Source: Brachypodium distachyon
Lineage: Eukaryota; Streptophyta; Magnoliopsida; Poales; Poaceae
Direction: 5' to 3'
Assembly: GCF_000005505.3 (NCBI RefSeq)
Contig: NC_016131.3
Coordinates: 53,739,355-53,803,354 of the forward strand
DNA length: 64,000 nt
Below are positions 1 through 64,000 of this stretch, one piece after another. A model generated the notes under the pieces. The model saw only the letters and a program-made list of their open reading frames with translations, was not told the origin of the DNA and did not search any database. Numbering within the stretch: position 1 is the first letter of the stretch; each line of letters starts with the position of its first letter. The translations under genes and the position numbers were made by a program.

Positions 1-9
1 AAGCCATAC

Positions 10-1644
10 CTTTTTCCTTGCATCTGCTTCAAGTTTCTCATCTTCCAAAGCCTTGCGCTTCTCTTCCAATTTTGTGTAAAACTGCACAATTCAGAAAATA
101 TTATTACTATTCTCAAGACTTGATAACCAAGTCAAATGGCATGTACATACAGTCGCTGAAATGGCATACATACCTCCCCCCTCTTCTCAGCACGGTTGCC
201 ACATATAAAAGTAGGCGGAACAGGAACTGTTGTCTTCTTAGTTTTTCCACCTCTCGCTGAAGTTACAGTTCTGTATGCAGCTCAGGAAAAGCTTAATATA
301 AATGAGGAAACTGCAATCCATGCAATCAGTTATGAATACATCTGAAAAATTTGTTATCTAGGCAATTTTGTGGGGTTAAAATAACAACTGTTAACCAAGA
401 TGCAGACATAGCCATGTAAGAGTGTGGATGTAACTGGAAGCAACATTAACATGACAAAAATAAGGCCCACAGAAGAAACTCAACAATGTCTGGTCTGGGT
501 AAAAGGATACGAAGAAGTAATCGAATATGAGTCCTCTTCTTGACTGTGGGAAGTATTGTCAGATTGTTGAGGCTTCCTGGGTGTCAGCGATGGACTCTGC
601 AATCCACAAAACAGTAACTTTGCGTTAACAGAACAGCCTGATTTCATCTCTAGAAAAGCTTACGACAGTTTGTACCACTCAGAACCACAGCCATGTAAGC
701 AGAAAAGACTTTTATGCTGATAAGAAGTCTGATGTGGAGGTTCAGGTTGATGAAACAAAGTCAAGATGCTCTTAAGTGTGAAAAATAAAGATGGCAGCTC
801 TTTCCTAACAGATAGCTGTTGAAGATAGTCCAAAGACACCATTCCAATAAAAAAAGGAAATATCTTGGTACCATTTTGACGAAAGAGCCTATCCGCAAAA
901 CTATCTATTAAAAACTTCTCAAGGTAATAAGAGCACGACAAGGAATCAGCAGATTTCTTCAAAGAAACAACAACACACATGAGATTATCTTTACTCCTAT
1001 AAAGATGTAATTGGTGGCAGTGGTCTACCGCCTTCAAATCATGGAGATGATTGTGGGTATGAATTATCTGATCTGAGGTCACAGAAAATGACAGTACAAC
1101 ATCCTCTTTAAACATATAGCCTTTAAGTCTGTAGCAATGCATGGGTATTGGGCTAGTGTGACAAAGATGCAGATGAAGCATGCATAGTATGATGCAAACA
1201 AGAGAAAATACCTTCTTAGCCATGCTTGCCGGTGAGGTGCTACTTCTGTCAGAAAGTTTTTCTCCGTTGCTGGTGGAATGAGACACTGAAGTACAAGATA
1301 CTTCTCCGGAAACCCTCCTTTTAGTTGCAAGAGAAAATGGCTGAGGAACAGTATGGTTAGACCCCTTCTGCCCAGTTATACCAGGCTTTGTTGGTGAATT
1401 GGGAAGAGAAGACTTCTGTTCATCAATAAGCTTCGCCGAATAACGACTTGCGGGCAGGTCTTCCTGTGCACTACTATCCATATGTGAGCCTATAAGAGAA
1501 GGGGCCTCTTTCCCTTTCAGAGAATCTTCATCATGGCTGCCACTCATAACTTCTTCGTTATCAGCTTTTCCATTGGATGGACATATAACCACACAATCTG
1601 ATTCTTCATCTGTGGACATTTCTACAACCTCTTTCCCCGTTGGT
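10..1644 (-). CDS. WVD2-like (WDL) TPX2-domain microtubule-associated protein, 3' end outside window
   Basis: Proteins of the WAVE-DAMPENED2-like family bind and bundle microtubules through a TPX2 domain. Four minus-strand coding exons can be joined: 1644-1212, 596-511, 270-174 and 81-10, all with GT-AG borders and matching phase. The first holds an acidic, serine-rich N-terminus with the family motif TVPQPFSLATKRR. The second encodes PRKPQQSDNTSHSQEEDSYS. The third and fourth join as TFICGNRAEKRGE plus FYTKLEEKRKALEDEK, which is the start of the TPX2 domain. The gene leaves the window at the donor GTATGG (positions 9-4). The first in-frame ATG in the 1644 exon is at 1619. The reading frame stays open upstream of it (PTGKEVVE), so the true start may lie in an upstream exon that I could not place. 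Family identity is clear; the exact orthologue is not. Confidence 0.88.
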
Positions 1645-3480
1645 CTGCAGCAAATTAAAAACAATAAATACATGTAAGACTGTGCAGCTGGTGCCTGGAA
1701 GCCACGTCTAATTTAAATCAGAGAGAATAAAATAACAATCCATAATCATAGAGTTAAAAAATTCAAATGTAGCTCTTCAACTACATTTTTACAATTAACT
1801 AGGATAATAACAAGTCAGTCAATCATATGAGTTATCAATGACATGCAAGCAACTATGCCCTGTTGCAAGCAGAAGAATTCCAACTATACTAAAATGCTAA
1901 TTTGCTAAACAAGAGTTACGGTAAGGGCAATCATAAGCAGGCAGGTTATTATTTTAAACTTCCTACCAGCATAAATCACAAATATTAGTATTACACATGT
2001 ATTCCTTAAGTCTTAATCAAGAACTTTATCTAAACTAGAAGATATTCGGTGCATTGGGGATCTGTCTCTTCATCCCTCCAACTTCCAACCGTGAACTAGT
2101 ACACTGTATTATTTGCTTAGCAGCAGGAATTCCTAATGGCAATATATTAATTTACATAGGTGTCACCATAACCAACTCCTAGAATATTAACTATGACAGG
2201 TCCGGAACTCCTCAAGAGAGCCACTAGTTTTCTACACACTGCAGAAAACACCAAAATTCACTTTGAATATTCAAGATTGCTAACCATTACCTATAGGAAC
2301 AAAAGTTCACCTGGCAATAAATACCAACAGTATTTCAAGGCGCCATACAATATTCCAAGGGTGCAATTTAAAATTTCGACAGGACAATACTAACACCATG
2401 GCCACTACGGTCACAACAAATAGCATAGAAACAGCATGATCTGCATTTCAAAAGGAATGCCTACAAGGCACAACACGAGGCGTATATCGTTAGCTACCAC
2501 TAAATTCAATACCACGTAAATAAATTAGAGGTCTTCATGAATTTCTAGCACAATCACAGGCCCACCCATTAGGTATCATTTCACAAAAATTCAAAAATAC
2601 ACACCTAATGATTGCAGTCAAAGCCTCAATCTGCACGAATTATTTTTAAAGATCCGCACGAACGCACCCTTCCAAAACGCGTTGGTTGCACGGAAACCAT
2701 TTCCACGCTCGTCATTGACGCGAACAAAAATTGCGATTAAAGCCCCGACAAATCCTAGTACCATTATTTGGTAACAAAATAACATGCATTTGACTGGTAA
2801 GGATGACATAAAAAAGCCAAAGCTTTCCTTGCACACGCGAAACCCTAGCCACCCCGAGCTAGCAAAAACCAACCAAAAATATTGCAGAAATCACCAAAAA
2901 ATTCGCCAGAATCGTTCACTAGGCCACCCAAATCCAGCAACCAGTATCAACAGAACACCCACAAAAAATTATCCAACAGCACCACGACCACCAGACAAAA
3001 GAGCGAAGCGCCATTACATGCTGCTGTCGACCCCTTTGCCGGGCAGATCCCACCGCCGCCTCGCCGCGGGGTCCCCTCCCCCGCCGTTGGCCTCCGCCGC
3101 CGCCATGGAACGGCACCTGGCCGCCCCGCTCCCTCCCTAGCCTGCCACCGACGCCCTCCGTGAGCGACGAGGCCGCCGCGCCCCGCCGCTAGCTTCCCTC
3201 CCTCTCCCTCTCCCCAAGTCCCCTCTCTCTCGCTGCCGCTGGTGTGAGCTCGTGCGTTTGGGCGTGGGTCACGACCAGGAGCGGTCGGCTGTTTGTGGGG
3301 GCGAGGCGGGGGGCGCTGCAGGTGGGCCCGGCGGTGAGGTTACCGCCCGGGAGGGGTAGAGACAGAAACGGGTAAGCGGCTGGGGATGGTTTGTTTTGGC
3401 TAGCCACGTGGCATTTATTGGTTGGCCACCACGAGTTTTTCCAGGTGTTTTTTCTTTGGACTTTTTGGAGCGTAAATAGT
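1645..3480 (-). promoter_or_regulatory. 5' intron, 5' UTR and GC-rich promoter region of the WDL gene
   Basis: The acceptor CTGCAG next to 1644 shows that an intron continues upstream of the first coding exon. The stretch 1650-2990 is AT-rich and looks intronic. The stretch 3000-3400 turns strongly GC-rich with CT-rich runs, as expected for a grass 5' UTR and promoter. No long conserved ORF is convincing here; the short GC-rich ORFs on both strands look like compositional noise. The first exon and transcription start could not be fixed from sequence alone. Confidence 0.4.
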
Positions 3481-5012
3481 GTTTAGTCGATTTTCTCCGT
3501 GTGTAAATATAGTGTTTTCGCTGTTGGTAAGCGTTTACTATCATTTCTTTTTGGTTGGGAGGTATAACCCGAATTGATGCCTTACCTTGCGTGCATGATC
3601 ATGCTAGACTTGTAGACAACACAAGTGAGCAAGTGCTTGGTTGTAATCTCAGTTGTGGCATGTTAGCCCCTTGCTCGGTTTATTTTCTAGCCAACTTTTT
3701 ATCACATTTGTGATAAAGCAAATTTCCCACCAAAAAAAAAAGAGTGGTGTAGAGGGCAACTTATGCCCTAACACCACGAGCTCCCACTCTTTAACCTCCG
3801 TATTTCACTTATGAAAAAAAAACTTTAACCTTTCACTCTGCAAGTTGAAGCTTTTTACCCCACAAACACGGCTTCAGTCTCAAGAATATCAACTATGGGA
3901 AATAAAAATAAAAGAACTTGATGCAAACCAACTTTCAACCAAACTCATCGCAAATCTTGACTAAATAACCTTTCAGGTCCTGAATACATTTTTCATAAGA
4001 AATACCAAGGAAATAAAATATGTGCTTCTTCGAGGTTGACGATGGCACGGAAGGACATGGGTGATGACCACACCCACATCCGAGCATTCGAAACTCGAAC
4101 CTCTCCTCAGTAACGCCTAGATCTTGAGCTAAAGATTGTGAGAGGGGAGAGAAGGAGAGAGTTACGAACGGCAAGATTGTGAAGAAATTTTTGGATTTAG
4201 ATGTTGGGTAGGAGAAAAAAAATGAGGTCGGATCGGGGGGGCATTATTGGGATCTCTACACATTGTTGTTGTCCAAATTCATGTGCCCATCGCCAACAAT
4301 TTTGCTAACCTTGTGCCGATAAATATATTGGCACGGCTTCAGAAAATGTGTGCAGTCGATTGATCCATAGGTTTATCGTGAGTTCACCGATCCCTACGGT
4401 TTTGGTTTGATAACATGCTTTATGAGTTTAGAAATCTATATGTAAGATATCTTTTTCCCACGACATATATATGTGCTATGCATCATGGGTGCTAAAAATG
4501 CAATTAGCCAGGATTTTTGTGAGCTAAATTCAAACTCATATTTTTTTTCCATTCTTAACCGCTAATTTGATCTGCTTGCCATCATGTAACACCTATGTGG
4601 AGTAGTTAGTCAGTTTATGAATGGGCTGAGGTTTTCACCCCGGAAGATAATACATTTTGGAAATGAATTAATTAATGGATATCGTGATGGAGGTTTGTTA
4701 CAGCTAGCATATCTTCCCTGCACTCTGAGGACTGTTACAGCTTAGCATATTTGTCCCTGCAATCTGATGACCTGTAGAGTATCTTTCTAAGAAGGCAACC
4801 AGAACTGTTTCAAAGTTGCTTCAAAGTAACGGAGAATACGACATTTTCTTCCGTATAAAAGACTATGTACCTGATGTCACTGAATTAATTCATGTTGATT
4901 TTTCTACGGGGAGTAGTTGCAGGAGTATACAACTGTAACTGTCCTGATGTTTTATGCGTACATGCTAGATCAGCTTGGGCTCACCTGCCCTTGTACTTTG
5001 TTTTAAAAAATA
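3481..5012. other. Intergenic, no gene recognised
   Basis: AT-rich sequence without a supported ORF. A stretch at about 3550-3745 ends in an A-run (3729-3739) after TTTGTGATAAAGC, which could be the 3' tail of a retroposed sequence, but no family was recognised. Confidence 0.4.
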
Positions 5013-5143
5013 TACTCCCTCCGTCTCATGCCTCCGTCCCATATTAAGTGACCTTTTATTATATATATCTAGACGTATTTTAATATACAGATACGTCCAT
5101 GTTTAGATAAATTTGAGTCACTTTATATGGGACGGAGGGAGTA
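5013..5143. mobile_element. Stowaway MITE
   Basis: The ends CTCCCTCCGTC and GACGGAGGGAG are inverted repeats flanked by TA. The interior pairs (TTAAGTGAC near the left, GAGTCACTTTATATGGGAC at the right), as in Tc1/mariner-derived Stowaway elements. Confidence 0.9.
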
Positions 5144-7391
5144 TGTCTTTTCGAAGTTCCAGAATCTTCCAAACCGACTCCTGCATGTATGTACGGAAAT
5201 ATGTACATACAATTTTCAAAATCAGGTGAAACAAATATTTACATGTATACATATACGGAGTATATATTGAAATTAATTGTTTGCGGCATGGGATTATTTT
5301 TTTGGTAAGCCTGAGATCAACTTGATCAATTTAACTGTTCAAGAAACCAAAGCAATCCAAATTATATATACATGCATCCCTTAGAAGAGGTGCATTTCTT
5401 GGTGAAGTCGTTGATATTTAATTCAGATGTGAATTAGATCTCGCATAGAAAATACTAGTACCACGTACTCATCTGAAGCCTTTAGCATTTCATTTCCCTG
5501 TTTTGTACTAGTTAGTTGAAATATGGTAGCATTTCCTTTTCATACCTGACTCTTATGTATACTTGACGCTATTGAATTTTCGTTGGTTTTTTTCTACGGG
5601 TAGTGGGTATACACTGTTATACAACAACTACAAATATGGTCCTGGATGTCCTATGCTTTGAACAAAAACGCTATGGGTCCAGGCTATGTATACAACCGGC
5701 CCATGTAGTACGTACGTAGCATATTCTTGAGTTCTTTCTCTGTATGTCATGATTGAAGAACATTATTCAGGAGAAATGAGAGCTAAAGTAGAAATAAGCA
5801 TAACAATTTTGCAGCTTGTGTAACCATGCACTGAAACAAATAAAGTTCTCTTTTAGTTTCTTTCAAATTATAGACAAAGCTTTTTGACTTTTAACGGTCT
5901 CAAAATATGCTCATTTGATCATTATTTACTTTTAACATAAATTACTTAATTACTAATATGCATTTTGCCATCTAACTATACTAGCTAGCTTAAATAGTAA
6001 ACCAATTTGTTTCCATTAATTGGTTGTGAAATTGTTGATTCAGCCACGCAAGCACGCTAGCTGGATTATATAGGAACACGTTTGCTTGGCACAAATAAAA
6101 TTAATGCGTCTTACATATCCTGATTAGGACGAAGTACCGAACCTTTCCGCATATCCAAAAGGGACGTCAACCGATGGGTACTAATGTCAGGTGGCTATCA
6201 TGATAATGTGGGCTTTGAATTGACACACACTTGGTTGTTGTTACTCTGCTTAATTATGATCCCTATTTCTAGCTTCCCTTAGAGCAAGCACATTGCAGGG
6301 GCAGGGTTTGATTTTCTTTCTCTGGCCATTAAACTGATGTGTTCCCTTGCACATCTACCTCCATGTTGTCCCATCTGATCTCTACCTTGCAGTGTGGATC
6401 GATGCTCATGCACTGGATATTTCTCACATCATGCATGCAGGCAGGTAAACAACACCTTTTGCTTTTTATGGAAGCATCGATCATGACATGCCCTGGCTAG
6501 CTTAATTAATTTCCTCCCCTCCGAAATGGGTGTTAATTTGTGTGGTATATTTGTGTTCCATCCAAATAAGTTCTTCAAATCCTGGACAAAATGCTGAAAC
6601 AAAATAAATAAATATAACATTAATTGCTTGCTAGGCAAAGGTTAGGCTCTAAAGCTATAACTCATGAGGACCCTTAATTAGCTTCACGCGTGCATCATCT
6701 ACTCATCCGGTACAACAAATGTAGTAGAACAGCAAAAGGTGGACAAATTAAGCTACACATTCAAGCAAACACTGCTCATTAATAGAGGAGCAGTACAGTA
6801 CTACACATGCATTTTGCTGATTTTCCACACTAACGTACAATGCTTTAATAAGTGCATGCAAAGCATGATAATCCATTAATATGCACGCAACAATTAAATT
6901 GATTGAAATGTCTGTACAACTTCATTGCTCATCAAAATAATCAATCTATTTTTTTTCACCAATCCAATTTCTTGCGTGGCGTGCTTCCATGGTTATTCTC
7001 TAGTCGGCAGGCTGCAGGCATGCCTGCAGCCTCTCTTATCCCAATCCAATCTTGCTGTTAGGTGAAGAAATAATATAAGACATTTTTTTATAGAAGTCTA
7101 CATCGATCCGGTAGTCCCGGCCGTTTGCATTGTCACGCAAATGCAGCTTATTAATCTTCAGCGTGCAGCATCGACAAATTTTTAGTCTGTGTGCCAGTTC
7201 ATTAACCAATGGATCGATAGAACTGAATGTGGTGTAATAGGAACCAACATGGGTCCAAAAACATGGTCAAAATTAATCAAAGTCACCATGATACCAACCA
7301 TGCATCATGCATGCATGCATGATTACGATGCACCGGTCAAAAGATCAATTCTAACTTGAGAATTCGGAATGTATTGAAAAATGAAAAAAAA
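5144..7391. other. Intergenic, no gene recognised; palindrome and CATGCA cluster
   Basis: AT-rich DNA with no supported coding region. Two small features stand out: a perfect 24-bp palindrome at 7009-7032 (half site AGGCTGCAGGCA), and a dense run of CATGCATG motifs at 7297-7323, which resembles RY repeats bound by B3-domain seed regulators. No promoter function can be assigned because no gene starts nearby. Confidence 0.4.
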
Positions 7392-7559
7392 GAGAAAATT
7401 ACACAAAACCACCACATTTGGACAAATGTCTAGGAAAACCACCTTTTAAAAAAAATCCAAATCACCACCGCTTTTGACGCTACCCGTTACGCCGACCACT
7501 AATCTCATGGTTGAAAGCGAATTGACAACGAATCTGATGGTGGGACCCACTTTTCAGGG

Positions 7560-8012
7560 CCAGAGTGGTGCTGTGCTGGCCATTTTGGTCTGACCTGGAC
7601 TAAACCCTTCCCTCATCTATGTCTCTTCTCACGTTGCCCTCGTCATCCCCTCCGACCCCGGCCACTCCTTCGATGCCATGCTCTCTTCCCACGAATCTGA
7701 CGAGCAGGCAAGGCGAAGCAATCGGAGAAACCGTGGTAGATGAGAGGAAGAAGTCGGGGGCAGCGAGGAACAGCGACAACGGATCCAGAAGCAAGCTAAG
7801 GGGGATGCGGAGGGCTGCAAAGGGGAGGCAGCCTCGTAGGCGGCGGCGCCGAAGCAGCAGCGGAGGAAGCTGAGGCCTTCGGGGGGCGGCACCTTCTCGG
7901 GGCGATCCAAGTCGTCCTCGGGCGCAGACGGCAGCTGCAGCCCTGCCTCGTCGGATCTGGAGGCGGCTAGGTCAGCGGCCATGGACGACTAGTGCTTCTA
8001 GAGAAGGAAGTG
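7560..8012. pseudogene. GC-rich possible captured gene fragment inside the MULE-like element
   Basis: GC content rises sharply relative to the flanks, and overlapping ORFs are open on both strands (for example minus strand 7982-7629). No protein family was recognised and the coding strand is uncertain. It continues beyond the solo LTR at 8577-9055, also GC-rich, so the two pieces were probably contiguous before that insertion. Confidence 0.35.
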
Positions 8013-8571
8013 TGTTGAGAAATAGCAATGCATACTTGAGAATATTCTGGACCACTTTGGATAATCGGAGAGTGTTGGGAATTGGTTATGCATATTTGAG
8101 AAGATTCCAGAATAATTTGGATTATTAGAGGAGAAGATATTTACAAGGAGCCATCTAGTGTCATGAGAGAGGATATGAATATTCTAGAGGACTTGAGAGG
8201 TTACTTGAAGAGTGTTGCAATTTATCATGGCAGGACCTAATTAGGGTAAGTTTCAAGAATAAGTGAGAATTCTCTAGAACTAGAATACATGTAGAGTATT
8301 CTAGAGAATTGTAGTGGGATGTACCACATGGTCTTGTACAAGTATAAATAGGGGTGCTCCCCACCTCATAGGTGTACCACAATCACCACAAGTAGAGAAG
8401 TGAGCTACCATGGTAGGGTTGTGTGTAGGGTAGCCACTAAAGAGAGTGTTGTACCAACATTGAAATAGTGAATAAAGTGTTGAGTTCCCACAAGTTTGAT
8501 ATCCCAAGTAGTGTAGTATGCAAAGGTCCTCAAGAGTGGGTGTTAGGGTCGCCGCCCGTAAAATCTCTACA
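8013..8571 (+). mobile_element. Solo LTR with 5-bp target duplication
   Basis: The unit starts TGTTGAGAAATAG, ends AAATCTCTACA and is flanked on both sides by AAGTG (8008-8012 and 8572-8576). This is the signature of an LTR retrotransposon reduced to one LTR by recombination. A TATA-like GTATAAATAGG lies at about 8341. It sits inside the GC-rich cargo of the MULE-like element and so is younger than it. Confidence 0.85.
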
Positions 8572-8576
8572 AAGTG

Positions 8577-9055
8577 CGCGGGCGGCATTACTTCGCCACG
8601 CGCTGCTCTCACCGAGATTTCGTACCTCTACGGGCTCGTACCGCAAGGGGGGCTGAGCACCGGCAGCGCCACCAGGCGGATGGAGGCAGGTGTGGCGAGC
8701 TTGAGGGTGGCGGCGGCAGCCGCGGTTGGACGGAGGCGGGCAAGCGAGCTTGAGGGCGGCGGTGGCCGCGCGCGAACGGAGGCGGCGAGCGGGAGAGCGG
8801 CGGCAGCGGTGGCGCAGAGCACGGGCGCCACGAAGTCGAGCAGCAGGAGCATGGCAGCCATGAAAAAGAGCAGAGCTATTCGGCGGAATTGGCCATGGCT
8901 AGCGAGGAGTCGAGGATAAAGGAGTGGACTGCACTGGCAGGGATCAGACGAGATAGCCCTGCACACTAGAGTGGACTGCAGGAGCACGGACATGGAGCAT
9001 GGCAACCACGAAGAGGAGCAGATCCACAAAGAAGGTTCTTGTCCAACGTAGCGCC
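8577..9055. pseudogene. GC-rich continuation of the captured fragment
   Basis: This resumes the GC-rich cargo right after the solo LTR target duplication. ORFs are open on both strands with alanine- and arginine-rich translations, typical of shadow ORFs in GC-rich grass DNA. No product was recognised. Confidence 0.3.
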
Positions 9056-9058
9056 ACG

Positions 9059-10318
9059 GTGAAAGATCAGTATGGTCGACTAGACGGGGGGGGGGGGTGA
9101 ATAGGTGACTAACAATACCTTTTTTTTTCTTTTCTTGAAAGATACAAACACTTAATCCTAGGGTTTACTAGATTTTCTAAAGTGAATGCAACCCTATAAT
9201 GAAATGCAATAGCCGAAGCAACAATAGATAGCAAGAATGTAAAGGGGAAAAGATACCACACGCGGAGACGAAGATTTCAGCGGAATTCCACCTATTGAGA
9301 TCGGTGTACGTCTCCATTTAGAGGAGTGCTCTACCACAAAGGTAGAGACGCCACGAAGGCTCACTTTATTCTCCAACTCACCACACCACAAAGGTGAGAT
9401 GAGCGCTCACAACACCACAAATGTGAGGTGAGTTCCACTAATGGCTTCCTTGAGGGCGAACGCCGAACCCTTACAAACTTGACTGGGGCAAACTCCACAA
9501 CTCAATCGGAGGTTCCCAATCCAAGCCCCGAGCTCCTCAATCACCAAGGGAGAGCTTGAGGTAACCGCTTCCGTCTAGGGTTCCCAACAACCCAAGAGAA
9601 ACGAAATCCACAAAGAAAACAAGTAGAGTCAACTTGTTGACTTGGTGAAACCCTAGATCAAGATCTTCTCGTCCAATTCTCAAAGAATCAAGAGTTATGA
9701 GTGGCTAGGGAGGGAGATCTTGGAGGTTTAAGTTTGAGGTGTTCTTGGGGTGAGAGGTGGTGTTCTTGGCTGCTTGTTTGCTCAGTTTGCTCGTTGGGGA
9801 CGAATGGGTATATAAATGGGGTCCCCAAAAAATTTAGCCGTTAGGCACTGGTCAGGATAGGCCGATCTTCCGCTGGATAGCCGGAACTTCCGGTCAACCG
9901 GAAGTTCCGCATAATCCCCTGGGACTAACAGAGAGCACCCGGAGGTTCGGACGGAAGTTCACCTGGAATTTCCGCCGCCTGTGAACCAGAAACGCCATAA
10001 CAGCACACTGAAAAATGTTTTCTTCTCACACCTTATTGGGTAGGCTTTTTAGTGGGTGCATTTTGGTGTAGATGTGTACGTGAAATTGATTCACCCGTTA
10101 ACTTCCCTTGTGGATCCCCTCTTAATAGTACGGATGTCCTATGACTCAAATGAACCGAAAAAGCCGCTAAATACCACTACGCTTCTTTCCTTTTTGAGGG
10201 TCCACAATTCATCTTGTGTCGAGTTTTTTATAAATCCTAAAATGCTTAGCATAAGATTAGATAACAAAACACGTTGTCATCACCACCAAAACCACTTAGG
10301 AGAGAAATGCCCTTTCAC
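9059..10318. mobile_element. Unclassified 1.26-kb element, GTGAAAG/CTTTCAC ends, 3-bp target duplication (copy 1)
   Basis: The element begins GTGAAAGATCAGTATGG, ends AAATGCCCTTTCAC, and has ACG on both sides (9056-9058 and 10319-10321). A second full copy with the same ends lies at 47143-48443. Between them the first 500 bp and last 280 bp align clearly, while the middle differs. It encodes no recognisable protein. Here the middle is rich in short palindromes of the CGGAAGTTCCG type. A 3-bp target duplication fits CACTA or Harbinger transposons, but the ends are not CACTA and the target is not TWA, so no class is assigned. Confidence 0.7.
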
Positions 10319-10496
10319 ACGATGGCACTAATATGTGGGTTCCTTTGTCAGGAATTCCGTCAAAACGCACTTAACCAACGAGTCAGTGCGCGGGAGTACA
10401 GCCTGCCTCAAAAGTGGTGGTAATTTGAAAAAAATTAAGAAAAATGTGGTTTTCCTAAACAGTTGCCTCAAATGTGGTGGTTTGCGTAATTTTCTC

Positions 10497-11732
10497 TGAA
10501 AAAGGGCAAGCCTTACTGTACTTGTGTATTATTAATTCCTAAAAAAAATTCTTCTGATTTGTCATCTATACAAATTTCTTTATTATTTTAATTCTAGCTA
10601 GCTTGGACTATGTATGAACTTTGAGCTTCAAACTGAAAATTGAGAATATCCTTTCCCCTTTTCTTGTGTTGAGGGAACGATATGACCTTATAGATAAACT
10701 TGGTGACTTATGACAAAAGTAAAACATCTTATATTTAACAGAGGAGGTAGTGCAGGAAAGATGGCGGGGGCAAAAAATCAAACGTGGTGACCTTGCTGAA
10801 AAGAAAGAAAGCGCCTGACTAGAACGTGAGCTTCATGTTTCGATTTCGGCCACCTGCGATGCACCGCTCTAGAGGGGGAGGTACTATGTACTTGCAGTAC
10901 AAGAAAGCCATAACTTAGGTTTTGACGCAGGATCTCTCACACTCTGGGATAGTCTTCATATGGGTGCAAAATTTTATATGGGTGCAAAATGTAGTTAGTG
11001 TACGTGAAATAGGTTCACTTTAAACCTTTTCTTGTGAATTCTTTCTTAATAGTATGGAGTTTCTATGACTCAAAACAAACCGGAAAGCCGCTGAACTCTC
11101 TACACTTCTTTTCTTTTTGAGAGTCGACGAATCATCTTGTGTCATTTGATATCAATTCTGAAACATTTCAACACACACTATAAATCCACAAATCATGCAT
11201 GTTGTCATAACTCATCAACATGAAAACACTAAGACAAAATGCCCTTTTACCGTTATTAATGAACCAATTATTAACATGGTAACCATGATAGTGTAATCTG
11301 ATAACCAGTGATTTCAAATAATATATTGTCAAAACATAATAAAATGTGGTATTGTTTTGGAGCCCCTGTTGAGACGAACTCAACGTGAAAACGGATTTTC
11401 AATTGGGGATTAATGGTTTAGGAGATGAATTATTTTGAAACTTCAGATTTACTCTACAAATTAACATTTGTACATGCATGCTCGGGTTCCACGTAGCCGT
11501 AGAAGCTCAATTGGAAATCCGCTGCACAAGCCAAGAGTGCGCACGTATTGTGGTTAGATTAACCGAAAACTCGAAAGAATCGTATTTCCTCTGACAAGCA
11601 GGGCCCACCAAAATCCTCCCTATCCTTTCGGGCTTTCCCCTCGCGACCTTCTCTTCCCGGCGTTGCTCCCTCCGACCTCCCCTCCTCTTCGCCCCATCCT
11701 TCTAGAACCTTCCGGAACCCCCACCGGCGAGG
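10497..11732. other. Intergenic stretch holding a third, 5'-truncated copy of the GTGAAAG family
   Basis: About 10975-11253 aligns with the last 280 bp of the 9059 element: the landmarks GTGAAATAGGTTCACT, TCTATGACTCAAA, TCATCTTGTGTC and an end AAATGCCCTTTTAC all match. Its 5' half is missing. The last 250 bp before 11732 become GC-rich and serve as promoter and 5' UTR of the YGGT gene. Nothing else was recognised. Confidence 0.55.
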
Positions 11733-12254
11733 ATGAACGCCCTCCTCGCGTCCCCGTGTACGGGGCCGCCTCTGCTCCGCCCCTTCCCGAGCCCCGCCAC
11801 CCGTTTCCTCCCCGCCAAAACCCTAGCTCCCGGCTCGCTCCGCCTCCCCCGCGGCCTCCGCGCATCCCCGCCGCCGCCGCGTGCCGCCGCGCAGGTGGCG
11901 GCATCGGCCGTCGGAGGGCTCCTGGCCCCGCTCTCGGCGCTGGAGGTCGGGCTGCGGAGCATCAACCTCGCGCCGCTGCGGCCGCCGATCGCGGCGGCGA
12001 TGTCGGCGGCCGTGCGGTGGCTGGGCGTCTACAGAGAGGTGCTTCTGGTCGGGGTGCTCTTCTCCTGGTTCCCTAACATCCCTTGGGACCGGCAGCCCTT
12101 CTCCGCGCTGCGCGACCTCTGCGACCCCTTCCTCGCCCTCTGCCGCGAGGTCATGCCGCCCGTGTTTGGCCGCAAGCTCGACCTTAGCCCGCTCGTCGCA
12201 TTCATGGCCATCGACATCCTCATCATGATCCTTCGCCCACAGCCGCGCATGTGA
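11733..12254 (+). CDS. YGGT family protein (YlmG homologue), probably plastid-targeted
   Basis: YGGT/YlmG proteins are small membrane proteins. Plant members sit in plastids and have been linked to nucleoid distribution and thylakoid complex assembly. This single-exon ORF gives 173 residues. Residues 1-60 are rich in S, P, R and A and poor in acidic residues, as in a transit peptide. The hallmark VLFSWFPNIPWDRQPFSALR at about residues 108-127 is followed by DLCDPFLALCREVMPPVFG and DLSPLVAFMAIDILIMIL, which form the usual two-helix unit. The ATG is the first in a GC-rich leader. TGA is followed after two bases by GTATGT, a plausible donor of a 3' UTR intron. Identity is firm; which YLMG subclass is uncertain. 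Confidence 0.9.
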   Translation: MNALLASPCTGPPLLRPFPSPATRFLPAKTLAPGSLRLPRGLRASPPPPRAAAQVAASAVGGLLAPLSALEVGLRSINLAPLRPPIAAAMSAAVRWLGVYREVLLVGVLFSWFPNIPWDRQPFSALRDLCDPFLALCREVMPPVFGRKLDLSPLVAFMAIDILIMILRPQPRM

Positions 12255-14100
12255 TGGTATGTGCCGATTCTTTTTTCTTGCTATGGTTGTTCTGCGCGCC
12301 CATGAGTTATGTAGTTTAATCAGATTTTGAGTCAGTGATCTTAGTTGTAGGATGTTTTTGGATCGATATGGTCTGCACTTGCAGTGATGACATGTTGGAT
12401 TAGTTGTGTTGCATATGTGCTACCCTATAATAACAGTAAGGAGAGAAATGTATTCATGTGCAAATCTTCAAGTGAGCTTTCAAATTCTGGCAACTCTGCT
12501 ACGGAGTAATACAATAACAATAACCGCATAAATCGAAGGAATTAAAAAAGAAGAAGATTATGCATGTCCCAGGGGATCATTGGGGTTCTCCGGTTCACCA
12601 TACTAAGGTAGCCACTACCATTGTCACAGGAGAAAAGAGGGGTACAGTTGCGTAGCCGGATGCCAGTCAGCCAGTTGGTATCTCGCCTCTGTCCATGTCG
12701 ACCACCGTTGTTTCCCTTCTTTCTGCCCCTGCAAGAATCAACAGGTCGAAATGACAAATAAGAGTTTCGTGGGGTCGAAATCAAAACGCTCGCCTAGCGG
12801 AAAAGCAAACTAACTGACTAACTCCTTTTCTGTGCAGCTCACGTAATAAGTTTCTGGTTCAACACTTGCAATTAAACATCTTAGGATGGCATTCTCGAGT
12901 TCATAAATTGGACACTTGCAATTAAACAATTTACCTCTTTCCTAGCCCATATGACACATTCAAAAAATTATCCCAGACTGTTTATTCTGAGCGGCACCAT
13001 GGAAGTCTACAATGTTGCAATCCCAGGGATGCAATACGTTATTGACCCTATACATAATTGGCCTTCTCACCTTCGCAATGCAAAACTACAGACTGCAAGA
13101 AGTGAGTCTTGTCAGAAAATATTTTATAGAGGGCGACGACTAAATGCCGACAAATCAAGCACCTGAAACCTCATGAGGCTGACGCAAACTCAAAATCTGC
13201 AGCACAATTATCTTTAAGAGAGAGCATGAGTGAGCAAGGAGGAGAACAACACATGTCCTCTCAACGACATGCATAGAAGCCAGTTAGAACAAATCTTTGC
13301 AGTTTGACAAAAAACAAGAAACCAATTGTTTCTCATCAAATGATTCTGTAAAATTGTGAGAAGCAAAGTTGATATTTACCAGGTTCATTACCATATTAGT
13401 TTTTATGAGGTAACTAACATTCAAGGAAGGAATAGCCTCATTCTGCTCTTTCTACACGCAAATCACTTGCTCAACAATAATATGTAGTCCCTTTGTTCCA
13501 AAATTTAAGGCATATAAATTTTGCCTGAAGTCAAAATTTCTAAAGTATCCATCAACAAAAAAGTATAAATGAACATGAGCATTCAATCATTATAACGCAT
13601 ACAAGGCTCTAATAGAAAGCAGAGTGTCATAGTGATTTATACGAGCTAGACTCTAAGTCTAGTTAATAAACCTCATTAAACTAAAATAATGTAGACCTGA
13701 CCTTATTGATCCTGGATGCTGTGTGCAAAAGATAATTGAATTAACTTCAGTTGAAGTTTAAGACAAAGGCAGCCATGCTGCTACTAATAGGTAGCCAATG
13801 TATCTATAGCTTCATTGAAGCTTTCATAAAACAACCAAGATATCAGAATTCAGTAAAAACGGTTGTACTGAAGATTGAAGAATACACATAGGCTATCAGT
13901 CCATTGGTCAGTTCATAAGGTACCCATCTACTTACAGAAGAGAGGAAGCTTCCATACTTGCAATCTATACATGTCTCATGTAAAACTGACAAGTATTGAG
14001 TTAGTTCTCAGTTACCAAATTTTCTTTTCCCATGAGTATTGAATTAACTTTATTTCTCAGCATTAACATTTCGACGATGCTTCCTTGGCAACCATTATTG
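12255..14100. other. Non-coding stretch, no gene recognised
   Basis: Possible 3' UTR intron or intergenic DNA following the YGGT stop. Around 13487-13570 is a half Stowaway-like sequence (TAGTCCCTTTGTTCC onward) without a right end. The 12542-12784 minus-strand ORF has no recognised domain and is not called. Confidence 0.35.
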
Positions 14101-14125
14101 AATTTGATTACAACAGAACCACCTA

Positions 14126-14780
14126 TTAGCTAGACACCTCTATCAGGAAGTAAACAACCAATGTAATGTATGAAGGCTGCTGGTTATATCTGAATGACTG
14201 AATCAAAGCATTCCCACCGTCAGAGATCGTATCGATCCAGGAGCTGCAGGAGTAACTCTGGTCCATGATTAGGTCAACACCAGAAAACGATGCAGACACC
14301 ATGACCCTCATATCCCTGGCAGCGACAGCCATGCCGTCGAGCACGATGCCGGAGGCGACCATGCGGATGGTGTCAATTACTGGGATGCTCGCAGACTGCT
14401 TGATGTTGGGGACGCTCAGGTGCGCGAGGGTCTCGGCGATGGAGAGGGAGTGGACGAAGGGACACTGTGGTGGCCGCGGCGGCGGAGGTGCGCAAGGAGG
14501 GACAGGGTTGCGGTGGTGCTGCCTGCAACAGGTGGCGGCGGCGTGGGAGGGACGTGGCTGCTGTGGCGGCGCAAGGACTGTGTAGGGACGGGGCAGGAGG
14601 ATTCCAGCAGCTGCGATGCGATGGGGCAGGAGGAGTCCGGTGCGATGAGGCATCAGGGCGGGGTTGAGGAGCTGCAGCGCGAGGAGGTGGTGTTTCGAGA
14701 GAGAAAAAAATCCGCCGTGAGGGAGTGGCAGAGTACAGTCCGCTAAATGAAATTGCTAAACACACAATTGACAAAACCAT
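14126..14780 (-). pseudogene. Unrecognised coding-like GC-rich segment
   Basis: Two overlapping minus-strand frames look coding in succession. The frame ending at 14373 starts M-V-L-S-I and is proline/alanine-rich. The frame ending at 14126 carries a less biased stretch (including the run SASIPVIDTIRMVASGIVLD) ending near 14130. A single frame does not cover the whole segment, so either an intron or a frameshift is present. I recognise no family. It may be a gene fragment carried by a transposon; confidence that it is functional is low. Confidence 0.3.
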
Positions 14781-16800
14781 AGACTAATGATAGCTGTTAT
14801 ATTGTGTTTGGTTATTGTACGTCTTGTGTGGTGGTTTTAGAGAAGAAAAGTTGGCTGCTTTATAAGTAGAGACTATCTAAAGGAAACATATGGTAGGTCA
14901 AACACTATAAATCTTCATTTGGTATGAAGGTGGGATGACCAAATTGACAGTCTGGTAATAATTGTGCATATTAGAGCCCAAATATTTGCCCCTGTAACTT
15001 AATGGTAGAGGTTCAAATAGGATCAGTAAATATTTTTCTGTGAATTTCTGTAATCAACAGAAGATAGAAAATACAGTTAATTTATTCAAATTATTGTTAC
15101 CGCAGCTGCCGAAAATCTCATGTTCTTTTTCAGCTGTTGCATTAATCCCAAATCCATGAAATACTTTATTTGTTAGAAACAATTTATTGTTGTCATCCTT
15201 ATTTACAATGTAGTATGATGTCGCAGGAATTGAAGGGTAGTGGTTGGTATGTTAGGTTCTACTATGTGCGCACATGCTTCTTTTGGGTCGTTGCTGGATT
15301 GGTTGGACAACCAGAGTTGCAATGCGAAGATAGCACTGTTTGAGTTATTTTGAGTTGTTATGTAGACAACTGTAGCTCCCTAGATAAAGCTTCTGTCATT
15401 AATAGTACTGAAGGATTGTACAAGTAGTATATGTGCTAGATACAATCTGCAATTCTGCTCCGTTCCGGGACCAAATTCATCTACTATATCGTGGTACAAT
15501 CTGCACATCTGTTCGGAGATATTCAGCTAACAGGTCCTGAACAATTTGTCACGACTTCTAAGGAATCCCAAACAATACCAGGCACAGGCCCATGCATATG
15601 CAATTATGCATGCTCTCTGATCTTTGTGCTTTATTTTCATTCTTCTTTACTTTTCATCATGATGAGTATTCCCATCTTATTTTCTGACTTGGCAAATGTG
15701 TTTGCCTGCAAATGCACTTGTTCTGTTCTGGTTTAGAGTTGAGACTCCTGATTATTCGTTTGAGCTTTATGTAACAGCCGCCCCATAAGTTTCCTATGCA
15801 TGTTACATTACCTGTTGCTGTCCTGGGGCTGTGTGATTGTATATTCCTTGGAAAATGCAGCCAGCTGCCTAACTCGATTCCTTATATCTTAGGGTGGCAG
15901 AACTGATTCTTCCATGGCCAGAATTCAAAAATGGAAGCATCTAATTGGGACCTGAGGGCTGAGACATATCAAAAATGGCTCCAACGCCATCTCAACGTTT
16001 TTTCAGGCAGCTGAGGGCTGACGCATGTCAAATGTGTGCTACGCTCATCTGATTCTTTTTTAACGATGGTAATTTTGTCGAGAAGGCCATCCCAAGCATT
16101 GCTTGTGAAATTGACTGGCTGAAATTTGATATAATCATTTTTTAATTCGCATATAGCTGCATGCTAACTATTTGATCTAAACTTTTTTTTGTCGGCATAT
16201 CAAAATAGGATCTTGTCTTGAAGCTTTTGTCAGAAAGAGCTAAACAATGAAAACAGATTTTCAATTGTAAGAATTGTTTGGCCAATAAAACATTTTAAAG
16301 TTCAGATGAGGTGGAACTTGATTATTATGGCAGAGAATTTGGGCACCACATGCATGCATGTATGTCGCCCGCGTACATAAATTTGAAGCGCACAAGAACT
16401 CAAAAAATGGGGCAAAATGGTCCTGTCAGATTGCTTCCATTTTCCACTGGCGGGGGCGGGGGCGGGCCAATAAATGAAATTTTTCATGAACTCAAAAAAA
16501 ATGAAAGTTTTCATTAGACCCATGATTAGTTCTTTCCAAATCTGAGTATTCTACGGTATAGATGTTGCCCCTCTAAACATTAACACAACGAAAATCATGG
16601 CCGCGGAAAATCCTGGACTAATTGATTTCCCACCTTCTCCTATTCTATCCAAAAGCAAATACAAGGATGCATGCGGAAGGATAAAATATTGGGATCCCTA
16701 AAAATATTTTCCTACAAATATGTCTATCTATACTTGCGGTCCATATATTAAAACTCTTTCTTCCATATGTTCGCTGACGCCCGAGAGTTAAGTAGGCACC
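14781..16800. other. Intergenic, no gene recognised
   Basis: AT-rich sequence with no supported ORF. The run CGGGGGCGGGGGCGG near 16450 is a low-complexity patch. TCGCAG at about 15224 could be a 3' UTR splice acceptor for the upstream YGGT transcript, but this is speculative. Confidence 0.35.
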
Positions 16801-17087
16801 TACCGCATCGTATCAAAATCTGCGCACACACTGCCGTGATGGAATGAATACTTTAGGAAATGACATGGACTGTTTACGGAAGGTTAGAAATGATTCCCAT
16901 GAAATGTGCAAATTTTGCTCCGAAGGTGAATGAATCAAGCACGGGATTCATCTTCCATTCTTCCTCCAAGGCCTGGCCGGAGGCATACATATATGCAGCA
17001 ACCCGATAGCAGTCAGCATATATAGGTCGCGAACAGCCGCCGCCCGCATTATTACTTACTACACCATTAGTTCCGAGCCGGGGCGAC
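16800..17087 (+). promoter_or_regulatory. Upstream module of microprotein gene A
   Basis: The block beginning GCATCGTATCAAAATCT near 16806, through CTTTAGGAAATGACATGG, is closely similar to 22765-22830 upstream of microprotein gene C and to an inverted copy upstream of gene B. It ends with TATA-like ATACATATATGC near 16985 and CATATATAGG near 17018, about 70-100 bp before the ATG. Conservation in front of three paralogues suggests a shared promoter. Confidence 0.6.
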
Positions 17088-17645
17088 ATGGGACTGCGCG
17101 ACACGTGCTGCAGTCGCATTTGGTCGGTATGTACGTGCTCTATGTGCATATAAATATACAGATTTTTTTTTTTGCGAGGTATAGATACAGATTTGTTATC
17201 CTACAGTGGACTCTTTTTAAATTTTTTTTAGATATTTTTCTGAAGCAACTCATTATGAAACTGCAGTAACTTTTCTTGCAGTTTTAGTTTGCGTGGATTG
17301 TAACTTACTAGCGTATGCGTAACATTTGTTGAGATGCATCATACATATTGTTATATTGTTATGCAAATTTGACTATTGGCCAACTGAAAAAAGAGAGTTG
17401 TCAATTTGTTTTAATTAGCTCGGGTTCGTGATAATATCTAAATTAATATTCTTCTCGTCTTGAACTTCATGCAGGCATTGTGCATCATCATCTGCGTGGT
17501 GCTGGAGGTGTTGCTTTGCCTTTTTGGGCCCGAGATAATCCCCAATAATCCCGTGGCCAGGATAATTGTGACGGTCGCTGTGTCGTTGGGGCTTTTGTCG
17601 ATCATTATCGCTCTGTGCTATGATTTCTATAAACCCACAAAATAA
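17088..17645 (+). CDS. Two-helix membrane microprotein A, 69 residues, two exons
   Basis: Exon 1 (17088-17126) encodes MGLRDTCCSRIWS and ends at the donor GTATGT. Exon 2 (17475-17645) follows the acceptor TTCATGCAG in phase 0 and ends TAA. The joined product has a short Cys-containing head, hydrophobic helix 1 (ALCIIICVVLEVLLCLF), a polar turn with PEIIPNNP, hydrophobic helix 2 (IIVTVAVSLGLLSIIIALCY) and the basic tail DFYKPTK. Exon 2, intron and promoter are homologous to those of genes B and C in this window. I do not recognise the family. The same exon split in three paralogues is good evidence that the model is real. Membrane location is inferred from hydropathy only. Confidence 0.65.
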
Positions 17646-17646
17646 G

Positions 17647-17774
17647 TACTCTCTCTGACCAACAAAGGATGTCTCAGTTTTGATTAAATTTGAATGTATC
17701 TATACACTAAATTACATCTAGATACATTTAAATTTTGACAAATTTGAAACATCTTTTGTTGGACGGAGGGAGTA
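17647..17774. mobile_element. Stowaway MITE
   Basis: TA-flanked, with CTCTCTCTGACCAACAAA at the left and TTTGTTGGACGGAGGGAG at the right forming inverted ends. It lies one base after the stop codon of microprotein gene A, in its 3' UTR. Confidence 0.85.
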
Positions 17775-17806
17775 GGACTGATTTTAATCCATAAGTACGT
17801 CAAATA

Positions 17807-18070
17807 CTACCTCCATTCCATAATTTTTGTCTCAAAGTTGCCTATAAATGGATGTATCTTTTTCTAAAAAACGTTTAGATACATGTAATATTTCGACAAG
17901 AGTTATGATACGACAAATGATTTGTACGATTTTACTACGACCGTGTGATTTCTATTGAACCTGCTGATTTGGTTTGTTTGGCCCACCAACTGATTGTGTC
18001 TAATCATACAAGTATAGTAACAATTTTGTCGTACGTATAACATCTCTCTCATGGGACGGAGGAAGTAGCT
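17807..18070. mobile_element. Probable Stowaway-like element, about 260 bp
   Basis: Starts ACTACCTCCATTCCATAA and ends CATGGGACGGAGGAAGTAG. The ends are imperfect inverted repeats and the interior is longer than usual, so it may contain an insertion. Confidence 0.55.
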
Positions 18071-18189
18071 TCTTTTTGAGTAATGGTATGGATGCTGTGA
18101 TTCCTTCGTTACTACTGCCTCCGTCCGAATTTAGGTTCGTTAGTACTGCCTTCGTTCTAATTTAGGAGTCATAGTAGTTTCTCCATTGG

Positions 18190-18264
18190 TACTCCCTCCG
18201 TTACATAAAGATTGGCATGCTTTGAACTAAAAGCCGTGCCAATTTTTTTGAAACTGAGGGAGTA
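18190..18264. mobile_element. Very short Stowaway-like foldback
   Basis: TA-flanked CTCCCTCCGTTACATAAAG pairs with CAATTTTTTTGAAACTGAGGGAG across a loop of under 30 bp. Related CTCC-type ends at 18118, 18152 and 18578 suggest that several elements are nested here. Confidence 0.7.
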
Positions 18265-18759
18265 CCAAAGCAACCTCGTGGGACCAAGTTTTGGAAGAAA
18301 AGAGAGGCAGTGTGTGCAGTGTATGCTCCACGAGTTGAAGTCCCACGAGTTCAAGGAGCATAAATTTTTGAGCATGCTCCTTGAAATAAAAGAGAGGCGG
18401 TGTGTGCACTGTATGCAGGGTGGGAAGAAAGAGAGAGCGTGTGAAGGGAGACTAGAGATACATGCATGTAGGATTGGAATAGAAAAACTAGGACATTTTT
18501 GGTATCCAAACACCAAAAAAGATTACACGCCTCCTAAAGCTGGACTATAGGAATCAATTAAGACGCCCCATAAAATAGGAGGGAGTGAGTATTTGATTGT
18601 TAGCGCTTGGATGCGATAGTCAGTCGTATTAATTAGTCTCTTAGATCTGCCTCGAGTTGTATCACATATTTTTTGCTGGAGTGAAATAGATACGCGTGCA
18701 TGTGTTGATCGGGTGATTCGATCATTGTTGGTACAAACTGTCAAAACAAACCAACGCAG

Positions 18760-18890
18760 TACTCCCTCCGTTCAGAAATAAGTGACTCGGATGTGTCTGG
18801 ATTTATATGTCTAGACTCGTTAGTGTATATATAAACTCAGATGTGAATCCAGATAAATCAGAGTTACTTGTTTTCGGGACCGAGGGATTA
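18760..18890. mobile_element. Stowaway MITE
   Basis: TA then CTCCCTCCGTTCAGAAATAA at the left and TTGTTTTCGGGACCGAGGG at the right. The interior also pairs (GTCTGGATTTATA with TGAATCCAGATAAA). Confidence 0.8.
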
Positions 18891-18978
18891 TATTCTACCA
18901 TCACTGCCGCTCATCATCGACGAGGAGGGGAACCCACTTTGGAACATCGAACTGTACTAATACGCTAATACACTGACA

Positions 18979-20243
18979 TTGTCTTTTTTACATTGTACTA
19001 ATTCTTTCCAAGTCTTTTATTCCACAAGGCCCTGGTTGGGAACGTGTTTTGAATCCCAAACAAATCCAACCGTGCCCAAAATTCGTTGTTTTCAGTTTTT
19101 TTCTTCCGCTCATATCACCGGAGCAGTGCCTCATGGCCGAGTGGGATCACGGCAACGACACCGCCGCGCGCAGGACCTCGCTCGCTACAAGGGCGATGGG
19201 CTGCCGGACGGCGGCACTGGTGGGGACTGCCGGGGAGGACGCCCGACGTGGTGGCAGAGCACATCACCGCCGGCGAATCCCCCTGCCTCCAGTACCCGCA
19301 GCCACCGTCGGCTGGATGCATGCCGCTGGACGCCGCGCTCCGGGTCCTCTTGGTCGTCGGCGTCCTCGTCGGCGCGCACTTCGCTGTTGGCGCTCTGGGT
19401 CAAGGACGCGCCCGGCGAGGAGAAGCCGCGCGCGCGTTCCGGCGGCGCACTCGTCATCCGCGAGCATGGTGCCCGTCAGGCACCGTCTCCTCCCACGGCC
19501 ACCTCCACCTCGTCCGGCCCAAGAAGGAGGTCCCGCCCTGGACGCCACTGCCGGAGTACGAGCGGACGGCGCTGGAGCTCCGTCTCGCCGAACGACCCGG
19601 GGGAGTTCGGAGGAGGCGAGCATGGAAACCGTCCCCACCGCCGCCGACAACTCAGGGTGTGAGTTCTGTTTTTCGGTTCGGTGCGGTTCGGTTAACACGG
19701 TTTGTATACTTCGGTTAATACGGTTACGTATAAAAATACAGTTCGGTTTCGGTTTTAACTATTCGGTTTCGGTAATAACCAAAATAACCAAATTTGACGT
19801 GAATTTTTGAGCAACACATAACGTTTTGTCACACGTAAATTCAAACGCGAAACTACAATATGTTGTCAAGAGGGACAGGTCGGGAGTATGCCTCCTCAGT
19901 CACTCGTATTTTTCGTTCGCTGGGTGGGTTTCGGTTAATTTGGTTTAACAAAAAATCGTTCGGTTTCTAACCGAGAAAACCGAAAGTCATTCGGTTCGGC
20001 TTTCTTGAAACCGGACGTGAAACCGAAAATCGGAAAAACCGAAATTTCGGTCTCGGTTATTTTTCTGGTTTTCGATTTCCGGTTCGGTTTTGCGCAGGGT
20101 GATTGACGACTACACATGGCCTGGTCCAAAGCGGAGAACAAGGAGGAGGTCGAGCACGCGCGCCACCTCGACGTCACCATCAATCTCGGTGACAACAACG
20201 AGGAGGACGGCGAGGAGTAGGATGACGCCTGGCTGGACGGCAA
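18979..20243 (+). pseudogene. Unrecognised GC-rich gene relic interrupted by a CGGTT-rich insert
   Basis: The stretch 19120-19660 is GC-rich with several open plus-strand frames. One contains a hydrophobic stretch (LDAALRVLLVVGVLVGAHF), another the plausible VRPKKEVPPWTPLPEYERTA. No single frame spans it, so frameshifts or unplaced introns are needed. After 19660 the sequence becomes rich in TTCGGTT/AACCGAA words (19668-20097). GC-rich coding-like DNA resumes at 20098-20255 with the acidic tail NNEEDGEE before TAG. It reads like an old gene invaded by a repeat. I recognise no family. Confidence 0.35.
19668..20097. repeat. TTCGGTT-rich repeat, possible inserted element
   Basis: CGGTTCGGT and TCGGTTTCGGTTTT words cluster at both ends of this stretch (19670-19790 and 19920-20097) around an ordinary middle. 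The words occur on both strands on the right side (AACCGAGAAAACCGAAAG), which allows extensive foldback. Confidence 0.5.
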
Positions 20244-20543
20244 CGACGATGAGTAGATATTTTTTTCGTATTTTGTATAAATTTGGCCGGAACTCTTAAA
20301 ATTTTGACGTGTTTGGTCAAAGCTAGCTCTTTAAAAGAAATGGTATCTGGGACATGGCTGGAAGACGGCGGATCCCCAAATTCGACCCCTCCGCCCTTAC
20401 GATCTACAAAACAGCCGCGCTATACGCGGAACGAGGGACGCGAGTGGAGAGCCTTTTATGTCAGCACTAAAAGTAACTGCACCAGGGAGCACCACCGTGA
20501 GTAGCTCAACAACACAGCTGACGTTGCACGGGGAGACCACGAA

Positions 20544-20875
20544 GCGTACGTTCTCCCATTATGAATTCCGTTCTAGAAATATATATCAACATTATCTAGA
20601 ATATTAAATAAGTATATACTACTCCCTTCGTCCAACAAAAATATGTCTCAAGTTTGTCAAAATTTAGATGTATTTAGACATGACTTAGGGTATAGATGTA
20701 TTCAACAAAGCGTGCATTCTCCCATTATAAATTCCGTTATAGAAAAATATATCAACATTATCTAGAATATCAAATAAGTATATACTACTTCCTAGGTCTA
20801 ACAAAAGATGTCTCAGGTTTGTCAAAATTTGGATGTATTTAGACATGACTTAGTGTATAGATGTATTCAAATTTA
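20544..20875. repeat. Two-copy tandem duplication, 166-bp period, carrying half a MITE
   Basis: The sequence from GCGTACGTTCTCCCATTAT at 20544 recurs as GCGTGCATTCTCCCATTAT at 20710. Both copies run through ATCTAGAATAT(T/C)AAATAAG into the left half of a Stowaway element. The second copy continues into the full MITE at 20786-20913. Confidence 0.8.
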
Positions 20876-20913
20876 GTCAAAATTGAGACATCTTATGTTG
20901 GACGGAGGAAGTA
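20786..20913. mobile_element. Stowaway MITE
   Basis: TA-flanked, left end CTTCCTAGGTCTAACAAAAG, right end CTTATGTTGGACGGAGGAAG, with matching interior arms. The left half is also present in the upstream tandem copy, so duplication followed MITE insertion. Confidence 0.8.
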
Positions 20914-21478
20914 TGAAAATACATATTATGATGGATTGGTTCAATAAAATTAATTCCGTAAACAACCAAAGTAATGTATGAGCATTCCCACTGTAAATGT
21001 TGGAAGATTTCCTTACAAATTTTGTTAATTTAAGAAGTTTGACTTTACATAAAAACATGGCCTTTCACATTCAGAAAGAGAGGTAGTACTAATAAAGCGT
21101 GCTTTGTTATCCACGTGGCAAAGTGTTGTAACTTATCTCACAATTCACAAAGAGTGATCTGTCAATTAGCCACTCTAGAAAAGGAAACATTTAGCCCAAA
21201 CAGATCAAAGTAAATTTGAGCACTGGAAATCAACAATAACCGAATCACCTGATCAACACATGCGTATTTATTCCAGCAAAAAAAAAAACAGGTGTATTTT
21301 GTGTCTAGCTTCATAGGGATACGACTCGAGGATACAAGACGACTAAATATCGAATCCATGTGTGGTAACAATTGATACTATAACGCTGCGCATCCTCCCA
21401 TATCATTACTCAACAAAAAAGACAAAATCCTCCAATATCTAAAAGAAGCTATTTGGCGTACGTACGGATTACAATCAG

Positions 21479-22044
21479 TTAACCCCCTTTTTTGGCTTTA
21501 AACAAATCATAGCACGCAAATATTATGACGAGCAAAAGCACCAGCGAGAAACAGATGATCGTAATCAGCCTGTCCTTGGTGTTGTCGATTATCTTGGGCA
21601 CAAGAAAGACAGTCGCCGCCTCCAGCAGCAGGCAGAAAATGATTTTAAACGCCTGCAGGCCGTTCAAGACAAGAAGAATATGAATGCGATGACATTAATT
21701 AAACCTGATCGGCCCTTAATTGGAAACTCAGGCATAGCCACAAAACACACACACATACATATACACAGTGAGTTGTTTTGACAACTCCTTTTTTTTCATC
21801 TGGTCAACAGTCAAATTTCATACCTATACCTAATAACAATGTGTGTATCATGCATCAGTGTTCTCCAAAACAAACTTATTCAACAAAAGTTACATATGTT
21901 AGGAAGTTATACAATCGACGCAAACTAAGAGAGGCTACACCGTATAATTTTCAAAAAAACATCTTACATATTCCATGAGTTGCTTCGAGAAAATTCCATG
22001 TGTCGAAAATTTCAATTACGATTCCACCGTAAAACAATAAATCT

Positions 22045-22081
<37 letters not shown>

Positions 22082-22182
22082 ATAAATCTGTACAATATAT
22101 ATATATATATGCACATAGAGTAAGTACGTAACGAACGAAGGCAAATGCAGCACGCGCTAGGGCCTTCATCGTCGCCTGCCAT
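21479..22182 (-). pseudogene. Two-helix membrane microprotein B, splice donor altered
   Basis: Exon 2 (21652-21479) follows the acceptor CTGCAG and encodes 57 residues. Helix 1 is AFKIIFCLLLEAATVFLV, a turn with PKIIDNTKDR follows, then helix 2 IIFACYDLF and the basic tail KAKKGG. Exon 1 is recognisable at 22182-22132: ATG, 17 codons, ending CCICLRS. Where the paralogue at 55.2 kb reads TTCG|GTACGTACTT, this copy reads TTCG|TTACGTACTT, so the donor GT is TT. The nearest alternative GT sites shift the frame. Exons otherwise have no stop and would give a 74-residue product. The intron contains a TA microsatellite. It may be a recent pseudogene or use non-canonical splicing. Confidence 0.6.
22048..22110. 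repeat. TA microsatellite with duplicated flank
   Basis: Two (TA)n tracts, each preceded by AAAACAATAAATCTGTAC, lie in tandem inside the intron of microprotein gene B. Confidence 0.9.
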
Positions 22183-23013
22183 GTCGCCGGTCCGGAGGCC
22201 GGAGAGATCAGACCAGCTTAATGGTGTAGTAACGCGGGTGGCGGCTGCGACGCGTTGCTACATATATATGGCTCCGGCCAGGCCCTTAAAGGCAGATGGA
22301 TCCCGTGGGTAACCCAACACCTTCAATTCCGAGAATACTTTGTGAACCTTCCGTAAATACTCCAGGTTATTTCCTCCTAGTAAAGTATTGTTTCTATAAC
22401 GGCGGTGTGTGCACCGATCTTGGTACAATGCGTGCGTGCGTAGTTCTCGGGCGTGACTAGCTACTGAACATATGGAAGAAACAGTTTTAGGTTTCCCTAA
22501 AAAAAGTTTAGATTTAATACATGGACTGCAAGGAATCCATCGAGTTTGTAAATAGTTTTATCATTCACGTAAGATTACCATTGTACAAGAATGCCCATCA
22601 TATCCTCTACAAAATCAATCAAGAATTTCATGGATGGTAATATCTAGTATCCACAATAAGGTCAACGTCCCTGGAGACTGGGAGTTTTTCCGTGCGGGAT
22701 TGGAAAGAAGGGAGTGGCGCGCGGGATTTGTTTTCGTGCGCGGGGCAGGCCCGAGAACTACGCACGCATCGTACCAAAATCTTGCACACACTGACGTTAT
22801 GGAAACAATATTTTAGGAAATGAAATGGAATTTTTAGGGAAGGTTTACAAAGTATTCCCGGAAGGTGATGGATCAAAGGATGGAATCCATCTGCGCTAGG
22901 GCCTGACCAGAGTCATGTATATATGTACCCGGCATACGTCGGGTTACTACACAAAAGTCTTTTTCCCTTGCTCGCTAGCTCATAGCTCATCTTATCTCCT
23001 CCGGACCGTCGAC
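22183..23013. promoter_or_regulatory. Divergent intergenic promoter region between microprotein genes B and C
   Basis: The two genes start head-to-head 832 bp apart. The right half (22740-22890) carries GCATCGTACCAAAATCTTGC, GTTATGGAAACAATATTTTAGG and GAAGGTTTACAAAGTATTCC. The left half (about 22335-22480) carries related blocks in reverse orientation (GAGAATACTTTGTGAACCTTCC, AAAGTATTGTTTCTATAACG). TATA-like TATATATG lies near 22918 for gene C, and TATATATG on the minus strand near 22268 for gene B. The gene A upstream region has the same blocks. Confidence 0.55.
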
Positions 23014-23040
23014 ATGGCTAACGGTCGCTGCATTCATGCG
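23014..23040 (+). CDS. Microprotein C, exon 1 (separated from exon 2 by a Helitron-sized insertion)
   Basis: ATG plus eight codons encode MANGRCIHA, ending at the donor GTACGTACG, preceded by the conserved upstream module and TATA-like sequence. The intron that follows matches gene A's intron only as far as GCAGATT at about 23077, where foreign sequence starts. The rest of a homologous intron, and exon 2, are found at 43976-44563. Joined, they would give 66 residues. Whether an intron of over 21 kb is still spliced is unknown. Confidence 0.55.
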
Positions 23041-23739
23041 GTACGTACGTATTTTATGTGCATACATGCAGATTTCTTTACTACTTAATTCTCAGTTTAG
23101 TTAGTGCTATGTACGTCCTCCTTCTCCCCCCACGCACGACCGATTCCGATCCCCTTTCTGGGCTTTCCTCCTCCCCCACGCATGGCCGACCACGACCGAT
23201 TCCCTTCCCGGGCTTACCGATCATAACAGCTTCGCGGGCTTCCCTTCAATCCGTTACCTTTGTGGGCATATAAAAAATAAGACCTGATATCTTCCCATCC
23301 CCACATTACCTCCACCTTCCAAACCCAACTTCAGCAATGCACGACCCCAGATGATTGCCACTGATCAATGCTGGTCCCCCATCAACCCCTGATCAACGCT
23401 GGTCCCCCAAAATACCTCCACCTTCCATCCATGCTAATCAACGCACGTCCCCCAGCACCAGACCCCTGAGCGTCTCCAGCGGCAGCAGTGCTGAGCGCGA
23501 CCGCTGGTGCAGGCATCGACGGCCTGGCCACATCAAACAACAAACGGTCAGTACATTCCTGGTGCAAGCTTTAGTTCACCTGACATGCTAGGTCTCAGAA
23601 ATACATCAGTGAAAGTTCATGCCATCTTTTGCTTTGCATGAATTCATATCTATCAAAAATATCATGCAAAAATATCATACTATTGGTTTATTGGATAAAT
23701 TCAGATTCCTAATGTACTGTCTGTTACTGTATAGGCTAG

Positions 23740-24225
23740 AAGTTTGGACCCATTAGTTAAGCTTTAGGTGAATGTACTTTGTGGCGCCGTAGTGAAGTGT
23801 TTGATTATGTTGACTGGACTAATTGGCTTGTCTTGCATCAAGTCATTGTAATCTGCCCCACAATTAAGGGGGTCCTGATGAGTTATGTTTATGTGTGGTT
23901 CACTTCCAGCTTGAGAAGGTGATTGAAGCAGAAAAGGAAGCTGCACGGCAGTTGGTTCAACAAAAGAAGAGAGACAGAGCTTTGATTGCCCTAAAGAAGA
24001 AGAAATCCCAGGAAGAACTGCTGAAATAAGTTGACACATTGCAAATGAATTCATGCAAAGCAGGTTTGTAGTTTATTGGATAAATTCAGATTCCTAATGT
24101 ACTGTCTGTTACTGTATAGGCCAGAAGTTTGACTTTCTGCTCCACATCATCGAATCTAACCATCATTACGTTTCTTAGTTTTGACATATAATTTGACAGC
24201 CTACTTTTTGTTTGCATGTTTGCAT
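23740..24225 (+). pseudogene. Captured VPS20 (ESCRT-III) fragment, left copy
   Basis: Exon 23910-24063 follows TTCACTTCCAG and encodes [20 protein letters not shown] and [18 protein letters not shown], which I recognise as plant VPS20/CHMP6. The Gln after ELLK is a TAA stop. Flanking intron sequence was captured too. The segment is nearly repeated in inverted orientation at 41284-41775. Within this copy a block of about 50 bp (from TTTATTGGATAAATTCAG) occurs twice, at 23688 and 24069. It is a non-functional transduplicate. Confidence 0.8.
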
Positions 24226-24312
24226 TTTTGCATGATATTTATCCAATTCTGATCTATACAGTAACAGACAGTCCCCCTGACTTTGCATGATATTTTTCCT
24301 TCAGACAACAGG

Positions 24313-27300
24313 ATGCAGGTTGAAGTTGGATATGCTAATCATGGCCGTGCTGCTCTGCAAGATATTACTAACAGGTGTGCTCAGTCCCCCGATTCGGATC
24401 AAGGTAATTTCTCATACCATTGCTGTCAACACGCATGTTTCACCAGAATATAGGCGACTGATTTGTAGTTTACATTGTGATTTCAAACAACATTAAGCGG
24501 GCAGATATTACTGACATATATCTTCAGACCCCCAACTCCTTACAATAGGATTCTAATGCAACTTGTTATACGAAGTATATAATTCTAATCGGATATAGTT
24601 GTTTTGTTAATTGATAGCTCAACATCCGTCACAAAGTACGATCACATTTCAGGATGCAACACCGTGTGTCCCTGTTCTAAATGGTAACAAAATAGTCTAC
24701 AGTGCTGTAGTTTATCATCTAGTCCATTCTGTTTTGCGAAGCTAAACCAGGCCACACTGCCAGGTACCTCGTGCATTCAGGAATTTCAGAAACATGATGC
24801 TCCAGTCGACAATGTTGCAAACATAAAGGAAAAAAAATCAGGCTAGAAGGGAGCGAGACCAGGCACGCCGGGATAAGCAAACACCAGAGGAAAGGGAGGC
24901 CATCAATGCCCGTAGAAGGGAGCGAGACAGAGCACGACGGAATAGTTTGACACCCGACGAGCTTGTGGCGAGAAGGGAGGCACACAAATCACGCCGGAAT
25001 AAGCAAACAGCCTTGGAGAAGGAGGCCAACAATGCCCGAAGAAGCGAGCAACAGAAATCATGTCGGGATAATCAAACACCAGAGGAAAAGGAATCAGGCA
25101 GTGCCCGTAGAAGGGAACGATATAGAGCGACACTGGCAACTAGGATAGGGACACCATGCCCTGAATCCATAGCAATGCCCTGCCCGGAACTAACTGCAAA
25201 CCCCTGCCCGGAATTAGCTACAAACGTGGCTTCAGCGCCAACGTTTACCATTGGAACTGGCGGTAATGATCACATTTATGGCCAGTTCTTTTCGTAGGAT
25301 CCTTGGTTTGTTTTTCACTGACCGAGATTGTTTAATAGGTGACGTGGACGCCTTCCTCAAGCGGGTCATGGAGGCCGAGGAAGGAACGCCCTCTAGCCGT
25401 GTAACATGTGACAAGGACGCCTGCCGGGATGCCGCTTCCGATGATTTGATGGATGTTGAGTACTATATTTTTTCTGCTGAATGTACGCCCCCTCCTTGTT
25501 GTTCTCGATGTTATATGTTGTGTCAAATGGTCATATACATAATATATGTCTCTATCTCTACACCTGCAGGTTGTAATGACGAAAACATGGACATCGACGC
25601 GCCTTTGGGGGACTCTCCCGTTAGCAATGTCATCGACCCGTTTGATTTCGTCTACTCCAACGTTCCCGAAAGAACCCATAGCCTGAAGCAAGTCGACGCC
25701 TGCAGGCACTGTAAAGCCAAGAAGTGTGAGCACGAGACCGATGGTTTCTGCTGTCGGGGAGGAAAGATACAGCTCACCTACGAGGTGCCAGATCAGGACC
25801 CGGAGTTTATGAGGCTCTGGTCTAGCGCTGATGCGGACTCGCGCCATTTTCGGGACAACATTCGGTACTTCAACAGTCACTTCTCCTTCACGACCCTCGG
25901 CGTCAGTCTAGACAACAACTATACAGACATGAGATCTGGGGTATACACGTTTCCGGCTCACGGAACAATTTACCATAATGTGCATTCTTTTGGGCCTGGG
26001 TCGAAGTCAGAACATTTACAACTCTACTTCTACGACGACGACCCAAGTCTAATTCATCGCACAGAGCTACAAAGATACTGGACCAAGATGTGGTCAAGAA
26101 GGTAGCCAATATCATGAGAGGAAACCCCTACTCCGAGACTTTTAGGAGTCTAGGGGCTTGTGAGGGCAGCCTCGCGGAGTACCGTATCGACCTAAACACT
26201 GACAAGAAGCTGGATCAACGGACATACAACACACCGATTGCTTCAGAGGTGGCTGCTATCTAGGTGGAGGGCACCGACTTGGCGAGGAGGTTTCAACGCA
26301 GCATAACTCTGTATGGGGACAACGAGAGGTATGGCATACATGAGCCACGCAAGGCTGCTATGACCCGCTCTCATACCCGCTATTCTTCCCAAAGGGGGAG
26401 CTCGGGTGGCATCCCAACATACCCAAACGAGGCGTAAATTGGGAGCTTGCCCAACGTTCAAGGGCGTCTAGCAACAACGATTCAGGTTGGCCTTCACGAC
26501 ATGATCTAGCACATCCGTTTGTTTAATGCATTATACTACATTTATAACTCTCCTCCCACCTTTTTTATTACGCAGATGCAAGTCACCATCTATGTGTATC
26601 TGTTGGGGACTACTACTGTTACAGGTTACAAACGCGACCTGCGATATTCAACCCGATACTGCACGAAGCACGGCTGTTCCAGCAGTACGCAGTTGACATG
26701 TATATAAAGATCGAGGGCACGAGGTTGAAATGGTTTCGGGACAACCAGCCACTGATTCGAGCTGACCTGTACAAAGGAGTTGTTGATAGCATCACAGCCG
26801 GGGAGACTCGAGCGAGCCAGATCGGCAAAAGAATTGTGCTCTCACGGTCATTCCAAGGGGGTGACAGATGTATGAAGCAAAGGCACATGGATGCAATGGC
26901 GTTGGTGCAAAAGTACGGCAAGCCGGACATCTTCCTGACAATGACCTGCAACCCCAATTGGGACGAGATTGTCAAAGAGTTGTTGCCTGGCTAGACTCCT
27001 CAGAACCGACCGGATCTTGTCGTTCGTGTATTTAGAGCCCAGCTTGAAGTCTTAAAGGAGATGTTTCTGAAGAAACACATCCTTGGAGTTGTCAAAGCGT
27101 ATGTTTACGTTGTCGAGTTCCAAAAGAGAGGCCTCCCACATGCCCACTTCCTGCTAATCATGGATTCCAGATATAAGCTCGTGATGCCTGAGCAATATGA
27201 CCGCCTATTCTCGGCCGAGCTCCCAGACAAGAGTACCCAGAGCTTTACGCCATGGTTGTCAAGCACATGATGCATGGCCCGTGTGGTGTTCTCAAACCCA

Positions 27301-29910
27301 AGAACGTGTGCATGCAGGACGGGTTGTGTAAAAACAAATACCCAAGAACATTCAACGGTACTACCATGCAGGGGAAAGACTCCTATCCAGTGTATCGTCG
27401 GCGGGACAACGGTCGCACCGCTCGTGTACGAGGCCATACGTTGGATAACAGATGGGTCGTGCCGTACAACCCTTACCTGCTTCGTATGTTCAACTGTCAC
27501 ATTAACGTCGAGGTGTGCTCCAGCATCTGCGCGGTGAAGTATCTGTACAAGTACATCTACAAGGGAGGGGATCGCACGTCGATGAACTGGGAACAGCCTG
27601 ACAGCGAAGGCAACATCAACGAGATTAAAAGATATGTTGACGCGAGGTGGGTTACCCCGCCAGAAGCTTGTTGGAGGATTTTTGGGTTCGACCTCCATGA
27701 TAACAATCCGTCGGTGCTGCAGCTGCCGCTTCTTCTTCCGGGTATGCATATGGTGTCGTTCAATGCAAATCAGGACCTTAAGAGATGTGGCCGCGCAGGA
27801 GAAAGCATCAAAGTCGATGCTAACGGAGTATTTTGAGGCCAACAAAATACACGAGAAGGCAAGAACTATATTGTACAAGGATTTTCCAGAATGGTTCAGA
27901 TGGGTGCCAGCAGAAAAGTATTGGAAGGAAAGGGAACAATGGCCCCAGGTAGGCCGAATCGTGTCAGCCCATCCGGCGGAGGGAGATAGATACTATCTGA
28001 GGGTGTTGCTTAACCATGTTGCAGGCTCTACTTCCTTTGAAGACCTACGAACAGTTGATGGCGTCCTATGTCCAACCTTTCGGCAGGCCGCCGAAAGGAG
28101 GGGTCTTATCGAGGCCGACAACACGCTCGACGAGTGCCTGACGGAGGCGGAACAGTGGGCTATGCCATCATCGCTGCGAAGGTTGTTCGCAACAATTCTG
28201 GTATTCTGTGAGCCTGGAGATCCGCGTGGTCTCTGGGATAGGCACCTCGACGGAATGTCAGACGACTTCAGACGGTCCCTCACTTGCCCGATTGAGGTAG
28301 AGCAGAAGGTATTGCTTGAAATAAGGGGCATGCTGCAGTCCATGGGCAAAGAAATAACGTCCTTCCCTCTTCCGAGTATTGATGAAACATACGACGACAC
28401 TGGGGGCGAGGCTAGGGAGATAATCGAGGAGTCCAATATCCAGGTCGACGTGGCAGACACTTCTCTAGCGTCTTCCCTTAACGCAGAGCAGAGGTCCGCC
28501 TGCGATGAGATACTGGCAGATGTTGACAGCGGTGCTGGAGGAGTGTTTTTTGTTGATGGGCCAGGAGGCACCGGGAAGACTTTCCTGTATAGGGCCTTGC
28601 TCGCTAAGCTCTGAGGTGAGAAAAAGATAGCAGTGGCTAAAGCAACTGCGGGTATCGCTGCTTCCATCATGCCGGGAGGGAGGACCGCCCACTCGAGGTT
28701 CAAGATACCCCTGACCATTGATGACGGCGCGTCATGCAGCTTCACAAAACAGAGTGGCACGGCCAAGCTACTATCGAAGGCTTCTCTTATCATATGGGAC
28801 GAGGCCACAATGACCAAGCGACAGGCGATCGAGGCATTAGACAACAGCATGCGCGACATCATGGGCCAACGAGACCGGCCGTTCGGCGGGAAGACTGTCG
28901 TGTTCAGCGACGACTTCAGGCAGGTGCTTCCGGTTGTGAGGAAGGGCACACGGGGTCAGATAATAGACGTGAGCCTACGTAGTTCCTATCTATGGGAGAA
29001 GATGCGGCAGCTCAAGCTCATGACAAACATGAGGGCTCAAGCCGACCCGTGGTTCGCTGACTTCTTATTGCACGTCGGTAATGGCACCGAGGAGGCCGAT
29101 GAAGAAGGAAACATAAAGCTCCCTGAAGACGTCTGTGTGCCATCCACTGACAAGGAGAGTGACATAGAGAGGCTGATCGACCATGTGTTCCCGGCTTTAA
29201 ACACCAGCATGGCCGACCCGAACTATATTACTTCCAGAGCTATCCTCTCGACGAAGAACGACTGCGTCGACAAAATAAACATGCGAATGATAGAGTGTTT
29301 CAATGGAGAGGAGATGGTGTACCATAGTTTTGACAGCGCGGAGGATGATCCGCATGGTTACTACCCTCCCGAGTTTTTGAACTCACTTACCCCAAACAGG
29401 CTGCCTCCGCATGTTCTTAAATTGAAGATCAACTGCCCCATCATACTGCTGAGGAATATTGACCCGGTTAACGGATTGTGCAACGGCACACGGCTCATAG
29501 TCCGGGGATTCTAGAGAAATGCAATTGATGCCGAGATCGTGGTAGGGTAGCAACACGGGAAAAGGGTGTTCCTTCCCCGGATTCCGCTTTGCCCCTCCAA
29601 CGATGACATGTTTCCATTCCGTTTCAAGAGGAAGCAGTTCCCGGTCAGACTGAGCTTCGCAATGACCATCAACAAGGCACAAGGGCAGACCATACCAATT
29701 GTCGGCGCGTACCTACCGAACCCGGTGTTCTCCCACGGCCAGTTGTATGTGGCCTTGTCCAGAGCAACAGCAAGAGGGAACATAAAGATCCTCGCCGTGC
29801 AGGATGATGAGAATACGAACAAGTCATACAAAAGGAAGCCAAAGAAACAAAAGATGTCAGTGGTGTCCACCACTAAAAACATAGTGTACAAGGAAGTACT
29901 CACTGCATGA
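24313..29910 (+). pseudogene. Helitron RepHel (HUH replication initiator plus PIF1-like helicase), degraded
   Basis: RepHel nicks, joins and unwinds DNA in rolling-circle transposition. Plus-strand blocks appear in the canonical order. There is an Arg-rich N-terminus at 24840-25290 with repeated RRERDRARR-type units. A Cys/His segment (CRHCKAKKCEH) lies at about 25700 and the Helitron_like_N region at 25560-26990. The HUH-type motif GLPHAHFLL is at about 27131 and the paired-Tyr motif KYLYKYIYKG at about 27537. Walker A GPGGTGKT is at about 28559, Walker B IIWDEA at about 28794, and C-terminal NKAQGQTIP and YVALSRA run to 29772. Introns fit at about 25481-25568 and 26481-26575. Breaks include in-frame stops at 26261, 26992, 28612, 29512 and 29548 and frameshifts near 26335, 27230 and 27780. 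The usual GDFRQ helicase motif is SDDFRQ. It is not translatable as one protein. Confidence 0.9.
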
Positions 29911-32728
29911 TGGATAAGAAAGAAAATAACCAGCTTCCATTCAATTCAATTTAATATGTTGGTTTCTGCCTTGCTGCATCTCCTTTCCAGCATGACTTTT
30001 TTGGTTGGTTTTACTATATTGTCGCTGAAAGATTTCTTCCTTGCGAATTTGTTGGCCTCAACATGTATGCTGACACTGTTCATTTTCTCATGTTAGATGT
30101 TTTGAGTTCAGCCATCTATACTTATATTTCATACCCGTGTTGCTGTATGTTCTGTCATTTTTGTGGATTGTTTGAGCGATGCTTGATGCTGCCTGTAATG
30201 TACCCGATTCTAATTCCCATGTTCTCTCGTTTCTTATATGTTGCATGGCCTAATAGTTATTATTTTGTGTCCTTTCCGGGTCAAGTTGGAGTGGTTTGAC
30301 ATGGTTACTTTCTATGTACGGTTGATGACAATTCAGTTTATATGTGCCCGTGCGTTTTAGCCTACTGTATTTCTGTAGCAAAATTCTTTGTGTAACCATA
30401 CAGACTAAGAGGTTCAGACAGAATTGAGAAATAGGCAATAAAATATATACCAAGTACAGAAGAGGCACCTGAAAGACAATAATAGCAGCTTGATTATTAG
30501 AATGGAACCGGCAGAGGTTTGAGTGCACTTCTCTTGCTCCAGCTCTTCTCTTTGCTGCAGTTGAAAAACCGAATCATGTGATTAGTGTGTGATCTTGCCA
30601 AGCAGAATAAAAAACGAGTAAGGTCTTACCATTCTGGTAATTACACACATGACATGACTCGCCAGAACCTTCATCATCGTAACCATGAATGGATCCAACA
30701 ACTTATATACACAGTCTGCTGCCTGACAGAAGAAGAAAAACCCTTCAGTTTCTGCACGGGTATACAACATGTCCTTTCAGTTACAACGTGTCCTTTCAGA
30801 GAAAATATGATTACAATGCAAATGGTATCTCCAGGTCATGTTGATGATCTCATTGTAAGCCCTCTAAAGATAGTAAAGATGTGGATTAGCAATCGTTTTC
30901 GTTCCAGTCAGTAAGTCATACATTTTCACTTATTTGTTGCACTTCTCACCTCAATTGGTTTCTTCTCCATGTTAAGCTTATTCATGATCAAACTTGCAGT
31001 TTTATAACTGGAAAGAACATCCATGCTTCCCATCTTCTCACTACTGGTCATTCTCTTTCTGTTAGCTCCCTGCAAAAAATCATATGGTTCCTCTCAGTTC
31101 ATGAAATTACTTAGCAATCCATGTCAACAAAGCTGTTCACAAGAACTTGTCAAGTTGCAGTCTTCTTAGACTAATTAAAGTTGTAACAAAACTCCCTCAT
31201 GTTGCCTGAAATTATGAGAAGCAGAGGACATAAGCTATCTTGTCTAGAGTTCAGAGCAGTGAACAAATAGTTCACAGGAGCAGAGAGCTGCAACTGGCAC
31301 TTCTGGTAATTCCATAATAAGTCACTGATTCTTTTATGTGTTTCACCATGCTTTTAACTGGACATAGTGTGTCTGTGTGTACAGAAACCGTCATATATAA
31401 AGATCCAGAATATAAAGATAGCTATTTTTGAAACTATGAAATAAAATTGTCCTTTCTGAAGTTGTGAGTGTACAGATTTCAGTTCCGGGTTTTAGTTTGA
31501 GTTGTCCTTGCTTCTTTTTTGGCATGACATGGTAGATTACGTATTTGTTCATTGCATCTTTCAGACCTTAACAAAGATCAACCATCAGAGTTGACAATCC
31601 TCTGTATATGCCCTATTCTTTTTCATTTGTCTTAATGACCCTCTGGATTTTCCATGTCTCTTATCTGTCCTTTTAGAAGTTTGCATGTCTGTTGCAGCCA
31701 GGAAGTTTATACATGTGCTCTAATGTCCATACGCATCACAATATCATATATATGCCAGGTTTTTTTTTTACCACATCCACATCCAGGTTTGCATAACTAT
31801 CGTTTTCCTTTTCTCCAGGTTTGCATGTTTCGAAGCAATAAAAGTTAGTAGTCATCTGAGAATTGGTTTTTGCTTCAAAGTTGAAAAAAAAAGTTAGGTA
31901 GTTAATGGCTTAATGCACCAGAATTCCTGTTTTTCTTTAATGGCAAGTTAATGTCCATAGTCATATAGTATGGAAGGAACGAGATGGGGCGCCAACTAAG
32001 ATAAGGGGAGAAAGGAAGGTGGAGCCGGACGACAAGGAAGAGAAAGATTGCTATTGTGAACCAAACCGTATTCAGTCTTCTTGAAAGATTGTACTATTTT
32101 ATTATTTGATGAATAGAATGGTCGCCATATTTACCTCATAAACGGAAAGATATACAGATAAATATTTTCCTATAATGTAACTAGAGGTACTTTATATCCT
32201 TATATATGGATAGTTGTTTAGGATTTCTGTAATGACTTCTCTTACTTCGTCTTTCATGATCTATGACATGTAAAACCAATATGTACTGCCCATAGGTGTA
32301 TGAAGATAAACATGATTCTTCATATTTAGTCGACTCACTCGTTTCCAAGCCAATTATAATTTGCACTTGATCATTTACTAGCTTTTCAGAATCTTTTATA
32401 TTTCCTACAGCCGAAGATTGGTGATGAATTGTTCATATAGTGGACGCCGAGAAGGGGCGGGAGGAGGAGGCACAAAGTCATGAACCTTGTTGAAGCTACA
32501 GTATCAACCTTTTTTTTGTTTGACAAGTGCTCCAAGATTTTCAAAGGGGTTGTTTGGTTGTTGTCAAAAAGAAACAATGAGAAGTAGAATCGACTGTTTT
32601 TGCATCAACGTCGAGAAAATAATGTTGATATACATATCTTTGACATGTCGAGAAAACAATGTTGATATACATATCTTTGACATGAAATGGCAGTGTACTT
32701 GAGTCTCACATGTATCATTTTTTTTATT
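29911..32728. other. Helitron interior without recognised genes
   Basis: AT-rich sequence after RepHel. The ORFs are short and show no family. Splice-like signals are scattered, so undetected captured exons are possible. Confidence 0.35.
32610..32684. repeat. Two-copy tandem repeat, 37-bp unit
   Basis: GTCGAGAAAAtAATGTTGATA and its continuation ACATATCTTTGACAT occur twice in direct succession with one mismatch, just upstream of the Helitron-type terminus at 32729. Confidence 0.8.
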
Positions 32729-32752
32729 CCGTTGCAACGCACGGGCACCTAA
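32726..32752 (+). other. Internal Helitron-type 3' terminus
   Basis: TTCCGTTGCAACGCACGGGC then ACCTAA matches the hairpin-plus-CTRR layout at 43951-43975. It lies 2.8 kb after the RepHel stop. It could be the original end of the RepHel element that was later read through, or the end of a nested element. Confidence 0.55.
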
Positions 32753-32925
32753 CTTCGAGCTACTGAATCCCAAACTATTACTATCAGTGAACTAGCTGAC
32801 ATGCCACTTAATTTAAAGAAAACTACATATAATTTCGAGCTACTGAATCCCAAACTATGGTATAAAAAATTATAAATATACTCTGTAAGGCCTCAATCTA
32901 AAATCCCCTTAACCAAGGAAAGATT

Positions 32926-33110
32926 TAAGAGCAGCAGCACAAATCCCGTCTCAATCCCGTCTCAATTTATAACCAAGGAAAGATTTAAGATTTGCTAGAC
33001 AAACGTGGTACCCTTAATAACTGACGACGTTTTAGATGCCTTCCTAAAAACCTGCCCGTGGGAGAGAGGAAGTTTTCGGAAAGGAAGGCTACGAGAGAGG
33101 AAGTTTTGTA
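32926..33110 (+). promoter_or_regulatory. Upstream repeat module preceding the RPA1-like gene
   Basis: AAGAGCAGCAGCACAAAT, GGTACCCTTAATAACTG, CGTTTTAGATGCCTTCC, TAAAAACCTGCCCGT and GAGAGAGGAAGTT recur in the same order at 34832-35010, ahead of the Ulp1-RPA32 gene. Just upstream of the RPA1-like ATG is a TATA-like TTTAAATAC (33263). Confidence 0.6.
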
Positions 33111-33357
33111 CAGTAAATCTCTGGATAACAAGATTTTTGTTCCCTGCGTGAAATCCTTTGTTTCTTTAATCACGCCGGCCACAACACTTTCCTTTTAAGC
33201 TGACAAAAATTCTGGCGTATGAGCATAGCACCGAAATTCAAACTTTGCCGCCAAAAGCCCCTTTAAATACTGCATGTATGCTTACCCGCCAAACTCACCT
33301 CTTCCCGGTTGATTTCTTTCTACCCTCATTTCTTTCTAAACCACTCAAAAAGAAAAA

Positions 33358-34596
33358 ATGGTGATGCCATACCGTATGTATCCATCAAGGCGCGTCCATG
33401 CACCGGCACCGGAGAACTTCTTTTCGGGAGGCAACATGAGGTATACTGTTTCAGTTTTCCACATGAGTTTTTTCATAACATTTTTTTGATTTTCCAGATC
33501 ATAATCTGTTTACTCACATAACTAGGGACATGGATGTTGTGAGGACGAGAGATGGGGTAAGACCGAGAGATACACTCTTCCGTACCGTGGAAGAGGTACA
33601 TATATTCCATGATAGCTGGAGGATTCGGGCAAAGGTCGTCTACAAAGCGCGGATCAGGCGGATTCGCGTTGGCATCCCGTATCTCTGAATAATATTGGTG
33701 GACGAGGAGGTAACCAATGATTTTTTTTCTACTTTGAATGTCTTGAAGTATTGATGGTCGTAACTAGTAACATCTTTACATTTTTTTTATAATTGGTGCT
33801 GCTGTCTTGTAGGGTACCAAAATTGAGGCTGTTGCGTACGACGACCAAGCGGATCGGTTCAACACCGCTCTCCGCACCGGCTCGGCCTACGTGTTCAGCA
33901 ATGTGGGCTTCATGGACACAGAAGCGGCAGTTGAGGTCGAGTTTAACTTACCAGCTGATCTCTACTGCAGCATCGGACGAAGAACGGTGCTTGACGCGGC
34001 AGCAAATATAATAATACCTGATCTGCCACCGCGGTTCAACGAATTTCACGCTGTTTATAGGCAGTGTGACAGAACACTCGCAGGTACTCCAAAGGATCCA
34101 TGTCCTTCCTACAAATATTGATTTGTTGCGTTTTACCTAATCTTTTTTACGCAGATGTCATAGGCGTTGTCGTCTATGTGAGTCCGGTGGCGTTTAGACA
34201 GACTTACGAGAGACGCATCCCGATCAGAGATGTCCTGCTCGTGAACACAAGGTATGATATTTCTTTTTGTCTCATAATTTCTAATCATATCTTTTCACGT
34301 ACTAATTTAGTAACGCTATCAGGGCCCAACTAATGTTCGTCCGAGTTTATGACGATCATGTTCGCCGCCACATCACACGGTGGCGACCAGCTGGAAACAG
34401 GAATTGGGTCATGGCGGCCACATTGCTGAGGGATGATACGGCACAAGGAGGCCTGACTACAACATACGACAGTATTTTCGCATTTGAACCACCGGGTCCA
34501 GCGGCATGGGAGCTACACGATCTTCGTGATACCTTGGTCCGAGAAGCCTGGATTGAGCCATATATCATTCAAAGAAACAATTTGACTCCTCTATGA
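33358..34596 (+). pseudogene. RPA1-like OB-fold single-strand DNA-binding protein, Helitron-borne, one in-frame stop
   Basis: RPA1 (RPA70) OB folds bind single-stranded DNA, and RPA-like genes are known passengers of plant Helitrons. Five exons join in phase: 33358-33440, 33526-33709, 33813-34084, 34155-34251 and 34323-34596, about 302 codons. OB-fold landmarks are FHDSWRIRAKVVYKARIRRI in exon 2, IILVDEEGTKIEAVAYDDQA across exons 2-3, and DVIGVVVYVSPV in exon 4. The C-terminal TTYDSIFAFEPPGPAAWELH is in exon 5. A TGA at 33686-33688 interrupts the otherwise open frame just before IILVDEE. No intron choice that I tried removes it without breaking the frame. The exon 1 ATG is inferred from a good donor and phase. 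It lies about 1 kb upstream of the Ulp1-RPA32 gene, same strand. Confidence 0.75.
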
Positions 34597-34831
34597 ATAA
34601 ATGAATTAGGTGGGCCTCAATTTTATTATTCCAAACAATACAAGTTATTTTGGTTGTGTACTTAGTTTAGTTTTTTTTGGAAACGGTTTTTGTTTCGGTA
34701 ATCCGATTTATATATAATCGCTATTCAAGATTGAGACTTCTGTAATCCGAATTATATATAAATGTTTTTCGTTTGTTCCAAAAAAATATGGCGTGATTAT
34801 CCTTTTGCTCCCGATGTGACCAAAATACTCA

Positions 34832-35010
34832 ACTAAGAGCAGCAGCACAAATTGCATATCAGTTTTTGGCCATATCATGTCCGGTACCCTCAATAACTGC
34901 CTCCGAACTTAAACATGCTCCATCAATCACATAAAAAAATTGGTCGTTTTAGAGGCCTTCCTAAAAACCTGCCCGTCAGAAAGAGGAAGTTATGGGAGAG
35001 AAAGGCTACG
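34832..35010 (+). promoter_or_regulatory. Second copy of the upstream module, preceding the Ulp1-RPA32 gene
   Basis: AAGAGCAGCAGCACAAAT, GGTACCCTCAATAACTG, CGTTTTAGAGGCCTTCC, TAAAAACCTGCCCGT and AAAGAGGAAGTT align in order with 32926-33110. It starts about 740 bp before the Ulp1-RPA32 ATG. The two copies bracket the RPA1-like gene as direct repeats. Confidence 0.55.
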
Positions 35011-35087
35011 GGAGAGGGATAATTAACAGGAGAGTTAATGCCTTAATTAACGAGAAAGTTATGGAATAGTAGGCCGTCAACTCTCTA

Positions 35088-35309
35088 TGGCAAGATTTAT
35101 GTTCCCTGCCTGAAATCAATGGCAAGATTTATTTTCCATAATCACCTAGTTATTATTCGGGTGGCAAGATTTATGTTCCCTGCCTGAAATCAATGGCAAG
35201 ATTTATGTTTCATAATCACCTAGCTATAATTCGGATGGCAAGATTTATGTTCCCTGCCTGAAATCAATGGCAAGATTTATGTTCCATAATCACCTAGCTA
35301 TTAATCACG
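35088..35309. repeat. Three-copy tandem repeat, 74-bp period
   Basis: TGGCAAGATTTATGTTCCCT starts at 35088, 35162 and 35236. Each unit also contains an internal half repeat TGGCAAGATTTAT followed by TTCCATAATCACCTAG. It sits between the upstream module and the ATG of the Ulp1-RPA32 gene. Confidence 0.9.
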
Positions 35310-35570
35310 GAGGATTTTGTTTTCAGGTACGGAGGGAGTATGTGATTCCCTACCTGAAATCGTTTCCATAATTAAGGAATACAATAAATGCGGGACGGGT
35401 TGTGTTTTCAGGAGTAAATAGAGTATGTGATCCGAGTCATGTTGGTTTGGCAACAAAGAAAAAGGAAATACAAGAGAGAGATTTGAACCCTGTCTGCGAG
35501 AGGAGCAGCATAAAGAGGAGGGCAGCCAGCCTAGGGTTCGTGCCAAACCCCCAACACAATCCCACGAACC

Positions 35571-38500
35571 ATGACCGACACCGGCGACAACAGTTTGACC
35601 GAACCTGACAACACCCCTGACTCTAGCAACACCGCCATGACACACAACGACTGTGTGGACACGCAAGGTACATATACACTTCTTATCGATCTTGCTAGCT
35701 TTGGTTGAAAGGTTGTCGCACTGATTGCATGTTTATGTTAAATATGGTTCTGAAAATTGTATTTGTAAGTTTTTACAAACTGTATTTGTAGGTTCACTAT
35801 GGGCGTTCTTTGGACATTTATACTGATTAAGTGATAAGACTAATTTAAATGGGTTCCTGACTTGCAATGATTGTTTTTATGCACTGGACAGGGTTACTGT
35901 TTTATGACAAAAGCAAAATGATCTCAGTGATCTTGACATGGAAATGCCTGAGTATTAATGTTTGGTTTTCATGATATTTTTCCTTCTCAATCACTCAAGA
36001 TATTTATTTAGTGGCTTCTGTTAATATAGACGAATAAAGCTACTCCCTCCGGCCGGAATTACTTGTCGAAATATTACACTTTTTACGGATAGATACATGT
36101 ATTTGGGAAAATTTGAGACAAGTAATACCGATCGGAGGGAGTATCAGTTTTATCAATCAGCAAATCAATGAAACTATGCAATTAGTACTTTTTTCGGAAG
36201 CAAGATCATATCATCATAACTCATACCTTGTGCATGTCATCGCTCGAAAAATTACGAATAGCTGGCTCTGTTCTCTGTGGCTTGAGTATATCATATTCTT
36301 TCTGCTGATTCTTGGTCACCTGATCCGAATTAACCTCATAAAATGCTGGGAAAATGTCCTACAAAACTATTTCCCATAGAAATTGTGACACGATTAGCAG
36401 TAACATATAGATTACCTGGATACTCCTCCCACATAATCCTCCTGCTCCCTTCAGCTGATTTGTCTGGATGCTTTTGTGTCGGAAATCATGACATTCCACA
36501 GGATGTACCAAAAGAAGGCTAGACACATATAGCACAATAACTTGCAGGTCAGTGTGACTGAAAAAACTAAGAACATTACTCTTATAGCATGAAACACTTG
36601 ATGATTTGCCACAACAAAGAAGACAAAAATTGCCATCTTTTCTGTATTTTAATCCTTCTCCACTCCCACCTTAAGCGAAAAACTAGAAATAGTTATGCTT
36701 AAAGCTCGAGATAAATATCTCATTCCATAACAAACATATTTGAAGTGCTTCCACCTTAAGTACTTGCCAGTTGCCTGGCAATTTAATTATAGTAAATAAA
36801 GCACATAGACTATATTTTCCACGAACATCCAAAAAAAATCACAGATTAATTTTTGACAGCACTATCTCCTTGATACAGACTCTAGCTCTAGCAAAGAAAA
36901 CTACAAAGCTGCTCCCACATATAGAGTACTTCAGTTTTAATTAAAGAAACATATCTATGAATTATGATAGTAGATTTCATACAAGATCAGAATTCATTAG
37001 CCAAGGCTTTCCTGAAGCAACAGCAGGTCAATCAGATGGGCTGCGAGTATTAGATCTTATGTAATAGCTTAAGGCATATCACAGATCCATGCGTATATTC
37101 AACCAAACTTAGATTTTGATTTGACTTGGTGGTTGTAATGAATCCAATGGGGACTGCAGATGTAATGGTGGTCCAGGCACATCCATGACATTTCATAAAG
37201 CTATTCCCATACATGTAAAGCTTCTTGTTTACATTATTTTGCTGATTTGGGCAACAACATGATCAATTGAAGATGCAAGCTCCACAATTACTTCTACCGT
37301 GCCTGAAAAGAAAAACGACTCAAAGCCCCTACAGGTTACAACCAAGCCGAATGCAGGGACGACGGTTTTATCCAAAGGTATCTATTCCCTATACTTTTGT
37401 TGACAATGAACGTTCCGTATGTTATCTCTTGACAACTTCATCATGACAGAAGTGGAGTACATCGATTATATCAAATCCAAGTCCTCAGCAGCAGAAGAAA
37501 AACTGATAAAGATCCATGATTTGTCTTTGAATTACAAGATTTTGAAGTCTCTTACAGATGACCGAGCATGGATGGAAGGGGATGTAAGTGTAGTTGTATG
37601 AATAATCTATATAGCTGTTGTTTAAAATTTAGCGCCTATCTAGGGGGCTTTTCTATACTAATCTTATTCTTTTTATAGGTTGTAAGTGCGTACATATACC
37701 ACTTACGGACTCAGAACAATATGCTCACGCGAGCCGGTGGAAAGGTTTTTCTAGAAACCTCCATTGGCAATGGTTACCTGAAGTGGGATGGTGGAAACAA
37801 TGAGGACGGAACGGACATTGATGTCGACCCATCAGATAGAAAACGGCAGTGGATAGTAAATATGGTTATCGAATATCTCGACAGTGACATGGTTAGTACA
37901 CATCAATACCGGCCAGTTATTTTTTCTGTTTAAGTTTTATTATCTATTCTAGCTAGGACTGCAACTAACAGAACACTTATTTTAGGTCTTTCTACCAATT
38001 AATATGAAAGACTCGCATTGGTACATGGCAAGTATCAATGCCCCCAAACGCGTCATACAGGTCCTAGACTCCTTTGGTGTTACCATGAATCGTGTTGACC
38101 TCCATAAGACCGTAAGTATTTGCTACTTCATTAAAGTTCAGATATTCTTTCTCTAAAACTAACCCTGCAAACCTTAACAGCTGAAAGGCCTGACCAAGTA
38201 TATCGAAATAGCCCAACAGACGATACCAGACATACTGTGCAATAAATGGCCAGATATGGAAGTTTCAAAATGGGAAGTGGAGGAAATGCTACAGACGAAA
38301 ACGCAAACAGATAGGTACGCTCAACACTACTAGATTACGACCACCTTGTCAGATAATGGTCTTGATCGATATTTGAAATCCTACAGCTCATCGTGTGGTC
38401 TATTCATGTTGAACTACATGGAGCATTTTACTGGGCATGAGTTGTCCGAACCAGTTGAACAGGTATTTTTCTTGTATCACAAAGTTTCAAGGCATCAACG

Positions 38501-39626
38501 ATATTGCATTCACACATTAATTCCCTAAAAAATTTGTTTCGCAGAGCGCTATGTCAGCTTTCAGACGAAAAATCCCGTTGATATTATTCAACACGGAACT
38601 GAACACGAATCCAAGATTTTTCCTTGAACGTGACGAAGGTATGCGCTATGGCTGCTTTTTAAATCATTGTTTAATCACTAACGTGTTCTAACCTTGGTAA
38701 TTAGATCCCACCCCCGAAATAACCGAACCAGTTGGCACAACAAAAGGAACGAGCATGGGAATTGTGACAGGCACGTCCGAAATAACCGACCCAACGTTTA
38801 CAACAAAAAAAAGTATCTCTGGAGTCTTCCCGGGCATCTCAGAAGTCACAGCGAAGCAACTTGAAGACGGTTTGGAGCCAGAAAAGGTACAGCCTAAACT
38901 TGTGTGTTAATTTGTGCTTCTGAGATGTCCGGGAAATGGTAATTTAACCTTCTTGTTAAATTGTTAAATTTGTAGATTATTGTCGTTGGGTTCCTAAGAA
39001 ACCTTGGATGGGGAGAAGGATATGCCCATTTCGATATTGATGATTGCACCGGCACCACAATTGTCAGCTTCGTCAAATGGTAGGGTAGTATATAAAATAA
39101 TATGTATATTAAAATTAGACGGTCAAATCAATAATGATGTTTCGATCTATTGTATAGGGTAAAGGATGACGCGGATGAAAAACAAGCCGCTGCACTCGAG
39201 TAAGTGACTATGACCTGCATTATTTTGTGATTGTTGTAAACTACTAACATGTTTTTTTTTGTCCATTTCCTTAAACAAGGGATGATAAGTACTTTTCCGT
39301 CATTGCCAACTTCGCACCAAGGAAGACCAAGGGTCATTCTACTGCCATCTTTGTCAGGTAACCTTCCAAACTGTGATGCTGCTAAGGCATTTCATAAAAT
39401 TATATGCACATACATATGTGCATACGCGCTCCCGTGTATGTACCTATTACTGATTTTAATGAAGTAATACGTACTATCCTTGCACCTTATAAATAATGCG
39501 GGCTATCCTTGCAGGCCTATTACTGATTTTAATGAAGTACCCCTCCATTTCCTGAAGTGCATAAAAAACGAGGTCGAGAGAGGCCGAGGAAAACAAGAGG
39601 CCGTGGAGAACCATGAGAACAAGTGA
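35571..39626 (+). CDS. Ulp1-type SUMO protease (C48) fused to an RPA32-like OB fold, 13 exons, 498 residues
   Basis: Ulp1 proteases cleave SUMO; RPA32 (RPA2) is the middle subunit of the single-strand DNA-binding RPA complex. Thirteen exons join with GT-AG borders, matched phase and no internal stop: 35571-35667, 37273-37377, 37450-37583, 37679-37891, 37986-38111, 38181-38314, 38387-38462, 38545-38638, 38705-38886, 38976-39079, 39158-39199, 39280-39357, 39515-39626. They total 1497 nt. Protease residues fit His194 (SHWYMASIN), Asp211 (QVLDSFG), Gln267 and Cys273 (SSSCGLFMLNYME). The 17-residue His-Asp and 6-residue Gln-Cys spacing match yeast Ulp1. The Asp usual before Cys is Ser. Residues 388-480 read as an RPA32 OB fold: IIVVGFLRNLGWGEG, FDIDDCTGTT and RPITDFNEVPLHFLKCI. 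The N-terminal 130 residues are polar and unrecognised. The second exon is the least certain. It lies inside the Helitron, downstream of the RPA1-like gene. I recall no described Ulp1-RPA32 fusion. Confidence 0.8.
36041..36143. mobile_element. Stowaway MITE in intron 1 of the Ulp1-RPA32 gene
   Basis: TA-flanked CTCCCTCCGGCCGGAATTAC and GTAATACCGATCGGAGGGAG form inverted ends around a 60-bp interior. Confidence 0.9.
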
Positions 39627-41151
39627 ATGGCATGAACCTTCTTAAATTTAATATGTGCATTAAAGTATCACAAGTCTTATTGTATTACTCCTTTTGTAAC
39701 TTTTTAGTTATGCTATATTGGCCTCTCTGTTTTCCACGCAATTGCGTGGAACACTCTTGATTTCTATGGTCGATACACTTGCTAATTCCTATCCTATTAG
39801 CAATGTCTAACAAATTGCTAATTGCTAATTCCTATCCTATTGCACATCTTCAGATGCCTTAATTTTTACCATGCAAATAGGATAGATGGTAAAATTTAAC
39901 TATTAAATGCCTTAATTTCGGAAGCAAGTCACGAGTAAATTTTCGGTATATAGCTAACCTTTCACTTTTTTCTGTCAAAATATCCATTTGAGAATCATGA
40001 TATTCTTTTCACAACCTAGGTCCAGATCTGTATCGACCATGTGATGAACCTAATTATATCATGGAAGGTTGCTTGTAATGGATTGCTTCCAATATTTTTA
40101 GTTTAAGTTATTTTAGTCAGCCTTTTTTCAAGTTTTTTTGCATTCTTCTCACAGTAAGTGCCAAGAAAGCCTACACATCTCCAAATTATCAAAGGGCAAC
40201 CAAAATAAAAAAGGATTAATAGGCAATCCTGAACTCGTCAGGAGATTACACTTAAATTATATAACTACTCTTAATTTGGGTGATCTATTTCAGCTACTTT
40301 TTTTTGCCTATTTATTTACTTATTTATGTTGATAACAGGAAAATAGAATGGAAAGGCCATGCCCATATATACACGCAGCAATGAAGCAACGAGACGGGGG
40401 AAGGAAAGCGAAGAATCAAAGAAAAAATAGGATGACATACCCAGAGGCGAACAGTGCTGAAGCTGACGGTGAAGCTGGCCATCTCGCTCCCAGGTCCAAG
40501 TCGCTGGTGATGACATAGGCGCCGAGGGAATCGAGCAGCCTCCAGGCCCTCCTGCGAGTGTTCCCTGTTACTATTTTCCATGCAACCGGTCTTTTGTGTT
40601 TTAATACTTGCATCGATGCATATGTGAGGCTAACCCATGTCTTTTCACTGATATATTTTTCTAAACTATTTTCAGTAATCAAATTTTTAAATACATCATA
40701 TGAAATTGAAATTTAGCACAATGATATCTTCAAGCTTTGCTTTATGATTTAACATGGAGCATGCGCTACTGCTGTGAGAAATGCTTATGCTTGCACAGTT
40801 CCCTCAATTCACTCTCTAGGTGCAGCTACAAGTGAGCCTTGCTGATCATAACAACTTAGATTTACAAGTCGGTATATAGCCAACCTTTCACTTTTTACTG
40901 TCAATATATCCATTTGAGAATCATGATACTGATGTAATCATGAAATCAGTTATGTAACATTCCCAGGCAATTATCCAATCCAAAAGATGTAAAGAGTCTA
41001 ATTAGCTTCACAATCCACACAAGTAGATCAAAGCAGCTTTTATAGAGATTTGAGGTTCCACTGTAGGTATTAAGCATTAACAGTTTAACACCGACGTAAA
41101 TATAGTAACCAGTGGATTGATAAAGTTTATTAAAACTAACATCCTGAGAAG
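39627..41151. other. Helitron interior, direct repeat and an exon-like minus-strand segment
   Basis: A block of about 70 bp (GGTATATAGCTAACCTTTCA and on) at 39941-40005 recurs at 40870-40935. At 40435-40575 a GC-richer minus-strand segment, ending at a GTATGT-like donor, resembles a captured exon of unknown origin. Its end is also found at 42100-42140 beside the glucanase fragment. No function is assigned. Confidence 0.4.
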
Positions 41152-41775
41152 CCTTAGCCTCAACTGTGTCATCCATCAACTTTTGGACATCATCGATATT
41201 TATCTCACTCTATATAGACTTAAGGGATGCATTTGCAGTCTTTAGGCTTTCCAGTACAGCCTTTTGCTTACTTGCTAATTCAATGTCTGCCAGCTACAAC
41301 ATGCAAACAAAAAGTAGGCTGTCAAGTTATACGTCAAAACTAAGAAACATAATGCTGGTTAGATTCGATGATGTGGAGCAGAAAGTCAAACTTCTGGCCT
41401 ATACAGTAACAAACAGTACATTAGGAATCTGAATTTATCCAATAAACTACAAACCTGCTGTTCCACATTCATTTGCAATGTGTCAACTTGTTTCAGCAGT
41501 TCTTCCTGGGATTTCTTCTTCTTTAGGGCAATCAAAGCTCTATCTCTCTTCTTTTGTTGAACCAACTGCCGCGCAGCTTCCTTTTCTACTTCAGTCACCT
41601 TCTCAAGCTGGAAGTGAACCACACATAAACAGAACTCATCAGGACCCCCTTAATTGTGGGGCAGCTTACGGTGACTTGATGCAAGACGAGCCAATTAGTC
41701 CAGTCAAAATAATCAAACACTTCACTACGATGCCACAAAGTACATTCACCTAAAGCTTAACTCATGGGTCCAAAC
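41152..41775 (-). pseudogene. Captured VPS20 (ESCRT-III) fragment, right copy, inverted
   Basis: Exon 41607-41455 encodes [20 protein letters not shown] through [18 protein letters not shown]. After an intron, exon 41293 to about 41152 continues LADIELASKQKAVLESLK and DDVQKLMDDTVEAKASQ, colinear with plant VPS20. A TAG replaces the expected Gln codon after SLKSI. Intron and upstream flank match the left copy at 23740-24225 in reverse orientation. It has two more informative features than the left copy: no stop in the first exon, and a second exon. Confidence 0.85.
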
Positions 41776-42299
41776 TCAAAACCTCAAACAGCGAAACAAT
41801 TTTTTTAACCAACATACTATTACACAAATCAGATTGTTTGCACTAGCAAATGATTGCTATACCGATAGGCGATAGCATTAAAAGGACAAGATCATGGATG
41901 GTACATAAATATAATGGCATGCACTAGAAGCCAACTGGTTTTTGCAATACGCCACGTAAAGTAATACTCCTGATTTGATAACCCAAATGTCGCTTACTGA
42001 CATTCATCTTTCTAATTGGTGACTCAAAACCTCCACTCCTGATTACATAGCTAGACATTCTAAATCTTCGACATTAAATATACTCCCTAAGGCTGAAATA
42101 GGATGACATACCAGAGGCGAACAATGTTGAAGCTGACGGTATGTATTGAATTTAAAACCTCATTTTTAACACTACTAAAAACCAACCAATCATGCTGAAA
42201 AACTAAAGACTGCAGCAGCAATGCGACGGCAGTAAAACTTTCAGATGAAACAACGCAAGCTAGACAGGGAAGGTTCATGAGAAGAAGAATGAAGAGAAA

Positions 42300-43151
42300 T
42301 CAGACACTGACCTTGCCATCGGTGAGCAGCCTGAGATCATAAACAGGAGTGAAATCCGGATTGAACAGCCCAAAATGCCGCTCATCAACAGGTCCAGGCT
42401 TCTGGTTCTCATCAAACAAGGAAAACAGATACGTCTCAAAAATCCTGTTGGGCATCAACGGCGTCCCCTTGCCACTGCTGCAAACCCTCAACATCCCTTC
42501 ATTAAAATCCTGCACCTCCTTCACCCCAACCCCAACCTGGTCCGCCTCGGCCTGCGTCGGCCACCCAGCCTCCCCGACAGCGACTTCCACATCCCCGTAC
42601 CCGAGCTTGACCATGGCCGTGTAGATCGCGTCCATCTGTGCCTCGAACATGCTGGTGTAGTTGAGCTTGGTGGCCGGGTCGTAGATCCTTGCGTTGGGGC
42701 GGAACAACGCGTAGTTGAGAGTCTGCGGGTTGTAGCTGAAGTAAGGGTACGGGTTGACCATGAAGGGGGGTTTAGTGTCGCGGTGGAACTGCAGCATGGA
42801 TGGGAAGAGCTTGGTGTTGTAGCCAGCGCGGAAGGTGGCGTTGGAGGGGATCCCGTCGGAGGGGGCCAGGATGCCAAGGTAGTACGGGGTGGAGACACGG
42901 ATGGAGGGGAAGCCTTCGGATTTGAGGGCTTGGGCGAGGCGGCGCATGGCGGGGAGGAGGGAGAGGATGAGGTTTGGGTCCGGGGAGGGGAGGCTCTCAT
43001 TGCCGGCGAGGAGGAGGGTGATGTTGGTGGCCGGGGGGCGAGGTTGGCCCGGATCCAGGAGACGGCGGTTGTGAGGCCGGTGGATTTGTTGGCGAGGGAA
43101 GGGAGGAGGGAGTTGGTGAGGGAGCTGAGATTTGGGCTGTGGCAGGAGCAT
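42300..43151 (-). pseudogene. Captured GH17 glucan endo-1,3-beta-glucosidase fragment
   Basis: GH17 enzymes hydrolyse beta-1,3-glucan (callose). The minus-strand frame shows PPATNITLLLAGNESLPSPD, STPYYLGILAPSDGIPSNAT, PFMVNPYPYFSYNPQTLNYA, then the acid-containing VAVGEAGWPTQ and RIFETYLFSLFDENQKPGP, which match the family's central and C-terminal part. The N-terminal third is missing. Near 43035 a one-base loss in a G-run shifts the frame: the preceding AVSWIRANLAPRP is in another frame. The fragment ends at LLTDGK followed by GTCAGT, an original donor, then an intronic TGA. It is a truncated Helitron passenger. Confidence 0.85.
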
Positions 43152-43544
43152 GCCGGCGGGGAGGATCGGTGAGATCCAGAACGAGACCGCGAGGGAGGTG
43201 AGGGAGCTGAGAGGGTGAGGAAGCTGAGAGTGTGATTGAGTGGGTGAGAAGGGATAGGTTTATTTCTTTTTTGTCTTTTTTTCCCTACATCTTTAGTTGT
43301 TGCTAATCTCGTTCTTTGATTAATTGTTGCTAATTTCGTTCTTTTTGTCAAAATAATTCTATGCTAACTCCCTTGCTAAATACATACCATAATTAAAACA
43401 ACTTTGATAAGGTTGGATGATTTATTCTTTACGCAGAAAAAACATGATAGCCCATAGTTTGCTAGATCTTTCGTATATACGGCTTCCTATTTAAGATACT
43501 TGTTACAACTATGTTTAGACATTTTTCTCTATTGTCAATTGTGA

Positions 43545-43690
43545 AATGATATATTTTCCTCCGTTTGATATTAAGTGACTCAAATTTGTCTAAAAATAGA
43601 CGTATCTATGTACTCAAATATTCTAAATACATGTAGTATTTTTTCGATTGACGTGTCTGTATCTCCTACGGCTAATTTCTAAACAAAATG
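43545..43690. mobile_element. Degenerate Stowaway-like sequence
   Basis: TTCCTCCGTTTGATATTAAG, with AGTGACTCAAATTTGTC, resembles a Stowaway left arm. The right arm is badly decayed. Confidence 0.45.
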
Positions 43691-43950
43691 CTTAAATATT
43701 AGTCAAAAGTATCGGAGCCATTGGATTACTATTTGTAGACCATCCCTACTCTCTCCTCTTCATCTTTAGTTCAAAATCCCTATCTTAGTACATATGAACC
43801 AGATCCAACGGTTAAGCATGTAATCAACTTATCTCTAAATAAAAAACATGCGGCCAAAACTGTTTGACCATATCTCATGCGATTGTTTTTTAAGTAAGAA
43901 CCTTAAATCTCTCTCATTCGATTAACATGTCCATGAGTTTGTTAGTCCGT

Positions 43951-43975
43951 AGCAACGCACGGGCACTCCACTAGT
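43951..43975 (+). other. Helitron 3' terminus
   Basis: CCGTAGCAACGCACGGGCA, in which CCGT and ACGG can pair, is followed by CTCCACTAG and then T. The sequence after it is homologous to the intron of microprotein gene A. Confidence 0.7.
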
Positions 43976-44389
43976 GATTTCTTATTTTACAGTGGACTCT
44001 TATTTGAAATTTCAACACTTGGTTGTTTTTGAAGCAACCCAACGAATATGTAAGATGTTTTATTACATATGAGACATGAAAACTTTTTTTTTCTAGAATA
44101 TAACCAAGCAGGTGTATACGAAACTTACAGTGTAACTTCTCTTAGTTTGCGTGGATTGCAACTTCCTAACTTATGTACTTTTGTTGAATAAGTTTATTTT
44201 GGATAATATTGATGCATCATGCATATTGTTATTATTAGGTGTAAGGGATGAAATTTGACTATTGACCAATTGAAAAAAAAAAGAGTTGTCAAGACAATCA
44301 CTGTGTATATCTACGTGTGTGTTCTTTTGGCTTTCTAATAAAGTGCCGATCATGTTTGATGTATTCTTCTTGCCTTGAACGGCCTGCAG

Positions 44390-44563
44390 GTGTTTGCCAT
44401 CACTGCGTGCGTGCTGCTGGAGGCGGTGGTTCTCGTTGTTTTTCCCATGATGATCCCTGACACAGCAGGCAGGCTGGCTACGATCATCTGTATTTCGGTG
44501 GTGCTTTTGGCCATCTTTATTCCTGCGTGCTATACTTTTTGGACGTCAAAAAGAGAGGGTTAA
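44390..44563 (+). CDS. Microprotein C, exon 2
   Basis: The acceptor AACGGCCTGCAG opens 57 codons and TAA. The product shows helix 1 (VFAITACVLLEAVVLVVF), a turn PMMIPDTAGR, helix 2 (TIICISVVLLAIFIPACY) and the tail WTSKREG. It aligns residue by residue with exon 2 of genes A and B. The 400 bp before it are intron sequence homologous to those of A and B. No exon 1 lies within that stretch; the matching exon 1 is at 23014-23040, with the Helitron in between. Confidence 0.65.
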   Translation: MFAITACVLLEAVVLVVFPMMIPDTAGRLATIICISVVLLAIFIPACYTFWTSKREG

Positions 44564-45635
44564 CTGATTGTAATCCGTACGTACGCCAAATTGTCAAATA
44601 CTCCTAGTTTAAGGATATGTGAGGATTTTTTTTGTCGTGAAATGATATGGGAGGATGCGATATTTAGTTGTGTTAGAGTTTGAGTTGTATCCCAATGAAG
44701 CTGAACTCAAATACACATGTTTTTTTGCTGGAATAAATACACGTGTGTTGATCAAGTCGTTCGGTGATTGTTGATTTACGTCTGGGTTTAATGGCACCAA
44801 ACTTACAAAGGCACCAAACTTGGCACCAAAATAAAATCTAGACCATCCATTAATGTGCATCTAACGTCCCACTCCCACGGGTGAAAAAAGAAACTTGTAT
44901 AATATCTGGAGCAAAGTAGTTTGAACAATGAATCCGTCACCATCTTCATTGTATTCGAAAATAGTACTAATAGTTGAGTTTCACTTTAGAAACTAACTTC
45001 AGGAAAGTTTGTTTTTCATCCCTTATGTCGTCAAATATTTGTGCTCTTACCATCATTGTATTGTTAAATCTGACGGGCGCGGCAACACGCGTCATGATGA
45101 TCTAGTTTAGGACAGTAAAACTGGGCAGTCTTCAAGCCCTCTCGCGCCTCCATCAATTGCGACCATCTGATCGGGCACTCGAGTGAAATCTAACCGTTTG
45201 TTCATGGGCCTTCGTCCTTCGAGTGAAATCCCCAAGAGAAAAATTGATGGCTTGTGGTTAATCAGGCCGAGTGGGCCGTGGCCTGTCCCTGCAGCTACCG
45301 ATCCTCGACTCACCGTCTTCCTTTGCCTTAATTTTCTGTTCGTAATTGACGAGCCGCCACCGGCGGAATCATCAATCATGGCGATTGACCTCCTACATTC
45401 CATTCTCTTCTCTTTGCTCTCTATTCCTTAGTTCCAGTTGCGGCAACCTATCCGATTGCAGCCCCAGCAAACCCCTAAAACCATAGCTGCCTGTTCGGGA
45501 TTGGAGATGAGAGCCGGCGCTTGGAGTGTGGCGGCCACCGCTTGGGCGCGTTGCGCGTGCCCGTTGGGCTGTTGTTAAGGGAGGTCGACCATATCGTGCC
45601 CCCCCCCCACCCACCCACGCCCCTGTCTCCGTCCC
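44564..45635. other. Intergenic, no gene recognised
   Basis: The 3' flank of microprotein C, then a GC-richer stretch at 45100-45630 with short open frames on both strands that match no family I know. Confidence 0.35.
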
Positions 45636-45638
45636 TAA

Positions 45639-45873
45639 GGGCATCTCCAATGGTGGTGGTTACTAATTTTCTTCTCTTTCTCCTTCGACATGTTTTTTCT
45701 TTTTTTTCTTCTTTTTTCCGATGGGCCCATATGTCATCCTCTTCCATTTTTGGTACCCATGAAGAGGCTGTTACTTCTTCAAGTACCCACTACCTATTCA
45801 TTATATTGAAGCATTTTTTTGATTGGACTAGTACTACTTTGTACTCGTGTAGTATCCATTGTTGAAGATGCCC
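45639..45873. mobile_element. Tourist/Harbinger-like MITE
   Basis: The ends GGGCATCTCCAATGG and CCATTGTTGAAGATGCCC are inverted repeats flanked by TAA on both sides (45636-45638 and 45874-45876), the typical TWA target duplication. It lies directly beside the copia fragment. Confidence 0.85.
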
Positions 45874-45884
45874 TAAGAGTCAGG

Positions 45885-46560
45885 TGATTCGGTAGACAAA
45901 CAGCAATATCAAAGATTAGTTGGGCGTTTAATTTACCTATCCCACACTAGGCCAGACATTGCATATGATGTTAGCATAGTGAGCATATATATATGCATGA
46001 CACTCGCTCCAGTCGTTAGATGCAGCATTTCGAATTCTACGGTATCTCAAGAGTTGCTCTGGGAAGGGCATTTTATTCTCTAATCATGGACACCTTAAAA
46101 TAGAAGGATTTACGAATGTTGATTGGGCTGGGTGTTTGGACGATAGAAAATATACAGCTGGGTATTGTACATTTGTAGATGGTAATCTTGTAAGCTAGAG
46201 AAGTAAAAAAAAGGAGAGTGTAGTTGCATGATCAACTGCTGAAGCGGAGTTTTGGTCTATGCCCTCGGGACTATGTGAGTTAATGTGGTTGGGGATTTTA
46301 TTATCTGAGCTTCGATTACTTGCTGATGGACTTCTCAAACTCTGTCGTGATAATCAGGCAGCAATCAACTTAGTGCATAACCCAGTCCAACATGATAGAA
46401 CCAAGCATAAGCATGTTGAGATGAGGAAATTATCGAATGAGTTTTGTTAAATCTATAGATCAGCTTGCTGATCTATTAACAAAAAGTGTTAATGGTGAAT
46501 CTTTCATGAAACTGTCTTATAGATAATTTTGCCCCATCTTAAGGGCGAGTGTTGGTAGGA
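45885..46560 (+). pseudogene. Ty1/copia polyprotein 3' fragment (RNase H) and start of 3' LTR
   Basis: The frame carries YQRLVGRLIYLSHTRPDIAY, HLKIEGFTNVDWAGCLDDRK and LCRDNQAAINLVHNPVQHDR followed by TKHKHVEM, the copia RT tail and RNase H. Two stops interrupt it near VSRSKKKE and VASTAEAE, and there is a frame change after EMRKL. A purine run (AAGGGCGAG) precedes TGTTGGTAGG at about 46550, a probable 3' LTR start. The 5' part of the element is absent. Confidence 0.8.
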
Positions 46561-46859
46561 TCTGTTTCAGCAAACAAGTAGAGGGACTAAGTTGTATTTT
46601 TTATTTTGTATGTACATCAAAAGAATGGAGAAGAGAAGGAGCACCAGAAGTTTCAGGAAAAGGTCCCCAAAAATCCCTATGTCTAATTATGCTGAATAAA
46701 AATAATTTAATAATGGTGGGTGGGTAACTTAACCAAATAAAATAGGGCAGAGGATGTCTTCACATAAGTTGATCCATCGAGACTTTCTAGACTGACGACT
46801 TCTGATAAGTAGTAGCCAGCTGTCCTAAAATACTCGGCAGATAGACCGTACCGTTGCTC

Positions 46860-49200
46860 GAACTCGCATGTAACTCTTCTGCACACTCCATGGCCGCTAC
46901 GGATCAGGTCTTCGCATTTGCTATCGGAGCATGCCAGCATAGATGATGTCGAGGACAACTTCGGATCAAATACTCCGGGTGGAGACCGGCAAATAAACCG
47001 AACATTGGTATATCATTTGTTTGGTAGCACAATTCGGGTGGCTCCACTTTTCACATAAGGGGCCGACTAAACATAAATCCTAATATTTTACATTTTTTTA
47101 TTTCAAAATACCACTGAATTATTGGCGGGGGAGTTGGGCAAAGTGAAAGATCGGTATGGTCGATTAGAGGGGGAGGGGGTGAATAGGAGATTAACAAATT
47201 TTAACTTTTCTTTTTCTTGAAAGATACAACACTTAATATTAAGGCTTTTTCGATTCTCTAAAATGAATGCAACCCTAATATAGCCGAAGCAAAGTATAGG
47301 CAATAAAGTAAAGCAAGTAATTAAAGGGGCAAATATGATACCACACGGGAAGATGAAGATTTCACCGGAGTTCCACCTATTGGGATCGGTGTACGTCTCC
47401 GTTTGGAGAAGTGATCTACCACAAAGGGAGAGACGCCACGAAGGCTCACTCTATTCTCCAACTCACCACACCACAAAGGTGGGATGAGCTCTCACAACAC
47501 CAAAAAGGCGAAGTGAGTTCCACTAATGGTTTCCTTGAAGGCGAATGCCGAACCTTTACAAACAAGGAGAATGGCACGGATCCACAACTAAATTGGAGGC
47601 TCCTTCCCAAATCCTCAAACACGTCCTCATAAAATTGGAGTGCTTGAAGAGACACCTTCCGGCTAGGGATCCCAAAATCCCAAGAGTAACAAAATCCACC
47701 AAGTAAAACGAGGGGAATCAACTTTTGATTTGGTGAAACCCTAGATCGAGCTCTTCTCAACCTTTCCTCAAAGTATTAGCTAGGGGGAAGCACTAGGGAG
47801 AGAGATCTCGAGATTTTAAGCTTTGGAGGTGAAGAACGCTTGCAGGAATGGAGTAACGAACCGTTGGGGACGAAGACCCTCTTTTATAGGATCCCCGATT
47901 TCTGCCCGTTATGTGCAATTTCTGCACAGGGCGGTACTACTGCTAGCTCAAGCGGTACTACCGCGAGCGGTAGTGCAGCACCGGTACCGTGCTAGTGCCG
48001 CTATATGTCAGTAGCGTTTTGCTACCTCATAGCACTGGCGGTACCGGGGCGGTACTACCGCGACCGGTACTACCGGCCTGGGATGATCGGTACTGCCGCC
48101 CTGGATAGAAAAAACAGGCAGAACCCTTTGGTTCAAGAATAGGTTTTAGCTAATCTTCACCGGTGGGATTGATGCTATCTGGTGGGAACAATTTGGTGGT
48201 TGTGAGTACGTGAAATTGATTCACCCAAGCCTTCCCAGATGGACTCTCTCTTTATAGTATGGATTTTCCTACGACTCAATATAAATAAAAAACCGTAAAT
48301 CCTTCTACGCTTCTTTCCTTTGAGGGCAACAAACCGCTTTGCTTGATTCTATATAATTTCTGAAAACACTTAGCATATGGTTAGTCCACATATTAAGTTG
48401 TCATTAACACCAAAACTCATTAGGGATCGAAATGCCCTTTCACAAAGCCCCCCTTATCCCCTTAAATCCGTCAATGCAGTTTGCACATGTTATCAAATCT
48501 GCCAGAAGAGACGATGTAGATGACAATCTCAAATCAAATACTCCGGGTAGAGACTAACAAATAAATAGAACATTGATAAATCATTTATTTGATCAGAAAA
48601 ATCATCGAAGCATGCCAGAAGAGACAACGTAGATGACAATTTTGAATCAAATACTCCGGGTGGAGACTAGCAAATAAGTAGAACATTGGTAAATCATTGG
48701 TTTGATCAGAAAAATCATCGAAGCATGTCAGAAGAGACGATGTAGATAACAATCTCGGATCAAATACTACGGGTGGAGACTGACAGATAAACAGAACATT
48801 GGTAAATCATTTGTTTGATCAGAAAAATCATTGTCATCCGGAAATTCGGACCACAATCCGGGTGGCTCCACTTTTCACAGAGGGGGCGACTAAACATAAA
48901 TCCTAATATTTTTACAATTTTTACTCCCAAATACCACTAAATTTCTCTTTGCAACAGAATTCTTGGGTGGGGGGCAAAGGCCCCCCGTGCCCCCTTCAAT
49001 CTGTCTATGCTCTTTGCACCTGTTATTGGAGCATGCTAGAAGAGACGACGTAGACAATCTCGGATTAAATACTCCGGGTGGAGACTAACATATAAATAGA
49101 ACATTGGAAAATCATTTGTTTGTTCGGAGAAATCATTCTCAACAGGAAATACAGACCACAATCCGGGTGGCTCCACTCGTCACAAAGTTCATTCGGGCTG
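46860..49200. repeat. Array of about 125-bp repeats, interrupted by an inserted element
   Basis: Units contain GAAGCATGCCAGAAGAGACG, ATCAAATACTCCGGGTGGAG and AGAACATTGGTAAATCATTTG. Clear copies start near 46925, 48490, 48606, 48718 and 49030. A larger block (CACAATCCGGGTGGCTCCAC, then TTTTCACA and CGACTAAACATAAATCC) also recurs three times. The element at 47143-48443 sits inside it. No ORF was recognised. It could be the subterminal repeats of an unidentified transposon or a small satellite cluster. Confidence 0.75.
47143..48443. mobile_element. Unclassified GTGAAAG/CTTTCAC element (copy 2)
   Basis: Starts GTGAAAGATCGGTATGG and ends AAATGCCCTTTCAC, with AAA on both sides (47140-47142 and 48444-48446). 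The host repeat array contains the related uninterrupted sequence GGGGCAAAGGCCCCCC near 48973, which fits a duplicated AAA at the insertion point. The outer parts align with copy 1. The middle (47925-48115) is instead packed with GCGGTACTACCGC-type palindromes. No protein was recognised. Confidence 0.75.
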
Positions 49201-49249
49201 ACCCCGTCCATTTTTCTACTTTTTGAATTGTGGGGTCTACATCCACTTT

Positions 49250-49372
49250 ATCATCATCTCCAAGGAACTAAAACCTGAGAATACACTTGTACAATTCATT
49301 AGTCCCATAATTATGTTGTCAACTTCACTAAAAACCAGTTAGGGCTTAAGTTGTGCTTTTTTCACCTACGCG
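49250..49372. mobile_element. Remnant 3' end of a GTGAAAG-family element
   Basis: AGTCCCATAATTATGTTGTC, then ACTAAAAACCAGTTAGGGC and a final TTTTTTCAC, parallels the last 100 bp of the 47143 element. The rest of the element is missing. Confidence 0.5.
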
Positions 49373-49669
49373 TGTCACTTCAATGTTCTATTTTATAATG
49401 GTATAACTTTAGAAAACAAAAATTATATTATATTATATTGATCAAATTAGCGATGCAGGGACACATGTAGGCCATGTATAACAGAAAAGAGTACTTCATG
49501 CATCTACACCACCCCAATGAAAATAAAAGCATGAGCTATGTCAGATATAGATGATCCCCACGGTTCACATAACAAATCCAACGATCCAGTTGAACCTAAT
49601 GATTTAAGACTTGAGTCTGACCGTCCCCTCCCTACCAACCCTCACCCGTATTGATAATATGTTGTTTAC

Positions 49670-49759
49670 TACTCCGTCCAATCGGTGGGAATAGTATCAG
49701 ACATGGTTTTAGTTCAGATTTGTACTAAAACCACCAAGAATTTAGGATCGGAGGGAGTA
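49670..49759. mobile_element. Short Stowaway-like MITE
   Basis: TA-flanked CTCCGTCCAATCGGTGGG and TTTAGGATCGGAGGGAG, 90 bp, with the central arms GGTTTTAGT and ACTAAAACC. The words GTATCAGACATGG occur both inside it and just after it. Confidence 0.75.
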
Positions 49760-50158
49760 GTATCAGACATGGATATTTTTTTAATAAAGAAATCCATCGA
49801 AACAAAATTAAAGCTTACCATTTATACTAAAGATTAATTAGAAGATATCCAACAGAATTAGAACGCGACCATTGATTAGGGGAGATTCTAATCTTATTTG
49901 GGAGGACAAAGATAGCAGGCTAGAATCAATTATTTCCAATAGTGGCATGTAGACACCAATGGATACACCACCGACCTTGGCATAACAACTAAATACTAAA
50001 AATAGACCAATTTATGTGTATATATATTGAACGTGTGACCGGTACATGTTTTGACACATACAGAAACCATCTCTGTATCAGAAGATCTACTTTGTGTTGA
50101 CAAAGAATATAATGGAGGGAAGGAGGGTGGTCATGCTCGTGATGGTTATCCTCGCATG

Positions 50159-50523
50159 TGTTGGAATTTTGGGTTAGGCCCAAGGCCCAATCTGAAATTA
50201 ATTCCTGGAAAACCTCAAAAGCCCATTCATGGAGTGGGACGAGGAAGTGGGAATAGTCCCACCTTGCTAGTTTAGGGGGATTTAGACCAATATATAAGGT
50301 ATGTTGGTTCTCACCTCTTGAGCAAGTGAGCAAGGGAAATCCCCACGCGCGCTCCTCCTCGCCTCGCCTCGCCTCGGAATCCGTTGTGGACGCTTAACAA
50401 ATCTCGATAATTGCGGAGTCAGTTTTGGTTTTCTAAACCGAACCGAAGTCCGCCTGCGTGCCTACATAATAAGACGACCGCGGTCTCCGGACGGACGACG
50501 CCACAACCCTAGCCATCACGCCC
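50159..50523 (+). repeat. 5' LTR of the copia element (internally deleted)
   Basis: Aligns with 53014-53444. It contains a TATA-like ATATATAAGG near 50290 and ends abruptly at the pol junction. Confidence 0.75.
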
Positions 50524-52464
50524 GGGCGTAAGTTTGGACCAAAAACCATTGATTGTGTCTTTCTTGGCTACGCACTTCGGAGTGTTGGCTATAGATTCTT
50601 GGTTGTAAATTCTGGAGTATCTTTAAGCATCGGTACAATTATGGAGTCCAAGGATGCTACATTCTTTGAGGACATATTTCCCATGAGAGATATGCATAGC
50701 ACATCTAGAGAGGATCATGATGTACCTGCTGAACCCGTCAGTTCAGAGGAACATCAGGATCATGGTGTAGCTCCTGAACCCGCCATTCCAGTGGAAAATC
50801 TTGAACAAACACTTGATGAGATTCCTGAGGAGTATGACAATGAAGCCCCTATTAGGGGTAAGCGACAAAGGATTGCTAAATCCTTTGGTGATGATTTCAT
50901 TGTGTACCTTTTGGATGACACCCCTAAAACCATTAATGAGGCCTTTGCATCTCCGGATGCAGACTATTGGAAGGAACCCATTCGTAGTGAGATGGATTCT
51001 ATCATGGCTAATGGTACTTGGGAGGTCGTTAACCGTCCGTACGGGTGCAAACCTGTAGGATGCAAGTGGATATTCAAGAAAAAGCTTAGACCTGATGGTA
51101 CTATTGAGAAGTACAAGACGCGGCTTGTGGCCAAGGGTTTTACCCAGAAAGAAGGTGAAGATTTCTTTGTTACTTACTCACCTGTAGCTCGATTGACCAC
51201 AATCAGAGTATTACTATCACTGGTTGCCTCATATGGTCTGATCGTCCATCAAATGGACGTTAAGACAGCTTTCCTTAACGGAGAGTTGGATGAGGAAATT
51301 TACATGAACCAGCCAGATGGATTTGTAATAAAGGGTCATGAAGGCAAAGTGTGTAAGTTATTAAAGTCTTTATATGGCCTGAAACAAGCTCCTAAGCAAT
51401 GGCACGAGAACTTTGACAAAACTTTAACATCTGCCGGCTTTGTTGTAAACGAAGCTGACAAATGTGTATACTACCGCCATGGTGGGGATGAGGGAGTTAT
51501 ACTTTGTTTGTATGTCAATGACATACTAATATTTGGGACTAACCTCAAAGTGATTGAAGAGGTTAAGACTTTCTTGTCGAAGTGCTTTGACATGAAAGAC
51601 CTTGGTGTAGCTGATGTTATTTTGAACATCAAGCTCGTGAGAGGCGACAATGGTGAGATCACTTTGTTGCAATCTCACTATGTGGAGAAGATCTTGAGTC
51701 GTTTCGGCTATGCTGATTGTAAATCTTATCCAACTCCTTATGATCCAAGCGTTCTGCTTCGAAAGAATCACAGAATTGGAAGAGACCAACTAAGATATTC
51801 TCAGATTATTGGTTCGCTCATGTATTTGGCTAGCGCAACTAGACTTGACATCTCTTTTGCTGTGAGCAAACTGAGTCGGTTCAATAAGAATCCGGGAGAT
51901 GATCATTGGAGTGCACTCGAGAGGGTCATGCGCTATCTAAATGGCACAATGAGCTATGGTATACACTATACTGGGCACCCCAAGGTACTTGAGGGTTATA
52001 GTGATTCAAACTGGATATATGATGTTGATGAGCTAAAGGCCACGAGTGGATATGTGTTCACACTCAGAGGGGGCGTTGTTTCATGGAAGTCTTGCAAGCA
52101 AACGATCTTAACCAGATAAAGAATGGAAGCAGAAGTTTCAGCATTAGATACATCCACGGTTGCAGCCGACTGGCTTCGTGAGCTCTTGATGGATTTGCCG
52201 ATTGTTAAAAAATCAATACCGGCGATTCTTATGAACTGTGACAATCAAACTATGATAGTCAAAGTGAACAGTTCTAAAGATAACATGAAGTCATCAAGAC
52301 ACGTCATGAGACGTCTGAAATCTGTCAGAGCAATGAGAAATTCCGGAATAATAGCATTGGGATATATCCCAACGGCTAACAATCTGGCAGATCCCTTTAC
52401 AAAGGGTCTATCAACGAATGTGATAGAATCTGCATCAAGGGAGATGGGGTTGCGACCCACGTGA
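50524..52464 (+). pseudogene. Copia pol fragment: integrase end, reverse transcriptase, RNase H
   Basis: The frame starts with KFGPKTIDCVFLGYA (integrase C-terminal part). RT follows with DYWKEPIRSEMDSIMANGTW, GCKWIFKKKLRPDGTIEKYK, VHQMDVKTAFLNGELDEEIY and SLYGLKQAPKQWHENFDK. RNase H follows with GYSDSNWIYDVDELKATSGY. The active-site box YVDD is YVND here (codon AAT at 51517), which should abolish polymerisation. A TAA stops the frame at 52117, and RNase H continues from 52123 (MEAEVSALDTSTVAADWLRE) to a stop at 52464. It is not autonomous. Confidence 0.85.
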
Positions 52465-53013
52465 GTTACCATGGCAGTAAACCAACCTATATGATCGGAG
52501 ATCCCGTGAATTAGGACCTGGGAAACAAGTCATTGGATAACTGAGAAGAGTGCACATTCTTTATCCCACTCTGTTGACGATACATTACTCTCGTGTACTG
52601 TATGGTAGGTTGTTTAACATAATGTTTTCTAACACTTTGCATTAATTTGCAAGGGAGATACTGTCCTACAGAGTGGTCTCTAAAGAACACACCTATATGA
52701 GCCTGACTGTTGGTCGCAGTCTATGAGATTTGGGTGGTCTCTAGTAAGCTCATGAAAAGGCCTGGAGAATGACTTATATGCTCCACACCGCAGGGTAGCA
52801 TTCGGCAGCCCAGTACCAGACAACAATTTAGTGAAGCTCTAACACAGAAAACTGACAATTCAAGGTTTGTCCATTGTTTAGTTGTGCGTGAGTGAAGCTA
52901 TTTGTTTAGGTGGATGTTCAACCTTAACCGCTCTACACTGAAACGCTGGTATATCAAAAATAGAGTTTTGGATCAACGACAATTTTATGTGCTTATGAGA
53001 TATTGTGGGGGAT

Positions 53014-53444
53014 TGTTGGAATTTTGGGTTAGGCCCAAGACCCAATCTGAAATTAATTCTTGGAAAATCTCAAAAACCCATTCATGGAGTGGGATGAGGA
53101 AGTGGGAATAGTCTCACCTTGCTAGTTTAGGGGGAGTTGGACCAATATATAAGGTATGTTGATTCTCACCTCTTGAGCAAGTGAGTAAGAGAAATCCCCA
53201 CGCGCGCTCCTCCTCCTCCTCCTCCTCCGCTCGCCTCGCCTCGTCATGACGCGCGCGCCGCGTTTCATGGATCGAGTTCGAGTTCGAGCTGTGCTTATCT
53301 TTTTGGCAGTCGGAATCCATTGCGGACGCGTAATAAATCCCGATAATTGCGGAGTCGGTTTTGGTTTCCTAAACCGAACTGAAGTCTAATAATACGACCG
53401 CGGCCTCCGGACGGACGATGTCACAACCCTAGCCGTCACGCCCA
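53014..53444 (+). repeat. Second LTR of the copia element
   Basis: Begins TGTTGGAATTTTGGGTTAGG and is colinear with the 5' copy to CACGCCC. Its true 3' limit is unclear because leader and gag-like sequence follows without a visible boundary. Confidence 0.7.
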
Positions 53445-54411
53445 CGATCCAATCTCGCTGTTCGCCGCCAACTGCTACTCCATCCCGTCGACTGCGTGCA
53501 CAGATCGCCGGGAGAGCAGGCCTCCGGAACCCCGACCTTCGAGATCCTGCCCGGGAGACAGTCGATAAGGTTTTTGGGGAGCGTTCTCACGTGACTGCTC
53601 GCTTCTTCACGTCCCTGTTTCGTTGGCATCTTCATCACCAATGGCTGACGACCTCGGAGATCCCGCGGCTCAGGTTGCCGCTCTAGCTCAGCAGCAGCAG
53701 GCTGCCCAACTCTAAGCCCAGGCAACTGCTGCTGCACAGGCGCAAGCGCAAGCGCTGGCCGCTGCCCAGGAGGTAGTCAAGGCGGCTGCTACGCCGCCGG
53801 ACTCGTCACCGACCTCAACAAACAAACACAAGAAAAGAATACAACAACGTACGTAATCTGCTCTTTCTTGTTGATTTTGATTAGTAGTTTTATTATTCAT
53901 GCCGTGAAATTAGATGAGTTTTATTGTTGTGCGTTGCTATTTAATTTGTCTAGTTTGCATGATATAATATGATACATGTTTTACACATTGTTTTTCTGAA
54001 TTAAATATTCATCGAAATTACCTAATTATTCAGCAACATGCACGACAATACTTTGCCAGTGTAAGTATATACAAACAATCATTCGAATTATCTTTGAATT
54101 CTGATAAAGTTTTGGTGTTGAATTTTTTTTGTTCGTTATAATCTCATTTTTACCGGTCTACGATGATTTCTTTTAAAATTTAACCACAAAAGCTAGTTTA
54201 ACCTATACATCCTCGATTGCCTGCAGGTCGTACAATTGAAGAGGTAGATAGCAACAAGCTCCAAATTTGCATCTGCGGAAATTTAACCTGCCGAGATAAT
54301 TTGTGTTACTGCTGTTTAGACACAATAGGGCCTTGCTTTGCAACTAGAGAGCAATGCATCCTAGGTTGTGGCTGCCATCCGACTGTACCGCCATCGTCTG
54401 AGCATGCGTAG

Positions 54412-54836
54412 GTGGTTGCATATATTTCTGATGAGAAATTATGTCAAGACAATATTTGAATAACATGTATGAGATTCAATCATTCAATTTAGTTCTTCAA
54501 TTTGGTCATCTATACCAACAATTTAGTTTATCGTTTTGGTGCACGCACTGCGGACACGGACGGTTAGCACTGTGCCCATCAATTAAGTGTTCTCCACTGA
54601 CAGTTAGGTGGGTGCCTGGCAGAGTGACAGTGGTAGCATGCATCGCTGACGATCGCCAGACCAACCGTACGCAGTGTTCGAGTAGAGAAAAATTGTGTTT
54701 CTAGCTGCGAAGGAAGCGTGGAGACTGAAAAAAATGAGAGAAGAGCTTTGTTCGTGCCGATAAAAGAGTGTCTGTGTATTGTGTTGGGGTGCATGGCTGA
54801 TTGATTTCAGGTATGCACATGAATTCCATTTAAAAA
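54412..54836. other. 3' flank of the MEG-like gene
   Basis: No second gene recognised. Probably 3' UTR and intergenic DNA. Confidence 0.35.
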
Positions 54837-54980
54837 AGAGTAAATTCTACTTTTTACCCCAAGTTCCAGTTTTTTGACAGCTTTTTTTTTACCCCATTTA
54901 ACAAAGACGAGAATGCCACTAAATGAGGTAAAAGCTGTCAAAAAGTTGGAACTTGGGGGTAAAAAATGGAATTAACTCTT
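54837..54980. mobile_element. MITE-like foldback element
   Basis: AGAGTAAATTCTACTTTTTA then CCCCAAGTTCCAG pairs with AACTTGGGGGTAAAAAATGG then AATTAACTCTT. GACAGCTTTT and AAAAGCTGTC pair further in. It is flanked by TTTAAAA-like sequence. Confidence 0.75.
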
Positions 54981-55210
54981 TAAAAAGTTGCTAGTTCAAG
55001 CATCTTCTGATCTACACCCACTAAAAATAAAGTGCAAGTAATGCTAGATCAAGATGATCCGCGACGTTTATGTAGCAAATCTAACGATCCAGTTGATCCG
55101 ACCGTCCCTTGATCTCTTCCTCCAAACCGTCCCCTGATCTCTCCCTCCAAACACTCACCCATCAGTGAAAACATGTTCTTTACTAGTATGCACTTAGAGT
55201 AAGTACGTAC

Positions 55211-55240
55211 CGAACGGAGGCGAATGCAGCACGGGCTAGG
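55211..55240 (-). pseudogene. Microprotein D relic, end of exon 1 only
   Basis: On the minus strand the sequence reads codons for CCIRLRS followed by an intact donor GTACGTACTT, matching exon 1 of gene B. The ATG portion is gone. The homologous upstream sequence resumes only after a hAT-like insertion, at 55903 (TCGCCGGTTCGGAG and AGATCAGACCAGCTTAA match 22183-22222). No exon 2 was found within 1 kb downstream. Confidence 0.6.
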
Positions 55241-55241
55241 C

Positions 55242-55902
55242 CAGGGCGGAGCTACTTGAGCCCTCGCTGGTGCACATGAACCAGGGTCCAAAACTTTTGT
55301 TAGTACTGATTAAGCCTTGTGATTGTCTAGTGCACCAGGCTGTGTGAGGCAAGGTGCACCAGGGCGTTGAAATTTTCCGAATCAAAAGCCAAAAATGGTC
55401 GCGTGGCCGCATGGCCCATTTACCGCGGGCGTCTGGCCTGTATGTACTCACCAACAAGGCCTCTAGGATGATTGGCCGAGTGGATGATACGTGTAGTTCT
55501 GCTCGATCGATCGCTTCGTTTCCCTCCCCGCTATCTTTCAGTCGACGATGCGCGATCGAAGTCTTAGTAAAGCCTCCGTCCAGTTGATCACGTAGAGTAG
55601 CTCTATCAGTCACTGGCTCAATTGCTCTAGGATGCCTCAATTCCCTAATTCTCTGGTTCAATGAGGATATGTTACCGATAAAAAAAATTATCCTCTAAAT
55701 TTGCCGTTAATTTCTTCATTTTGGTTAGTGCTTGATTGTCACTGTTTTTTAGCACACATTATGTCTTTCACTATGTCAAATTATACATATTAGGAATTGT
55801 TGTACATGCTATTATTGGTAAAAATAATAATTGAAATTGATTCTATTAACGTGTCGACGTTAAAGTCGTGCAACTGGATAAATTTTCTCAAGTTCCGCCT
55901 TG
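55242..55902. mobile_element. hAT-like non-autonomous element
   Basis: The ends CAGGGCGGAGCTACTTG and CAAGTTCCGCCTTG are imperfect inverted repeats of the CAGGGGCGGA hAT type. It separates two blocks that are adjacent at 22.1-22.2 kb. An 8-bp target duplication is not seen, consistent with a small flanking deletion that also removed the start codon of microgene D. Confidence 0.65.
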
Positions 55903-57146
55903 TCGCCGGTTCGGAGGAGAGATCAGACCAGCTTAACTGTGTAGTAACGCGGGAGGCTGCGACGTACATGCAGACGAGTACTATCGCGTATCTAATCTAT
56001 AGTTATATACCACTGCGGGCGGGACTGGGAGAGCAACCAGCTATGCCACGTTGACAGCTGCGTCGCGCGCTGCGTCGTCGGGGGTTGCGTTGGCGCGACG
56101 AATTTTTCTGCTGTTTTGGCCTTTGAAAAACGGAATTGTCAAAACTAGCCTCCTCCCAAATCAATTGCCAAATCTAGATTGGTGGAATGTCTAGCAACTG
56201 CCACGTGGGCCTTTCCGCCCACACAAAAGGCTGATCAGTGTTTCCGCCAACTGCCTTGTCTGGAAGGACTCGTTACCAATCGAATAGGCGGAAAGAGAGT
56301 TGGGTCCTCACGTCTCAGGCTGGCAACGGAAAGCGAGGGGCCAAAACAAATACTCCCTCGGTCTCATATTAAGTGACTCAAATTTGTCCAAATACTGCGA
56401 GATTACACGTATCTAGACGCTTTTTAGTCATAGATACATTCATATTTGGGCAAACATGAGTCACTTAACATGGGACGGAAGGAGTAATTCCTAGGGATAC
56501 TAACAACCAGGAAGTTTTCAAGTAGAAGAAAAGAAAAGCTGCATGCGCGGATCGGAGAAAAGGGATGTTCCGGACCGGCGAGATAGCAGTCGAGGATGAA
56601 TAGGTTCTTTGCTGTCAAAAAAAACTTGATATATTATCGGAGTCCCCCACCAGTTGGTACTCCTGCCAAATGCCCTAAACACCATAACTTTGGTTATCTG
56701 TAAGTAATTAGCCCAATAATTATGGTTGAGTAATTTTTCTATAAAAAAGGTGGTTTTCTGAAAATAAATCGCAAATGTTTTTTCCCTCTATAGCTGGCCA
56801 ACGGGCCGGGTTTTTTGGCGAAGCCTGAAAGTCTGGCGGGCTTATCCCGGTTGTGCCCGGCCCGGCACAGAATTCTTTCTCAGGGCCGGAGCTCCATCAA
56901 GGTATCGCGAACAGAAATACTTCGCGAGCCGCACCCGCACCCGTCGCTCCTCCTGGCCCATCTCGCTGCCGGCGACCCAGCCCTCGCTCATCTTCCTCCT
57001 CGCGCGAGCGCCGCCACCGCCACCGCCACCGCCGGTTGATCTCCCCTACGATTCTCTCCCTCCCGACCGTTTCTCCTTCCGTCATCCCACTAACGGATTC
57101 CGCCCTTTAGCTTCCCGTTTCATTTCCTTTAATCTTCCCCAATTCG
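55903..57146. promoter_or_regulatory. Flank of microgene D relic, then promoter and 5' UTR of the TFIIIC gene
   Basis: 55903-55960 is homologous to the region upstream of microgene B. From 56770 the sequence becomes GC-rich with CT-rich leader character, fitting the plus-strand gene start at 57240. No separate ORF is supported. Confidence 0.4.
56351..56486. mobile_element. Stowaway MITE
   Basis: TA-flanked CTCCCTCGGTCTCATATTAA and TTAACATGGGACGGAAGGAG, with matching AAGTGACTCAAATT and AAACATGAGTCACTT arms. Confidence 0.9.
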
Positions 57147-57240
57147 TAACCGAGGCAAATATCAAGGTAGGGCTTCCTCCGCCCGTGGTGCCATAACCGA
57201 GGCAAATATCAAGGTAGGGCTTCCTCCGCCCGTGGTGCCA
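57147..57240 (+). repeat. 47-bp perfect tandem duplication ending at the start codon
   Basis: TAACCGAGGCAAATATCAAG and its continuation GTAGGGCTTCCTCCGCCCGT then GGTGCCA occurs at 57147-57193 and again at 57194-57240. The second copy supplies the A of the ATG at 57240, and the first copy reads CCATAA at the same place. Each unit contains AAGGTAGGG, which could act as a splice donor. Confidence 0.95.
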
Positions 57241-60200
57241 TGGCTGCGCATTACCAAGCCACTACCCTGATTGCTTCCCCGTCCTATCCAAATGCAATTG
57301 CTTGGTCGAGTGAGAACTTGGTGGCTGTTGCCTCCGGTCACGTCATCACTATCCTGGTATGTGAAATTTCGCCACCCCAATTTACCTTCACATCCACTCT
57401 CAGTCATTGTGATGGTTCATCTGTTATATTGACCTTGCATTCATCGTGTGTCTTCTAGAACCCAGCATCACTTGATGGGCCTCGTGGAATTGCTTTACTT
57501 CGCCCTAGCGATCCTTTCCCCATAGGGGTGGTTAACAGAGACGGTAGGTCTTCAGTTAAACACAGGCATTACTCTAGGTTCCTTTTGATGTACAGTACAT
57601 GCTGATGCTAGTAGAATACTCATGCAGTTTGATATCCACAATTAAGTGGAACAGAAGTACAATCTTGAGATGCTTTTTTTTTATTATGATTGCACTGTGA
57701 GAACAGTTCTTGTGAGAATTCAAGGTCTGTAGTTATCTTTGTATACATTGGGAGTCCTTTGGTTGCGATTATGAAGGACCATCCAAAGGATGATGATGAT
57801 GATTAACACACACATCTTTATCTTTGGTCTTGTAAATATCTGAGTTGGTGGTCGTTGGTTCACTCTAAAACGGCTACTCCCTGGATTGCTCAGAAATCAC
57901 TGTAGCCATCCATTCTATGTGATAGATACACGTATCATGAACTTTTGATTATGTTTTGTTTGGATTGACATATATTTTGAGGTAACTGTTAGCACAACAT
58001 TAGAGATACGAGGCACATGCATGATGCATTTTGACAACTCATGCAATATACTTATTTTTTATTCCGTCGCAAAGCATGTGTATTTAGCTAGTTTATTCGA
58101 ATTTGTAGGACATATTAAACATTTCAGTTACACTGTAATTAGAAATTTATGAACATCAATATCACGGTCAAAATATGATATGCCATTCAGATAAAGAGAA
58201 AAGAAAACTCTTCTAAGAGACATTTTAATTAGTTAGCTGCTTTATGACAATTGATAAATGTAACAGTTCTTGCTTTCCCTCTAAACCCTCTCAACACTTG
58301 CAGATCTCTTTGAACCATGTTTAGTGCCAACATCCTTGGCCCGTGATACCGAACCATGTGCACGGTCAATTTCATGGTCTCAACAAGGATTTGCTCCTAA
58401 TGCTAGGTATGATATTTTGACTGATATATTAGGTTCCTATGTTCTTCTTGTTGCCTAACATGTTCGTCTATGTGGATGACTTTTCCAGTTGTTTGCTGGC
58501 TGTCTGTACTGTTGATGGCCATGTGAATCTTTACCGTCCGCCAGTTTATGAACTTTGTGATGACTGGGTTAAGGTAAGCCTGTTTGCTAATGTGCATTTA
58601 ACTGGGTTCATAGACAATCTTGAAATAATTTTTTCATGCTAAGACAGCTGGGGATGGATACCGGATTTCTGTTTTTTCTTATAATTGTTTCCAAGGGAAA
58701 AATTTCTTTTCACTTAGGACCATAACTGTCATGATCCACATATGAACAACTTAATTTATTTGTCAGTATCTGTAAATAAATATTATTTGAGAACTAAAAC
58801 TTATAATGAGGTCACTATTAACAACTTCACCTAGTTTGCATTCCGAACTGTATATGGTAACAATTGTTTTATTCTGTTACAAACAAACAAAAGAAAAGTT
58901 GCTCTTTGCAATCTCAATTTTTAACACTAACTGTAGTTTTTTTGTTAAATCCTGCAAAGGTTTGTTCTTTCCAAATATTTAATTTCCTGTTTTCGTTCGT
59001 TGTATCGCTCCTGTCAATTTGAAGTTGTCAGTTAGTATAGGTCGCAGATACCATTATGCTCATCAACTTCGAATCTATTGGTTAGGTTGCGGATATATCT
59101 CAGTTGTTGTTTAATTATTACCAAGATATAAACTTTGGAGAGGATGATGGTCCGGATTTGTTTCAGCAGGTATGCTCCCTTCCACTCCAGCACTGATGTT
59201 TTCCTGATTGTCTTGGAATTCTGTTATTGAAAAATTTCTTTTCTACATTAGGAGGAGTTAAATAATGAGCACACACACGGCACAGGATATGCTGGTGAGT
59301 TACAAGAACCTCTTTCCTCCAGAGGTCCTGGACCTGGACGGAGAAAAAGGAAACCAGCAAGGTGAATGATTCTTTTGTATTAAATCATAATGGCTTTACA
59401 TTGAAAAACATCACTAAGTTTTGAAATAAAAAGATAGTCCAAAGGGCTCAGTTCAAGAAAATGTATATAAAAACTAATATCCGCAGAGCACAAGTGTAAT
59501 ATTGATTCACTTGCCTTAGTGATTCGATAAAGGAAAGTAGTTTGTGTGATTTTTGTTTTGCTTGCCAATGTGTTCAGAAGTTTTCTACGGTACGAGCCTT
59601 GACTTAATCCAGCACTTGTTTTCCTCAAGGAAACGGGCCTAGATGCCACTGTGTTTCATTCAAAATTACGCGTGTTTTCTGGGACATAACTTATGTCTTT
59701 AAAATACTAGAAAGTTTCTTTCTTAGTTCAATGCTTAGTGAGGAATGATGGCCTCCAGTCATAAGTGAGTAAATTGCAATATAACACCTCATTCTATTTC
59801 GTTTTCGTCAGTTTGATACCCATTTTCTTCCATTAGACTAGCAGAGATCTAGGAATAATTTGCGAATACTGCAAACTGAAAAGAGCATTCTAACTTTCTA
59901 AGTATCTCCCATGCTTAGAAAGATACAAAAAGGTGGGCTAGTATATAATGCAATATCTGTCACCGTATGGTGTGCTGGTATGCTCATCTAGGAGACTAGG
60001 ACTGTTGTTGTAGTATTGATAGTTATGATAGAAAAAAAAGGCAAGTCAAGCTAAACTATATTTATCTTAGCTATTGTATAGAGTACTAACTGTTGATATA
60101 TTAGCCTCATCTACCACACATAAGGGTACATAGGAGGTGTTCAGTCCAAAAACCCAAGATGCCAACATTTTGGTTTGCATATTTCGTAATATTGACCAAA

Positions 60201-63200
60201 TTTGGTATATATTTGGTTCGTTACCAATCCTGACTTTGGTAAATGTTATTATTATTAGTATCTGGGAGATGGGCTGCGAGAAAAAAAATGGCCCAGTAAG
60301 GAGAGGGAAATCAAATATAATTTTGAATTTATTGATTTGCAGAGAACACCACTCAGCAAAGGCAACTTCAAACAAGCTCGATTAAATATAAGAGAAAAAT
60401 AATTAGAACTCAAGATTTGACAAGTAGGTTCCTACAAGAGAAATTAATTTGGTAGCATTTTGATAAATTAACGTTGGGCTCATCACAGAAGTCCATCTGT
60501 TCGGTTGCTCAAATCAACTCAATATACTTGCATTAAGTCAAACAAAACCCAGCAGAATAATTAGCAGTAACATCCTCGTTTTTACAAGACTGGAATAGCA
60601 TTTTTTTTATGTTACATATATTGTGACCCAATTTATTTCATTTACATTTTCATGATTGTAGGGTTGAAAGCTATGTTTATAATGAGGATCAAGATGATTT
60701 AGGTGCTTCAGAGGATGCAGACTTTTCACTGAACCCATGCTCTAAGACAATGAAGAGATCCATGAAAAAGGTATGATTTTAGTACTCCCTCCGATCCATA
60801 TTAATTGTCTCAAATTTGGCCAAAAATGGATGTATCTATGCCTAAAAATTGTCTAGATACATGTAATATTTCGACAATTAATATGGATCGGAGGGAGTAC
60901 TTTTCACGTTGCCATGTACGCTATCTTTAACGTTTAAAAGGAAAATTATGTTGTCTCTTAGCAAAGGAATACCCAATTTTCTGGCGAAATTTAAACTATT
61001 TCAGAGAATGCACTACATGACTGTCTTTTATATCACACTTGATTTTACTTCTCCCAATCGTAATCCAGATCGTCAAGCCTGTACATGAAATGGCTGTCGT
61101 AATCAGGCAAGGCGTCTCACAAAATACCAAAGAACCACTTTCTTGCAATGGAGAGAACAAACTTCTTCCTCATATCACAGCAAAACAATATGCATATCGC
61201 AATGCAGTTTTGTCTTCACTCGTAGTTGCATGGTCTCCAGTTTTGCTGGCACATGATGCTTCCCGTTGGTGCATTCTTGCTGTTGGTTCGAAGTCTGGGG
61301 ATGTTTCATTTTGGAAAATACATAAGCCCGTGTACTACACAATAGATGTTTGCACTGTTTACAGAGATCCAATACTCATTGGAGTTCTCCAAGCTCATAA
61401 TTCATGGGTTAGTGCCATGAGCTGGGAAGTTTTCTCTGCAAGCTCCTCAAAGTGCTCATTGCTTTTAGCAACTGGATGCACAGATGGAAGGTAAGCACAA
61501 TTATGCCTATTCATTGTAAAGGTATAAACTTATTGTTCGTTTTAAATGGTTTTGCTGAACTATTAGTGATTCATGACATGATGGAAAATGATAACTATGT
61601 CTAATCAATTACAAAAAGATATTTCAAGCTATTTTGGATCAAGGTCCAACTGGCTACATCAGCAGAATAGAGAACTGTGAGCATGAGCCATGCCTTTTCA
61701 TGCTCGTGCCTTTAATTAATAAACGAAAATAAAAAACTTGCGACTTGGCCAACTACTAAATTTTATATTCTAATTATTATGTATTCCTTCTCAAATAGAT
61801 GATAGTTAATCCTTCCATGTCTCATATTGGATAATTCTTTCCTTTTCAGTGTGAAGATATGGTCAGGTGATATCAAAGAATTAAATCAATGTACAGATGT
61901 AAAAGGAGTTCCATTTTCATTAGTGACAGAGGTATGTATTAAGCAGCAGCTTGTACTTATACTGGTTTTATTTTGATGCATAGAAGTTGATAATGGACAC
62001 TAAGAACTGATGCAACATCTAATCAATATATACATGCTTGTCTTTCACTTTACTTTTTCTGACTCCTCTAATTGCATATTCAGTTCTAAAATCTTCCATT
62101 GATCAGGTCACCACTATTTCGTCAGCTCCAGTCTCGTCAATTTCATCGTCTCTACCAGCTCAGCCTCAGTATGAGCTCAATTTGGCAGTCGGGAGAGTAT
62201 CTGGGTCACTGGAAACATGGACATTTGATCTATGCACCAACATAATTAAGAACAGCAGTGCATGTCATGCACATGACCGAGTGGTAAATTTTCATTGTAA
62301 TTCAATAGCCTTGCTCTTCAGTAAAATACAACTAATTGTCAACATTACTATAGGTGACTGGTTTATCATGGGGGTTGGATGGCCACTGTTTATACAGCTG
62401 CAGTCAGGTGCATTGACTTGTCACCACTCTCTGATCAATTCCTTCTGATTGTGTTAGCCTAAAGAAATCATGTCATGTTAGGCTAGCCCCCTGAGGAGTG
62501 AGGACGCAGTTACTCCCTACAATGCCGTAGTCCTCACATATTTGTTAACATAGCAGTATGGGCAATATATTTTTATTTGATTGTTAAAATTACAGAGAGC
62601 ACTCCATATTGACTTGAATTAACAAAATACATGTTACCAACATTGTGAGATAGGATGTTGTTCTCAACTGACAGTACCATTTGAACATCCATCGTTCATA
62701 CCAGTACATCACATGCTGCTACGGCACGGCATGCCTATGCAAGTATGTCGGTATTGTTCATCTGAGAGATGGTGTAATTGAAGTAACTGAAAATTTGAGG
62801 ACATATGTGAAAAGTTCAACAGAGCATGCAGACCTATGGTGAAATTACATGAGCTGCAAAGCTACTTGATCACTTGAGCTTTTTCTGGACAATTATCTTG
62901 GTCCCTTAACATACGCTGTACCAGTACTGAACTACTGATGGCCATGTACTATTGTGCCAATGCCGGTACCTTTTGATACTGCCATCCAAGTTTTGTTGTA
63001 ATTGCTAAAAGTTTATGAGCCCCCTTTGAGTTCTCCAGTATTTGATGGAGTTATTTTAGCTTTGATAAATATGTTTCTAATCACTCAAAAAGCTAAATAT
63101 TTATTGATTACCGTAGGTAACTCCCATGTCCATAGTCTTGAACCTGAATCATACTATAGCGCACACTGTTATTATCTTAAGCCCTCTTGTAGTGATGATT

Positions 63201-63627
63201 CCTGACGTTTTCCTTTATCAGGATAATTCTGCACGCTGTTGGATCTTTGAAAAAAATCACCTTCAAGAAATTCCTCTGCACACAAATTTCCTGGAGCAAA
63301 AAGAATCAACAAATGTAAAACTGAAACTCAACTTTTTTGTCCTTTCCCATTTCTTGCATGTGAGTTCTTATCTTTCCAATTGGCATCTGTAATGCGCATG
63401 CAGCTATCAGAAGTATCTGATCGATGCTATGGTCTTACACCTGCACCTGGAGAACTAATGATTGCTGTGGTATGCTCTAGGCTTTTCCTTATATCTGGTA
63501 TACATTGCTCAATTGCACAGTTTTTGTACTTCAGCATACATATATAAACTACAACAATTGATGAACATCATCTCTTTCAGGTCCGCAGCTTGGATCCGAA
63601 TATGTTAGATCAGATGTATCAAGCCAG
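57240..63627 (+). CDS. TFIIIC90 / GTF3C4-like WD40 subunit of RNA polymerase III factor TFIIIC, 3' end outside window
   Basis: TFIIIC recruits RNA polymerase III to tRNA genes. Fourteen exons join in phase: 57240-57356, 57459-57543, 58304-58406, 58489-58573, 59086-59169, 59252-59361, 60662-60770, 61069-61490, 61850-61931, 62107-62283, 62354-62407, 63222-63314, 63404-63469, 63581-63627. The N-terminus AIAWSSENLVAVASGHVITI with DPFPIGVVNRD, then ARSISWSQQGFAPNARSCLL and AVCTVDGHVNLYRPP, fits the TFIIIC-delta N-terminal propeller. Later blades appear in exon 8 (WCILAVGSKSGDVSFWKI, LLLATGCTDGR) and exon 9 (VKIWSG). Exon 6 encodes a basic patch (GRRKRKPAR), probably nuclear. The model ends at the donor GTATTT. 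Stowaway and Helitron-like sequences lie in introns 7, 2 and 14. I am confident of the WD40 fold and fairly confident of the TFIIIC assignment. Confidence 0.82.
58058..58095 (+). other. Helitron-type 3' terminus relic in intron 2 of the TFIIIC gene
   Basis: ATTCCGTCGCAAAGCATGTG then TATTTAGCTAGT resembles the CCGTTGCAACGCACGGG...CTAGT ends elsewhere in the window, with several substitutions. The left end was not found. Confidence 0.45.
60783..60899. mobile_element. Stowaway MITE in intron 7 of the TFIIIC gene
   Basis: TA-flanked CTCCCTCCGATCCATATTAA and TTAATATGGATCGGAGGGAG form nearly perfect inverted ends. Confidence 0.95.
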
Positions 63628-63792
63628 GTATTTTTGTTCATGAACTCAATATGGAAAGTAATAGTCTTGTAGTGGGAACGTTTGTGTAATGATCGCTTTG
63701 AGATAATCTTTACTCCTATTAAAAGACCCAATTGGTGACGGCAGTCCATCACAATCACACCTTGAGACTGCATCACTTGAGATGAGAACTAA

Positions 63793-64000
63793 TATTAAGT
63801 GTCGCAACTTTGTCTAGATGCACATGTATCTAGATGCGTTTAAGAGTGTAGGCACATGCGTATGTATCTAGATGCGTTTTAGTGTGTAGGTACATGAGTA
63901 TGTAGACAAGTTGTGACACTTAAATATGTAATGTTTTTTTATAGTACAACATTCTCTTTAAATATGTAATGTTTTTTTATAGTCCGTTGCAACGCACAGG
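63793..64000. mobile_element. Foldback followed by a Helitron-type 3' end at the window edge
   Basis: TTAAGTGTCGCAACTTTGTC pairs with TGTAGACAAGTTGTGACACT across 63793-63925, a Stowaway-like core without CTCC ends. ATATGTAATGTTTTTTTATA repeats at 63924 and 63962. The window ends in CCGTTGCAACGCACAGG, the pre-terminal hairpin seen at 32.7 and 43.9 kb, so a Helitron end is expected a few bases beyond. Confidence 0.5.

Follow-up and report, generated by a model that had tools for sequence, protein, structure and literature searches.

Results

A non-autonomous Helitron surrounds a gene with a protease and an RPA32-like half

The window, that is, the whole 64,000-nucleotide stretch analysed here (C1:53739355-53803354 of the assembly), contains a Helitron on its forward strand (23075..43974) that begins with TCTTTACTAC, ends with CCGTAGCAACGCACGGGCACTCCACTAG and is flanked by a T on either side. 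Its ends were defined by comparison with a copy on contig C4 (35.38-35.41 Mb): the two share interrupted common sequence from TCTTTACT at position 23075 to near the 3' end, and their flanks differ. On the 3' side, the homology extends up to CCACT, which is followed by CTAG and then T in the window and by CTCG in the C4 copy. The termini consist of a 5' TC at 23075 and a 3' CTAG (of the form CTRR) closing at 43974, with a hairpin (CCGT...ACGG, in 43945..43974, forward strand) about 12 nt ahead of the CTAG end that is weak as a DNA fold (-4.3 kcal/mol, z -1.49). The insertion site in the window is T|T; Helitrons insert at A|T, with T|T sometimes allowed, according to passages in PMC4683698.

Between these ends lies a RepHel gene (HUH Rep and PIF1 helicase; forward strand, approximate span 25218..29514). 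Its Rep domain (PF14214, E 4.1e-34) falls within 26548-26991 and its helicase domain (PF05970, E 5.6e-53; PF21530, 2e-18) within 28615-29511, which bears out an earlier reading of this DNA that had placed the gene under study in a Helitron. Because the reading frame is broken by a TAG (26992-26994) and a TGA (28612-28614), the Helitron is not autonomous today. The element also contains a captured piece of a GH17 glucanase gene (PF00332) and, on the forward strand at 33358..34597, a putative gene with a TGA near 33686 and a motif that we take to be RPA70-like (plant Helitron RPA). This tentative assignment comes from reading the sequence; the last 213 residues had no match in Pfam or the PDB, and the piece is common to three copies of the element (window, C4:35.38 and C3:53.03 Mb).

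The gene under study occupies 35571..39626, also on the forward strand. Thirteen exons, whose boundaries were set by reading the letters by hand and which were then joined, yield a modelled coding sequence of 1497 nt, with 498 codons and a single terminal TGA (39624-39626), and all 12 introns start with GT and finish with AG. The phase-coherent frame of 499 codons, one stop included, that had been assembled in the preliminary description was thus recovered. The first exon (35571..35667), with the ATG start, and the second (37273..37377) come from the hand-joined model, whose weakest parts are exon 1 and the 1.6-kb first intron; for exon 1, the C4:35.38 Mb copy provides a match of 74%, and the C3:53.03 Mb copy one of 91% over 512 nt at the DNA level. 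Exons 3 to 8 encode the protease and are placed by the model together with an intron match to a related Ulp1 gene at locus L052. They comprise its N-terminal portion (exon 3, 37450..37583), exon 4 (37679..37891), the exons bearing H194 and D211 (exon 5, 37986..38111), Q267 (exon 6, 38181..38314) and C273 (exon 7, 38387..38462), and the end of the protease (exon 8, 38545..38638). Exon 9 (38705..38886) encodes a linker and the start of the RPA32-like part, as judged from the model and from comparison with both the host RPA32 gene (locus L051) and L052. The OB fold continues through exons 10 (38976..39079), 11 (39158..39199) and 12 (39280..39357), all placed by the model and the host comparison, and exon 13 (39515..39626), for which PDB matches are available in addition, encodes the region of the C-terminal helix (PITDFNEVPLHFLKCI) and ends in the TGA stop.

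The two halves resemble Ulp1/SENP proteases and RPA32

In a Pfam scan of the 498 residues, Peptidase_C48 (PF02902) was the sole family at E<=1, matching residues 179-305 with an E-value of 7.3e-16. The catalytic residues H194, D211, Q267 and C273 are all found where they had initially been reported, at a spacing that we take to be that of C48 (Ulp1/SENP) peptidases. Searched against PDB sequences, the protease part matched 11 distinct sequences at E<=1, headed by SENP7 (PDB 3eay, 1.1e-4), Ulp1 (1.2e-3) and SENP2 (1.9e-3). Profile and catalytic residues thus assign the protein to the C48 (Ulp1/SENP) family, and cleavage of SUMO is its predicted activity.

The C-terminal 135 residues had no match in Pfam. 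When they were compared with PDB sequences using phmmer, however, RPA32 chains accounted for eight of the nine matches at E<=1, including 1l1o_B (E 6.2e-4); the ninth was calreticulin (E 0.81). Seven of the eight chains are named as RPA32, and the other, 4gnx_B (E 1.1e-5), which we take to be an RPA32 chain as well, is merely called a 'putative uncharacterized protein'. The preliminary description had tied its assignment of this part to RPA32-like sequence beyond residue 388, and such similarity is indeed present at about residues 383-479; a BLASTP comparison with the host RPA32 protein adds 37% identity over 108 residues. The position of human F135, presumably an aromatic residue that contacts ssDNA, is occupied by arginine in the fusion protein (alignment to the PDB chains, inspected by eye). 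Moreover, the RPA_C winged helix (PF08784), which the host RPA32 product bears (E 3.5e-19), is absent from the fusion protein, C48 being the only family returned by the Pfam scan of its 498 residues. Because this domain is missing, the fusion protein, to judge from its domain content, carries an RPA32 module and is not an RPA32 subunit.

Both halves recur together in five copies

To survey related sequences, the 498 residues were searched against the same genome assembly (271 Mb, 11 contigs), which returned 85 exon matches. By visual inspection, we assigned these to 28 loci, including two (C5:38.43 and C4:34.61 Mb) whose match falls outside the protease. The fusion is present at five loci, namely the window, C4:35.38, C3:24.65, C3:53.03 and C3:20.08 Mb, and in every one of them exons 2-13 follow the same order across both halves. 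A RepHel match lies 8.5-10.3 kb upstream of the fusion in four of the five copies (the window and three others). The gene had initially been described as intact, which holds for the copy in the window; it does not hold for the element, given the in-frame stops in RepHel, or for the other four copies of the fusion, all of which are broken by frame-breaking insertions or deletions. There are also five splice-site changes altogether, two each at C3:53.03 and C3:20.08, one at C3:24.65 and none at C4:35.38. Beyond the five copies, RPA32-like matches are limited to one at C5:38.43, which covers just the last exon, and three of low strength, among them the host gene itself, and no RPA32 match adjoins the related Ulp1 genes at C1:29.86, C4:54.07, C6:23.12 and C1:15.88 Mb.

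These copies bear on whether the locus might comprise two separate genes, one for an Ulp1 protease and an RPA32-like one that starts at a methionine in exon 9. There is indeed a Met codon after the protease in this exon ('TSMGIV'), and host RPA32 is a standalone gene. However, the gap between exons 8 and 9 measures 66 bp and could hardly accommodate the end of one gene plus the promoter of another, the donor GT of exon 8 and the acceptor AG of exon 9 are found in all five copies, and the frame in the window runs continuously through both exons. We therefore regard two separate genes as very improbable, whereas the Ulp1 and RPA32 OB-fold parts very probably belong to a single gene, as far as can be read from the sequence.

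The intron maps point to two parental genes

The RPA32 half was compared with one host RPA32 locus, L051. The exon junctions 9/10, 10/11, 11/12 and 12/13 of the fusion gene coincide with host junctions in both residue and phase (4/4), and exons 10-12 measure 104, 42 and 78 nt in the fusion as against 98, 42 and 78 nt in the host gene. Since all four intron places and phases have been kept, this half was copied as genomic DNA. Its intron map identifies it as an ancient duplicate of exons of the host RPA32 gene that ends before the winged helix; by eye, the source exons are the third to sixth of L051, with their introns included.

In the protease half, all five introns from exon 3 to exon 8 match those of the Ulp1 gene at L052 (C1:15.46 Mb), which is located 7.7 kb upstream of a RepHel match with an open frame of 1661 residues. 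Together, the four host-like and the five Ulp1-like introns uphold the initial argument that the coherence of phase across the gene exceeds what chance would produce. The L052 gene continues past the protease into another domain, which is not RPA32 and had no match in Pfam, and intron 8/9 of the fusion has no clear counterpart in it, so that the junction between the parental genes seems to fall within exon 9.

Ulp1 genes also accompany other Helitrons in this genome

Half of the loci matched by the fusion protein (14 of 28) have a RepHel helicase match on the same strand within 20 kb. Uniform random placement gave an average of 0.13 such loci and a maximum of 2 in 2000 trials, a contrast that is somewhat flattered because uniform placement ignores the clustering of transposons and because the RepHel list is imperfect: it consists of 68 positions hand-picked from 96 matches, in which pieces of one copy may count twice and weak matches may be host PIF1 genes. 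Of these 14 loci, four are the fusion copies with RepHel upstream; at nine others, the Ulp1 exon lies 7.6-14.6 kb upstream of RepHel, and at one, on C6, it lies downstream. A general link between C48 and RepHel was considered and rejected, with four of 41 C48 matches (obtained from 150 scored among 342 candidates) near RepHel, three of them copies of the fusion. Four Ulp1 elements without RPA32 (L047-L050) all have Helitron-like ends, with a hairpin, a CTAG|T terminus and differing flanks, and Ulp1 therefore travels in another Helitron family, too. Based on these four elements and the 14 loci near RepHel, SUMO proteases may be a more general accessory of Helitrons in this genome.

The joined frame is constrained between distant copies

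Selection was gauged mainly against the most distant copy, at C3:20.08 Mb. Its comparison with the window copy gave a dN/dS of 0.43 (0.32-0.57) for exons 2-13, with 0.29 (0.19-0.42) for the protease, 0.65 (0.30-1.59) for exon 9 and 0.56 (0.31-1.00) for the RPA32 half. When the comparison was limited to codons at which the other four copies agree, the values were 0.45 for the gene, 0.33 for the protease, 0.64 for exon 9 and 0.47 (0.22-1.01) for the RPA32 half, and frame-shifted controls yielded 0.71 and 1.41 (gene), 0.68 and 1.43 (protease) and 0.67 and 1.82 (RPA32 half). Among the four close copies, the bounds are wide, several exceeding 1; the comparison of the window with its nearest copy, for instance, gave 1.07 (0.08-2.20) for the RPA32 half and 0.68 (0.34-1.65) for the gene, with bounds too wide to be informative. 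Read in the frame of the window, the distant copy is free of stops across 256 exon substitutions, for which neutrality predicts a mean of 6.7 stops (P(0)=0.002); if half of these substitutions were neutral, 3.7 stops would be expected (P=0.02). Its exons are slightly less conserved than its introns (81.7% versus 84.4% identity), which counts against strong constraint. Overall, this analysis shows that the joined frame has been under constraint between long-separated copies. The dS between copies of the fusion reaches 0.39 with the distant one, corresponding to about 15 million years if grasses accumulate 1.3e-8 substitutions per site per year.

For the RPA32 half by itself, the evidence of constraint is weak because the upper bound lies at 1.00 and one shifted frame (0.67) comes close to the true one (0.56). 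This result leaves room for ordinary gene capture, in which the RPA32 exons would have been gained by chance and read in frame, the joined protein would be functionless, and the protease alone or neither half would have mattered. Helitrons capture gene pieces, as the glucanase fragment in the same element illustrates, and four of the five fusion copies are broken. In addition, the intactness of the window gene was rejected as proof of function, a single copy with 30-45 substitutions being free of stops in 24-38% of neutral cases. However, phase has been held over all four introns of the RPA32 half, the distant copy is stop-free over its 256 substitutions, the fusion occurs in copies that are 0.39 apart in dS, and the RPA32 half stays at 0.49-0.62 in four comparisons with the distant copy, with upper bounds of 0.84-1.08. 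On balance, we consider chance capture rather unlikely, although it is the most serious of the rival explanations.

Discussion

As a whole explanation, we propose that the window contains a chimeric Helitron gene whose RPA32 module docks a SUMO protease on RPA-coated ssDNA, a reading to which we give an even chance of being right. A protease gene of a type carried by or adjoining other Helitrons in this genome was joined, apparently in exon 9, to exons of host RPA32. In RPA32, the OB fold and the C-terminal helix assemble with RPA70 and RPA14 into the trimeric core of RPA, and the corresponding parts of the fusion protein would dock the protease on the RPA-coated ssDNA that arises in Helitron transposition. 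Once docked, the protease would strip SUMO from RPA70 and repair factors, and the ssDNA intermediate would then be copied and re-inserted rather than treated as damage.

A rolling-circle transposon has to get its ssDNA intermediate past host repair, and the gene described here suggests that the element does so by removing SUMO from the proteins that collect on this DNA. The fusion protein could thus represent a covalently tethered counterpart of SENP6 acting on RPA70, whose SUMOylation is countered by SENP6 according to passages in PMC10514054 and PMC4281951. De-SUMOylation at RPA-coated ssDNA fits both the parts of the protein and the constraint on its frame, and as a mechanism we rate it at slightly less than even. 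More tentative still is a broader scenario in which a dedicated SUMO protease would be standing Helitron equipment in this genome and one lineage would have fused host RPA32 to it, plugging a de-SUMOylase into the RPA trimer and ending SUMO signalling at the ssDNA intermediate.

Alternatively, the protease may be an anti-silencing factor that targets SUMO-dependent silencing or methylation machinery, by analogy with the Ulp1-bearing VANC protein (KIU) of Vandal MULEs, with the RPA32 part merely bringing it to replicating DNA. As far as the relevant passages go, KIU Vandals hypomethylate related elements, with the role of Ulp1 there being unknown (PMC13317346), and several types of transposon (MULE, CACTA and Ginger1) contain Ulp1 domains (PMC2528002, PMC2836005). 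We consider this alternative improbable, more so than chance capture. The preferred reading, docking on RPA-coated ssDNA, has the merit of posing a testable question, given a fusion whose frame has persisted in copies that diverged long ago: is transposition aided when SUMO is removed at RPA-coated DNA? The locus is also a clear example of how a Helitron can assemble a new gene out of one transposon gene and one from the host, and its intron map records both parents.

Among known proteins, host RPA32 shares with the fusion its OB-fold sequence (37% over 108 residues) and the places and phases of its introns, but it has an N-terminal tail of its own and the RPA_C winged helix, neither of which is found in the fusion. 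SENP6 and SENP7 are SUMO proteases like the fusion protein, and SENP7 is its best PDB match; both are host genes, and neither is known to combine the protease with an OB fold in a single chain. Animal Helitrons, too, can carry a protease of ubiquitin-like modifiers, in this case an OTU cysteine protease, OTU being a family distinct from C48. The passage on these elements in PMC2836005 describes no RPA32 fusion, unlike the situation in the window. Transposon-borne C48/Ulp1 proteases suspected of aiding their elements are likewise known from KIU and other Ulp1 MULEs, CACTA-ULP and Ginger1 (passages in PMC13317346, PMC2528002 and PMC2836005). However, these elements are not rolling-circle transposons, and RPA32 is unmentioned in the passages on them, whereas the window element is a Helitron with RPA32. 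The open-licence literature naming both Ulp1 and Helitrons yielded, in the parts available, no description of Ulp1 inside a Helitron, although other print may differ, and the main text of a 2026 study of a wheat Helitron that is active (PMC13286980) contains no word starting with RPA, protease or ULP. Also similar are the plant Helitron RPA (PHRPA) Helitrons, such as the Mothra sister family of rice, which according to passages in PMC4683698 have TC...CTAG ends, a 3' hairpin and RepHel together with an RPA-related single-strand-binding gene; the window element resembles them in its ends and RepHel, and in a hairpin and an RPA-related gene that are weak and putative, respectively. As described there, PHRPA is a separate gene outside the core RPA, and the main text contains no word starting with 'protease'; the window, by contrast, holds a host-derived piece of RPA32 fused to a SUMO protease. 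What the present analysis adds are the intron maps, which tie the RPA32 half to host RPA32 and the protease half to a RepHel-linked Ulp1 gene.

Results and Discussion

Judged from their sequences, four further Ulp1-bearing elements of the same genome (L047-L050; C1:29.86, C4:54.07, C6:23.12 and C1:15.88 Mb) look like a second Helitron family carrying this SUMO protease, because all four end in a hairpin followed by CTAG|T and lie in differing flanks. They share 93-97% identity with one another across 2.9-3.6 kb, and a search for an RPA32 match at these four loci found none. Another Ulp1 gene, at L052 (positions 1-4000; C1:15463401-15467400), lies 7.7 kb upstream of a RepHel match with an open frame of 1661 aa; it encodes a further domain after the protease, for which a Pfam search returned no match.

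Close to its 3' end, the Helitron in the window contains a captured fragment of a gene for a GH17 glucan endo-glucosidase (42300-43256, minus strand; PF00332, 5.9e-47 in Pfam). A second stretch resembling a Helitron 3' end and terminating in CTAA lies within the element (32729-32755), as though read-through past this end had brought genes lying further downstream into the element. The ORF listing of the window also includes a 548-aa open frame (50473-52119), presumably a copia-type polyprotein.

Sequence comparison further revealed two inverted arms (23686-24220 and 41298-41776), 95-97% identical, spaced ~17 kb apart and both internal to the Helitron; on the left side of the related, fusion-bearing C4 copy (35.38-35.41 Mb), the inverted stretch is longer (~2.1 kb). 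A reading frame in the arm region looks like an ESCRT VPS20 exon. Such arms are unexpected in Helitrons, an element type without inverted ends.
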